The notes below the pieces were generated by a model. It worked only from the letters and a program-made list of their open reading frames with translations, was not told where the DNA came from and did no database searches. Position numbers and translations under genes: made by a program. This document shows, piece by piece, positions 1-46,681 of a DNA stretch of 46,681 nucleotides (positions are counted from its first letter, which is position 1; every line of letters begins with the position of its first letter). The stretch is taken from positions 1 to 46,681 of the forward strand of contig JACSRE010000132.1 in the NCBI GenBank assembly GCA_014879945.1. Reading direction: 5' to 3'. This DNA is from Myxococcus sp. GTDB lineage: Bacteria; Myxococcota; Myxococcia; Myxococcales; Myxococcaceae.

Positions 1-761
1 ACGCGGTCGTCCTGCCGGCGAGCGCGATTCAGACGCCCGTGTTGTTGCGCGAGAGCGGGCTGACGCGCGGGCCGGTGGGAGACCACCTGATGGCGCACCC
101 GGGGGGCTCGGTGACGGGGCGCTTCGCGGAGCGCGTCGACAACCACCTCGGCGCGACGCAGGGCCACGAGGTCATCGGCCTGCGGCACGAGGGCATCAAG
201 ATCGAGGCCCTCGGCTTCGACCTGTCGATCCTCGCCAGCCGGCTCCCGGGGGTGGGGCGAGCGTTCGCGCGCGCGCTCGAGGGGCTCTCCCACCACGCGG
301 CGTGGGGGGCGGCGATTCGCGCGCAGACGAAGGGGTCGGTGCGCAGTCTGCGGGGCACCCCCGTCGTTCGTTACGCCCTCGGCCAGGAGGACGTGCGCGT
401 GGTGCGCCGGGGCGTGCGCGTCTTGTCGGAGCTCTTCTTCGCCGCGGGGGCGACGGCGGTGGCGCCAGGCATCAGCGGCTTGCCCCACGAGCTCACCTCG
501 GCCGACGAGGCCCGCGCGCTCGAGCGCCACGCGCCGCTCGAAGCCGGGGCGTACTCGATGTCGATGACGCACCTCTTCGGCACGGCGCGCATGGGGAGCG
601 ACCCGAAGACCAGCGTCGTGGGGCCCGACTTCGAGCACCACGACGTCGAGGGCCTCTTCGTGGCCGACTCGAGCGTCTTCCCCTCGAACACCGGGGTGAA
701 TCCGATGGTGAGCATCATGGCGCTCGCCCACCTCTGCGGCGAGCGGGTGGCCTCGCGCTGA
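1..761 (+). CDS. GMC-family flavin oxidoreductase, C-terminal part (5' truncated)
   Basis: The reading frame is open from base 3 and runs off the left edge, so only the last 252 or so residues are seen. The first visible residues (AVVLPASAIQTPVLL) match the segment of GMC oxidoreductases that follows the substrate-binding region. The end carries the family C-terminal signature: HLFGTARMG near 571-600 followed by VADSSVFPSNTGVNP and a final IMALA helix that contacts the FAD. GMC enzymes are FAD-dependent alcohol, sugar or sterol dehydrogenases/oxidases; the N-terminal GxGxxG dinucleotide fold lies outside the window. The substrate cannot be told from this part. The next gene is 322 bases away on the other strand, so no operon partner is visible. 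Confidence 0.9.
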   Translation, partial: AVVLPASAIQTPVLLRESGLTRGPVGDHLMAHPGGSVTGRFAERVDNHLGATQGHEVIGLRHEGIKIEALGFDLSILASRLPGVGRAFARALEGLSHHAAWGAAIRAQTKGSVRSLRGTPVVRYALGQEDVRVVRRGVRVLSELFFAAGATAVAPGISGLPHELTSADEARALERHAPLEAGAYSMSMTHLFGTARMGSDPKTSVVGPDFEHHDVEGLFVADSSVFPSNTGVNPMVSIMALAHLCGERVASR

Positions 762-1083
762 GTCGGGCGCCTGCGCTGAAGCCTGCGCGCAGCACAGAAC
801 GACGGTCGAGTTCAGGCGCCACGGTCGCGCTTGTGCGCGAGCAGGCGCTGCGTCGCGTCGCGCTCGAGCCACTGGCCACGCCGACGGTCGAGGTGACCGG
901 CGCGTCGCGCTCGAGCCACTGGTCGCGCCGGCAGTCGAGGTGGCCGTCGCGCCGGGTCGGAGCTCGAGCCCGCTCGACCTCCCGGTTGGCTGAGCCCACC
1001 CCCTGCGTCGCGGTCGCTCAGGCAGCCTCGCGCTCCCGGTGCTCGGAGCCTGGGCGCCCCAGCGCTACTTCGAGCAGACCGAG
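762..1083. other. Non-coding stretch between convergent genes, with a tandem duplication
   Basis: This 322-base stretch lies between the GMC oxidoreductase stop and the moaA stop. Open frames cross it on both strands, but none has a recognisable product or a ribosome binding site, and none looks protein-like. Its only clear structure is a direct 47-bp duplication at 854-947, listed separately. I saw no strong rho-independent terminator, although both flanking genes end here. Confidence 0.5.
854..947. repeat. Two-copy 47-bp direct tandem repeat
   Basis: Copy one is 854-900 and copy two 901-947. Both begin with the same 22 bases (the core includes GCTCGAGCCACTGG) and then diverge moderately, sharing a GTCGAGGTG block. 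There is no spacer between copies. A weaker echo (GACGGTCGAG) lies just upstream near 808. The element is in non-coding DNA between convergent gene ends. Its function is unknown; it may be a decayed minisatellite. Confidence 0.75.
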
Positions 1084-2100
1084 CTACCCGCCGCGCCGGT
1101 GCATCTCGAGCTGCGGGGCCGCCTTCAGCTGGGCCGCGTCTGCGAGCGGCCCCCGGATGCCGAGCGCTGCGCGGGCCTCGGCTCCGCGATCGAGGCGGGC
1201 TGTCCACACCGAGGCGAGCCGGGCCTCGAGGGCCTCGTCGGTCAAAGGGCTCCGCAACAGCGCGCGCAGGTCGGTGCTCTGGGACGTGTACAGGCAGGTG
1301 AAGAGCTGCCCATCGGCGCTGACGCGCGCGCGGTCGCACGCGCCGCAGAAGGGCTGGGTCGTCGACGCGACGATGCCGAAGGTCTGGCCATCGGGCAGCA
1401 CGAAGCGCTCGGCAGGCGCGCTGCCCCTCAGCGGGAGCGGATGAGGGGCTCCGCGGGACGCCGCCAGGCGCGAGAGCAGCTCGGCGCGAGGCACCACGTG
1501 CGCGGGGTCCCACTGCGTCGCGCCGCCCACGTCCATGTACTCGATGAACCGGAGCTCGGCGCCCAGCCGCGCGGCGAAGTCGAGCAGCGCGTCGAGCTCG
1601 TGGTCGTTCACGCCGCGCACCACCACGGTGTCGAGCTTGAGCTGGGTGAACCCGACCCCCGCGGCCGCCTCGAGGCCCTCGAGCACCCGGCTCAGCGCAT
1701 CGCGCCGCGCGAGGCGAACGAACGTGGACCGCGACAGGGTGTCGAGGCTCACGGTCAGCTGCCGCAGGCCGGCGTCGAACAGGGGCTGGGCGAAGTCACG
1801 GAGCAGGACCCCGTTGGTCGTCAGCGCCAGCTCGTCGAGGGGCTTCGCCGCCAGCGCCTCGACCAACCGGGGCAGCCCGTTTCGCAAGAGCGGCTCGCCA
1901 CCGGTCAGCCGCACCTTCCTCACGCCCACCGCGATGAAGCGGTCGACCAACCTGCCGAGCTCCTCGAACGACAGCAGCTCGGGCCGTGGCACCCACGTGT
2001 AGTTCGCCTCGGGCATGCAGTACTGGCAGCGAAGGTTGCAGCGGTCGGTCACCGACAAGCGAAGGCTTCGCAGCGGGCGCTGGCGGCGGTCGAGCAGCAT
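1084..2100 (-). CDS. moaA: GTP 3',8-cyclase MoaA, molybdenum cofactor biosynthesis
   Basis: MoaA is a radical SAM enzyme that, with MoaC, turns GTP into cyclic pyranopterin monophosphate, the first step of molybdopterin synthesis in the cytoplasm. The 338-residue protein has the radical-SAM cluster motif C21-x3-C25-x2-C28 (CNLRCQYC), the LTGGEPLLR segment, and the second cluster ligands C252, C255 and C269 (CxxCx13C). It ends in RRGG, the Gly-Gly tail needed for activity in the family. I chose the ATG at 2100 over an upstream start at 2148 because it gives the usual MoaA N-terminus (MLLDRRQRPLRSLRLSVT). The gene diverges from the run encoding two molybdoenzymes at 2250-18537, which would consume its product. 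Confidence 0.95.
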   Translation of the reverse strand: MLLDRRQRPLRSLRLSVTDRCNLRCQYCMPEANYTWVPRPELLSFEELGRLVDRFIAVGVRKVRLTGGEPLLRNGLPRLVEALAAKPLDELALTTNGVLLRDFAQPLFDAGLRQLTVSLDTLSRSTFVRLARRDALSRVLEGLEAAAGVGFTQLKLDTVVVRGVNDHELDALLDFAARLGAELRFIEYMDVGGATQWDPAHVVPRAELLSRLAASRGAPHPLPLRGSAPAERFVLPDGQTFGIVASTTQPFCGACDRARVSADGQLFTCLYTSQSTDLRALLRSPLTDEALEARLASVWTARLDRGAEARAALGIRGPLADAAQLKAAPQLEMHRRGG

Positions 2101-2249
2101 GGGCGGAAATTGAGAGCCAACTCCGCCATCGGGCGGTGCAGGGCACACAACCCCCCGGAAAAAGACCGCCCATCAGAGATTTGAATCGTCTTCAGCAGGT
2201 CAGGCTCCCAGCCGTCGACGGTTCCCCGTATCGGCCCAAAGGAGTCTCC
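2101..2249. promoter_or_regulatory. Divergent control region between moaA and the molybdoenzyme operon
   Basis: This is the only large non-coding gap in front of the long plus-strand run, so promoters for both directions probably lie here. It has an A/T-richer patch (about 2150-2195) unusual for this window, a perfect 10-bp palindrome CCGTCGACGG at 2212-2221, and a strong ribosome binding site (AAAGGAG, about 2238-2244) for the gene at 2250. No convincing sigma-70 boxes or FNR-type site could be assigned by eye. Confidence 0.4.
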
Positions 2250-3185
2250 ATGACCCGCGTGTTGTTGCTCGCCGCCCTGCTGTCGGGGCCCGCGCTCGCC
2301 CAGGATGTGTTCATCAGCGCCGACGACGCGCTCAAGCTCGTCGGCAAAGACGGCGTGCGCTTCGTCGCGGCCGACAGCGAAAAGGAGTTCGAGAAGGGCC
2401 ACCTGCCCGGCGCGGTCGAGGCGTTCGCGCACGACCTCCAGCTGCTCGACGACGTGCGCAAGTGCAAGGGCCTGCCGATGTGTGAGGCCACCGCCTTCGA
2501 CTACATCGGCAAGACGCTGGGCATCGACGCGGCGACGCAGGTCGTCGTCTACGACGCGGGCATGGGCGTGAACGCCAGCGGCGCCTGGTTCTTCCTCGCG
2601 CTCTACGGACACAAGAACGTGCGCATCCTCGAAGGCGGGCTGGCGGCGTGGAAGGCGAAGGGCGGCGCCATCGAGACCGGCAAGGGCAAGGCGCCGACCG
2701 CGAAGTCGTTCAAGGGAGAAGTTCAGGCGTCGATGATCGCCACCCGCGCCGACGTCGAGGCCGCCGTGAAGGACCCGTCGAAGGCCCTCATCCTCGACTC
2801 GCGGCACAAGCTCGAGGAGTACACCGGCAAGGAGCTGCTCGCGGGGCTCACCAGCCACGGCAAGGAGCTCACCGTCGCGCGCGGCGGCTTCATTCCCGGC
2901 GCGGTCTTCTCGCCGTGGACCAAGTACGCCGGCAACAAAGACGCAGAGGCCGACAAGCCGACGCTCAAGGACGCGAAGGACCTCCAGAAGCAGCTCGAGA
3001 AGCTGAAGAAGAATGGCTACGAGGCGGGCAAGCCCATCATCACCTACTGCCACGTCGGCCTCGGCCGCGGCTCGTTCCAGTACCTCGCGCTGCTCAAGGC
3101 CGGGCACGCCAACACGAAGCTGTACGTCGGTGGGTGGAGCGAGTGGGGCAACACGCCCGAGCTCCCCCTCGGGACGCAGCAGTGA
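2250..3185 (+). CDS. Exported two-domain rhodanese (thiosulfate sulfurtransferase family)
   Basis: The 311-residue protein begins with a Sec signal peptide (MTRVLLLAALLSGPALA, likely cut after A17), so it acts in the periplasm. Two rhodanese domains follow, about residues 22-140 and 150-308. The N-terminal domain lacks a catalytic cysteine in its loop (VVVYDAG), as is normal for tandem rhodaneses. The C-terminal domain has the loop ITYCHVGLGRG with C267 as the likely persulfide-forming residue. Such enzymes move sulfane sulfur from thiosulfate, polysulfide or a carrier to a thiol acceptor. An insert rich in Lys/Asp (about 225-255) precedes the active-site strand. It is the first gene of the run and has an AAAGGAG ribosome binding site 5 bases before the ATG. 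Confidence 0.93.
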   Translation: MTRVLLLAALLSGPALAQDVFISADDALKLVGKDGVRFVAADSEKEFEKGHLPGAVEAFAHDLQLLDDVRKCKGLPMCEATAFDYIGKTLGIDAATQVVVYDAGMGVNASGAWFFLALYGHKNVRILEGGLAAWKAKGGAIETGKGKAPTAKSFKGEVQASMIATRADVEAAVKDPSKALILDSRHKLEEYTGKELLAGLTSHGKELTVARGGFIPGAVFSPWTKYAGNKDAEADKPTLKDAKDLQKQLEKLKKNGYEAGKPIITYCHVGLGRGSFQYLALLKAGHANTKLYVGGWSEWGNTPELPLGTQQ

Positions 3186-3196
3186 GCGGCGCCACC

Positions 3197-4321
3197 ATGC
3201 GCCCCGTGCTCACCGGCCTGCTCACCGGCGCGGCCTTCGGCCTCATCCTCTACAAGGTGGGCGCGAGCCGCTTCTCGCGCATCATCGGCATGCTGACGCT
3301 GCGCGACACCAAGGTGATGAAGTTCGCCTTCACCGCCATCGCCACCGCCTCGACGCTCTACGGCCTGGCGGCGCTGTTCGGCATCTCGGAGCAGTTCCAC
3401 CTGGTGCCGCGGGTGATGCCGTTCCTCGGCTCGGCGCACGTGCTGGGCGGCGTCATCTTCGGCGTCGCCATGGGCACCACCGGCACCTGCCCGGGCACCT
3501 GCGTGGCCAAGGCAGGCGGGCAGGGCGGCGACAAGCGCTTCGCCACCGCGTTCAGCATCTTCGGGCTGGTGTTGGGCATTCTGGCGTACGCGGCGCTGAA
3601 GACCCCGCTGACCGAGTCGGGCATCATCGCCTCGAACCAGAAGCCCATCACGCTGCACGGCTTGCTCGGCCTGCCCTACGGCGTGGTGGCGCTGGGCTGG
3701 GGCGCGCTCTTCTTCGTCATCACCACCGTCATCGATCGCTTCCTGCCTGAGAAGGTGTTCCCCTCGTCGAAGCCGACGCGCACCCTGATCGACGTGGTTC
3801 GCGGCGAGTGGAGCTGGCTGGCCAGCGGCGTGCTCGGCGGCGTCGTCATCGTGCTGGCGACCGCGCAGGACGGCTACCTGGGCTTCTCGGGCGCGGTGCT
3901 GGCGCTGGTGGGGAGCGCGGCGCACCTCATCGGCCACCCGCTCGACCTGGTGCCGAAGCTGACCGACGAGATTCTCTGGCGCGCGATGCTGATCGTCGGC
4001 GTCTTCCCCGGCGCCTTCCTGGCGATGGCCTTCTCGACGCCGTCCGAGGCCGCCACCCACCCGACGGTGAAGCACACCTTCAGCGTCAAGGCGTCGTCGA
4101 AGGCCCTCGCGGGCGGCTTCGGGCTCGCGCTCGGCGCGATGATCGGCGGCGGCTGCACCACCGGGGCCTTCATCGCGGCGTGGCCGACGCTCTCGGTGGG
4201 CAGCCTCGCCATGGGCGGCGCGTTCTTCATCGCCTCGATGGCCACCTCGAACCTGTTGCTGGTGACCCGGCGCCTCGACTTCGCGAAGGCGCAGGCCATC
4301 GGTGACGAGGTGTACGACTGA
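3197..4321 (+). CDS. YeeE/YedE (TsuA-like) membrane transporter for thiosulfate or related sulfur compounds
   Basis: A 374-residue polytopic membrane protein with about nine to ten hydrophobic segments. It has the two Gly/Cys-rich repeats of the YeeE/YedE family: GTTGTCPGTC with C98 and C102 in the first half, and GGGCTTG with C320 in the second. In TsuA such conserved cysteines form the thiosulfate path through the membrane. The ATG at 3197 is used; an in-frame GTG at 3182, overlapping the rhodanese stop, is an alternative. The stop overlaps the next start by one base. Its place between two rhodanese genes supports a sulfur substrate, but thiosulfate itself is inferred from the family. Confidence 0.88.
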   Translation: MRPVLTGLLTGAAFGLILYKVGASRFSRIIGMLTLRDTKVMKFAFTAIATASTLYGLAALFGISEQFHLVPRVMPFLGSAHVLGGVIFGVAMGTTGTCPGTCVAKAGGQGGDKRFATAFSIFGLVLGILAYAALKTPLTESGIIASNQKPITLHGLLGLPYGVVALGWGALFFVITTVIDRFLPEKVFPSSKPTRTLIDVVRGEWSWLASGVLGGVVIVLATAQDGYLGFSGAVLALVGSAAHLIGHPLDLVPKLTDEILWRAMLIVGVFPGAFLAMAFSTPSEAATHPTVKHTFSVKASSKALAGGFGLALGAMIGGGCTTGAFIAAWPTLSVGSLAMGGAFFIASMATSNLLLVTRRLDFAKAQAIGDEVYD

Positions 4322-4446
4322 TGAAGCGCTCGGTGCGGATCACCTTCCTGGTGTTGATCGCGGCCCTCGCCGCGGGCGTGGTGGCGCTGCGCACGCAGAA
4401 CGCGGCGCGTGAGGCGCGGCTGTCGCAGGCGACGGTGACGCCATGA
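4321..4446 (+). CDS. 41-residue single-span membrane peptide
   Basis: A short ORF reads MKRSVRITFLVLIAALAAG, continues as one hydrophobic helix, and ends with a short Arg/Glu-bearing polar tail. Its ATG overlaps the transporter stop by one base, and its stop sits in an ATGA overlap with the following rhodanese gene. This exact stop-to-start coupling on both sides argues that it is translated. No family is recognised. It could be a small subunit of the YeeE-like transporter or of the anchored rhodanese. It is too short for most automatic gene callers. Confidence 0.6.
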   Translation: MKRSVRITFLVLIAALAAGVVALRTQNAAREARLSQATVTP

Positions 4447-4907
4447 AGCGCGTCGAAGGGCTCCTCTACGTCGGCGCCATGGCCCTGCTCTTCGGGGTGC
4501 TCTTCGTCGAGGGCCGGCGCAGCACCAGCCTCGACGCGCGCGAGGAGCTGACGCCGAAGGCGCTCTACGCCGTGCTGTCGAACCCGCAGGTGAAGGTGCA
4601 GCTGGTCGATCTGCGGCCCTACGACGACGACCACTACCTCGACGTGCATGTGCCTGGCGCGGTGCCCTGGCCCGAGTGCGACCCGGCGAAGGCCCCCGAG
4701 GCGGCGCGGGAGCGCGTCTACCCGTACGTGACGACGGTGCTGATCACCGAAGACGGCAAGAGCCCCGCGCTCGAGAAGTGCCGCGAGACGTTTCGCCACG
4801 CGCGGGTGCTCGCGGGCGGCATGACGGCGTGGAGCGACGCGCTGCTCCCCGAAGACACCGGCGACTACGCGCCCCCGAAGAACGCCGCCGGTGGCGGCTG
4901 TCTCTAA
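4443..4907 (+). CDS. Membrane-anchored rhodanese-like protein without catalytic cysteine, ending in Gly-Gly-Gly-Cys-Leu
   Basis: The 154-residue protein starts with one membrane helix (about residues 6-24) followed by a single rhodanese domain (about 35-138) with the typical VDLRPYDDDHYLDVHVPGA and AGGMTAW motifs. The active-site loop, normally CxxGxRS, reads ITEDGKSP (about 101-108), so the persulfide cysteine is missing; the nearest cysteine is C113, several residues later. The protein ends in a glycine-rich tail, AAGGGCL, with a penultimate cysteine. The domain should face the periplasm. I infer a structural or carrier role, with the tail cysteine possibly bearing sulfur, rather than classical rhodanese catalysis. 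It is coupled by ATGA overlap to the gene before. Confidence 0.85.
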   Translation: MKRVEGLLYVGAMALLFGVLFVEGRRSTSLDAREELTPKALYAVLSNPQVKVQLVDLRPYDDDHYLDVHVPGAVPWPECDPAKAPEAARERVYPYVTTVLITEDGKSPALEKCRETFRHARVLAGGMTAWSDALLPEDTGDYAPPKNAAGGGCL

Positions 4908-4940
4908 ACGCTGAACGCTCGGCCCCTGTGGCAGGTCTCC

Positions 4941-7814
4941 ATGTCCATCTCACGACGTGACGCGCTCAAGAACCTCGTCGCCGCTGGCGTCGCCGCGAAG
5001 GCCGCGAGCGCGGCCGAGGCGCGCGCCGAGGTGAAGCCGGTGCGCGTCGACGACCCGCGCAAGGCCTACCCCGACACGCAGACCACCGAAGACGCGTACC
5101 GGGCCGAGTTCCGCGCCACGCGCGGCAACGGCGAGGAGCGCGGCTTCGCGTACCACTGCGTCAACTGCCAGGGGAACTGCGCCTTCGAGGTGTGGGCCAA
5201 AGACGGCAAGGTGACGCGCGAGAACCAGTCGGCGGCGTACCCGCAGCTTTCCCCCAGCCTGCCCGACGCCAACCCGCGCGGCTGCAACAAGGGCTCGCAG
5301 CACAGCCAGACGATGTACGAGCCCGACCGGCTGCTCTACCCGATGAAGCGCGTCGGCGAGCGGGGCGCGGGCCAGTGGAAGCGCATCTCGTGGGAAGAGG
5401 CGGCCACCGAGGTGGCCCAGCACCTCTACGACGGGCTGCGTGAGAAGGGCCCGGCGTCGAACTACGTGCACGTCGGCGCGGGCGTGCTGACGGAGGCGCG
5501 CGCGGCCAGCATCAAGCGCCTGGGCACGCTGCTGGGCGCGGTGCGGCCGTACATCGCCAGCTACGTGGGCGACATGTTCCCCGGGGTCAGCGCCGTCTAT
5601 GGCGAGGGCAACATCGGCTGCACCTACGACTTCGTCTTCACCACCAACGTCGCGGTGTTCTGGGGCTGCAACCCGAACACCTCGCGCATCCCCGACGCGC
5701 ACTACCTGTGGGAGGGCAAGTACAACGGCTCGAAGATCATCGTCATCACCCCCGAGTTCAACTCGACGGCGATTCACGCCGACCTCTGGGTGCCGGTGAA
5801 GGCGGGCTACGACGGGCACCTCGCGCTCTCGATCGTGCACCGCATCGTCGAGAAGAAGCTCTACAAGCCCGAGTTCCTCAAGGAGTACACCGACCTGCCG
5901 CTGTTGGTGCGCACCGACACGAAGGCGCTGGTGCGGCTGTCGGACCTCGACCTGACGTCGAAGGACCTCGACGCGAAGTCGGTGGAGCTGTTCGCGAAGC
6001 CCGACCACCCGCACGACTGCTTCCTCACCTTCAACACCCGCAACAAGAAGTTCACCGTGATGCCCGGCAGCGAGGGCTCCAGCGTCGAGACGCTGCGCCT
6101 GTCGGACCTCGACTGGGCCATCGACCCCGCGCTCAACGGCCGGTGGACGGTGACGCTCAAAGACGGCGCCAGGGTGAAGGTCACCACGGCCTTCGAGCTC
6201 TTCAAGCAGGAGCTCGCCGCCTACGCGCCCGAGAAGGTGAAGGGCCTGACCGGCGTGCACCCGGTGGTGGTGGACGAGCTGGCGAAGGACCTCACGCAGG
6301 CGAAGGTGGCGCTCATCACCATGGGCTTCGCCGTCGGCAAGCACTTCAACGGCATGCTCTCGCAGCGCGCCATCGCGGCCTTGACGGCCATGATGGGCAA
6401 GCTGGGCCCCAACGGCGGCATGAACACCGAGAACGAGTGGAACATCACCGGGCTCGAGGGGCTCTCGGGGTTCTCGGGCAAGTACGTGCACCGCTTCGCG
6501 TCGGGCTTCGTCAGCGAGTTCGTGCTGGGCGACGGGCTCGCGAGCGCCGATGCGCTCTACTCCGACGAAGACTTCTTGCGGGGCACCGGCGAGACCAAGG
6601 CCGCGTACACGAAGAAGGTCGAGGCCGCGCTCGAGCAGGGCAAGAACGACGCGCGCTACAAAGAGGGCAAGCCGTACTGGACGACGGTCGAGAACTTCCT
6701 GCTGTTCGCCGACTCGCGCTTCCGCCGCAACAAGGGGCACTACCAGAAGGCCTTCCTCGAGAAGGCGAAGTTCATCGCCTACGGCGACGTGCGCATGAAC
6801 GACTTCGCCGTCTACGCCGACCTGCTGCTGCCCTGTAAGACGCCCTACGAGTGCTGGGACCTGCGCACCAACCCCGGCTACCACCGCTACGCCAACATCG
6901 CGTACCCCTCGCCCACCCTGAAGCCGGTCGGTGAGGCGAAGAGCGAGTGGGAGATCGCCACCCTCGTGGTCGAGAAGCTCGAGGCGCTGGCGAAGGCCCG
7001 GTTCCAGAAGACGAAGGACCAGAAGGACCTGGTCATCGCCGACCCCACGCACACCCAGCACGGCGTGCGGCGCCTCGACGAGCTGGTGAAGGAGTTCACC
7101 AGGGACGGCACGCTGCGCACCGACAAGGACGCGGTGGAGTACGCCCTCGAGCACGTCGACCAGTTCAAGCCCAACACCACCAAGACGATGTACGAGCGCG
7201 GCGGCTTCCTGCAGCTCAACGAGAAGGCCGGCAAGAGCTCTCCGCTGTACGCCGACAAGCCCTACAACACCTTCGAGAACCAGCTGTTCCTGCACCAGCG
7301 CTTCGACACGCTCACCGGGCGGCTGACCTTCTACGTCGACCACCCCGCGTGGATCGCCTCGAACGCCCACGTGCCCACCGCGAAGCAGCCGATCCGGCCC
7401 AGCCGGCACCCCTTCGTGCTGATGACCCCGCACGCGCGCTGGTCGATTCATTCGACGTACAAGACCTCGCCCCTGCTGCTGCGCCTGCAGCGCGGCCAGC
7501 CCGTCATCATGGTGAACCCCGAGGTCGCGAAGAAGCGCGGCATCGCCGATGGCGACCAGGTGAAGATGTTCAACGAGCTCGGCGAGGTGCGGCTGATGGC
7601 CAAGCTCTCGCCCGCGGTGCCCTACGACGCGCTGGTGATGGAGCACGGCTGGGAGCCCTTCATGTACCCCGGCAAGAAGGGCCACAACCTGCTGGTGGGC
7701 GACATGCTCAACCTGCTCGAGCTGTCTGACGGCTGGGGCCACCTCAAGTTCGGCACCAACTGGGACGGCAACCAGCACGCCTACGAAACCACCGTCGAGC
7801 TCGCCAAGGCCTGA
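4941..7814 (+). CDS. Type II DMSO-reductase-family molybdoenzyme, catalytic (alpha) subunit, Tat-exported
   Basis: The 957-residue protein has a twin-arginine signal (SISRRDALKNL) and binds Mo-bisPGD plus one FeS cluster. The FS0 motif is H72-x3-C76-x3-C80-x34-C115, the spacing known from NarG, with an extra C73 beside the histidine. The stretch NPRGCNKG and the segment PMKRVGERG...WKRISWEEA are typical of the Ddh/Ser/Clr/Ebd/Pcr group of type II enzymes. D211 in SYVGDMFPGV is the likely aspartate Mo ligand. The following beta and haem gamma subunits confirm type II. Known members act on dimethyl sulfide, selenate, (per)chlorate, nitrate or hydrocarbons; the substrate here is unknown, and the surrounding rhodaneses and YeeE transporter suggest a sulfur compound. 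It is shorter than NarG or NxrA (over 1100 residues) and no NarI is present. Confidence 0.92.
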   Translation: MSISRRDALKNLVAAGVAAKAASAAEARAEVKPVRVDDPRKAYPDTQTTEDAYRAEFRATRGNGEERGFAYHCVNCQGNCAFEVWAKDGKVTRENQSAAYPQLSPSLPDANPRGCNKGSQHSQTMYEPDRLLYPMKRVGERGAGQWKRISWEEAATEVAQHLYDGLREKGPASNYVHVGAGVLTEARAASIKRLGTLLGAVRPYIASYVGDMFPGVSAVYGEGNIGCTYDFVFTTNVAVFWGCNPNTSRIPDAHYLWEGKYNGSKIIVITPEFNSTAIHADLWVPVKAGYDGHLALSIVHRIVEKKLYKPEFLKEYTDLPLLVRTDTKALVRLSDLDLTSKDLDAKSVELFAKPDHPHDCFLTFNTRNKKFTVMPGSEGSSVETLRLSDLDWAIDPALNGRWTVTLKDGARVKVTTAFELFKQELAAYAPEKVKGLTGVHPVVVDELAKDLTQAKVALITMGFAVGKHFNGMLSQRAIAALTAMMGKLGPNGGMNTENEWNITGLEGLSGFSGKYVHRFASGFVSEFVLGDGLASADALYSDEDFLRGTGETKAAYTKKVEAALEQGKNDARYKEGKPYWTTVENFLLFADSRFRRNKGHYQKAFLEKAKFIAYGDVRMNDFAVYADLLLPCKTPYECWDLRTNPGYHRYANIAYPSPTLKPVGEAKSEWEIATLVVEKLEALAKARFQKTKDQKDLVIADPTHTQHGVRRLDELVKEFTRDGTLRTDKDAVEYALEHVDQFKPNTTKTMYERGGFLQLNEKAGKSSPLYADKPYNTFENQLFLHQRFDTLTGRLTFYVDHPAWIASNAHVPTAKQPIRPSRHPFVLMTPHARWSIHSTYKTSPLLLRLQRGQPVIMVNPEVAKKRGIADGDQVKMFNELGEVRLMAKLSPAVPYDALVMEHGWEPFMYPGKKGHNLLVGDMLNLLELSDGWGHLKFGTNWDGNQHAYETTVELAKA

Positions 7815-7825
7815 AAGGAAACTCC

Positions 7826-8839
7826 ATGTCGAAGCGCCAGCTCGCGATGGTGATGGACCTCAACAAGTGCATCGGCTGCCAGACGTGCACCGTGGCCTGC
7901 AAGACGCAGTGGACCAACCGCAACGGCCGCGAGGGCATGTACTGGAACAACGTCGAGACGAAGCCGGGCATGGGCTTCCCGAAGAAGTGGGAGGAGCAGG
8001 GCGGCGGCTTCGACGCCAACGGCAACCTCAACGAGGGCGTGGTGCCCTCGCGCTACAACGACTACGGCGTTCCCTGGGACTACAACGCGGCCGAGATCAT
8101 GAAGGCCGCCGAGTTCAAGGCGCAGACCGAGCCCCGCGGCGGCCCCAACTGGGACGAAGACGTCGGCGCCGGCGACTTCCCCAACTCGTACTTCTTCTAC
8201 CTGCCGCGCATCTGCAACCACTGCTCGAACCCGAGCTGCCTGGCGGCGTGCCCGCGCGAGGCCATCTTCAAGCGCGACCAGGACGGCATCGTGCTGGTCG
8301 ATCTCGCCCGCTGCGAAGGCAACCGCATGTGCATCGCGGCGTGCCCGTACAAGAAGATCTATTTCAACCCGAAGCTCTCGAAGTCCGAGAAGTGCATCTT
8401 CTGCTTCCCGCGCATCGAGCAGGGCCTGCCGCCGGCGTGCGCCGATCAGTGCGTGGGCCGCATTCGGTTCGTGGGCTACCTCGACGACGTCGACGGCCAG
8501 GTGCACAAGCTGGTGAACGTGCACAAGGTCGCGCTGCCGCTGCACCCCGAGTACGGCACGCAGGCCAACGTCTACTACGTGCCGCCGATGTCGGGCCCGC
8601 GCCGCTTCGACAAGACGGGCAAGCCCATCGAGGGCAGCGAGCGCATTCCCCGGGCGTACCTCGAGAGCCTGTTCGGGCCCGCGGTGCACGACGTGCTCGA
8701 GCGCATGAACGCCGAGGTCGAGAAGCGCAAGACGGGGGCGCCCTCGGAGCTGCTCGACCTGCTCATCGCCTACAAGCACTCCGACATGTTCCGCCTGGGC
8801 AAGCCGCGCCCGGGCTTCAAGCTGCCGGTGATGAAGTGA
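7826..8839 (+). CDS. Type II molybdoenzyme iron-sulfur (beta) subunit
   Basis: The 337-residue NarH/DdhB/EbdB-like electron-transfer subunit has four cysteine groups: C15/C18/C21/C25; C130/C133/C138/C142; C163/N166/C169/C173; and C190/C193/C205/C209. In the third group the second ligand is Asn166 (CEGNRMC) where NarH has Trp, which implies a [3Fe-4S] cluster, as expected for type II enzymes, plus three [4Fe-4S]. It has no signal peptide, so it is probably exported by hitchhiking on the Tat-targeted alpha subunit. It starts 11 bases after alpha with an AAAGGAA ribosome binding site, and its stop overlaps the gamma start. It should pass electrons between FS0 of alpha and the haem of gamma. Confidence 0.94.
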   Translation: MSKRQLAMVMDLNKCIGCQTCTVACKTQWTNRNGREGMYWNNVETKPGMGFPKKWEEQGGGFDANGNLNEGVVPSRYNDYGVPWDYNAAEIMKAAEFKAQTEPRGGPNWDEDVGAGDFPNSYFFYLPRICNHCSNPSCLAACPREAIFKRDQDGIVLVDLARCEGNRMCIAACPYKKIYFNPKLSKSEKCIFCFPRIEQGLPPACADQCVGRIRFVGYLDDVDGQVHKLVNVHKVALPLHPEYGTQANVYYVPPMSGPRRFDKTGKPIEGSERIPRAYLESLFGPAVHDVLERMNAEVEKRKTGAPSELLDLLIAYKHSDMFRLGKPRPGFKLPVMK

Positions 8840-9990
8840 GCGCCCGCCTCATCGCGCTCCTGGTGGTGGCGCTCGCGCCCGGCGCGTGGGCGAGCGACGC
8901 CTTCTTCGCCACCGAGGTGGTCGACGCTGTGGCGCTCCCGCAGGCGCCCAGCGGCGTCGCCGACCCTGCGTGGGCCCGCGTGCCGGGCAAGGCGTTCACC
9001 CTCGCGCCCCAACGCACCCTGCGCCTCAACGACAAGCTGGCCAACGAGGCCCTCGCCGCCCCCGGAGTCTCCGAGGTGCTGGTGCGCGCCGCGCACGTCG
9101 GCCCCGCGCTGGTGGTGCTGCTCGAGTGGAGCGACGGGGCCGCCGACCTCGTGCGCGACGACGAGGTGAACACCTACGCCGACTCCGCCGCGGTGCAGGT
9201 GCCGGTGTCGTTCGGGCCGGGGCTGCGGTTGCCCGCCATCTCGATGGGCGACGAGGCGCAGCCGGTGCGCCTGTGGCTGCAGCGGGCGACGAAGACGGGC
9301 TCGCAGCTGAGCGCGCTGATGGCCGCCGGGTTCGGGAGCTCCACCCGTCAGGGCCCGGCCACGCCGCGCGAGGGCACCATGGCCTGGGAGGCGGCCGCCA
9401 GGCGCTGGCGCGCGCAGTTCTCGGTGCCGCTCGACGCGAAGGCCGCGCTGGTGCCGATGTCGTTCGCGGTGTGGGACGGCGCCCGCCAGGAGCGCGCGGG
9501 CAACAAGCGGCTCTCGTCGTGGCGCTTCGTGCGCGTGCCGGGTCGAACCCCCGACGCGGCCTACGTGAAGGCGATGGCCTGGGGCTTCTCGCCGGGCGAC
9601 CTGGGCGACCCGCAGAAGGGCAAGGTGCTGGCCGAGGCGGTCTGCGTGTCGTGCCACCACCTGCCCGGGCGCGCCATCGCCCCCGTCGGCCTCGCGCCCA
9701 GCCTCGTCGACATCGGCGTCATCGCGACGCCGGGCTACCTGCGCGAGAGCATCGTCTCTCCGAGCGAGGTGGTGCTGTACGGGCCCAACCCCAACCAGCA
9801 CTACGACAAGAGCCAGGCCAGAGACCCGAACGGCGCGTACCCCAACAACGACGGCTTCCGCTGGTTCACCGTCGGCGCCGACGGCAAGCGCACCTCGAAG
9901 ATGCCCTCGTTCGCGGGCTTCTCGGCCGAGCAGCTCGGCGACTTCGTCGCCTACCTCAAGACCCTCGATGGGAAAGGAAGCACCCCATGA
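8836..9990 (+). CDS. Type II molybdoenzyme haem (gamma) subunit fused to a C-terminal cytochrome c domain
   Basis: The 384-residue protein starts at a GTG overlapping the beta stop (GTGA). A signal peptide (about 1-19, ending GAWAS) sends it to the periplasm. Residues about 25-245 form an ethylbenzene-dehydrogenase-type haem b domain; M137 (AISMGDEA) and K224 (GNKRLSSW) are candidate axial ligands, since DdhC and EbdC use Met/Lys. Residues about 255-380 are a class I cytochrome c domain with C270-x2-C273-H274 and a distal methionine candidate in SKMPSF. Most gamma subunits are haem b only. A haem b plus haem c arrangement is, to my knowledge, reported for NxrC of anammox-type nitrite oxidoreductase. 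The fusion would link the enzyme directly to soluble or membrane cytochromes c. Confidence 0.9.
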   Translation: MSARLIALLVVALAPGAWASDAFFATEVVDAVALPQAPSGVADPAWARVPGKAFTLAPQRTLRLNDKLANEALAAPGVSEVLVRAAHVGPALVVLLEWSDGAADLVRDDEVNTYADSAAVQVPVSFGPGLRLPAISMGDEAQPVRLWLQRATKTGSQLSALMAAGFGSSTRQGPATPREGTMAWEAAARRWRAQFSVPLDAKAALVPMSFAVWDGARQERAGNKRLSSWRFVRVPGRTPDAAYVKAMAWGFSPGDLGDPQKGKVLAEAVCVSCHHLPGRAIAPVGLAPSLVDIGVIATPGYLRESIVSPSEVVLYGPNPNQHYDKSQARDPNGAYPNNDGFRWFTVGADGKRTSKMPSFAGFSAEQLGDFVAYLKTLDGKGSTP

Positions 9991-10391
9991 ACACCCTCCG
10001 ACACCTGACGCTGTGCACGCTGGTCCTCTCGAGCGCGGCCTTCGCCGCCGAGCCGGGAGAAGAGGTCGAGCTCTCGAGCGCGCCCGTCACCGGCCTCTCG
10101 TGCGCGAAGAAGGCCATCGAGACGGGCAAGCTCGACCTGCTCTCGACGTGCCCGCTCGAAGAGGCTACGCGCGGCATCGTCGTCTTCGACGTCGCCGAGA
10201 AGCAGTACTACCAGCTCGACGCGAAGAGCATTCGCACCTCGGAGCTCGAGCGGGCCTACGGGGGCGGCTCCATCGACGTCACCGGCACCGTCAAGGCGGT
10301 GGACAAGACGTCGGGCCTCGTCACCGTGAAGGTGAGCGAGTTCCGCGTCACGCCCAAGCCCAAGGCCGGCGCCTTCAAGGGCTGCCTGTAG
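9987..10391 (+). CDS. Small secreted protein ending in Lys-Gly-Cys-Leu; possible sulfur or metal carrier
   Basis: The 134-residue protein has a Sec signal peptide (about 1-20, ending FAAE) and a mature body that looks like a small beta-barrel, possibly OB-like (segments VFDVAEKQYYQLD and IDVTGTVKAVD). It has two early cysteines (near residues 39 and 54) and a penultimate cysteine in the tail AFKGCL. I do not recognise the family. It begins with an ATGA overlap of the gamma stop and a GGAAAGGAAG ribosome binding site, so it belongs with the type II enzyme. The anchored rhodanese at 4443 also ends in GCL, and the sulfur carrier DsrC ends in a penultimate cysteine; a carrier role is inferred from this only. 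Confidence 0.75.
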   Translation: MNTLRHLTLCTLVLSSAAFAAEPGEEVELSSAPVTGLSCAKKAIETGKLDLLSTCPLEEATRGIVVFDVAEKQYYQLDAKSIRTSELERAYGGGSIDVTGTVKAVDKTSGLVTVKVSEFRVTPKPKAGAFKGCL

Positions 10392-10445
10392 AAGCCGTGC
10401 GTCGCTGAGCGCTCTCGTCCCTTCACGTCTGACCAAGGTCTCTTC

Positions 10446-11081
10446 ATGCTGCTCGGCTTCCTCGTCGACCTCAACAACTGCGTCGGCTGCAAAGCGTGCG
10501 AGGTGGCCTGCAAGGCCGAGAACGAGGTGCCGGTGAACAGCTGGCGCCTGCGGGTGAAGTACGTGGACTCGGGCGTGTACCCCGAGGTGAAGCGCTCCTT
10601 CACCCCGATGCGGTGCAACCACTGCGAGAACGCGCCCTGCGAGAAGGTGTGCCCCGTCAGCGCGCTGCACTACCTGCCCAACGGCATCGTCAACATCGAC
10701 AAGGACCGCTGCATCGGCTGCGCGGCCTGCATGATGGCGTGCCCGTACGGGGCCATCTACATGGACCCCGAGACCAACACGGCCGACAAGTGCACCTACT
10801 GCGCGCACCGCGTCGAGGGCGGGCTCGAGCCGGCGTGCGTGGTGGCGTGCCCGACCGAGGCCAACATCTTCGGCGACCTCGACGAGCCCGGCTCGAAGAT
10901 CAGCCAGTACATCGCCGACCACCGCGACGTGCGCGTGCGAAAGCCCGAGAAGGGCACCCGGCCCAAGCACTTCTACACCGGCGGCGGGGCCAGCCACCTC
11001 GAGCCGCTGGCCAGCAAGCGCGAAGAGGGCCCGGGGCTCTTCAACCGCATCGGCAAGCTCGACAAGGTCGGGGGAGACTGA
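10446..11081 (+). CDS. Four-cluster ferredoxin-like subunit of a PsrABC-type molybdoenzyme
   Basis: The 211-residue protein has four complete cysteine groups: CVGCKACEVAC (C12-C22), CNHCENAPCEKVC, CIGCAACMMAC and CTYC...CVVAC, giving four [4Fe-4S] clusters in the DmsB/PsrB/NrfC arrangement. It has no signal peptide and would travel with its Tat-exported partner. It should carry electrons between the large subunit (11994) and the quinone-linked membrane subunit (11084), whose gene follows within two bases. The order FeS, membrane, catalytic is reversed from the common ABC order. A 54-base gap separates it from the preceding gene. Confidence 0.93.
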   Translation: MLLGFLVDLNNCVGCKACEVACKAENEVPVNSWRLRVKYVDSGVYPEVKRSFTPMRCNHCENAPCEKVCPVSALHYLPNGIVNIDKDRCIGCAACMMACPYGAIYMDPETNTADKCTYCAHRVEGGLEPACVVACPTEANIFGDLDEPGSKISQYIADHRDVRVRKPEKGTRPKHFYTGGGASHLEPLASKREEGPGLFNRIGKLDKVGGD

Positions 11082-11083
11082 AC

Positions 11084-11983
11084 ATGGGACCGCTGACGGC
11101 CGACGCGCCGATGCTGCAGGCCTCGACGGTGACGCTCGACGTGCTGCACACCGGCGTCCTCTGGGGCTGGTACGTGACGATGAACATGTGGGCCAAGAGC
11201 GTCGGCACCGGCGTGCTCCTGGTCGGCGTGGCGATGATGCACCGCTACGGCAACAGTCGCGCCTTCTACCGCCGGTGGATGCCGCTGGTCGGCTTCGTCT
11301 TCATTCAGGTGACGCTGCTCTTCACCGTGCTCGACCTGCACCAGATGTTCAGGTTCTGGCACATCTTCGTCTTCCCCCACCGCACCTCGGCCATCAACAT
11401 CGGCGCGTGGCTGCTGACGCTCTACACGGGGCTGCTGGGGGTGATGATCGTCGCCTGGTGGAAGAAGCACGAGCGGCTCTACGACCGCCTGCTGCTGCCC
11501 ACCGTGGTGGTGGCCTTCTTCGCCACCATCTACACCGCGGCGCTGCTGGGGCAGGCGAACGCGCGCGAGCTGTGGAGCATGCCCACCGAGACCGCCCAGA
11601 TGCTGTTGGCCGCGACGCTGGCCGGGAGCGCCGCCTTCCTGCTGCTCGGCGCGCCCTCTGACGAAGAGTCGGTGTCGCTGGGCTGGGTGCTGTCGCTGTC
11701 GGCGAGCGTCGCCCTCGTCATCTTCATCGGCGAGGTGGTGTTCGCGCCCGGCAAGTCCGAAGAGGCCGAGTACGTCATTCACACCCTGCTGTCGGGCCGC
11801 CTGGGCGTGCTCTTCGTCAGCGGGCTCGTCATCGGCTTCGTGGTGCCCGCCTCGCTGGGCTTCTTCTCGGCGAAGGTGAACCGGCCGGTGGCGCTCCGCT
11901 TCGCCGCGGTGGCCGGGCTCGCCGGCTTGTGGATGGTGAAGCACGCGTGGCTCATCGCGCCCCAGCTGCTGCCGCTCTCGTGA
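11084..11983 (+). CDS. NrfD/PsrC-type quinone-interacting membrane subunit
   Basis: The 299-residue integral membrane protein has about eight hydrophobic helices and the NrfD/PsrC look: an N-terminal GWYVTMNMWAKSVGTGVLL helix, charged loops and no haem-binding CxxCH. Such subunits anchor periplasmic FeS/molybdoenzyme modules and exchange electrons with menaquinone or ubiquinone. The acidic/basic pairs in helices (DLHQMFRFWH, FIGEVVFAPG) may belong to the quinone or proton path. It starts two bases after the FeS gene stop (AACATG) and ends 10 bases before the large subunit, so the three form one unit. Confidence 0.92.
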   Translation: MGPLTADAPMLQASTVTLDVLHTGVLWGWYVTMNMWAKSVGTGVLLVGVAMMHRYGNSRAFYRRWMPLVGFVFIQVTLLFTVLDLHQMFRFWHIFVFPHRTSAINIGAWLLTLYTGLLGVMIVAWWKKHERLYDRLLLPTVVVAFFATIYTAALLGQANARELWSMPTETAQMLLAATLAGSAAFLLLGAPSDEESVSLGWVLSLSASVALVIFIGEVVFAPGKSEEAEYVIHTLLSGRLGVLFVSGLVIGFVVPASLGFFSAKVNRPVALRFAAVAGLAGLWMVKHAWLIAPQLLPLS

Positions 11984-11993
11984 GGACGAACCG

Positions 11994-14900
11994 ATGACCC
12001 TGAACCGCCGCGACTTCCTCAAGGCCGCCGCCGTCACCAGCGGCGCCACCGCCGTCGCCGTGGGCGCGGTGCGCTCCTTCATTCCCGAGGCCCGCGCGGG
12101 CCAGCCGCTGCCGGCCACCTTCGACACCGTGCCCGTCGTCGACGGCAACTTCGCCACCTACCCGCCGTTCGAGAAGTGGGGCGGGTGGCGCGAGCTGAGC
12201 GGAGACGACTGGAAGCGCGGCGGCATCGCGCGCGCCGACATCAAGGTGCACGAGCACGTGCTGGTGCCCACCATCTGCAACAACTGCGAGGCCGCGTGCG
12301 GGCTCACCGCGTGGGTGGACAAAGAGACCCTGGTGGTGCGCAAGTTCATGGGCAACCCGCTCCACACCGGCAGCCTCGGCCGCAACTGCGCCAAGGGCTA
12401 CGCGGTGCAGAGCCAGATGTACGACCCCGACCGCATTCCTTTCCCGCTCAAGCGCGCGCCCGGCTCGAAGCGCGGTGACGGCAAGTGGGTGCGCACCACG
12501 TGGGACGAGGCCCTGGCCACCATCGGCGCGAAGATGCGCCAGACGCTCCAGCGCGGCGACGAGGCCTCGAAGAAGGCCATCATGCACCACGTCGGTCGGC
12601 CCAACGAGTCGGGCTTCACGCCGCGGGTGTGGGCGAGCCTGGGCCAGGACTGTCAGAGCTCGCACACCAACATCTGCTCGGCCGGCGCGCGCATGTCGAG
12701 CCTGCTGTGGGTCAACGACGATCGCAGCGCGCCCGACTGGCAGAACTCGCGCCTCATCTTCCTCCAGAGCTCTCACGCCGCCGACGCCGGCCACTACTTC
12801 CAGCAGTCGGCGGGGCAGATCGCGAAGGCCCGCCAGAAGGGCGCGAAGCTGGTGGTGATGGACCCGCGCCTGTCGAACTCGGCGGGCATCGCCGACCTGT
12901 GGATACCGGCGTGGCCCGGCACCGAGTCGGCCATCTACCTGGCGCTGGCGGCGCGGCTGCTCAAAGAGAAGCGCTACGACCGCGACTTCGTGCGCGAGTG
13001 GTGGAACTGGCACGACCTGATGGACGACGCCGACGAGCTCAAGGTGCTGCTCGACCGGGGCCTGCTCAAGGCGCTCCCGAAGGGCAACACCTTCGAAGAC
13101 TTCGAGGCGCTGCTGCTCGACCTCTACGGCGACTACACGCTCGAGTGGGCCGCCGAAGAGGCGCGCGTGCCGGTGGCGAAGCTCGAGAAGCTGTACGAGT
13201 ACCTCCTCTTCGCCGGCAACCGCATCACCTCGTTCTTCTGGAGAGCCTCGGGCTCGGGCAACCGCGGCGGGTGGATGTCGTCGGGCCGCACCGGCATCTT
13301 CCTCCTCGCGCTCACCGGCAACTTCAACGGCGTCGGCGCGCTCGGTCAGGAAGAGGGCCGCATGATCGCCCTGGCCGGCAAAGGCGGCGGGGCCTGCGCC
13401 GCCGAGAAGCCCCCGAAGGTCGACGTGTGGAACGACCTCTCGTACCCACCCGAGTGGCCGCTGGCCAGCTACGAGCTCTCGTACCTGCTGCCGCACCTGC
13501 TCTCGGACACCGCGTGGCAGGAGAAGTGGCGCAGCAAGGGCCTGACGGTGCCGCAGAAGCTCTCGGTGTGGATCCCGCGGCAGTACAACCCGGTGTGGAT
13601 CAACCCCGACGGCTTCCGGTGGATCGAGGTGCTGCGCGACGAGGCGAAGCTCGAGCTCACCTTCAACCCGTCGCCCACCTGGTCCGAGACCAACTGGTTC
13701 ATGGACTACATCCTCCCGGTGGGCCTCTCGGGGGAGCGGCACGATCAACACTCCGAGCCCACCAACACCGAGGCGTGGATTGGCTTTCGGCAGCCGGTGC
13801 TGCGCGTCGCGCTCGAGAAGTCGGGCTGGGAGCCGAAGGACCCGGCGCGCGCCACCCTCGAGGCGCACGTCAAGGCCGGCCTGGGCGAGGTGTGGGAAGA
13901 GAACGAGCTGTGGGTGAACCTGCTGTTCCACCACGTCGACCCCGACGGCAGCCTGGGCGTGCGGAGGTTCTGGGAGAGCCGCGAGAACCCCGGCAAGCCC
14001 GTCACCATCGCCGAGTACTACGACGCCGCCTTCGGCACGCTCCCGGGGCTCAAGGCCGCGGCGCTCGAGGCCGCGAAGCAGAAGGCCGCGAACGCGAAGA
14101 CCGCGCTCGAGCAGAAGCACGCCGCCCACGCCCTGAAGTACCCGAACTACGATCTGCTCCGTGACCGCGGCGCGTGGACCGAGCGCGTCGACGTCTACGC
14201 GCAGCACGAAGAAGAGCTGCACGTCGACCACGAGAAGAAGTCGGTGCGGGTGAAGGAGCCGCAGTTCTTCGGCGCGATGGTCGAGGTGCCGCTGGCGACG
14301 CTCAAGACCGACGAGCGCACCCGCCAGCTCTACCTCGACACCAGCGAGGGCCGGCAGAACGTGGGCGTGAAGCTCGCCGACGGCACCCTCGCGTCGGGCT
14401 TCACCACGCCCAGCCGCAAGATGGAGTTCTACGCGCGCTGGTTCAAGGACTGGGGCTGGGCCGAGTACGCCATTCCCATCTACCCGCGCACGCAGGCCCA
14501 GCGCGACGCGATGGTGCACGTCGTCTCGCAGGTGCACCACCAGTACATGACCGAGCCGAACGCCTTCGCGCTCAACCCCATCTTCCGGTTGCCGTACAAC
14601 ATCCACACCCGCTCGGTGAACTCGAAGTGGCTGATGGAGATCAGCCAGAACCACAACCCGGTGTGGATCAACACGAAGGACGCCGAGCGCCTCGGCTTCA
14701 AGCGCGGGCAGCCGGTCAAGGTGCGCGTCGTCGACACCATGTCGAAGCTCGAGTCGGGCTTCTTCGTGGCCATGGCCATGCCCACCGAGGGCGTCGCGCC
14801 CGGCACGCTCGCCTGCTCGCACCACGCCGGCCGGTGGCGCGTGGTGAAGTCGGTGGACGTCGGCTTCGAGAAGCCGCTGGGCATCATGGGCCTCGGCGCG

Positions 14901-15335
14901 CCGGTCGCGGCCCTGAAGGAAGAGGGCACCCGCCGCGCGCTCACCAACGTCGAGGGCATCTCGAAGCTGAAGGTGACGCCGACGCAGGAGTTCGGGCCGC
15001 GCGGGTGGCCCTTCGCCGACTTCAACAAGGACCTCGACAACATCAGCTGGGATGGGCTGTCGGGCGTCTGGCAGAACTCGGTGCACCACCCGCACCCCGA
15101 CCCCATCTCGGGCATGCACTGCTGGCACCAGAAGGTGCTGCTCGAGGCGCCGGGGCCGGGCGAGAAGATTGGTGACCTGCAGGTCGACATCGCCGCCACC
15201 TTCAAGACGTACCAGGTGTGGCGCGACGACCTGACGCGCCCGGCGCCGGGGCCCAACGGCCTGCGCCGCCCCGAGCACCTCAAGCGGCCGTGGGTGCCGC
15301 TGACGCGCGCGGCGTACAAGATGCCGACCTCGTGA
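11994..15335 (+). CDS. PsrA/PhsA-like molybdopterin oxidoreductase large subunit, Tat-exported
   Basis: The 1113-residue protein has a twin-arginine signal (LNRRDFLKAAA). An N-terminal [4Fe-4S] motif, C95-x2-C98-x3-C102-x29-C132, is followed by the GKWVRTTWDEAL segment typical of the DMSO reductase superfamily. In SSHTNICSAGAR, C228 is the best candidate Mo ligand, as in PsrA/PhsA-type enzymes, though S229 is adjacent. Polysulfide, thiosulfate, tetrathionate, sulfite and arsenic enzymes belong to this wide group, and the substrate is not fixed by sequence. The length exceeds PsrA/PhsA (about 760) and SoeA (about 960). Part of the excess is a charged, coiled-coil-like insert around residues 680-800 rich in Ala/Lys/Glu. 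The FeS and NrfD subunits are encoded just upstream. Its stop overlaps the chaperone start by one base. Confidence 0.9.
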   Translation: MTLNRRDFLKAAAVTSGATAVAVGAVRSFIPEARAGQPLPATFDTVPVVDGNFATYPPFEKWGGWRELSGDDWKRGGIARADIKVHEHVLVPTICNNCEAACGLTAWVDKETLVVRKFMGNPLHTGSLGRNCAKGYAVQSQMYDPDRIPFPLKRAPGSKRGDGKWVRTTWDEALATIGAKMRQTLQRGDEASKKAIMHHVGRPNESGFTPRVWASLGQDCQSSHTNICSAGARMSSLLWVNDDRSAPDWQNSRLIFLQSSHAADAGHYFQQSAGQIAKARQKGAKLVVMDPRLSNSAGIADLWIPAWPGTESAIYLALAARLLKEKRYDRDFVREWWNWHDLMDDADELKVLLDRGLLKALPKGNTFEDFEALLLDLYGDYTLEWAAEEARVPVAKLEKLYEYLLFAGNRITSFFWRASGSGNRGGWMSSGRTGIFLLALTGNFNGVGALGQEEGRMIALAGKGGGACAAEKPPKVDVWNDLSYPPEWPLASYELSYLLPHLLSDTAWQEKWRSKGLTVPQKLSVWIPRQYNPVWINPDGFRWIEVLRDEAKLELTFNPSPTWSETNWFMDYILPVGLSGERHDQHSEPTNTEAWIGFRQPVLRVALEKSGWEPKDPARATLEAHVKAGLGEVWEENELWVNLLFHHVDPDGSLGVRRFWESRENPGKPVTIAEYYDAAFGTLPGLKAAALEAAKQKAANAKTALEQKHAAHALKYPNYDLLRDRGAWTERVDVYAQHEEELHVDHEKKSVRVKEPQFFGAMVEVPLATLKTDERTRQLYLDTSEGRQNVGVKLADGTLASGFTTPSRKMEFYARWFKDWGWAEYAIPIYPRTQAQRDAMVHVVSQVHHQYMTEPNAFALNPIFRLPYNIHTRSVNSKWLMEISQNHNPVWINTKDAERLGFKRGQPVKVRVVDTMSKLESGFFVAMAMPTEGVAPGTLACSHHAGRWRVVKSVDVGFEKPLGIMGLGAPVAALKEEGTRRALTNVEGISKLKVTPTQEFGPRGWPFADFNKDLDNISWDGLSGVWQNSVHHPHPDPISGMHCWHQKVLLEAPGPGEKIGDLQVDIAATFKTYQVWRDDLTRPAPGPNGLRRPEHLKRPWVPLTRAAYKMPTS

Positions 15336-15925
15336 TGGAACCGCGCGCCCGGGCCCGCCTGTACACGTTCTTCTCCCGGCTCTTCGTGCGGGAGCTCGAT
15401 GACGCCTTCGTCGAGGTGCTCCGCGGGGAGCTCGGTGCGGCGCTCCTCCCCACGTTCTCGGCCTCGGCCGAGCTCGACCTGCTGTCCCCCGCGGCCCGGC
15501 GGCAGGCCACCTTCGACGTAGACTTCGCGCACCTCACGATGGTGAACGTGGTGCCCTACGAGTCGTTCTACCGGCGCGACGACGCGATGATCGAGTCGGG
15601 CGGCGCCAACCCGCTGGCCACCTTCCTCACGAAGTACGGCTTCGAGGCCGACCTCGCGGCGGCGCGCTCCTTGTCGCCCGACCACCTCGGCATCGAGCTC
15701 GAGCTGATGGCCGTGCTGTGCGCCCGCGAGGCCGACGCCGACGCGCCAGCGCTCGCCGCCCAGGTGAGGCGGGTCGAGCTCGAGCTGCTGAGCGAGCACC
15801 TGCTCTCGTGGGCCCCGGTGTACCTGTTGGCGGTCAGGCGCAACGCCCGCACCGGGCTCTACGCCGAGGCCGCCGACGCGCTCCTGCACCTGCTCCACCA
15901 GCACCACGAGGCGCTCGCCGAATGA
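15335..15925 (+). CDS. TorD/DmsD/NarJ-family chaperone for molybdoenzyme maturation
   Basis: The 196-residue, all-helical soluble protein has a TorD-type N-terminus (ARLYTFFSRLFV) and the conserved central motif DHLGIELELMAVLC. These chaperones bind Tat signal peptides of molybdoenzymes in the cytoplasm and hold the apoenzyme until cofactor is inserted. The gene is coupled by TGATG to the large subunit at 11994, its most likely client. It is the only such chaperone in the run, so it may also serve the type II alpha subunit. Its stop is in an ATGA overlap with the polyferredoxin gene. Confidence 0.88.
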   Translation: MEPRARARLYTFFSRLFVRELDDAFVEVLRGELGAALLPTFSASAELDLLSPAARRQATFDVDFAHLTMVNVVPYESFYRRDDAMIESGGANPLATFLTKYGFEADLAAARSLSPDHLGIELELMAVLCAREADADAPALAAQVRRVELELLSEHLLSWAPVYLLAVRRNARTGLYAEAADALLHLLHQHHEALAE

Positions 15926-17016
15926 CGCTCGCGCTCGACTGGGCCGCCTGCGTTCGAGCGCGCTCCCGCGCCGCGGCGTGCAGGGCCTGCGTCGACGCCT
16001 GCCCCACGCACGCCATCAGCCTGCTGGGCCCGCGCGAGTCGGTGAAGGTCGACCTCGCCGCCTGCACCGCCTGCGGCCAGTGCCAGCCGGTGTGCCCGAC
16101 GGGCGCGTTCAGCGGCGTCGTCGAGGTGGGCGCGTTCGTCGCGGCGGCCGGCCCCGCGCTCGCGTGCACCGCGTCGTTCTGCCTGGCGTCGCTCTCGTCG
16201 GAGGACTTCGTCACGCTCGCGCTGAAGCACGGCGCCGTCACCGTCGATGGCGCTGGCTGCCAGGCGTGCAAGGCGACCCGGCCGGTGGTGGCCGAGCGCA
16301 TCGAGCAGGCCAACGCCTTCGTGTCGGCGGCGGGCTTCGAGGCGCGCCTGGTGGTGTCGGTGAGGCCCAGGGCGCGTGAGGCCGAGGCGCCGCCCGCGCC
16401 CACGGCGAAGGCAGAGAACTCCCGGCGCGCGTTGCTGCGCCGCTTCGTGCCGGGCCTCGTCGAGCAGCCCGCCGTGAAGCCGCCGCTCGCGCTGGCGCCG
16501 GTCGGGGTGGGCGTCGTCGAGCCCGCGCGGCTCAAGGCCCGGCCGCTCCCCGAGCGCCGCGTCCGGCTGCTCGAGGCGCTCGCGCAGGCGACCGCGGTGA
16601 GGGCGCCCGACGCGCTCGACGCGGCCCAGCTCGACTTCTCGTCCTCCAAGGCGCTCAACCTCACCACCTGCACGGGCTGCCTGCAGTGCGTGAGCGCCTG
16701 CCCCACCGGCGCCCTCACGGCCTCGCGCGCCCAGGACGCGGTGCACTTCGACGCCTCGCGCTGCGTGAAGTGCCGAACCTGTCACGACGCCTGCGAGCCC
16801 GGCGCGCTCACCGTCAGCAGGCGCTTCGAGACGGCCGACTTCGTCGCCGCCCGCGTCGTCGAGCTGGGCCGCTTCGTGGTGAAGGACTGCGGGGAGTGCG
16901 GCGCGCGCTTCAAGTACGACGGCGGCGACGCGCTGTGCCCGCGGTGCGTGGGCCACGACGACGAGGCCCGCGCCCTCCACGGCCTGCCGCCCAGAGACCC
17001 GGGAGCGTCGGCGTGA
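15922..17016 (+). CDS. Polyferredoxin with four 4Fe-4S motifs and a C-terminal zinc-ribbon-like end
   Basis: The 364-residue protein carries two ferredoxin-type pairs. The N-terminal pair is CRACVDACP and CTACGQCQPVCP. The C-terminal pair is CTGCLQCVSACP and CVKCRTCHDACEP. A linker of about 200 residues, with further cysteines (CTASFC, CQAC) and a Pro/Ala-rich part, lies between them. The end has CGECG...CPRC, which looks like a zinc ribbon or rubredoxin-like knuckle. There is no signal peptide, so it is probably cytoplasmic. It may supply or take electrons during maturation or link the respiratory enzymes to cytoplasmic donors; this is inferred from position between the chaperone and the AroE-like gene, both with 4-base overlaps. 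Confidence 0.82.
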   Translation: MTLALDWAACVRARSRAAACRACVDACPTHAISLLGPRESVKVDLAACTACGQCQPVCPTGAFSGVVEVGAFVAAAGPALACTASFCLASLSSEDFVTLALKHGAVTVDGAGCQACKATRPVVAERIEQANAFVSAAGFEARLVVSVRPRAREAEAPPAPTAKAENSRRALLRRFVPGLVEQPAVKPPLALAPVGVGVVEPARLKARPLPERRVRLLEALAQATAVRAPDALDAAQLDFSSSKALNLTTCTGCLQCVSACPTGALTASRAQDAVHFDASRCVKCRTCHDACEPGALTVSRRFETADFVAARVVELGRFVVKDCGECGARFKYDGGDALCPRCVGHDDEARALHGLPPRDPGASA

Positions 17017-17747
17017 TTCGGCCCACCACGTGCGTCTTCGGCCTGGTGACCGCCGACCGCGAAGACGGCTGGCTCGCGCGCCTCTACAACGCGCTCTTCG
17101 GCTTCAACGGCCTCGACGCGGCCTTCGTCGTCTTCGTGGTGCAGCCCAGCCACCTGCCCGCGGTGCTCGACGGGCTGCTCACCGGCCGGCGCGCGCACCA
17201 CCTGCACGTCGCGCCGAGTCTGTGGGCGCCCGCGGCGGCGGCGCTGAGCGCCCCCACGCCCTTCGTCGACGCCGTCGACCTCGCGTCGGGGCCGCGCTTC
17301 GAGCACGCGCGCCGCCTCGTCGAGTTCGCCTCGCCCGCCACGCTGTCGCTGCTCGATCGCGCCCCCGAAGGCACGCTCGGCGCGAAGCTCGAGGCCGAGC
17401 TGCTCACGCTGGGGGCCTCGGCGGGGCCGGGCGGGCTCGCGGTGGACAGCGCCTTCGCGGGCGAGCCGCTGCGGCCGGTGCCTGGCGCGCCCCGCGAGGT
17501 GTGGAGCGCCGCTTCCTGGGCCCTCGCGCCGCCGCGCCGCCGCGCGTTTCCCGCCGACACCGAGCTCGGGCCGCCCTGGGCGCTCTGGGTGCGCCGCGCC
17601 GGCGACGAGTTCCTCACCCGCTTCGGCGTCGAGCCGCGGGTGCCGCGCGACCTGTTCGAGGCGCTGATGGAGCCCGACTTCAGGCCGTGCCAGCTGACCG
17701 ACGACGCCTTCCGCGCGGCCTACCCCCACCTCGAGGCGCGGCCATGA
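17013..17747 (+). CDS. Uncharacterised protein resembling a degenerate shikimate-dehydrogenase (AroE) N-terminal domain
   Basis: The 244-residue protein starts at a GTG overlapping the previous stop. The N-terminus reads like the AroE substrate-binding fold (VFGLVTADREDGWLARLYN, then a Leu-rich helix and FVVFVVQPSHLPAVLDGL). At the place of AroE's NVTxPxK it has LHVAPSLW, so the catalytic lysine is absent. The SxS substrate motif is replaced too, and no clear GxGGxxxA NADP loop is seen in the second half. It is therefore unlikely to be an active dehydrogenase. No family is claimed with certainty. Its location inside the overlapping molybdoenzyme run suggests an accessory or assembly role. Confidence 0.65.
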   Translation: MIRPTTCVFGLVTADREDGWLARLYNALFGFNGLDAAFVVFVVQPSHLPAVLDGLLTGRRAHHLHVAPSLWAPAAAALSAPTPFVDAVDLASGPRFEHARRLVEFASPATLSLLDRAPEGTLGAKLEAELLTLGASAGPGGLAVDSAFAGEPLRPVPGAPREVWSAASWALAPPRRRAFPADTELGPPWALWVRRAGDEFLTRFGVEPRVPRDLFEALMEPDFRPCQLTDDAFRAAYPHLEARP

Positions 17748-18103
17748 CGACCCGCGACGCCGGCCCCTTCGGAGCGCTCGCGCGCACCTTCATGACGCCC
17801 GCGCGCAGCGGGGTGTACCTGACGCGCAACGAGCTGCTGGTGCTGGCGCGCCTCACCGAGGCCAGCGTGCGCATCAACGAGCGCCCGCGCATGCTCGTCG
17901 ACATCCTCCGCTCCGCGCAGACGGCGGGCGAGCTGGTGGCGATGGTGGAGCAGCTGCTCGTCTTCACCCGCGCCAGCCTCGCCGCCTACGAGGCGCTGGT
18001 CGAGACGTACCCGGCGAGCGCGGCGGCGTGGCGGCCGTGGCTCGAGCGCGCGCGCCGCACGGTGCTGCTGCTCGAGGACACCCAGCGCGACATCGGGTTG
18101 TGA
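17744..18103 (+). CDS. Small helical protein of unknown function in the molybdoenzyme run
   Basis: The 119-residue protein begins in an ATGA overlap with the AroE-like gene. It has no signal peptide or membrane segment and is predicted to be mostly amphipathic helices (LTRNELLVLARLTEASVRIN, VDILRSAQTAGELVAMVEQL). It could be a second small chaperone or adaptor for the molybdoenzymes, but no motif supports a definite assignment. Confidence 0.7.
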   Translation: MTTRDAGPFGALARTFMTPARSGVYLTRNELLVLARLTEASVRINERPRMLVDILRSAQTAGELVAMVEQLLVFTRASLAAYEALVETYPASAAAWRPWLERARRTVLLLEDTQRDIGL

Positions 18104-18129
18104 ACCGACCGGGCCCGGCAGAGGCTCTG

Positions 18130-18537
18130 ATGCCCATGGGTTGGTTCTCGAGATTGCTGGGGCTGGAAGCCGAAGCGCACGACGTCGTCTCCTTGACGGA
18201 CGAGAACTTTCGCCGCGAGGTGCTCGAGAGCCCGACGCCGGTGCTGGTCGACGTCTGGAGCCAGGGGTGCGGGCCCTGCAAGCTGCTCGAGCCGGTGGTG
18301 ATGCAGCTGTCTCGTGACTACCGCGGCCGGCTGAAGGTGGGCGAGCTCGACGTGGCGCGCGCGCCGAAGACGGCGGCCCGCTTTCACGTCAGCGGCACCC
18401 CCACCGTCCTCTACTTCCTCAAGGGCCGCGAGTTCGAGCGCGTGGTGGGCTTCAGGGCCGCCCACTACCACCGCGAGCTCATCGAGAAGGAGCTGCTGCC
18501 TCCGCTCCCGGCAGGCGCAGCCGCCCCGACGAAATGA
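18130..18537 (+). CDS. Thioredoxin-domain protein
   Basis: The 135-residue protein has a thioredoxin fold with active site C47-G-P-C50 (WSQGCGPCK) and the cis-proline loop SGTPTVLYF. The usual WCGPC tryptophan is replaced by Gly, and WSQG precedes it. There is no signal peptide; the N-terminal MPMGWFSRLLGL could be a short amphipathic helix. Thioredoxins reduce disulfides or persulfides, which suits a sulfur gene cluster. I used the ATG at 18130 with an AGAGG site in front. A GTG at 18100 overlapping the previous stop, in keeping with neighbouring overlaps, would add ten residues. The 3' end overlaps the opposite-strand Mrp gene by 59 bases. Confidence 0.88.
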   Translation: MPMGWFSRLLGLEAEAHDVVSLTDENFRREVLESPTPVLVDVWSQGCGPCKLLEPVVMQLSRDYRGRLKVGELDVARAPKTAARFHVSGTPTVLYFLKGREFERVVGFRAAHYHRELIEKELLPPLPAGAAAPTK

Positions 18538-19360
18538 GGCCGTCGACGATGCGCTCGTAGGGCGCCTTCTGCGAGGGCGTGCCCGACACCATCACCGGGG
18601 TGCCCACGTCACCCGAGAGCCGCACCGCCAGGTCGAACGGCACCTCAGCGAGCAGGGGGAGCTTGTACTGCTCCGACAGCCAGCGGCCGCCGCCCTCACC
18701 GAAGAGGGCGTACGTCACCCCGGTGTCGGGCGCGGTGAAGGGGCTCATGTTCTCGACCAACCCGGCGATGGGCACGTTCACGTCTCTCAACATGCGAATG
18801 GCCCGGCGCACGTCATCGGTCGAGACCAGCTGCGGCGTGGTGACGACGAGGGCCGCGGTGACGCGCAGCTCCTGGGCCATCGTCAGCTGGGTGTCGCCGG
18901 TGCCGGGCGGCATGTCGATGACGAGCAGGTCGAGCGGCCCCCAGTCGACGTCTTCCAGCAGCTGAATCATCGCGCTGGTGGCCACCGACGAGCGCCACAC
19001 CAGCGGGGTGTCGGGGGTCGGCGTCGTCATGCCGACGCTCATCACCTTGAGGCCGAAGTTCTCGGCGCACCTGATGCGGTCGGCGTCGGTCCACTCCAGG
19101 CGCGCGTCTTCGAGCTGCAGCATGCGGGGAATCGAGGGGCCGTAGACGTCGGCGTCGAGCAGGCCCACCGCCCAGTCCCGCTGCGCGAAGGCGCTGGCCA
19201 CGTTGACGGCCAGGGTGCTCTTGCCCACGCCGCCCTTGCCGCTGGTGACGATGATGACGTTCTTCGCGAAGGCGGCGCGGTCGTTGGGCTGGGCGCTGGT
19301 GCCGAACGACACGCCCTTCTTCGCCAGCAGCTTCGCCCGCGCGTCGTCGGAGTCACTCAT
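18479..19360 (-). CDS. Mrp/ApbC (NBP35-like) P-loop ATPase
   Basis: The 293-residue soluble protein has the deviant Walker A GKGGVGKST at 41-49, DADVYGPSIPRM, and the VIDMPPGTGD Walker B region, all diagnostic of Mrp/ApbC proteins that bind and deliver Fe-S clusters. The C-terminal ENMS segment, which carries a CxxC cluster site in ApbC, reads ENMSPFTAPDTG here, with no cysteines. Cluster binding at that place is therefore doubtful. It also lacks the N-terminal MIP18-like domain of some family members. It may serve the many Fe-S proteins encoded next door. It converges on the thioredoxin gene and their 3' ends overlap. Confidence 0.9.
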   Translation of the reverse strand: MSDSDDARAKLLAKKGVSFGTSAQPNDRAAFAKNVIIVTSGKGGVGKSTLAVNVASAFAQRDWAVGLLDADVYGPSIPRMLQLEDARLEWTDADRIRCAENFGLKVMSVGMTTPTPDTPLVWRSSVATSAMIQLLEDVDWGPLDLLVIDMPPGTGDTQLTMAQELRVTAALVVTTPQLVSTDDVRRAIRMLRDVNVPIAGLVENMSPFTAPDTGVTYALFGEGGGRWLSEQYKLPLLAEVPFDLAVRLSGDVGTPVMVSGTPSQKAPYERIVDGLISSGRLRLPGAEAAAPSR

Positions 19361-19461
19361 GAGTCCTGGTTCGCCTCGAGACCGCGGGGGACGGGTGAGA
19401 GCCTCGCACGTCCCCGAGGGTTCAGGCCGAACCCAATTCTCCAGGCGCAGCTCCCATCGAG

Positions 19462-21234
19462 ATGCGCCTCTCGCTCGTCGCCGTGCTGGCCGGTCTGCTG
19501 GGGTGCGCGCTGCCGACGGCCGTCGACGGCGGGGGAGGGGCGCTCGTCGATGGCGCGGTCATCGACGCCGGCGTGGCCTTCGACGGTGGGGCCTTTGATG
19601 GAGGCGCCGTCGCGGCCCACCCGCCGTTGGCCGCAGGCGCGGCGGCGCAACACGACGTCTTCGCGACCGGGCGCGTCTGCGCCGACTGCCACAGCGCCTC
19701 GGCGAGCTCGACCGCCAACCGTGACGAGCGCGGCGAGCCGGTCGACCTCCACGAGTGGTGGAGCGCCTCGGCGATGGCCAACGCGGCCAGAGATCCGCTG
19801 TTCCGCGCCGCGCTCGCCAGCGAGCTGGCGCGGGCGCCGGCGGCGGCTGACGCCATCTCGTCGGTCTGCTTGAGCTGTCACTCCCCCATGGCGAAGCGCG
19901 CGCTCGAGCGCGCCAACGGGCTGCCCGCGACCCTGGCCAACACCATCTACGCCGCGACCCCGGTGGGGAGCCTCGCGCGCGACGGCGTGTCGTGCGCGGT
20001 CTGTCACCAGATGCAGCCGACGGGGCTGGGCACCGAGGCGAGCTACAGCGCCGGCTTCGTCATCGACACCAGCCGCCGCATGTACGGCCCCTACGCCGCC
20101 CCCTTCGCCAACCCGATGGTGGGGCGCACCAGCTTCACGCCGACCCAGGGGCTCCACGTGCAGGACTCGTCGATGTGCGGCAGCTGCCACGTGCTGGTGA
20201 CCGAGGCCGTCACGCCGGCGGGGGCGGCGACCGGGCACCGCATGGGCGAGCAGCTGACGTACCTCGAGTGGAGGCGCTCGGACTTCTCGACTGAAGGCGG
20301 CGGCGCGACGCCCACCAGCTGCCAGGACTGTCACATGCCCGACCGTCAGGCCGACGGGCAGCCGCTGCTGACGCGCCTGGCGCACCGGCCTGAGGGCGGC
20401 GACTTCCCCCAGGTCGCGGCGCGAGGGCCCTTCTCACGACACGGCTTCGCGGGCGCGAACACGCTGCTGCCGAAGCTCCTCCGCCAGGGGCGCGCCACCT
20501 TGAACCCCGACGCCAGCGACGCCGCGCTCACGGCCGCGGAGCAGCGCAGCCGGGAGCTGCTGCGACGGCAGACGGCGACCGTCACCGCGTCGGGCCTGGC
20601 TCGCGTGGGCGACCGCGTCTCGCTGACGGTGCGAGTCGCCAGCCGCGTGGGCCACAAGCTGCCCTCGGGCTACCCGAGCCGCCGCGCGTTCCTCGAGGTG
20701 GTGGTGCGCGACGGAGCGGGCGCGCTGGTGAGCCAATCAGGCATGGTGGACGCGGCCGGGCGCCTGGTGGACGAGCGCGGGCGCCCGCTCCCCGAGGAGC
20801 TGGCCGGTGGGCCGACGCACCCCCATCGAACGCGCGTCACCTCGGCCGACGGGCCCGTGGTGTGGGAGTCGGTGATGAGCGACGGGCATGGCGGCGCCTC
20901 GTTCGCGCTGCTCGGCGCCGAGGGCTACCTGAAGGACAACCGGCTGCTGCCGCGGGGCCACCGCGACGACACCGTGGGCCCGCTCTCCACCGGGCCGGTG
21001 GGCGTCGCAGACCCAGACTTCGTCGCCGGCGGTGACTCGGTCGAGGTGTCGCTGCCCGCGCCGCCCGGCGCTGGACGGGTCGAGGTGCGCCTGCGCTACC
21101 AGACGTTTCACCCGCGCTACCTCGACGAGCAGCTGCTGCGCCCTTCGCCCGAGGCGAGCGCGCTGGGGGCGATGCTGACGACGGGCGTGCTCAGCCCGGA
21201 GCTCATCGACGAGGTGACGGTGCCCTTCGACTGA
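19462..21234 (+). CDS. Five-haem c-type cytochrome lipoprotein
   Basis: The 590-residue protein starts with a lipoprotein signal (LAGLLGC), then a low-complexity Asp/Gly/Ala linker (about 20-50) typical of outer-surface lipoproteins. Five CxxCH haem sites begin at C73, C136, C178, C239 and C287. The C-terminal half (about 340-590) is haem-free and beta-rich, starting around TATVTASGLARVGDRVSLTVRV with GHKLPSGYPSRRA. This arrangement is like cytochrome c554-type or multihaem proteins with an Ig-like C-terminal domain. It may exchange electrons with the periplasmic molybdoenzyme system nearby, but it is separated by the Mrp gene and its own promoter. Confidence 0.88.
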   Translation: MRLSLVAVLAGLLGCALPTAVDGGGGALVDGAVIDAGVAFDGGAFDGGAVAAHPPLAAGAAAQHDVFATGRVCADCHSASASSTANRDERGEPVDLHEWWSASAMANAARDPLFRAALASELARAPAAADAISSVCLSCHSPMAKRALERANGLPATLANTIYAATPVGSLARDGVSCAVCHQMQPTGLGTEASYSAGFVIDTSRRMYGPYAAPFANPMVGRTSFTPTQGLHVQDSSMCGSCHVLVTEAVTPAGAATGHRMGEQLTYLEWRRSDFSTEGGGATPTSCQDCHMPDRQADGQPLLTRLAHRPEGGDFPQVAARGPFSRHGFAGANTLLPKLLRQGRATLNPDASDAALTAAEQRSRELLRRQTATVTASGLARVGDRVSLTVRVASRVGHKLPSGYPSRRAFLEVVVRDGAGALVSQSGMVDAAGRLVDERGRPLPEELAGGPTHPHRTRVTSADGPVVWESVMSDGHGGASFALLGAEGYLKDNRLLPRGHRDDTVGPLSTGPVGVADPDFVAGGDSVEVSLPAPPGAGRVEVRLRYQTFHPRYLDEQLLRPSPEASALGAMLTTGVLSPELIDEVTVPFD

Positions 21235-21247
21235 GGGGCGCGCTCCT

Positions 21248-22096
21248 TCAGATGACGAAGTCGACGTCGTCGAACATCGACGGGTTGTTGCCCCGCGGCC
21301 GCACGTCGTTCTTTCGCGTCACCACCGAGTTCGCCGGCACCGAGCTCGTCACGAAGGCGTTGCCCGCGATGATGGAGTGGTGCCCCACCGTCGTCTGCCC
21401 GCCGAGGATGGTGGCGCCGGCGTAGATGACGACCTCGTCGCCGATGGTGGGGTGCCGCTTGGCGTCGGCCAGCGTCTTCTCGACGGTGAGCGCGCCCAGG
21501 GTGACGCCCTGGTACAGCTTCACGCCGTCGCCGATGTGCGTCGTCTCGCCGATGACGATGCCGGTGCCGTGGTCGATGCAGAAGCGCCGGCCGATGGTGG
21601 CGCCGGGGTGAATGTCGATGCCCGTCTTCTCGTGCGCGACCTCGGTGAGGAGCCGCGGCAAGAGGGGCGTGCCCAGGCGGTGCAGCAGGTTCGCCGTGCG
21701 GAACACCGCGATGGCGAAGAAGCCAGGGTAGGTGAGCAGCACCTCGTCGACGCTCCTGGCCGCCGGGTCGCCCTCGAAGATGGCCTGCGCGTCGTCCGAC
21801 AGGCGCTGGTGCACCGCGGTCAGCCCCGCGAAGAAGCGCTCGGCGAGCCGCTCGGGCATGGCCTCGTGCAGGGCGCCGACGCTGCGCTCGAGCCGCCGCA
21901 GCGACTCTTCGAGCTCGATGAGGTCTTCGGTGACGGCCTCTTCGCTGCACACCACCATCGGCGCGAAGTGGGGGAAGAGCACGCCCAGGCACTGCTGCAC
22001 GAACTGCTGCGCCAGCGGCCTCAGCTGCGTCGGCACGCGGTGCTTGCGGCGCTCGGTGATCAGCCGCTCGATGAGCTCTTGAGGCAGGGTCGACAT
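21248..22096 (-). CDS. cysE: Serine O-acetyltransferase (cysteine biosynthesis)
   Basis: The enzyme transfers acetyl from acetyl-CoA to serine, giving O-acetylserine, the acceptor of sulfide in cysteine synthesis. The 282-residue protein has a helical N-terminal domain (1-155) and a left-handed beta-helix of hexapeptide repeats (about 165-265) starting with the signature HEKTGIDIHPGATIG, then DHGTGIVIGET. The catalytic His and Asp of the family are present in these motifs. The tail after the helix (NDVRPRGNNPSMFDDVDF) differs from E. coli CysE and is like plant-type or EpsC-type enzymes. The ATG at 22096 has GAGG five bases upstream. It is the third gene of a minus-strand run behind the ATPase and PEGA genes, with a 31-base gap. 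Confidence 0.92.
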   Translation of the reverse strand: MSTLPQELIERLITERRKHRVPTQLRPLAQQFVQQCLGVLFPHFAPMVVCSEEAVTEDLIELEESLRRLERSVGALHEAMPERLAERFFAGLTAVHQRLSDDAQAIFEGDPAARSVDEVLLTYPGFFAIAVFRTANLLHRLGTPLLPRLLTEVAHEKTGIDIHPGATIGRRFCIDHGTGIVIGETTHIGDGVKLYQGVTLGALTVEKTLADAKRHPTIGDEVVIYAGATILGGQTTVGHHSIIAGNAFVTSSVPANSVVTRKNDVRPRGNNPSMFDDVDFVI

Positions 22097-22127
22097 GCGC
22101 ACCTCGTAGCGCCGCCGGGCGCGGGCG

Positions 22128-22535
22128 TCAGCGGAAGTCTCGCTCCAGCGTCACCGCGAGCCGGGTGGTGCCCTGCTGGCAGATCGCCACCGCGGCGTGG
22201 GGCCCAAAGCCCGCCTTCTCGACGACGAGGCGCACGGCCTCTCCTTCGGTGCAGCTCCAGTCCGACGACCAGGGCGTCTCACCCACCCGCTTCCCGGCGA
22301 CGCTGACGAGCGCGCCCGGGGGCGTCGAGTCGACGAGGAGCAGCCGGCCCGGGCCCGGGGTGAAGGTGGTGCCGTCGGCGCCTCCAGACGGCACGATGAT
22401 GACGTCGGGCCCCGGCCCGGCCGCCTTCGAGAGCCGCTCGCCCACCACGGTGATGGCCACCGAGACGGTCGCGGCGAACAACAGCAGCGCCGCCGCCAGG
22501 CGCAACACGTCACGTCGGTTGGTGGTCGCCGTCAT
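22128..22535 (-). CDS. Membrane-anchored PEGA-domain protein
   Basis: The 135-residue protein has one N-terminal membrane helix (about 11-31) preceded by NRRDVLRL and a periplasmic PEGA-like domain (about 66-133: VDSTPPGALVSVAGKRVGETPW). PEGA domains bind cell-surface or peptide ligands and are common in myxobacterial signalling and surface proteins. Two cysteines (SCTEG and AICQQ) could form a disulfide. Its ATG overlaps the ATPase stop (ATGA), so the two are probably made together. Confidence 0.82.
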   Translation of the reverse strand: MTATTNRRDVLRLAAALLLFAATVSVAITVVGERLSKAAGPGPDVIIVPSGGADGTTFTPGPGRLLLVDSTPPGALVSVAGKRVGETPWSSDWSCTEGEAVRLVVEKAGFGPHAAVAICQQGTTRLAVTLERDFR

Positions 22536-24022
22536 CCCGCCACCCGGAAGGCCTCGTCGAGGCTGGTGACGCCCTCGGCGGCGCGCGCGACGGCGGCCTC
22601 GAGCAGGGGCACGGTGCCGTCCTTTCGCGCCAGGGCCATCAGCGCCTGGGTGCTGGGCGCCCCGCGGAGCGCCTCTCGCAGCGGCATCGTCATCTCGAGC
22701 ACCTCGAAGACGGCGACGCGGCCGATGAAGCCCGCGCCGCCGCACCTCGCGCAGCCCGTCGGGCGGAAGAAGGCCTGCGTAGCGAGGCCCGCCGAGGTCA
22801 GGCGCCGGGCCTCGTCGGGCGTCGGCTGGTGTGGGGCGCGGCAGTGGGGGCACAGGCGGCGCACCAGGCGCTGCGAGATGGACGCGAGCGAGACCGACGC
22901 CAGGATCGCGGGCTCGACGCCCATCTCGAGCAGCCGGTTGAAGACGCCCGCCGCCGAGTCGGCGTGCACCGTGGTGAGGATGAGGTGGCCGGTGAGCCCG
23001 GCCTGCACCGCGATGGCGGCCGTCTCGGCGTCGCGAATCTCGCCCACCACGATGATGTTCGGGTCCTGGCGGAGGACCGCGCGCAGCCCCGAGGCGAAGT
23101 CGAGGCCGGTGCCGCGGTTCACCTGCGTCTGCGCGGCGCCGGGCAGGGCCAGCTCGATGGGGTCTTCGATGGTGGCGACCTGCGCGTTGCCGCCCCGCAC
23201 CGCGCGCAGGTGCTGCAGCGCCCCGTAGATGGTGGTCGTCTTCCCGCTGCCGGTGGGCCCGGTGAAGAAGAGCAGGCCCTGGGGCTTCTCGAGCAGCCGC
23301 AGCAACTGCGCGTGCTCCACCGTCGAGAGGCCCAGCGCGTCGAGGGTGGGCAGCTGCCGCCCCAGCCCGGTGAGCCGCAGCACCGCCTTCTCTCCATGCT
23401 GGGTGGGGAGCAACGAGAGCCGCACGTCGACCGGCCCGTCGCCGAGGGCCGTCGAGAACTGGCCGTCTTGAGGCGCGTCGCTCTTGTAGTGCACCAGCTT
23501 CGCCACCACCTTGAGCCGGTTGACGAGGGTGCGGAGCGAGAGGTGGCTCAGGGCCAGCATCGGCTCGAGCTGGCCGTCGACGCGGAAGGCCACCTCGCCG
23601 CCGGTGGCCGTGGGCTGCACGTGCACGTCGCTGGCGCCGCAGCGCGCCGCGCCTTCGATGAGCAGGTCGAGCAGCTGCTCTCCAGACGACGAGTCCTTCG
23701 CCGTGGCGGCGATGGCCTCGCGGGTCAACGTGACGCGCTCGGGCGTCGTCGCGGTGAGGGGCACCGGCGGAAGGCGGGCCGAGACGGCGGCGCTCATCGG
23801 GCGCGACGGCGCCGCGCCGGTGCTCGACAACACCAGCACCGCGGCCAGCAGCAGGGCCACCAGCACCAGCGGCTGGGTGACGGCGGCGGTGACCGAGGCG
23901 ACGGCCGCGTCGGGCGGCGGCGGGGGCCCCAGCCCGCCGGGGTCTGGCAGCACCAGCGCCATCACGATGACGCCGATGCCCAACAAGGAAAGCGCGACCA
24001 GGCCGCGTGAGAGCGTCTCCAC
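22532..24022 (-). CDS. GspE/PilB-family secretion ATPase with N-terminal membrane helices
   Basis: The 496-residue protein has the conserved core of type II secretion/type IV pilus ATPases: ASDVHVQPT (N2 domain), Walker A GPTGSGKTT with K261, the aspartate box IEDPIEL, Walker B IIVVGEIRD, the His box TTVHADSA, and a zinc-binding tetracysteine region CPHC...CARC. In place of the usual N1 domain it begins with two hydrophobic helices (about 5-25 and 41-62). This would anchor it in the inner membrane. Start is GTG 24022; longer frames would run over the divergent gene at 24122. No pilin, platform or secretin genes are near, so its machine is unknown. Confidence 0.88.
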   Translation of the reverse strand: METLSRGLVALSLLGIGVIVMALVLPDPGGLGPPPPPDAAVASVTAAVTQPLVLVALLLAAVLVLSSTGAAPSRPMSAAVSARLPPVPLTATTPERVTLTREAIAATAKDSSSGEQLLDLLIEGAARCGASDVHVQPTATGGEVAFRVDGQLEPMLALSHLSLRTLVNRLKVVAKLVHYKSDAPQDGQFSTALGDGPVDVRLSLLPTQHGEKAVLRLTGLGRQLPTLDALGLSTVEHAQLLRLLEKPQGLLFFTGPTGSGKTTTIYGALQHLRAVRGGNAQVATIEDPIELALPGAAQTQVNRGTGLDFASGLRAVLRQDPNIIVVGEIRDAETAAIAVQAGLTGHLILTTVHADSAAGVFNRLLEMGVEPAILASVSLASISQRLVRRLCPHCRAPHQPTPDEARRLTSAGLATQAFFRPTGCARCGGAGFIGRVAVFEVLEMTMPLREALRGAPSTQALMALARKDGTVPLLEAAVARAAEGVTSLDEAFRVAG

Positions 24023-24121
24023 CGAGCGCAGCGTAGCCGCCAGCGCGCATGAACGGGGAACGGCGAACGGGCCGCTGCCAGCGCTCGTCTGGCCCGCCGC
24101 CCCCGTGCTACGAGACGCCCG

Positions 24122-24361
24122 ATGGGCGTCAGGGTCGTGCTGCTGGGGTGGTGTGCGGTGCTCGCCGGCGGGTGTTTCCCCTGCCCGCAGCAGCGGCCGC
24201 TCCCCGGCCCCGACGGCGGCGCCATCGTCTGCGTGCGCTCCACCGACTGCCCCGTCGAGGCGGGCACGCTCACCTGCACCATGACGCAAGACCGGCTCTA
24301 CGAGTGCGTCGGGTGCGAGGCCGGGCGGTGCGTGCGCTGGGTGCCCGAGGCCTGTCGGTGA
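24122..24361 (+). CDS. Small cysteine-rich lipoprotein
   Basis: The 79-residue protein has a lipoprotein signal with lipobox LAGGC and a mature part of about 60 residues with seven cysteines beyond the lipid cysteine (CPQQ, VCVRSTDC, LTCTM, ECVGCEAGRC, EACR). The spacing suggests a disulfide-rich knot of the kind common in myxobacterial surface lipoproteins. No family is recognised. Its stop overlaps the next GTG start by GTGA. Confidence 0.7.
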   Translation: MGVRVVLLGWCAVLAGGCFPCPQQRPLPGPDGGAIVCVRSTDCPVEAGTLTCTMTQDRLYECVGCEAGRCVRWVPEACR

Positions 24362-25365
24362 CGGGGCGGGCGCTGGCGGCGGTGGTGCTCCTGGCCACGT
24401 CGGGGTGCAGGCGGGGCGACGCCGCGTCGTACCTCGAGGCGGCGCGCGCGGCCCTCTACGCGCAGAAGCCCGAGGTGGCGCTCAGCCAGTACAAGCTGGC
24501 CCTCGACGCCCTGGAGCGCAACACCGGGCCCGAGGCGCCGCTCTACCGCGCGCGGGCGCTGCGGGGCGCCGCCGACGTCTACGCGTTTCAGCTCCACGAC
24601 CCGCGCCGCGCCGTCGAGGTGTACCGGGAGCTCATCGCCACCTGCCCCGAGGCGCCCGAGACGATGGAGGGCCGGCTGCACCTCGCCAACCTCTTGCGCC
24701 ACGAGTTCCGCGACATTCGCGCCGCCATCGCCGAGCTGACCGCGGCGCTCGCCCGCAACCCGCCGCAGTCGGCCGAGCTCGCGTACACGGTGGCGACGCT
24801 CTACTTCGAGCTGCGCGACTACCAGCAGGTCACCATCGAGGCCGACGTGGTGGCGCGCCGGTACGAGGCCAGCGCCTGGGTCGACGACGCGCTCTACCTC
24901 AAGGGCCAGGCCTTCTCGATGATGGAGGGCCGCAGCGCCGAGGCCCAGCGCGCCTACCTCGAGCTGGTCAGCCGCTTCCCCGACTCGCCGCTGAAGTCCC
25001 ACGCGCTGGTCGAGCTGGGCCGCCTCAAGGCCGACCAGGGCGAGAGCGAGCGCGCCATCGAGTTCTGGGTCGAGGCCCTCAAGACGCACCCGGACCCGAA
25101 GGTGGTGCAGACGGCCATCGCCCGCGTCCGCACGCACCTGCGCGCCACCACGCCCGACAAGGTGGGCGACCCGATGAAGGCCTTCGACTGGGGCATCGCC
25201 GGCGCGGCCGTCGGAGAAGGCGGCAGGCCGTTGGTGCTCCCGAAGACGTCGGCCGAGGCGGTGGGCGCGTCGAAGGAAGAGGCGGCCCGCGAGGAGCGCC
25301 AGGGCGAGGGGCGCGTGGCTCCTCCCAAAGACGGCGACGCCGCCCGGGGAGAAGGCAGCCTGTGA
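24358..25365 (+). CDS. TPR-repeat lipoprotein
   Basis: The 335-residue protein starts at a GTG overlapping the preceding stop. Its N-terminus (ALAAVVLLATSGCRRG) is a lipoprotein signal with the lipid cysteine near residue 17. The mature part is a chain of tetratricopeptide helices (about 25-270), as in EAARAALYAQKPEVALSQY and AQRAYLELVSRFPDSPLK, similar to YbgF/BamD-type proteins. The C-terminal 60 residues are disordered and Lys/Glu-rich. It probably works as a scaffold in the cell envelope; partner unknown. Confidence 0.8.
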   Translation: MTGRALAAVVLLATSGCRRGDAASYLEAARAALYAQKPEVALSQYKLALDALERNTGPEAPLYRARALRGAADVYAFQLHDPRRAVEVYRELIATCPEAPETMEGRLHLANLLRHEFRDIRAAIAELTAALARNPPQSAELAYTVATLYFELRDYQQVTIEADVVARRYEASAWVDDALYLKGQAFSMMEGRSAEAQRAYLELVSRFPDSPLKSHALVELGRLKADQGESERAIEFWVEALKTHPDPKVVQTAIARVRTHLRATTPDKVGDPMKAFDWGIAGAAVGEGGRPLVLPKTSAEAVGASKEEAAREERQGEGRVAPPKDGDAARGEGSL

Positions 25366-26351
25366 CGAGCTTGCGCGCGTGGACCTTCGAGCGGTTCGGC
25401 CCCTACCGCGAGGTGCTCTCGCTGACGACGCGCGAGGCGCCCCCGCCGCCTGGTGAAGGCGAGTGCCTGGTGCGGCTCAAAGCCCTGGCCCTCAACTTCC
25501 CCGACCTGCTGCTGGTGTCGGGCAAGTACCAGGTCAAGCCCGAGCTGCCCGCGGTGCCCGGCATGGAGGCCATGGGCGTCGTCGAGCAGGCGGGCGCCAA
25601 CAGCCGGCTCCGCGTGGGCCAGCGCGTCTGCGTCAGCGTCATTCACGGGGCCTTCACCGAGCTGGGCGTCTACCCCGACGCGCTCCTGCTGCCGGTGCCC
25701 GAGGGCATGACGAACGCCCAGGCCGCGGCGTTTCACGTCACCTACCAGACGTCGTGGTTCGCGCTCGACCACCGCGCCCACCTGCTGCCTGGCGAGACGC
25801 TGCTGGTGCACGGCGCGGCCGGCGGCGTCGGCACGGCGGCCGTCCAGCTCGGCAAGGCGATGGGCGCGCGCGTCATCGCCACGGCCGGCGGGCCCGCCAA
25901 GGGCGCGGTCGCGAAGCAGTGCGGGGCCGACGAGGTCATCGACACCCGGGCCGAAGACTTCGTGGAGCGCGTGAAGCAGCTCACCGGAGGCGCCGGCGCC
26001 GACGTCATCTACGACCCGGTCGGCGGCGAGACGTTCGACAAGTCCACCAGGGTGCTCGCCTTCGAGGGCCGGCTGCTCGTCATCGGCTTCGCCAGCGGCA
26101 CCATCCCCACCATCGCGGTGAACCGGCTGCTGTTGAAGACGGCGGCCGTCGTGGGCCTGCAGTGGGGCATGTACAAGTTCGTCGCGCCCGAGAAGGTGGT
26201 GGCCGCGCACGAGGCGCTCTGCCGGTTGTTCGCCGAGGGGAAGGTGGCGCCCGTCATCGACCCCCGGCGATTCACCTTCGAGCAGCTGCCCGACGCCCTC
26301 GCGCACCTCGAGTCACGCGCGGCCGTCGGCAAGGTCATCGTCGACGTCTGA
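25362..26351 (+). CDS. Zinc-free MDR alcohol dehydrogenase superfamily, NADPH:quinone-reductase-like
   Basis: The 329-residue soluble protein starts at a GTG overlapping the preceding stop. It has a GroES-like N-terminal domain (LALNFPDLLLVSGKYQ, PGMEAMGVV) and a Rossmann domain with the nucleotide motif HGAAGGVGTAAVQLGKAMGA (about 147-166) and GADEVIDTR. Zinc-ligand cysteines of classical alcohol dehydrogenases are absent. It resembles quinone oxidoreductases and crotonyl-CoA-reductase-like proteins (QorA/NADPH:quinone). Substrate unknown. It converges on the aldo/keto reductase with a 9-base gap. Confidence 0.9.
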   Translation: MTSLRAWTFERFGPYREVLSLTTREAPPPPGEGECLVRLKALALNFPDLLLVSGKYQVKPELPAVPGMEAMGVVEQAGANSRLRVGQRVCVSVIHGAFTELGVYPDALLLPVPEGMTNAQAAAFHVTYQTSWFALDHRAHLLPGETLLVHGAAGGVGTAAVQLGKAMGARVIATAGGPAKGAVAKQCGADEVIDTRAEDFVERVKQLTGGAGADVIYDPVGGETFDKSTRVLAFEGRLLVIGFASGTIPTIAVNRLLLKTAAVVGLQWGMYKFVAPEKVVAAHEALCRLFAEGKVAPVIDPRRFTFEQLPDALAHLESRAAVGKVIVDV

Positions 26352-26360
26352 GCGCCTGGG

Positions 26361-27263
26361 CTACTGCTGACCGACCCAGCTGGCGTCGGCGCGCTCGGCC
26401 CACCGGCTGCGGAGCGCGGCCACCTCGTCGGGCGCCAGCGGCCCCTTCGCCACCAGCGCGGCGTTCTCGGCCCAGCGCCCGGGCGAGGAGCTGCCCACGA
26501 TGGCGGTGGAGAGCCCCGGTTGGAACGCGGTGAAGCGCAGGGCCACCTCGACCGCCTCGGAGAGCGGACGGTGGGTGAAGGGGAAGTCGAGCGCGCGCAG
26601 CCGCTCCCAGTAGGTCTGGTGGTAGCCGTTCGAGGGCGCGCGCGCGCCCGTCTTCCAGGCGACGTTCGCCACCGGCCGCTTGGCGATGACGCCCAGCTTC
26701 GCCTCCGCCGCCATGGGGAGCGCGGCGTCGAGCACCTGCTGGTCGGCGACGTTGACGCTGGTCTGCAGCGCGTCGAAGCGACCGCACCGCACGGCCCACT
26801 CCGCCCGCGCGCCGTCTCCCGAGTAGCCGATGAAGCGTGTCTTGCCCTCGCGCTTGAGGGCCTCGAGGGTGTCGATGGCCTCGCCGCGCTCGAGCACCTC
26901 GACGCTGCACGAGTGCAGCTGCAGCAGCTCGACGTGGTCGGTCTGGAGCGCCGTGAGCGAGCGCTCGAGCTGGGCACGAAGGCCGGCCGGCGACCAGTCG
27001 CTGCGCGAGAAGCCGTCGGTGGCGCCGCACTTGGTGAAGAGGTGCACGCGGTCTCTGCGGCCCACCAGCGCGCGCCCCAGCAGCTGCTCGCTGGCGAGGT
27101 ACGCCGAGGCGGTGTCGATGACGTTGAGGCCGGCGTCGATGGCCGGGTGGAGGAGCGCCGCCACCGTCTCGTCCGTGACGCCCTCGTCGAAGCCCAGCTC
27201 GGCGCCGCCGAAGCCGAGCACGCTCACCTCGAGGCCGGTGCTGCCGAAGGGTCGTCGTTGCAT
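26361..27263 (-). CDS. Aldo/keto reductase
   Basis: The 300-residue TIM-barrel enzyme has the family catalytic tetrad D50, Y55, K78 and H117 (VIDTASAY, FTKCG, LLQLHSC). The start RRPFGSTGLEVSVLGFGG and the late AIVGSSSPG match NADP-binding AKRs of the general stress/sugar type. It should reduce an aldehyde or ketone with NADPH; substrate unknown. The 219-base gap upstream would hold its promoter. Confidence 0.92.
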   Translation of the reverse strand: MQRRPFGSTGLEVSVLGFGGAELGFDEGVTDETVAALLHPAIDAGLNVIDTASAYLASEQLLGRALVGRRDRVHLFTKCGATDGFSRSDWSPAGLRAQLERSLTALQTDHVELLQLHSCSVEVLERGEAIDTLEALKREGKTRFIGYSGDGARAEWAVRCGRFDALQTSVNVADQQVLDAALPMAAEAKLGVIAKRPVANVAWKTGARAPSNGYHQTYWERLRALDFPFTHRPLSEAVEVALRFTAFQPGLSTAIVGSSSPGRWAENAALVAKGPLAPDEVAALRSRWAERADASWVGQQ

Positions 27264-27433
27264 GGGGGTGGTGTCGGTGCAGGTGTGCGGTGGATTGGGA
27301 GTTGCGGTGTGGAGAACGACTGCCCCACAATGCCGCTCGCCTGACCACGACGCACCCGGAAGTTCAGGCTGGCTTCCGCGAGTTCCGTGAACACCAAGAT
27401 GGGGCCGGCAGGCGACGCAGCGACGAAGTGAAT

Positions 27434-27465
27434 CGGGCCGCCGGGTGAAGACGCCCGGTGGCCCG
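27434..27465 (-). terminator. Hairpin terminator candidate downstream of the TPR lipoprotein gene
   Basis: A 12-bp stem (27434-27445 with 27454-27465, one G-U wobble) encloses an 8-base loop. It lies 17 bases beyond the stop of the minus-strand gene at 27483-28265 and upstream of the aldo/keto reductase promoter region. The following bases (ATTCAC on the minus strand) hold only a weak U tract, so termination is plausible but not assured. Confidence 0.55.
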
Positions 27466-27482
27466 AGTCTTCTTCGAAGCCC

Positions 27483-28265
27483 TCACCGCGAGGCGGGCGC
27501 CGAGAGCGCCTGGGCGCGCTTCACGCGCCGCTCGAACGCCGCCAGCCCCTGCTCGTACTCGGCCTTGCTGGTGAGGGTGGTGGCCTTCTCGTAGTGGGCC
27601 CTCGCCGCCGCGAAGTCACCCTGGGCCTCGAGCACCAGCGCGAGGTTGAACCAGGCGCCGGCGGTGCGCGGGTTGTTGGCGATCATCTCTTCGAAGGTGC
27701 GCCGCGCGTCGGCGAGGCGGCCCTCGGTGGCCTGCTTGATGCCGAGCTTGAAGGGCGCGCCGTCGTCGAAGACGAGGTACTCGGTCTGGCTGGGGTGGAA
27801 GAGCTCGCGGGCCACCTCTCCGGCGATCTCGCTGACGAGGCGCTCGGCGACGGTCTGCGGCGCGTCGCCCCCCAGCGCGGCCGAGCGGGTTCGGTCTTGC
27901 TTCGGCACCAGCGGCCGGGTGTCGGCGCTGACGACGTCGGTCTCGACGGCGACGAGCATGGTGGCCACCATGGTGTTGCCGGCCGGCATGGTGGCGACCC
28001 GCGCCTCGCGCTCGTAGAGCCGCACGAAGGCGTCGACCGGCTCGCAGCTGCGCTCTGCGCACATGCGCACCAGCACGAAGTGGCTGTCCCTGCCGAGGTC
28101 GTGGTGCACGCGCTCCCGCATCACCACGCCGAGCCGCGTCTCGTGGGTCAACACGGCGATGGCCCTCACCGGGCCCAGGCGCACCGCCGCGGGAGAGCGG
28201 ACGGTCACCGCCAGGCGCGGCGTACACGAGGCGGCGAACAGCGCGAAGACGAGGGCGAGGCGCAT
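27483..28265 (-). CDS. Lipoprotein with C-terminal TPR repeats
   Basis: The 260-residue protein has a lipoprotein signal (MRLALVFALFAASC, lipid cysteine at residue 14). The body is unassigned, with two closely spaced cysteines (MCAERSC). The C-terminal third is TPR-like (ADARRTFEEMIANNPRTAGAWFNLALVLEAQGD). The middle has the flavour of a GNA1162/CsgG-like or DUF-type envelope lipoprotein (AIAVLTHETRLG), but no firm family can be named. It is transcribed alone and divergently from glpK, and a hairpin follows its stop. Confidence 0.75.
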   Translation of the reverse strand: MRLALVFALFAASCTPRLAVTVRSPAAVRLGPVRAIAVLTHETRLGVVMRERVHHDLGRDSHFVLVRMCAERSCEPVDAFVRLYEREARVATMPAGNTMVATMLVAVETDVVSADTRPLVPKQDRTRSAALGGDAPQTVAERLVSEIAGEVARELFHPSQTEYLVFDDGAPFKLGIKQATEGRLADARRTFEEMIANNPRTAGAWFNLALVLEAQGDFAAARAHYEKATTLTSKAEYEQGLAAFERRVKRAQALSAPASR

Positions 28266-28324
28266 CGGGCCCGTGACGTTACCCCGCGGCTGTCAGGGGC
28301 GAACGGGTTTGCTACGACGCCGCC

Positions 28325-29802
<1,478 letters not shown>

Positions 29803-29806
<4 letters not shown>

Positions 29807-30552
29807 GGTGGCTGGTGGTGGTCGTCGCCGTGGCCTCGGGCTGCGCGCGGTGCAGCAAGGCCGGTGTGGTGGACGCGGGCGCGGCGCCGGCCGTCGTCGT
29901 CGAGGCCCCCAGGCGCTTCAGCACCGACCTGCGCAGCGTGCTCCTCACCATCTACCCCGAGTACCGCGGCACCAACGTGCGCTCGGGCGTCGCGCGGCTG
30001 ACGCGCAGCTACGTCGGCGGCGCTGACTGGCCGGGCCGGGCGCGCGCGCACTTCGCGAAGAACCGCATCACCGAGGCGCCGTCGGACGCCGGCGTCGAGG
30101 GCACGCTCGACCTCTTTCACTTCGTCTTCACCGAGACGCCAGGGGGCGCGACCGCCGTCATCGAGCTCCCGGTCGACGGCGAGACGATGGGCAAGCTGTA
30201 CACCAACCCCGCGTCGCTCTCGTCGGCGCTGATGGGCCACTACCTGCCGCGTGAAGACGTCACCATCGAGCGCGACGTCTTCGACTTCGTGCTCGAGTAC
30301 GAGGCGGTCACCGAGCGCCGCGCCGCGTTCCTGTGCCGGCAGTTGGTGGAGCTGATGCTGGGCAACGGGCAGTGGGTGGCCAGCCCGCTTCCGGCCGGGT
30401 GGGAGCCGAACCCGACCGACGGCGGCTACGGCGGCGTGCCCTCGACGTTCGAGGTGACGCTGACCGGCGCCGTCGATGGCGCCACGGTGACCCTCACGCG
30501 TGACGGCGCCCGGGTGTCGGTCGTGTACCGGTTGCTGGCCTGGCAGCGCTGA
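29803..30552 (+). CDS. Uncharacterised lipoprotein
   Basis: The 249-residue protein has a lipoprotein signal (MRWLVVVVAVASGCARC; lipid cysteine at residue 14) and an Ala/Val/Asp-Ala-Gly linker. The mature globular part of about 200 residues begins RRFSTDLRSVLLTIYPEYRG. The family is not recognised. It is placed between glpK and the MATE exporter with 4-base and 1-base overlaps, so it is co-translated with them. Confidence 0.75.
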
Positions 30553-31904
30553 TGACCGGGCTCGCCGTTCCCCAGCGCGCCACCCTGCGCGCCCTGCTGC
30601 GCCTGGCCTTCCCCATCGTGCTGTCGCGGGCCAGCCAGACGGTCGTCGGGCTCTCTGACGCCATCATGGTGGCGCACCTCGGCGCCGCGGCCCTGGCGGC
30701 CACCTCGACCGGCGCGACCAACGCGTTCTCGCTGCTCATCCTCCCGATGGGCATCACCTTCATCGTGGCGAGCTTCTCGTCGCAGCTCTTCGGCAAGGGC
30801 GACCAGGCGAGCGCGCGCCGCTACGGCTGGTACGGCCTGCTGGTGGCGGCCATCACCCAGCTGGTGTGCTTCGCCTCGATGCCCCTGTTCGGGCCGCTGG
30901 TGGCGCTGCTCCCCTACGAAGCCGACGTGAAGACGCTGATGACGACGTACCTCACCGTTCGCATCGTCTCGGGCGGCGCCGCCATCGGCATCGAGGCGCT
31001 GGCGAACTACTACGGCGGGCTCGGGCGCACGCTCCCGGGCATGGTGGTGAACCTGGTGGCGATGGCGCTCAACGTCTCGCTCAACTGGGTGCTCATCAAC
31101 GGCGCCGGCTCGGTCGCGCCGATGGGCGTCAGAGGGGCGGCCCTGGCCAGCACGCTGTCGACCCTCGTCGCGTTCGCGGGCTTCTTCGTGTTCTTCCTCC
31201 GCGAGGGCAGGGGCCTGCCGCGGCCCCACCTGAAGCTGCCCGAGTTCTCGCGCATGCTCCGCTTCGGGCTGCCGTCGGGCTTCAACTGGTTCTTCGAGTT
31301 CCTCGCCTTCATCTTCTTCGTCAACGTGGTGGTCGCGGGGCTGGGCACGCCGGCGGTCGCGGCGCTCAACAGCGTCATCGCGCTCAACTCGGTCTCGTTC
31401 ATGCCGTCGTTCGGCGTCGCCAGCGCCGGCGCGGTGCTGGTGGGCCAGGCCATCGGCGCCAACCGCAGAGACGACGTGCCCCACATCGTGAAGCTCACCG
31501 CCGGCACCGCCTCGGTGTGGATGACGGGGGCGGGCCTGCTGTACCTCTTCATCCCCGGCGTTCTCCTCATCCCCTTCGCGCGCGGCGCCGACGGCCCCGA
31601 GGTGATGCGCTTCGGCGTGCGGATGCTGATGGTGAGCGCGGCCTGGCAGCTGTTCGACGCCTCGGCGACGGCCCTGGCCGAGTGCCTGCGGGCGGCTGGA
31701 GACACGCTGTACCCGCTGGTGGTGCGCCTGGTCATCGCGTGGGCGGTGTTCGCTCCCGGCGCCTGGGTCACCGTGCGGTACTTCGGCGGCGGCGACATCG
31801 GGGCGATGGCGTGGCTCGTCGCCTACATGGGGCTGCTGGCCTTCGTGCTCTTCGCCCGCTTCCGCTCCGGCCGGTGGCGCACCATGGAGCTCATCGAGCA
31901 CTGA
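30552..31904 (+). CDS. MATE-family multidrug/toxin exporter
   Basis: The 450-residue protein has twelve hydrophobic segments in two similar halves, typical of MATE (NorM-type) antiporters. The first helix has LAFPIVLSRASQTVVGLSDAIMVAHLG, the characteristic start with a conserved Asp; the second half begins FGLPSGFNWFFEFLAF. These proteins export cationic drugs or metabolites in exchange for Na+ or H+. The ATG overlaps the lipoprotein stop by one base. Substrate unknown. Confidence 0.92.
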   Translation: MTGLAVPQRATLRALLRLAFPIVLSRASQTVVGLSDAIMVAHLGAAALAATSTGATNAFSLLILPMGITFIVASFSSQLFGKGDQASARRYGWYGLLVAAITQLVCFASMPLFGPLVALLPYEADVKTLMTTYLTVRIVSGGAAIGIEALANYYGGLGRTLPGMVVNLVAMALNVSLNWVLINGAGSVAPMGVRGAALASTLSTLVAFAGFFVFFLREGRGLPRPHLKLPEFSRMLRFGLPSGFNWFFEFLAFIFFVNVVVAGLGTPAVAALNSVIALNSVSFMPSFGVASAGAVLVGQAIGANRRDDVPHIVKLTAGTASVWMTGAGLLYLFIPGVLLIPFARGADGPEVMRFGVRMLMVSAAWQLFDASATALAECLRAAGDTLYPLVVRLVIAWAVFAPGAWVTVRYFGGGDIGAMAWLVAYMGLLAFVLFARFRSGRWRTMELIEH

Positions 31905-31947
31905 GCCGCGCTCGCTCGGCCTGTCGTCTCGTGAGAAAGTCACGCGT

Positions 31948-32988
31948 ATGGGCTCGAAGATTCTGCGTCAGGGCGACCGCTACAAGGCCAGGCTCGAGAA
32001 GACGCTCACCGACGGCAAGGTGACGCGCGGTGAGGTGGCCGCGATTCTGCGCGACGCTCGCGATGGAAAGTTCAAGCAGGTCGAGGCGCACTACCTGTCG
32101 GGCTTCGTGGCCCTGAACAAAGAGAAGTTCGACCCGGTCGCGCACGAGAAGCTGCTCTCGTTCGTGAAGGACGAGATGGTGGCGCTCGCGCAGATCGCCG
32201 GAGACTCTGGCCTCGCGAAGGCCCGCAAGCAGCCCGCGCTGACGCCCGACTCGCTGAAGAGCGGCGCGGTCACCTTCAAGCCCCTCGAAGGCGCGCTGAC
32301 GGTCAACGGCTTCGGGATGGACGACGCGCTCCAGGGGCAGGTGGGCGACTGCTACCTCATCGCCGCCCTCGCTTCGGTCGCGCACACCCGGCCCGAGCTG
32401 CTCGCGAAGGCCATCAAGGCGAACGCCGACGGCACCTACACGGTGACGTTCTTCGAGCGAAAGCCGAACCAGCCGAAGCCGACGCCGGTGGAGATCACGG
32501 TGGACGGCACCTTCCCTCAGCGGGCGGGCGGGCGGCTCGAGTACGGCGCCGCGCGGTCGAAGGGCGAGCTGTGGCCGATGGTGTTCGAGAAGGCCTACGC
32601 GGCGTGGAAGGGTGGCTACGACGCCATCGAGGGCGGCATGTCGGCCACCGCGCTCGAGGGGTTGACCGGCAAGAAGCCCACCTTCTTTCCCGTCGACGGC
32701 GCGCTCGGGGCCGACGACATCTTCAAGAAGCTCCAGTCGGCCTTCGCGTCGGGCGCGGCGGTGGTGGCGCTGAGCAAGCCGTGGGAGCCCATCGCGCAGG
32801 GCATCGTCGGCGACCACGCGTACACCGTGCTGGGCGTCGAGGTGCGCGGCGGCGAGAGGCTCGTCACGCTGCGAAACCCGTGGGGCGAACGCGAGCCGGG
32901 CCGCGATGGCCGCGACGACGGCGTCTTCACCATTCCGCTCGAGAAGTTCCTCTCGTCATTCGCGACCGTCGAGCTGGCGAAGCTCTGA
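31948..32988 (+). CDS. Calpain-like cysteine protease (peptidase family C2)
   Basis: The 346-residue protein has no signal peptide. An N-terminal helical segment (1-100) precedes a calpain catalytic domain. The triad is visible: C135 in GQVGDCYLIAAL, H290 in GDHAYTVLG and N310 in LRNPWGE, each in its family-typical context. Calcium-binding EF hands and C2-like domains of animal calpains are absent. Substrates and activation are unknown. The 3' end overlaps the convergent gene at 32956 by 33 bases. Confidence 0.88.
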   Translation: MGSKILRQGDRYKARLEKTLTDGKVTRGEVAAILRDARDGKFKQVEAHYLSGFVALNKEKFDPVAHEKLLSFVKDEMVALAQIAGDSGLAKARKQPALTPDSLKSGAVTFKPLEGALTVNGFGMDDALQGQVGDCYLIAALASVAHTRPELLAKAIKANADGTYTVTFFERKPNQPKPTPVEITVDGTFPQRAGGRLEYGAARSKGELWPMVFEKAYAAWKGGYDAIEGGMSATALEGLTGKKPTFFPVDGALGADDIFKKLQSAFASGAAVVALSKPWEPIAQGIVGDHAYTVLGVEVRGGERLVTLRNPWGEREPGRDGRDDGVFTIPLEKFLSSFATVELAKL

Positions 32989-34041
32989 GAGCGTCGCCAC
33001 CACGCGCTCGACGCCCTTCACCACCGCGTCCCAGCTGGTGAACTTGCGGGTGTAGGTGAGTGACGCCTCGCTGGGGCCCGGTGGCGCGACGATGTGGAAG
33101 GGCCGCAGCTCGTGGCCGCCCAGCCGCTGGCGCTCGACGCCCAGCTGGGTGACGTAGGCCTGAGGGTCGCGCGCCACGAAGCCGATGAGCGAGAAGAGCA
33201 CCGCGTGCAGGCGGTCTGGCGCGCCCGCCAGCTTCGGCGCGTCGAGGAGCTCCTCAATCCACGGCGTCATCGCCGCCTCGCGCTCCGGCTCGCGATCGAG
33301 CAGCGCCCAGAGGGAGGCGAACCCGAGCGTCACCTGGCTGCGCGCGGTCTCGACGTGCTCGCCCCACATGCGGCTGCGCATGTCGGCGTGCTCTTCTGGG
33401 TCTTGCGCGAACGGGCCGCCGCAGCGCGTCCACAGGGCGTGCGTCGCTTCGAAGGCCCAGCCCGGCTGTCTCGTCGAGAGCAGCGCGTGGGCGAAGTGCT
33501 CGGCCACCGCCTCGAGCTCCTCGGGGCACCGCCACATGCGCGCCGCGCCGCGCACGTGGCTGAGGCGGCTGAGCAGGTCACGCTCGACGCGCTCCACCAG
33601 AGGCGGCGGCAGCGAGGCCGTCACGCGGAGTACCCCGGGCACCTCGATGGCGGCGTCGTCGAGCAGGCCCCGGTACAGCTCGACCAGGCCCACGCTCGAG
33701 CGCTGCGTCACCATCGCCGTGACGGTGTCGATGACGAGGCAGGCGCGGCCGTCGTCGCGCACCACCGAGGGGTTGACGCCGCCGTCCTCCGAGACGCTCT
33801 GCCAGCTCCAGCGGCCAGCGCGCACCAGCTGGTGCCCGAACGCGAACGCCAGCGAGCCGACCTGCCTGGCCTGCGCCGACGCGTCGCCGTGCTGCTTGAG
33901 GAAGAGCAGCACCCGCTCCAGCGCCCGCACGATGTCGAGGGGCTCGGTGACGTGCTGCCCGGTGAGCCACTGCGAGAGCGCGCGGTCGGCCGTCTGGGTC
34001 AGCTCGAGCAGGTGTTTTTCGCTGAGCGGAGCGACGCGCAC
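32956..34041 (-). CDS. Uncharacterised helical protein
   Basis: The 361-residue protein probably starts at the GTG at 34041 (VRVAPLSEKHLLELTQTADR); longer frames lack typical protein character. It is mostly alpha-helical with no signal or membrane segment. A block near residues 40-110 (DIVRALERVLLFLKQHGD, VDDGRACLVIDTVTAMVTQR) is followed by repeated helical pairs. I do not recognise the family. It has 73 bases to the S9 peptidase gene behind it and shares the strand with it, and it overlaps the calpain-like gene at the 3' ends. Confidence 0.7.
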   Translation of the reverse strand: MRVAPLSEKHLLELTQTADRALSQWLTGQHVTEPLDIVRALERVLLFLKQHGDASAQARQVGSLAFAFGHQLVRAGRWSWQSVSEDGGVNPSVVRDDGRACLVIDTVTAMVTQRSSVGLVELYRGLLDDAAIEVPGVLRVTASLPPPLVERVERDLLSRLSHVRGAARMWRCPEELEAVAEHFAHALLSTRQPGWAFEATHALWTRCGGPFAQDPEEHADMRSRMWGEHVETARSQVTLGFASLWALLDREPEREAAMTPWIEELLDAPKLAGAPDRLHAVLFSLIGFVARDPQAYVTQLGVERQRLGGHELRPFHIVAPPGPSEASLTYTRKFTSWDAVVKGVERVVATLSELRQLDGRE

Positions 34042-34114
34042 GGGGCATGACGATAGCCGCGTCGTCGGGTGGTGCAGGTCAGATTTCGACGGCGCCACGC
34101 CGAACCTGCCGTCG

Positions 34115-36055
34115 CTACGGCACGACGGTGGCGCTCGACCCCGGCTGCCTTCCGCCCGCGGGGAGCGGCTCGGCGCGGGTGCCCAGACAGCGCGCGAAGA
34201 ACGCCTCGACGCGCCCGGCGAAGTCCATTCGGTTCTCGGGCCGCGCCAGCCCGTGCCCCTCGTCGGCGTACAGCACATACGTCACCTGCCGGTTGGCGGC
34301 GCGCATGGCCGCGACGATCTGCTCCGACTCGGCGGGCAGCACCCGCGGGTCGTTCTGCCCCTGGCCGATGAGCAGCGGGGCGGTGATGCGGTCGGCGATG
34401 AAGACGGGCGAGGCCTCTTTGAGGAGCGCCTTGTCCTTCGGGTCGTTCGGGTTGCCCACGCGGCGGAAGAACGCCGCCTCTTGCGCCTTCCACCACGGAG
34501 GGATGGCGGTCAGCAGGGTGAAGAGGTTGGCCGGGCCGACGAGGTCGACGCCGCAGCGAAACTGCTCGGGCGTCTTCGCCAGCCCCATCAGCGCGGCGTA
34601 GCCCCCATAGCTCTGGCCCATGATGGCGACGCGCGCCGGGTCGGCGAGGCCCTGGCCCACCGCCCACGCGACGGCGTCGGTGAGGTCGTCTTGCATCGCG
34701 AGCCCCCACTGCCGGTTGCCCGCGTTGACCAAGCGCTTCCCGGCGCCCGTCGAGCCCCGGAAGTTCACCTGGAGCACCGCCGCGCCCCGGTTCGCCAGCC
34801 ACTGCGCGTTGGCGTGAAAGCCCAGGCGGTCTCGCCACCACGGCCCGCCGTGCACCAGGACCACCAGCGGCAGCTTCGTCGGCGTCAGCCCACGGGGCGT
34901 GGTGAGGAAGGCGCGGAGCACCAGCCCGTCTCTCGTCGGAATCGTCACCGGCGTCATCGTCGCGAGCGTCGCCGGGTCGAGCTTCGGCAGCGCCGCGCCC
35001 AGGGGCGTCGCCTGCTTCGTCTTGCGCTCCCACAACACGTAGGTGGTGGGCTGCGTGTCTCCAGAGAAGGCGACCACCCACCGCGCGTCGGCGCGATCGG
35101 TGCTCACCACGTCGAAGTCGAGCGGCGAGACGGCCTTGAGCGCCTCGGCCTCGGCGCCGAAGACCCACTCCAGCGACGTCCACGCGCGGCGGCCCTCGAC
35201 CTCGAAGGCGACCGCGCGCAGCGACGAGCTGGCGCGGTTCCACAACACGTCGACGACGTCGCTCTTCGCGTTGGTCGCCAGCAGCCGCTCGGTGCCCGTC
35301 GCCAGCGCCTTCTCGATGACGCGGTCGGTGTCGCTCGAGATGGTCGACGAGAGGAGGAGCGCGCGCCCGTCGAGGGTGAAGCCGAAGGGCTTGAGGTTCT
35401 CTTCCAGGCTCGCGGTGATGAACGGCCGCCACGGGCTCTTCACGGTGTCGCGCACGCGCAGCTCGGTGCCGCCCGAGGCCAGCGTCGCGCGCGCGCCCCG
35501 CACCTTGAGGTCGACGTCGACCAACCACTGGGTGACGTCGCCGGGGTTCTGGGTGTCGATCGTCGCGGCGCCGCTCTTCCAGTTCACGCGCAAGACGTCG
35601 AAGGCGCGGGCGTCTCTGCGGTTCGACGTCAGCAGGACGGTGTCTGGCGTCTTTGGGCTGGTCTCGAGCAGCTCGTTCTTCGACTTCGGCCAGGGCGTCA
35701 GGTCTCTCGCCGCCCTGGTCGCCAGGTCCACCACGAAGACGTGGAAGCGCTCATCGCCGTCGAGGTCCTGCGGGTAGAGCAGGGCGCTGGAGTCCTCCGT
35801 CCACCGGAAAGAGCGCAGGCCGCGGGTCGGCTCCGCCGTCAGCGCGAGGTCATCGGCGCCGCCGACCGTTCGCACGAAGAGCTGCACGACGTTCTTCTCG
35901 TCTGGCTTGAGGAACGCGACCTTGAGCCCGTCGGGCGAGAGCTGCGGCGCCGCGAACTCGGCGTTCCCGAGCAGCACCGCGCGCGGCAGCAGGGGAGTGC
36001 CGGCGTCGGCGGCGGCCAACGAGACGTGCAGGAGGAGCGCGGCGACGAGCGGCAT
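34115..36055 (-). CDS. Exported S9-family prolyl oligopeptidase/acylaminoacyl peptidase
   Basis: The 646-residue protein has a signal peptide (MPLVAALLLHVSLAAADA) and should be periplasmic or secreted. Residues about 30-370 form the beta-propeller (APQLSPDGLKVAFLKPDE and similar blades). Residues about 385-640 form the alpha/beta hydrolase domain with catalytic S482 in GQSYGGYAAL, Asp in GQNDPRV and His in DEGHGLARPEN, in the usual order. Such enzymes cleave short peptides after proline or remove acylated residues. It is followed 38 bases upstream by the zinc-finger membrane gene, which is probably co-transcribed. Confidence 0.93.
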   Translation of the reverse strand: MPLVAALLLHVSLAAADAGTPLLPRAVLLGNAEFAAPQLSPDGLKVAFLKPDEKNVVQLFVRTVGGADDLALTAEPTRGLRSFRWTEDSSALLYPQDLDGDERFHVFVVDLATRAARDLTPWPKSKNELLETSPKTPDTVLLTSNRRDARAFDVLRVNWKSGAATIDTQNPGDVTQWLVDVDLKVRGARATLASGGTELRVRDTVKSPWRPFITASLEENLKPFGFTLDGRALLLSSTISSDTDRVIEKALATGTERLLATNAKSDVVDVLWNRASSSLRAVAFEVEGRRAWTSLEWVFGAEAEALKAVSPLDFDVVSTDRADARWVVAFSGDTQPTTYVLWERKTKQATPLGAALPKLDPATLATMTPVTIPTRDGLVLRAFLTTPRGLTPTKLPLVVLVHGGPWWRDRLGFHANAQWLANRGAAVLQVNFRGSTGAGKRLVNAGNRQWGLAMQDDLTDAVAWAVGQGLADPARVAIMGQSYGGYAALMGLAKTPEQFRCGVDLVGPANLFTLLTAIPPWWKAQEAAFFRRVGNPNDPKDKALLKEASPVFIADRITAPLLIGQGQNDPRVLPAESEQIVAAMRAANRQVTYVLYADEGHGLARPENRMDFAGRVEAFFARCLGTRAEPLPAGGRQPGSSATVVP

Positions 36056-36093
36056 GGGCTGACCCTGCACCACGCGGCGCAGGCGTGGAAGCG

Positions 36094-36882
36094 CTACGGG
36101 GCCAGCCCGTTGGCGACGACCGCGACCCACGCGCCCATCACCAGCACCCCCAGCACCACCCCGGCGAGCGACGCGGCCCTGCCGCCCACTGGAGGCGTCG
36201 CGCGTGGGTCGACGCGCAGCAGCCCCACCACGCCCAGCACCACCGCGAGCGGCGCGAACACCGGTAGGAAGAGCCCTCCGATGCCGTAGCTGAGGGCCTG
36301 CCGCGCGACGGGGTTGTCGTAGCCGCGGCGCCACGCGCGCTCGAGCTGGGCCGGCGGGACCTCGATGCGGAAGAAGAGCTTCGTGCGCACGTTCGTCAGC
36401 GCGCTGACGGTCAGCCACACCGGCAGCAGCAGCGAGACGAGCGCGGGCGGACCCAGGGCCCGAAGCAGCACCACCCCCAGGAGCCCTACCAGCGCGGCCA
36501 GGGCCACGCGTGCCAGCCGCACCCGCGCCCAGAAGGCGACCGCGGTGACGGCGTACAGCGCGGTGAAGAGCGCCCAGCCCAGCGGCCCGGCGACGGACAG
36601 CTCGGCGAAGTCAACCAGGCCCAGCAGCCCCACCGTCGCCGCCGCCGAGATGAGGCCCGTCACGCCGAAGAGCCAGGCCCACGAGTCGCGCTTTCCCCAG
36701 TGCGTGTTCCGGTAGGTGTCGAGGAAGGCGACCTCGGGCCTCGCGGCGCAGTCGGCGCAGAACGTGCCCTGCATGAGGCGCCGCGCGTCGTCGGCGCACA
36801 CGAAGGTCCCGCAGCGCGAACAGCTGCCCACGGCCGCAACCCCCGGGTGCTTCGCGCACTGCGCATCTGTCGGCGGGGTCAT
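36094..36882 (-). CDS. B-box-type zinc-finger membrane protein with DUF4190-like C-terminus
   Basis: The 262-residue protein starts with a small zinc-binding domain (CAKHPGVAAVGSCSRCG...C...FCADCA, about residues 9-47) of the B-box/double-zinc-ribbon kind common in myxobacteria. After it come four or so hydrophobic helices. The last part (ARQALSYGIGGLFLPVFAPLA to the end) resembles DUF4190. The role is unknown; it may regulate or anchor a membrane process. Its start lies 26 bases from the divergent UreG-like gene. Confidence 0.78.
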   Translation of the reverse strand: MTPPTDAQCAKHPGVAAVGSCSRCGTFVCADDARRLMQGTFCADCAARPEVAFLDTYRNTHWGKRDSWAWLFGVTGLISAAATVGLLGLVDFAELSVAGPLGWALFTALYAVTAVAFWARVRLARVALAALVGLLGVVLLRALGPPALVSLLLPVWLTVSALTNVRTKLFFRIEVPPAQLERAWRRGYDNPVARQALSYGIGGLFLPVFAPLAVVLGVVGLLRVDPRATPPVGGRAASLAGVVLGVLVMGAWVAVVANGLAP

Positions 36883-36908
36883 CGCTGGCCGAGACTACAG
36901 TGTGCCGA

Positions 36909-37556
36909 ATGAGCGAGCGCGACTTCACCACGAGGGCCTTCACGGTCGGCTTCAGCGGCCCACCGGGGAGCGGCAAGACGTCGCTGCTGTTGGCGCTGTG
37001 CCGCGCGCTGGGCGGTGACGTGGCGCTGGGGGTCGTCACCACCGAGCTCACCACCACCGAAGACGCCGAGCGGCTGGTGGGCGCCAGGGTGGTGCCCGCG
37101 GAGCGGCTCCGGGCGGTGACGACGGGGGGCTCGCCGTCGGTCGACGCGGCGACCCTGCGCGCCATCGACGAGCTGATGCGCGCGGTGAGGCCGGAGCTGG
37201 TGCTGGTGGAGCGCCTCGGCGGTTCGCTCGAGGTGGCCTGCAGCGCCGAGCTCTTCGACTACGTCGTCTGCGTGGTCGACGCGGCCGGCGGAGAGCAGGT
37301 CATTCGAAAGGGCGGCGCCGTGCTCACCGACGCCGACCTGCTGGTGGTGAACAAGACCGACCTCGCGGCCCTCGTCGGCGCCCAGCCCGAGCGAATGGCC
37401 GCAGACGCCCTCGCGCGCCGAGCCGGTAAGCCGACCTCCTTCACCCAGGCGTCGAGCGGCGTCGGAGTGGAGGAGGTCGTCAGCCACCTGCTGGGGGCCT
37501 GGCGTGAGGCGGTGCTGCGCGCCGCTCAGGGCTTCTTGCAGCCGAAGCCCTCGTAG
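36909..37556 (+). CDS. UreG/HypB-type GTPase lacking the metal-binding Cys-Pro-His motif
   Basis: The 215-residue protein aligns well with UreG along its length: P-loop SGPPGSGKTSLL (about 15-26), VVTTELTTTEDAERLV, VERLGGSLE, IRKGGAVLTDADLLVVNKTDLA and the VGA stretch. UreG inserts nickel into urease and binds metal through Cys-Pro-His. Here the equivalent reads S75-P76-S77 (TTGGSPSVD). The GTPase core is intact but the metal site is missing. No urease or hydrogenase gene is nearby. It is more likely an orphan metallochaperone-like or regulatory GTPase than a urease accessory. The 3' end overlaps the convergent beta-helix gene by 31 bases. Confidence 0.85.
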   Translation: MSERDFTTRAFTVGFSGPPGSGKTSLLLALCRALGGDVALGVVTTELTTTEDAERLVGARVVPAERLRAVTTGGSPSVDAATLRAIDELMRAVRPELVLVERLGGSLEVACSAELFDYVVCVVDAAGGEQVIRKGGAVLTDADLLVVNKTDLAALVGAQPERMAADALARRAGKPTSFTQASSGVGVEEVVSHLLGAWREAVLRAAQGFLQPKPS

Positions 37557-38800
37557 GGCTCGAGCCCGGTCTTGAGCGCGTCGTCCACCGACATGCGGTG
37601 CAGCCACACCTCGGCGTCCATGCCCACCGCGTTGGCCTGCAGCGGCAGCCCCAGCATGCCGCGCAGCGCGTTCGCGCCGTTGTTGCTGGCCTTCGCCTTC
37701 GCGTCGACCTCGGCGCGGCTGATCTCCTTGCGACCGGCGTAGAGCGCCGCCCACTTCTCGTTCATCGGCACCTTGATGGCCTTCGAGACGTTGCCGGTGC
37801 TGTCCACCAGCTGGTCGGCCTCGTCTTCGAGCTCGCTGACCTTCACGTTGGTGTTGAACTCCCGGTAGTCGTAGAGCCGGTGGCCGGTGAAGAGGTTGTT
37901 CTTGAGGGTGATGCCCTTGGCGAGCTTGATGTTGTCGACGCCGCCGTAGTCTCCGAACGCGAACACGTTGTTGGTGGCGGTGAGCTTCACCTCGGTGTCC
38001 ATCTTCAGCGAGTTGCCGCCGTAGGTGGCGATGGCGTCGTGCTTCCAGTTGAAGAGCACGGTGTTGTGGTCGATGACGAACTCGGGCAGCCCGGCCTTCG
38101 CCTTCCAGAGCGAGTAGGCCCAGATGCCCTCGCCGGTGTTGTTGATGACGAGGTTGTTCTCGATGCGGGCCTTCGAGTTCTCGTTGCCCCACACCGCGAG
38201 CGCGGCCCCGGTCGGCGCGGTGTTCATCACCACGTTGTTCTTCACGATGGCCTCACAGCCCTTGCCCAGCTTCACCGACAGGCCGCCCGACTCGGGCGAC
38301 GCGTTGAGGTTCTTCGCGCCGTTGGCCTGCCGCGAGATGAGGGTCTGCGCCTCGTCCTTGTACCCGTTGCGGGGCCCGTTATCGAAGATGATGCCGTCGA
38401 CGACGACCGGCCCGGCGCACTTGTTCGCGTTGATGGTGAGGCGCACCTTGCCCGACTTGCCGTAGTCCGAGACGCCCGAGAAGATGGTGCGGTGCGCGCC
38501 CCAGGGGTCGCGCTTGCTGAAGTCGTCGTTCCACCCGCCGATGATGCTGACCGAGACGCCCAGCTCGTCGGTGCCCGACTCGTCGCGGCCCAGGTAGTTG
38601 CCCTCGGCGACGTTGACGACGTCTCCGTCGACCAGCTTCGCGGCGAGGTTGCCGAGGTCCTTCGCGGGCTTCTCTTTGGTGCCGTCCTTGCCCTTCCCGC
38701 GCGCGACGTTGACGAAGTACTCACTGGCGCTCGCGCTCGAGGCGGCGAGCATCGAGGCGGCGAGCATCGAGGCGGCGAGCAAGAGGATGAAGCGCTTCAT
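37526..38800 (-). CDS. Exported right-handed parallel beta-helix protein
   Basis: The 424-residue protein starts with a signal peptide (MKRFILLLAASM..., through ASASA) whose coding DNA contains a 15-bp repeat. The mature part has beta-helix rungs with repeated NN motifs (VKNNVVMN, IENNLVINN, VIDHNTVLFN, ATNNVFAFG, LKNNLFTG), as in pectate-lyase-like (parallel beta-helix) proteins. No catalytic signature of a lyase or hydrolase was identified, so it may bind or cleave a polysaccharide, or be structural. The C-terminal GFGCKKP holds a lone cysteine. A purine-rich GGGGGA site precedes the ATG. Confidence 0.85.
   Translation of the reverse strand: MKRFILLLAASMLAASMLAASSASASEYFVNVARGKGKDGTKEKPAKDLGNLAAKLVDGDVVNVAEGNYLGRDESGTDELGVSVSIIGGWNDDFSKRDPWGAHRTIFSGVSDYGKSGKVRLTINANKCAGPVVVDGIIFDNGPRNGYKDEAQTLISRQANGAKNLNASPESGGLSVKLGKGCEAIVKNNVVMNTAPTGAALAVWGNENSKARIENNLVINNTGEGIWAYSLWKAKAGLPEFVIDHNTVLFNWKHDAIATYGGNSLKMDTEVKLTATNNVFAFGDYGGVDNIKLAKGITLKNNLFTGHRLYDYREFNTNVKVSELEDEADQLVDSTGNVSKAIKVPMNEKWAALYAGRKEISRAEVDAKAKASNNGANALRGMLGLPLQANAVGMDAEVWLHRMSVDDALKTGLEPYEGFGCKKP
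38737..38780 (-). repeat. 15-bp tandem repeat inside a signal-peptide coding region
   Basis: Nearly three copies of a 15-bp unit (GGCGGCGAGCATCGA on the plus strand; full copies 38741-38755 and 38756-38770, a partial one 38771-38780) lie within the beta-helix gene. They encode repeated Ala-Ala-Ser-Met-Leu in the signal peptide. The unit is in frame, so copy-number change would lengthen or shorten the hydrophobic core by five residues without a frameshift. Confidence 0.85.
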
Positions 38801-38880
38801 GGTGTTTCCCCCGTTCTTCAAGTGGACGGAGAAAGTGTACGCCGGGCCGCTGCCGTGCGCGCGCCAGAGTTCTGACGCGC

Positions 38881-41241
38881 TCAGAGCGCCAATTCGGTGA
38901 ACCGAAGCCCCGCCGCCAGCAGGGTCTGGTCGTCGGGCGAGAGCGCGGCGAGCTGCGCGTTGGCCATCGCGTGGGCGGTGGTCTCGAGCGTCTCGGTGTC
39001 GACCACCACGAACCCGCCCTCGGCTCGGAACACCGCCCGCCGCCCGCTCTGTGAGACGCGCAGCTCGCCCGGCATGCCCTTCGCGTCGGCCTTCGCCTGC
39101 TTCACCACCGCGCCCGTGGCCGGGTCGACCCGCGAGATGGTCAGGCCCTTGTCGATGATCAACACCTGCCCATCGGGGAGCAGCGCCGCGCTGACGCCGT
39201 CGAGCGGGTGGCGCTTCTTCGCGCCCGCGGCGCCGACGGTGAAGCGGGTCGTCTTCCCGTAGGTGAGCCACCACCGCCCGTCTCGCGAGACCTCGAGCAG
39301 CTGCGCCGCCGCGCCGACGCGCTCGAGCTGCCGACCGGTCTTCAGGTCGAGCCGTTCGGAGCCCGTGCGGGCGAAGTGCCAGAGCCCGTCGGCGGTGAAC
39401 TGGAGCCTGCGCGCCTCGAAGATCTCGCTCGGCACCGTCCACCGCTCGCGAAAGTCGGGCAGCGTGAAGAGCTTCACCTGCTTCCAGGTGACGACCGCGA
39501 GGAGCTCGCCCGGGTCGTCGAGGGCCGCGCAGCTCAGGTCGTTCGCGTCGAAGCGGCCCACCACGGTGCGCGTCACCGGGGACACCACCTGCGCGCCGTT
39601 GACGTCGACGACGACGCGGGCGCCGGTCGCGGCGGTGCCGACCGCCAGCGCCCGCCTCAGGGGCCGCACGGTCTCTGGTGACGCGGGGGCCTTCTCGCGG
39701 GCCAGCGGGCGGCGGCGCTGCGCGGCCTCGAGCGCTTTCCTCACCGCTTCAATCACGCGCGTGGGCGTGTTCTTGGCAGCGACGAGCTCGAACGACTCGA
39801 GGAAGCCCGCGGGCAGGTGTCTGGCGTGATCTTCGTGGGGGACGGGGCCCTCGGCGCCGTCGAGGCTCACCACCAGCCTCGAGAAGCGCCCATCGGCGCC
39901 GCGCGAGAACCGCCACGCCGACTGACCCTGGCTGACGCCGACGCGGAGCGTGAGCGTCGGCACGGAGATCGCCTGGAGCGCATCCCACCCGTCCGCGTAC
40001 GTCATCGCCCGTGCGCTCAAGGCGAGCTCCTGGAGCCGCTCGAGGTTGGGGATGCCGGCGAACCACGCCGACAGCGCTGCGCGACAGGTCAGCCGCGTCA
40101 GTCTGGGGAAGCGCGTCGGCAGCGCCTCGCCCAGGCGCCTGAGCTCGCTCGAGTCCGTCACCGACACCTCGAGCGACTCCAACGCCCACGGGCTGGTCGA
40201 CGAGAGGAGGCTGGGCAGCGAGGGGCCCACCGCGTGCTTGAGGTGCTTGAAGGCCGGCCCGATGAAGCGCACCGCCGCCTCCTGGCCCGCGGGAATCGGC
40301 GTCGGCGTGCCCCACTCGAGCGTCTCGAAGGTGGCCCACTCAGGCCGCGCGCCGTACTTCTCGGCGTCAGCCTGGTGCCGGAACTTCGTGCGCCCCTCGG
40401 CCGGGAAGCCGCGGCGAAACACCACCTCGGCGCCCAGCACCGGCGCGAGCGCGCCCAGCCACTCCTTCGCGTGCGGCTTCAGCAGCTTGTTGGCCTTGAC
40501 GTCACCGGCCAGCTGGGCCGCGATGAAGGCGCCGCGCGGGTCGTTCTGCTCGAGCAGCAGATCGGCCAGCACGTGCCTGGGCGCGTCGTCGGTGGGCGTC
40601 GCGTACACCGCCGCCAGCAGGTCGCCTTCGCCGCGCGGGGGCGCCGGCTTCTTCGGGGCCTGGCGTGCGAACGCCTTCACGACGCGCGCGAGCGCCCGCT
40701 GCTCCTCGGTGGTCAACGCGGCGGTGATGGGCGTGACGCGGGCGACGGAGCGCGCGAACGCGTTCTCGAGCCACTTCTGCATGGTGGCGCGCACCTTCCA
40801 CTTCGACGGCAGCTCGGTCGCCAGGCGCACGAAGCGCTCGTCGTGCTGGGCCTCCATCAGCGCGAAGGCGGCCGTCCACGCCCGCTTCGACGAGTCAGAC
40901 GACCAGGGCACGCGCGAGAGCAGGTCGACCAGCACGCGCGAGGTGCGCGGGTCTCTGGACCAGCTGGCGACGACCTCGAGCCGCGCCTGGACGTCGGCCA
41001 GCGTTCCCTTCGTCAGCGCCGCGAGCAACGGCCCCCGCTCGGCGGCCGTCGCCTTCTTCGCGGCGGCCCTGAAGTCGTCGGTGTTCCCCGTGAAGTCGCC
41101 TGGCGCGCCGTCGAGCGCGACGATGGCGTCTTCGAGCTCGGGGGCCGGCGTCTTCTGCCAGGCCCGCACCAGCGCCTCGAGGGCGAGGTCTGCGGTGGGC
41201 GCCTTTGCTGCGGCCTCGAGGAGCGTCAGGGCGTTCGCCAT
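38881..41241 (-). CDS. Large TIGR02996-type protein with leucine-rich-like and propeller-like parts
   Basis: The 786-residue soluble protein has an N-terminal helical (HEAT-like) part (1-185), then the TIGR02996 repeat-companion domain (GDLLAAVYATPTDDAPRHVLADLLLEQ, about 207-245). A region with leucine-rich-like periodicity (about 300-450, FEWGTPTP... to TYADGWDALQ) follows. The C-terminal 270 residues look like a WD40/PQQ-type beta propeller (VGTAATGARVVVDV, TADGLWHF, VSRDGRWW). TIGR02996 proteins are abundant in Myxococcota and Planctomycetes, function unknown. No signal peptide. Confidence 0.8.
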   Translation of the reverse strand: MANALTLLEAAAKAPTADLALEALVRAWQKTPAPELEDAIVALDGAPGDFTGNTDDFRAAAKKATAAERGPLLAALTKGTLADVQARLEVVASWSRDPRTSRVLVDLLSRVPWSSDSSKRAWTAAFALMEAQHDERFVRLATELPSKWKVRATMQKWLENAFARSVARVTPITAALTTEEQRALARVVKAFARQAPKKPAPPRGEGDLLAAVYATPTDDAPRHVLADLLLEQNDPRGAFIAAQLAGDVKANKLLKPHAKEWLGALAPVLGAEVVFRRGFPAEGRTKFRHQADAEKYGARPEWATFETLEWGTPTPIPAGQEAAVRFIGPAFKHLKHAVGPSLPSLLSSTSPWALESLEVSVTDSSELRRLGEALPTRFPRLTRLTCRAALSAWFAGIPNLERLQELALSARAMTYADGWDALQAISVPTLTLRVGVSQGQSAWRFSRGADGRFSRLVVSLDGAEGPVPHEDHARHLPAGFLESFELVAAKNTPTRVIEAVRKALEAAQRRRPLAREKAPASPETVRPLRRALAVGTAATGARVVVDVNGAQVVSPVTRTVVGRFDANDLSCAALDDPGELLAVVTWKQVKLFTLPDFRERWTVPSEIFEARRLQFTADGLWHFARTGSERLDLKTGRQLERVGAAAQLLEVSRDGRWWLTYGKTTRFTVGAAGAKKRHPLDGVSAALLPDGQVLIIDKGLTISRVDPATGAVVKQAKADAKGMPGELRVSQSGRRAVFRAEGGFVVVDTETLETTAHAMANAQLAALSPDDQTLLAAGLRFTELAL

Positions 41242-41333
41242 GGCGCGGCAGTGTGCCAGACGATCTCCGGGCAGGCGGAGAATCGACGGCGCCCGCGACG
41301 GCGCGCGCGACTTCCGCTACGAGTCGGGGCCTC

Positions 41334-41849
41334 ATGCGACGGTCTCTCGCCTGCTTGCTGCTGTTGGGGTGCGCCTGCCCGAAGAACGAGGCCGCCGCGC
41401 CGCCTGTCGTTCCTCCTGCGCCCAGGGCCGTCGTCGACGACTGCACCCTGGCGACGAAGCTCTTGCCCGGCGTTCCCGGCAGCCCCGGCAACCTCATCGC
41501 CTCGGAGCGAAACCCCAACGGCGCCAGCGAGCTGGCGACGCACATGCGCCTGATGGTGGACGACGTGCGCGACGCGAAGGCGAAGGTGCTCGCGGGGCAG
41601 GCCGTTCCTGCGCTGCGCGAGAGACACCGGAAGCTGCGCTGCGCCTGGCCCACCAGCCCGTCCGACCGCAACGAGGCCTTCGACGCCATGGCCCTGAGCT
41701 ACCTGTCGAAGGTGGCGGCGCTCGACGCGAAGCCGGCCGACGCCAGGGCGGCCTACACCGCCGTCGTCGGCGCCTGCCGCACCTGCCACGAGGCCACCTG
41801 CGACGGGCCCATCGCCGTCATCGACGGGCTCGAGCTCGACGCGAAGTAG
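41334..41849 (+). CDS. Monohaem c-type cytochrome-like lipoprotein (cytochrome c' type)
   Basis: The 171-residue protein has a lipoprotein signal (MRRSLACLLLLGC; lipid cysteine near residue 13). The C-terminal half is helical and ends with a single CxxCH (ACRTCHEATC, about residues 150-160) near the C-terminus, as in cytochrome c'/c556, which bind one haem c close to the end of a four-helix bundle. It should reside in the periplasm or on the outer membrane. It converges on the anti-sigma gene with a 4-base gap. Confidence 0.78.
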   Translation: MRRSLACLLLLGCACPKNEAAAPPVVPPAPRAVVDDCTLATKLLPGVPGSPGNLIASERNPNGASELATHMRLMVDDVRDAKAKVLAGQAVPALRERHRKLRCAWPTSPSDRNEAFDAMALSYLSKVAALDAKPADARAAYTAVVGACRTCHEATCDGPIAVIDGLELDAK

Positions 41850-41853
41850 GGCC

Positions 41854-43230
41854 TCAGCGCTTGCCGGTCGTCAGCACCAGCGGCACCTCGAGCTCCTGCT
41901 CGCTGCCCAGCGGTGAGAGCACCAGCGCCTTCGCGGTCGTCTTCAGGCACGCCGCCGACTCGGCAGAGATGGGGTCGCCCTTCACCGACGCGCGCTTCAC
42001 CGCGCCCCTGGCCGACACCACCAGCACCAGGTCCACCTGCCCCGAGGCGTTGGGGTTCGCCTTGAGCCACTTCTCGTAGCAGGCGCGCAGCCTGGGCGTC
42101 TGGCGCTTGAGGTCGGCCATCACCTGCGCGAGCGCGCGCGCGTCGGGCTCTGGCGCCTCGACTTCGCGCTCGGCGGGCGGCGCCAGCGCCAGCAGGAAGG
42201 GCTGCCCGCCCATCAAGTCGACGAAGCGCTCCTGGGTCGGCTGCCCGGGAGGCGTCAGCTGGACCTTGTGGCGGCCCTCGTCGAGCATGAACGAGAAGGG
42301 CGTCGCGCCGTATGAGAGGTCGTCGACCGCCAGCAGCGTGCCCTCGGGCAGCGCGCCCACGTCGAGCCGCGCCGCGGGCGCCTTCGGAGCCACGGGCGCC
42401 TTCCAGTCTCCACGCGCCTCGGTCACGCCCGCTTCGAGCGCGGTGCCGTCGGCCCACCGCACGCGCGAGGGCCCGCGGAGGGCGCGCCGCTGTGACGAGC
42501 CCTCGTCGAGCACCAGCACCTCACCCGACGCCACGTCGACCATCACCTCGGCCGCCGTCCGCTCGACGCGGAACACGGCGTCGACGCTGGTGACGCGCCG
42601 GGCCCCTGCCAGCACCTCGGCGTCTCCGGCGGCGGTGACGGCGCCAGCGCCCAACACCACCATGGCCTGCCCGCCGACGGCGAACGCGCCATCGGCCTCG
42701 AGCACCAGCCGCGCGCCCGTGAGCGTCGCCAGCGTCAGGCGCGAAGCCGACACCGCCGCGCCGCTCGTTACTTCGTCCGAGGCGACCAGCGCCCGCCACG
42801 CGTCGTCGCCGTACCGCACCTTCGCGTCGGGCGACGCGAACGTCGCCACCATCGTCGCGAAGGGCTTCGGCGTCACCTTCGTCACCGCGACCTTCGTCAC
42901 CGGCGCGTCCACCGGAGCGCGCTCCCACGGCGCCACCACCACCAGCGCCACGGCCGCGGCGGCGACCACCGGCGCGCCCCACACGAGCCACGCCGGCCAG
43001 CGCGAGGGCAGGCCGTCTTCCACCTGCTCCATCAGCCGCGCCTCGACCCGGCGAAACGCCATGTCCGACAGGGTGTAGGGCGTGAGCGCCTTCAGCAGGC
43101 GGCGGCGGCCCCTGGCGCTGCGCACCGCGGTGCGGCAGTCGATGCACTGCCCCAGGTGCGCGTCGAGGGTCGCGTCAGAGACGCCGCCGGCCACCTGCTC
43201 CAGCTGCTCTTCGCTCAGGTGCGCGCTCAT
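41854..43230 (-). CDS. Zinc-finger anti-sigma factor with FecR-like, PEGA and TonB/AgmX-like C-terminal domains
   Basis: The 458-residue protein has a zinc anti-sigma motif H25-x3-C29-x2-C32 in its cytoplasmic N-terminus, a membrane helix (about 79-100) and a large periplasmic part. That part contains a FecR-like region (about 125-270, GQAMVVLGAGAVTAAGDAEV), a PEGA-like stretch (about 295-350, LPEGTLLAVDDLSYGATPF) and a C-terminal domain (RLRACYEKWLKANPNASGQVDL) of the AgmX/GltJ kind found in myxobacteria. It should bind and restrain the ECF sigma encoded by the preceding gene, releasing it on an envelope signal. The two genes overlap by 4 bases (ATGA). Confidence 0.85.
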   Translation of the reverse strand: MSAHLSEEQLEQVAGGVSDATLDAHLGQCIDCRTAVRSARGRRRLLKALTPYTLSDMAFRRVEARLMEQVEDGLPSRWPAWLVWGAPVVAAAAVALVVVAPWERAPVDAPVTKVAVTKVTPKPFATMVATFASPDAKVRYGDDAWRALVASDEVTSGAAVSASRLTLATLTGARLVLEADGAFAVGGQAMVVLGAGAVTAAGDAEVLAGARRVTSVDAVFRVERTAAEVMVDVASGEVLVLDEGSSQRRALRGPSRVRWADGTALEAGVTEARGDWKAPVAPKAPAARLDVGALPEGTLLAVDDLSYGATPFSFMLDEGRHKVQLTPPGQPTQERFVDLMGGQPFLLALAPPAEREVEAPEPDARALAQVMADLKRQTPRLRACYEKWLKANPNASGQVDLVLVVSARGAVKRASVKGDPISAESAACLKTTAKALVLSPLGSEQELEVPLVLTTGKR

Positions 43231-43850
43231 GCCTCGCCTCCTTCGAAGAACTCGGCCAGCGCCGGGTCGTCTTTGGCCAACGCCTCGAGCTCTCGGCGCG
43301 CGTAGAACAGCCGCGTTCGCACCGTGAGGATGTTGGTGTCGAGGGCTTGCGCGATGGTCTGCGCGTCCACGCCCTGCAGGTCGTGCATCACCAGCACCGC
43401 GCGCTTCTTGGGCGAGAGCTTCTCGAGCAGCGCCTCGACGCGGGCCTGGCGCTCCGACGAGAGCGACACGTCTTCGGGGCGCGGGCGCTCGTCGACCTGC
43501 TCAGGCACCTCTTCGACGATGTCGAGGCGGCTGCGGGTGTGCTTGCGGCGCGACTTCATCGCGACGTGCACCGTCACCCGGTACAGCCAGGTGGTGAAGG
43601 CGCTCTTGCCCTCGAAGCGCTTGATGCTGCGGAACACCTCGATGAAGACGTCTTGCACCACGTCTTCGAGGTCGGCGCGCGGCACCAGGAACGTCAGCTG
43701 CCGCGTCACCTGGCGGTGGTGGGTCGCGTAGAGCTCCCTGAAGGCCGAGACGTCGCCGGCCTTCGCCCGATCGACGGCGCTCGTACCCATCGCTTCCCGC
43801 ATTCGGGGCGCCTGTACTGCCACGGTCGCCTGACTGTCCAGCCACGTCAT
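43227..43850 (-). CDS. ECF-type RNA polymerase sigma factor
   Basis: The protein has sigma region 2 (AFRELYATHHRQVTRQL ... VVQDVFIEVFRS) and region 4 (LEKLSPKKRAVLVMHDLQG ... VRTRLFYARREL), with a linker between them. Lengths fit ECF factors. The start is uncertain: ATG 43850 (207 residues, used here), 43802 or 43790. All keep the sigma domains intact. It directs transcription of envelope or stress genes and is released by the anti-sigma factor encoded next to it. No target promoter motif was identified. Confidence 0.88.
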   Translation of the reverse strand: MTWLDSQATVAVQAPRMREAMGTSAVDRAKAGDVSAFRELYATHHRQVTRQLTFLVPRADLEDVVQDVFIEVFRSIKRFEGKSAFTTWLYRVTVHVAMKSRRKHTRSRLDIVEEVPEQVDERPRPEDVSLSSERQARVEALLEKLSPKKRAVLVMHDLQGVDAQTIAQALDTNILTVRTRLFYARRELEALAKDDPALAEFFEGGEA

Positions 43851-43961
43851 GGCGATGGGTTCCCGCCGTGACGCAGCCCATTCATCGATTCGCGCTCGCG
43901 TGGCGCCAGCGAACCCGCGTGGTTGCATCACGGCGCTGGCAATGCGAAGGCGCCGCGGCCC

Positions 43962-44696
43962 ATGGCTTCTTCGACCCTCACCCTCGGCCGCGTGCTCTTC
44001 CGGCTGCGCAGCCTCACGCCGGTGCCGGTGCTGGCGCTCTGCGTCTGGGTGCTGTGGCGCAGCCGCGCCGAGCCGGGCCCGGGAGGCGCCGACGTCGACT
44101 TCGCCTTCGACCTGCTCGGCCTCACCCTCGCCATCGCCGGCCAGGTGCTGCGCTTCTACGTGCTGGGCCGCGTGCCCGAGGGCACCAGCGGGCAGAACCT
44201 GTCGATTCAGGCCTCGACGCTCAACACCACCGGGCCCTACGCCTACGTGCGCAACCCGCTCTACGTCGGCAACCTCGGCATCGTGCTGGGCCTGTGCTTC
44301 ATCGCGCACCAGCCGTGGGTCTACGCCCTCGCGCTCGGCTTCTTCTTCGGCGAGTACTTCTTCATCATTCGCGCCGAAGAGGACTTCTTGCGCTCGAAGT
44401 TCGGCGCCGCCTTCGACGAGTTCTGCGAGGTGGTGCCGCGCTGGGTGCCGAGGCTGACGCCCGCGACGAAGGGCTCGCTGCGCGCAGGCGGCTTCGACTG
44501 GCGGCGCGCGCTGAAGAAAGAGATCAACCCGTTCTCGGCCTGGAGCCTGGGCGCCATCGGCCTGTGGGCCTGGGAGTCGGCGGCGCGCGGTACCCTCTCG
44601 ACGGGCTGGCTGGCCGGCTTCGTCTCGGCCGGCGCGATGGTGCTGGTCTCGCTGCTGGTGGTGAAGGCCTGGAAGAAAGGCTGGCTGTTCTCGTGA
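43962..44696 (+). CDS. Isoprenylcysteine carboxyl methyltransferase/phospholipid methyltransferase-like membrane protein
   Basis: The 244-residue membrane protein has about five to six hydrophobic helices and the ICMT/PEMT-family signature TGPYAYVRNPLYVGNLGIVLGL followed by RAEEDFLRSKFG and a final RWVPR segment, the SAM-binding part. Eukaryotic ICMTs methylate prenylated cysteines; bacterial homologues have mostly unknown lipid or protein substrates. The ATG at 43962 is used in preference to a TTG at 43923. It faces the sigma gene divergently over 111 bases. Its stop overlaps the next GTG start. Confidence 0.85.
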   Translation: MASSTLTLGRVLFRLRSLTPVPVLALCVWVLWRSRAEPGPGGADVDFAFDLLGLTLAIAGQVLRFYVLGRVPEGTSGQNLSIQASTLNTTGPYAYVRNPLYVGNLGIVLGLCFIAHQPWVYALALGFFFGEYFFIIRAEEDFLRSKFGAAFDEFCEVVPRWVPRLTPATKGSLRAGGFDWRRALKKEINPFSAWSLGAIGLWAWESAARGTLSTGWLAGFVSAGAMVLVSLLVVKAWKKGWLFS

Positions 44697-45538
44697 AGAA
44701 GCGACCTCCGCCGAAGCTGATGGGCAAGACGCCGACGAAGACGAAGCCGACGAGGCCGCCGAAGAAGGGCGGGGTGAAGGCGCCGCGTGCGCGAAGAGCC
44801 GCCCACGGCGACGAGCTGGTGCGGCGCTTCGACGGCGCGAAGGAGCTCGACGGGCTGCTGGCGCGGTCGGGCGCGCTGGGCGACGTCGAAGACGTGGTGC
44901 AGGCCTTCAAGGACGCGGTCGCCAAAGACGTGCCGCCGCAGCCGGTCATCATGGCCCTGTGGGAAGACGAGCCCCGCTTCGACTCGCCCGCCGCCGCCGA
45001 GGCGCTCTTCGCCAACCTGCTGGGCCTCTACGAGCTGGTGGCGTCGGGCCAGTCGTTCGACCTCGGCGCCGGCACCGCGGTGGTGCGCACCCGGAAGGCC
45101 CGCGCGCCGGCGCCGCCGCCGCTGACCGAGGCGCCCGACACCGACTGGCTCGAGCTGGCCTGGCGGTACCTCGACGACGCCCCGCGGGAGCGCGAGCGCC
45201 TGGGCCACGCCTTCGACAACCGGCAAGACGCCCTGGTGAGCCTCATCGACGCCTCCGGCCTCTCGGACGGGGGCTTCGCCTTCGTGCGGGAGCTCTGCTT
45301 CGAGGTGTTCGCGATGCTCGAGCTGGGCGGGCGCCACGTCGGGGTCGTCGACGAAGCCCACGTGCCCGATGGCCCACCGCCAGCCCTGCCCGAGGCGCTC
45401 CGCCAGTGGGTCGACGACGGCCTGGTGGAAGCCGAAGCCGCCGACGAGGAGCCGCTGCCCGAGGCCGAGCACCCTGACGTGCGCGACCTCGCCCTCCGGT
45501 TGGTCGGGGCGCTCTGGCGGGCCGCCGGCGCGCGGTGA
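44693..45538 (+). CDS. Uncharacterised soluble protein
   Basis: The 281-residue protein starts at a GTG overlapping the preceding stop (GTGA). The N-terminal 40 residues are Lys/Pro/Arg-rich and disordered; the rest is acidic and helical, without membrane segments, cysteine motifs or a family I can name. The end (EEPLPEAEHPDVRDLALRLVG) is very acidic. It is translationally coupled to the methyltransferase-like gene. Confidence 0.7.
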   Translation: MKKRPPPKLMGKTPTKTKPTRPPKKGGVKAPRARRAAHGDELVRRFDGAKELDGLLARSGALGDVEDVVQAFKDAVAKDVPPQPVIMALWEDEPRFDSPAAAEALFANLLGLYELVASGQSFDLGAGTAVVRTRKARAPAPPPLTEAPDTDWLELAWRYLDDAPRERERLGHAFDNRQDALVSLIDASGLSDGGFAFVRELCFEVFAMLELGGRHVGVVDEAHVPDGPPPALPEALRQWVDDGLVEAEAADEEPLPEAEHPDVRDLALRLVGALWRAAGAR

Positions 45539-45637
45539 CTTGACGCTCAGCCCTCGGGTGACCGACCATACGGGTCCTCGGTGCAGGGTCGGCCCCTTCT
45601 CTTTGCCGGCTCGCGCCACATCAGGAGTCACCAGCGC

Positions 45638-46195
45638 ATGGCGGGGAAAGACCGCGACGACGAAACCGGCATCAACGGCAAACGCAAGAAGACCTGGCGC
45701 GAGCTCGACGCTCAGCGTGGCAAGGGCAAGTACCAGTCTCGACAAGACGACCCCAAGCAGCAGCGCATCGAGCGCTCGGCCAGCTACGAGAAGTACAAGA
45801 AGGCCGCCGACTCGCTCTTCTCGGGCGGCGAGCTGCCCAAGGGCCTGGCCGAGACCTTCGACCCAGAGGGCAAGCGCAAGGCCCAGAAAGAGGCCATGCA
45901 GAAGGTGTCTGAGGCGCCCGACCGCAAGGCCTGGGTGGAGCGGGTGGTGGCGTTCCTCGCCGAGTACCCCGAGCTGCCTGAAGACCCCTACTTCCTCGAC
46001 TCGTTGCTCGACCACCCGAAGGACCGCATCGTCGACAAGGCCCTCGGCAAGCTCGAGGCCCTGCAGCGCGACGGCCGGTTGCTCAAGGAGAAGGCGCCCA
46101 AGAGCCTGCCCCAGCGCCTGCGCTCGCTCGAGATGACGTCGATGGACCCCGACGTTCAGGGCCGCGCCAAGGTGCTGCGCGCCATCATCACCTGA
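45638..46195 (+). CDS. Uncharacterised charged helical protein
   Basis: The 185-residue hydrophilic protein has an AGGAG ribosome binding site 10 bases before its ATG. The N-terminal 60 residues are Lys/Arg/Gln-rich and probably disordered; the rest is helical. No signal, membrane segment or known motif is seen. It lies between the preceding gene (99-base gap) and the convergent response regulator (22-base gap). Confidence 0.7.
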   Translation: MAGKDRDDETGINGKRKKTWRELDAQRGKGKYQSRQDDPKQQRIERSASYEKYKKAADSLFSGGELPKGLAETFDPEGKRKAQKEAMQKVSEAPDRKAWVERVVAFLAEYPELPEDPYFLDSLLDHPKDRIVDKALGKLEALQRDGRLLKEKAPKSLPQRLRSLEMTSMDPDVQGRAKVLRAIIT

Positions 46196-46217
46196 GCCCG
46201 CGTCACCTGGGCCGGCG

Positions 46218-46681
46218 TCAGTCGTCGTTGTCGGGGTAGTGCTTCTCGAGGCAGTCCTGGCAGAGCGCGTGGCTGAACTTCGCGCTGCTGTGCTGCTCGA
46301 TGTACGTCTCCACGCGCTCCCACAGCTGCTCCTGGCTGCGAATGCGTTTGCAGTGCATGCAGATGGGGATCATGCCCTGCAGCTCCTGGACGTGGCGCTT
46401 CTCTTCCTGCAGCCGGCTGATCTGCTCGGCCAGCGACTGCTCCAGCTTCAGCATGCGCTCCCCGACGCGGAGCCGGGCGCGCATCTCTTCGGGGTCGACC
46501 GGCTTCGAGATGAAGTCGTCTGCGCCTGCCGACAACCCGGTCACGACGTCTGACTTCGAAGAGCGCGCCGTCACCAGCAACAGGTACGTGTAGGACTGCG
46601 CCGCGCGGGCGCGCACCCGCTCGCAGATCTCAGGCCCGTCGAGGCCGGGCATCTGCCAGTCGAGGAGCGCGAGGGCGGGCG
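46218..46681 (-). CDS. Response regulator with C-terminal Cys-rich tail (5' truncated)
   Basis: Only the last 154 residues lie in the window; the frame continues past the right edge. The visible part contains the receiver phosphorylation-site segment ALLDWQMPGLDG with the acceptor Asp (46669-46671), the conserved Thr/Lys positions (LLLVTARS and FISKPVD), a coiled-coil linker, and a C-terminal domain with CMHCKRIR and CQDCLEKHYP. This cysteine-bearing tail recurs in bacterial sensor and regulator proteins; its role is unclear, perhaps zinc or FeS binding. The kinase partner is outside the window. Confidence 0.85.
   Translation of the reverse strand, partial: PALALLDWQMPGLDGPEICERVRARAAQSYTYLLLVTARSSKSDVVTGLSAGADDFISKPVDPEEMRARLRVGERMLKLEQSLAEQISRLQEEKRHVQELQGMIPICMHCKRIRSQEQLWERVETYIEQHSSAKFSHALCQDCLEKHYPDNDD

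Follow-up and report, generated by a model that had tools for sequence, protein, structure and literature searches.

A rhodanese-fold protein lacking the catalytic cysteine but carrying a conserved penultimate tail cysteine in a Myxococcota gene cassette, and its possible role as a sulfur carrier

Introduction

To our knowledge, few kinds of protein-borne sulfur carrier operate in sulfur energy metabolism: SoxYZ, DsrC, TusA/DsrE and the lipoate-binding proteins. The molybdenum enzyme family that concerns us here is known for action on nitrate, chlorate, selenate, dimethyl sulfide and ethylbenzene. DsrC and SoxY bear their sulfur on a mobile arm. In A. vinosum DsrC the flexible C-terminus holds the penultimate Cys111, the sole residue that becomes persulfurated, and the persulfurated cysteine is proposed to enter the active site of DsrAB (PMC3397948). 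In SoxY the substrate is borne on a cysteine of a swinging arm (PMC5336275).

Here we describe a gene cassette of Myxococcota encoding two unrelated proteins, RhdGGGCL and GCL2, that both end in Gly-Cys-Leu, RhdGGGCL having a rhodanese fold without the catalytic cysteine. The rhodanese fold, the subunits of type II DMSO-reductase-family enzymes, YeeE/YedE transporters and arms with a penultimate cysteine are each known individually; for their combination in this cassette, or for a rhodanese with its cysteine on a tail and not in the pocket, we found no description in the open-access literature.

Gene content and organization of the cassette

The window, the whole stretch of Myxococcus sp. DNA analysed, is 46,681 nucleotides long and contains a cassette of eight genes, all on the forward strand: sulfurtransferase, YeeE/YedE, a peptide of about 40 aa, RhdGGGCL, alpha, beta, gamma and GCL2. 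Gene order is identical in all loci as far as the contigs reach. Moreover, relatives of alpha (E ≤ 1e-60) are found in the same 11 of 195 Myxococcota genomes as RhdGGGCL, and in none without it.

The first gene (2250–3185) encodes a secreted two-domain sulfurtransferase of the 3-mercaptopyruvate sulfurtransferase/rhodanese type (Pfam Rhodanese, 95 bits; relatives in the PDB), with the loop CHVGLGRG and an active-site cysteine, Cys267, that is invariant (10/10). This protein has an additional invariant pair, C72/C78, in the sequence KCKGLPMC (residues 72–78, window 2463–2485). It is followed by a YeeE/YedE-type sulfur transporter (Sulf_transp; 3194–4321; PF04143, 86 bits) with invariant C102, C106 and C324 (numbered from 3185). 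Between this gene and RhdGGGCL, all 11 loci have a reading frame for a single-helix membrane peptide of about 40 aa (4321–4446); a 56-aa single-helix membrane peptide has been reported in a sulfur-oxidation gene region of H. denitrificans (PMC11582611).

Downstream of RhdGGGCL lie the subunits of a type II DMSO-reductase-family enzyme. Alpha (4941–7814; 957 aa; Mo-bisMGD) has a twin-arginine-like signal and PDB relatives in PcrA and EbdA, and matches TIGR03479 over its full length with 790 bits, below the cut-off of 985, which places it outside the curated subfamily. It is distant from all type II enzymes compared (34% identity to ClrA; also PcrA and EbdA). In the candidate Mo-ligand region Cys227 and Cys243 are invariant, as is the motif GCT[YFW]DF (residues 226–231, window 5616–5640), whose candidate Mo-ligand Asp is one residue off that of PcrA/EbdA (xxADW-type motif) in an ungapped alignment; the offset may stem from the alignment or from a true difference at the metal. 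Beta (7826–8839) is an iron-sulfur subunit (TIGR03478, 505 bits, above the cut-off of 480.7), and gamma (8836–9990) joins a haem b domain of the ethylbenzene-dehydrogenase type to a cytochrome c domain (PF09459, PF00034, TIGR03477).

Unlike clrABDC, the cassette has no mapped TorD-like gene, and sulfurtransferases such as FdhD are known to mature some Mo enzymes. The sulfurtransferase, RhdGGGCL and GCL2 might then sulfurate the cofactor of the Mo enzyme or chaperone it, replacing the TorD-like chaperone of systems such as ClrABDC. However, the twin-arginine-like signal of alpha implies that the cofactor is in place before export, while the sulfurtransferase and GCL2 bear secretion signals, and a role in maturation seems very unlikely.

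The RhdGGGCL protein

RhdGGGCL (4443–4907; 154 aa) is a membrane-anchored protein. A single membrane helix lies at its N-terminus, the rhodanese domain follows, and the tail closes with APPKNAAGGGCL. The positive-inside signal for this topology is clear in most orthologues, but not in all. Residues 38–132 match the whole Pfam PF00581 (Rhodanese) profile with 30.1 bits (E 6.9e-7; cut-off 22.2), and an AlphaFold2 model computed from the alignment of 11 orthologues (mean pLDDT 79) has a confident rhodanese core, for which Foldseek returns the YgaP rhodanese domain 5hbl as the top match in the PDB (probability 1.00, E 6.5e-6).

The loop departs from that of active rhodaneses. Alignment with active single-domain rhodaneses of sibling loci sets TVLITEDGKSP of RhdGGGCL opposite VVVYCRSGGRS, and the catalytic position is therefore Thr102 (4746–4748). 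Active rhodaneses have a loop cysteine (CxxGxR/T); T, A, S or G occupies its place in all 11 orthologues. The preliminary description had correctly reported the loss of this cysteine but had named Glu/Asp as its replacement, whereas Glu103-Asp104 are the residues next to it. Nor are all other rhodanese landmarks kept, as was claimed, because the loop Arg of CxxGxR is gone too; D-x-R, H-x-PGA, the loop Gly105 and GG-xxxW are retained.

The C-terminal arm is Pro/Gly-rich and flexible, residues 143–154 being predicted as disordered (pLDDT < 50 in the AlphaFold2 model), and terminates in Gly-Gly-Gly-Cys-Leu. A GGGC tail with a C-terminal cysteine had been described; the tail is there, and a leucine follows, so that Cys153 (4899–4901) is penultimate. 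Two other cysteines, Cys79 (4677–4679) and Cys113 (4779–4781), are like Cys153 invariant (11/11), and may form a disulfide, as may the pair C39/C55 of GCL2.

Conservation of RhdGGGCL

A search of 195 Myxococcota genomes (E ≤ 1e-6) identified RhdGGGCL orthologues in 11, from 7 genera in four family groups. The loop cysteine is absent, and the AGGGCL end, Cys79, Cys113 and Cys153 are present, in every one of them, including the most distant, which retains AGGGCL at 41% identity to the window protein. Close relatives with an intact loop and no tail, which might have revealed a local change, were sought in this comparison and none was found. The loss of the cysteine together with the tail in all 11 orthologues therefore shows that RhdGGGCL is not a local pseudogene-like change. 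Among six orthologues pairwise dN/dS is 0.20–0.57, with synonymous variation inside the tail codons, and this value below 1 together with the conservation rules out local decay. A plasmid search for RhdGGGCL gave no match, and a contig scan for relatives with narrow sequence patterns returned myxobacterial contigs only.

A second protein with a Gly-Cys-Leu terminus

The last gene of the cassette encodes GCL2 (9987–10391), a secreted protein of 134 aa with a penultimate Cys133, which the preliminary description had overlooked. Its C-terminus is GAFKGCL, once GSFKGCL and once GGFKGCL, with FKGCL invariant in nine orthologues; these come from 9 of the 11 cassette genomes, the contigs of the remaining two stopping within gamma. 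GCL2 matches no Pfam or NCBIfam model and no rhodanese. The fold of its structure model is weakly OB-like, in that Foldseek matches are mostly to OB-fold proteins, none of them below E 0.001. RhdGGGCL and GCL2 are thus unrelated proteins encoded in one operon that share an invariant penultimate cysteine in Gly-Cys-Leu. Invariance of the tails in 11 (RhdGGGCL) and 9 (GCL2) orthologues rules out chance, and in crude ORF calls across the 11 loci only these two proteins end in GC followed by L, I, V, M or F.

Two explanations other than sulfur transfer bear on these tails. The first is that the tail cysteines are structural: disulfides could join the two proteins, or tie both to a common partner, or the cysteines could be metal or haem ligands, the two proteins then being accessory subunits of the Mo complex that carry no sulfur. 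The tail cysteine of RhdGGGCL could indeed sit in a disulfide or be bound to metal, each protein has two further invariant cysteines (C79 and C113; C39 and C55), and the last three residues are identical, as if one partner recognised both. However, a Gly-rich disordered arm with a penultimate cysteine matches DsrC, and genes for a sulfurtransferase and a sulfur transporter are invariable neighbours, and we regard a structural role as unlikely, if still to be reckoned with. The second is that RhdGGGCL is an ordinary degenerate rhodanese serving as a binding domain, with the tail as a signal for sorting or for recognition by a protease. Rhodanese domains that have lost catalysis and serve in binding are known, for example in TBC1D23, but the tail has neither a known sorting-signal architecture nor a hydrophobic C-terminal helix, and an invariant cysteine in two unrelated tails is hard to square with such a signal. 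This explanation we find scarcely credible.

Genomic context

In some loci genes with a predicted role in sulfur oxidation lie close to the cassette. The order is GCL2, SorA-like sulfite dehydrogenase, cytochrome c and Mrp in one genome (G183), and GCL2, Mrp, SorA-like and cytochrome c in another (G186). In a third (G021) the genes for the SorA-like protein, cytochrome c and Mrp are about 10 kb away, and a persulfide-dioxygenase-like gene adjoins GCL2; such genes also occur near the cassette in G108 and G109. Every SorA-like match scores under the curated threshold for the SorA model, and 7 of the 11 cassette genomes have no SorA match, which counts against the oxidative scheme proposed below.

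Genes for an iron-sulfur protein, NrfD and a Mo-oxidoreductase come directly after GCL2 in the window genome and in two congeneric genomes. In the window (10446–17016) this second set comprises an Fe-S protein, NrfD, a Tat-type alpha of 1113 aa, a TorD-like protein and a ferredoxin, and is related to TtrABC (tetrathionate reductase)/PhsA, below all curated cut-offs. Also beside the cassette region is a gene (19462–21234) for a secreted protein in which the haem motif CxxCH occurs several times. A further genome, G184 (L067), in which no full cassette was found, has a SorA-like match in several pieces (about 3500–4400) and a partial GCL2-like match to residues 7–59 (about 8850–9010), which are possibly remnants.

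The neighbouring sulfite dehydrogenase and dioxygenase genes and the gamma–cytochrome c fusion lead us to prefer oxidation to the level of sulfite as the function of the Mo enzyme. Operation in the reductive direction must be weighed against it, with arm-borne sulfane sulfur, or else thiosulfate, polysulfide or tetrathionate, as electron acceptor and SorA only disposing of the sulfite set free when thiosulfate is split. Type II enzymes include chlorate, perchlorate, selenate and nitrate reductases, which counts against a dehydrogenase; most characterised enzymes of the family compared here are reductases, and haem-b gamma subunits serve both directions. Furthermore, cleavage of thiosulfate by the sulfurtransferase alone can yield sulfite, and SorA is therefore no proof that alpha oxidises sulfur. 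Nonetheless, the co-occurrence of sulfite dehydrogenase and persulfide dioxygenase fits an oxidising pathway, and the cytochrome c fused to gamma likewise speaks against reduction, a direction that we consider distinctly unlikely.

A proposed role in sulfur transfer

The best reading of the sequences is that RhdGGGCL and GCL2 may be swinging-arm sulfur carriers similar to DsrC and SoxY. That the GGGCL and KGCL tails would carry sulfur is suggested chiefly by the penultimate-cysteine tails of DsrC and the arm of SoxY. RhdGGGCL would then be a rhodanese-fold sulfur carrier and not a sulfurtransferase, with an arm that is loaded and serves the Mo enzyme; as an explanation of the whole, we give this about an even chance of being correct.

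In such a scheme, the secreted sulfurtransferase would take sulfane sulfur, from thiosulfate or from persulfide or polysulfide, onto Cys267, and Cys153 of RhdGGGCL, Cys133 of GCL2, or both, would accept it as a persulfide. The rhodanese fold and membrane anchor of RhdGGGCL would provide the scaffold for a flexible arm that carries the persulfide into the type II DMSO-reductase-family enzyme through its funnel. Alpha would oxidise the carrier-bound sulfur towards sulfonate or sulfite – the Mo enzyme being probably a sulfane-sulfur dehydrogenase – and the electrons would pass through the iron-sulfur clusters to haem b, haem c and periplasmic cytochromes. Where the cassette of a genome includes a SorA-type sulfite dehydrogenase, that enzyme would receive the sulfite. 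The sequences themselves establish the loss of the loop cysteine, the conserved tail, the fold, the linkage in the operon and across genomes, the presence of GCL2 and the resemblance to DsrC tails; the periplasmic side, a persulfide-bearing arm, its docking partners, the action of the Mo enzyme as a dehydrogenase, its substrate and the direction are what we infer.

The preliminary description had suggested that the sulfur site moved from the pocket to a mobile arm. Its mobile arm is consistent with the predicted flexibility and the DsrC-like tail, and the partner sulfurtransferase has kept its own cysteine. That sulfur resides on the tail cysteine, and where this would dock, we likewise infer; the arm is less likely to enter RhdGGGCL's own empty pocket than to visit the Mo enzyme and the partner sulfurtransferase. 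As to the order of events, no orthologue with both loop cysteine and tail occurs among the 11 found in 195 Myxococcota genomes, and a move of the site is one conceivable history.

Taken at its broadest, the cassette may encode an undescribed periplasmic system of sulfur oxidation in Myxococcota, with a sulfane-sulfur dehydrogenase of the type II DMSO-reductase family and two DsrC-like penultimate-cysteine carriers of unrelated folds, one of them a cysteine-less rhodanese; this we advance tentatively, judging it somewhat more probably wrong than right. The arrangement suggests that an enzyme may receive its sulfur from a protein arm in a manner that would be new. If true, the Gly-Cys-hydrophobic arm arose on at least three folds, protein-bound sulfur is an added type of substrate for the Mo-enzyme family, and there is a testable answer to how myxobacteria without Sox genes might oxidise sulfane sulfur.

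Comparison with known systems

The closest rhodaneses are the YgaP-like single-domain proteins, which have the fold and most sequence landmarks in common with RhdGGGCL but differ in their loop Cys and loop Arg; RhdGGGCL has a cysteine on the tail instead. The Mo enzyme resembles ClrABDC, PcrABCD, EbdABCD and SerABDC in the architecture of alpha, beta and gamma. In contrast to these, the cassette alpha falls below the subfamily cut-off, gamma is fused to cytochrome c, there is no TorD between beta and gamma, and the operon includes sulfur-transfer genes and the two GCL proteins. With soxT/YTD clusters the cassette shares a YeeE/YedE transporter adjoining sulfur-transfer genes; it differs in having no mapped TusA or DsrE partner and in its linkage to a Mo enzyme. 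The MOLY and YTD clusters were rejected as a match for the cassette, their gene content being different.

The proposed scheme resembles SoxYZ/SoxCD, in which sulfane sulfur sits on the swinging-arm cysteine of a carrier and is oxidised there by a Mo enzyme that delivers the electrons to cytochrome c (PMC5336275). SoxCD, however, is of the sulfite-oxidase type and the cassette enzyme of the DMSO-reductase type. Neither GCL protein is a true SoxY, as judged by profile (PF13501) and fold, and the RhdGGGCL tail is GGGCL, not GGCGG. SoxY was not found in any of the 11 cassette genomes, and the same search matched 9 sibling genomes; 9 matches among the other 184 genomes and 0 among the 11 are what chance alone would give, and the difference is not significant. 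We therefore dropped the absence as a signal, though it is compatible with an alternative to Sox. (A SoxZ search matched no genome and no control and was given no weight; the SoxY search was used instead.) Both the Sox and the Dsr system need fewer carriers than the two of the cassette, which counts against the carrier reading.

DsrC/TusE (PF04358) offers the nearest parallel to the tails. The window genome has a DsrC-family protein elsewhere than in the cassette (G000:C344) that ends GIPKPAGCL, and DsrC-family proteins of other genomes end VKKPVGCI (G182) and LPKPTGCV (G060). In G000:C344 (L069) the DsrC-family domain (about 5445–5726) lies at the C-terminus of a long open reading frame. Common to both groups are a flexible C-terminal arm, a Pro/Lys-rich spacer and a penultimate cysteine after Gly (GCL, GCI, GCV). 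RhdGGGCL and GCL2 are not true DsrC proteins: they have no PF04358 match, their folds are rhodanese or OB-like, their gene company is another, and their partner is a Mo enzyme and not the sirohaem DsrAB. By the features tested, RhdGGGCL stands outside active rhodaneses, DsrC and SoxY, and if our reading holds it works like DsrC or SoxY.
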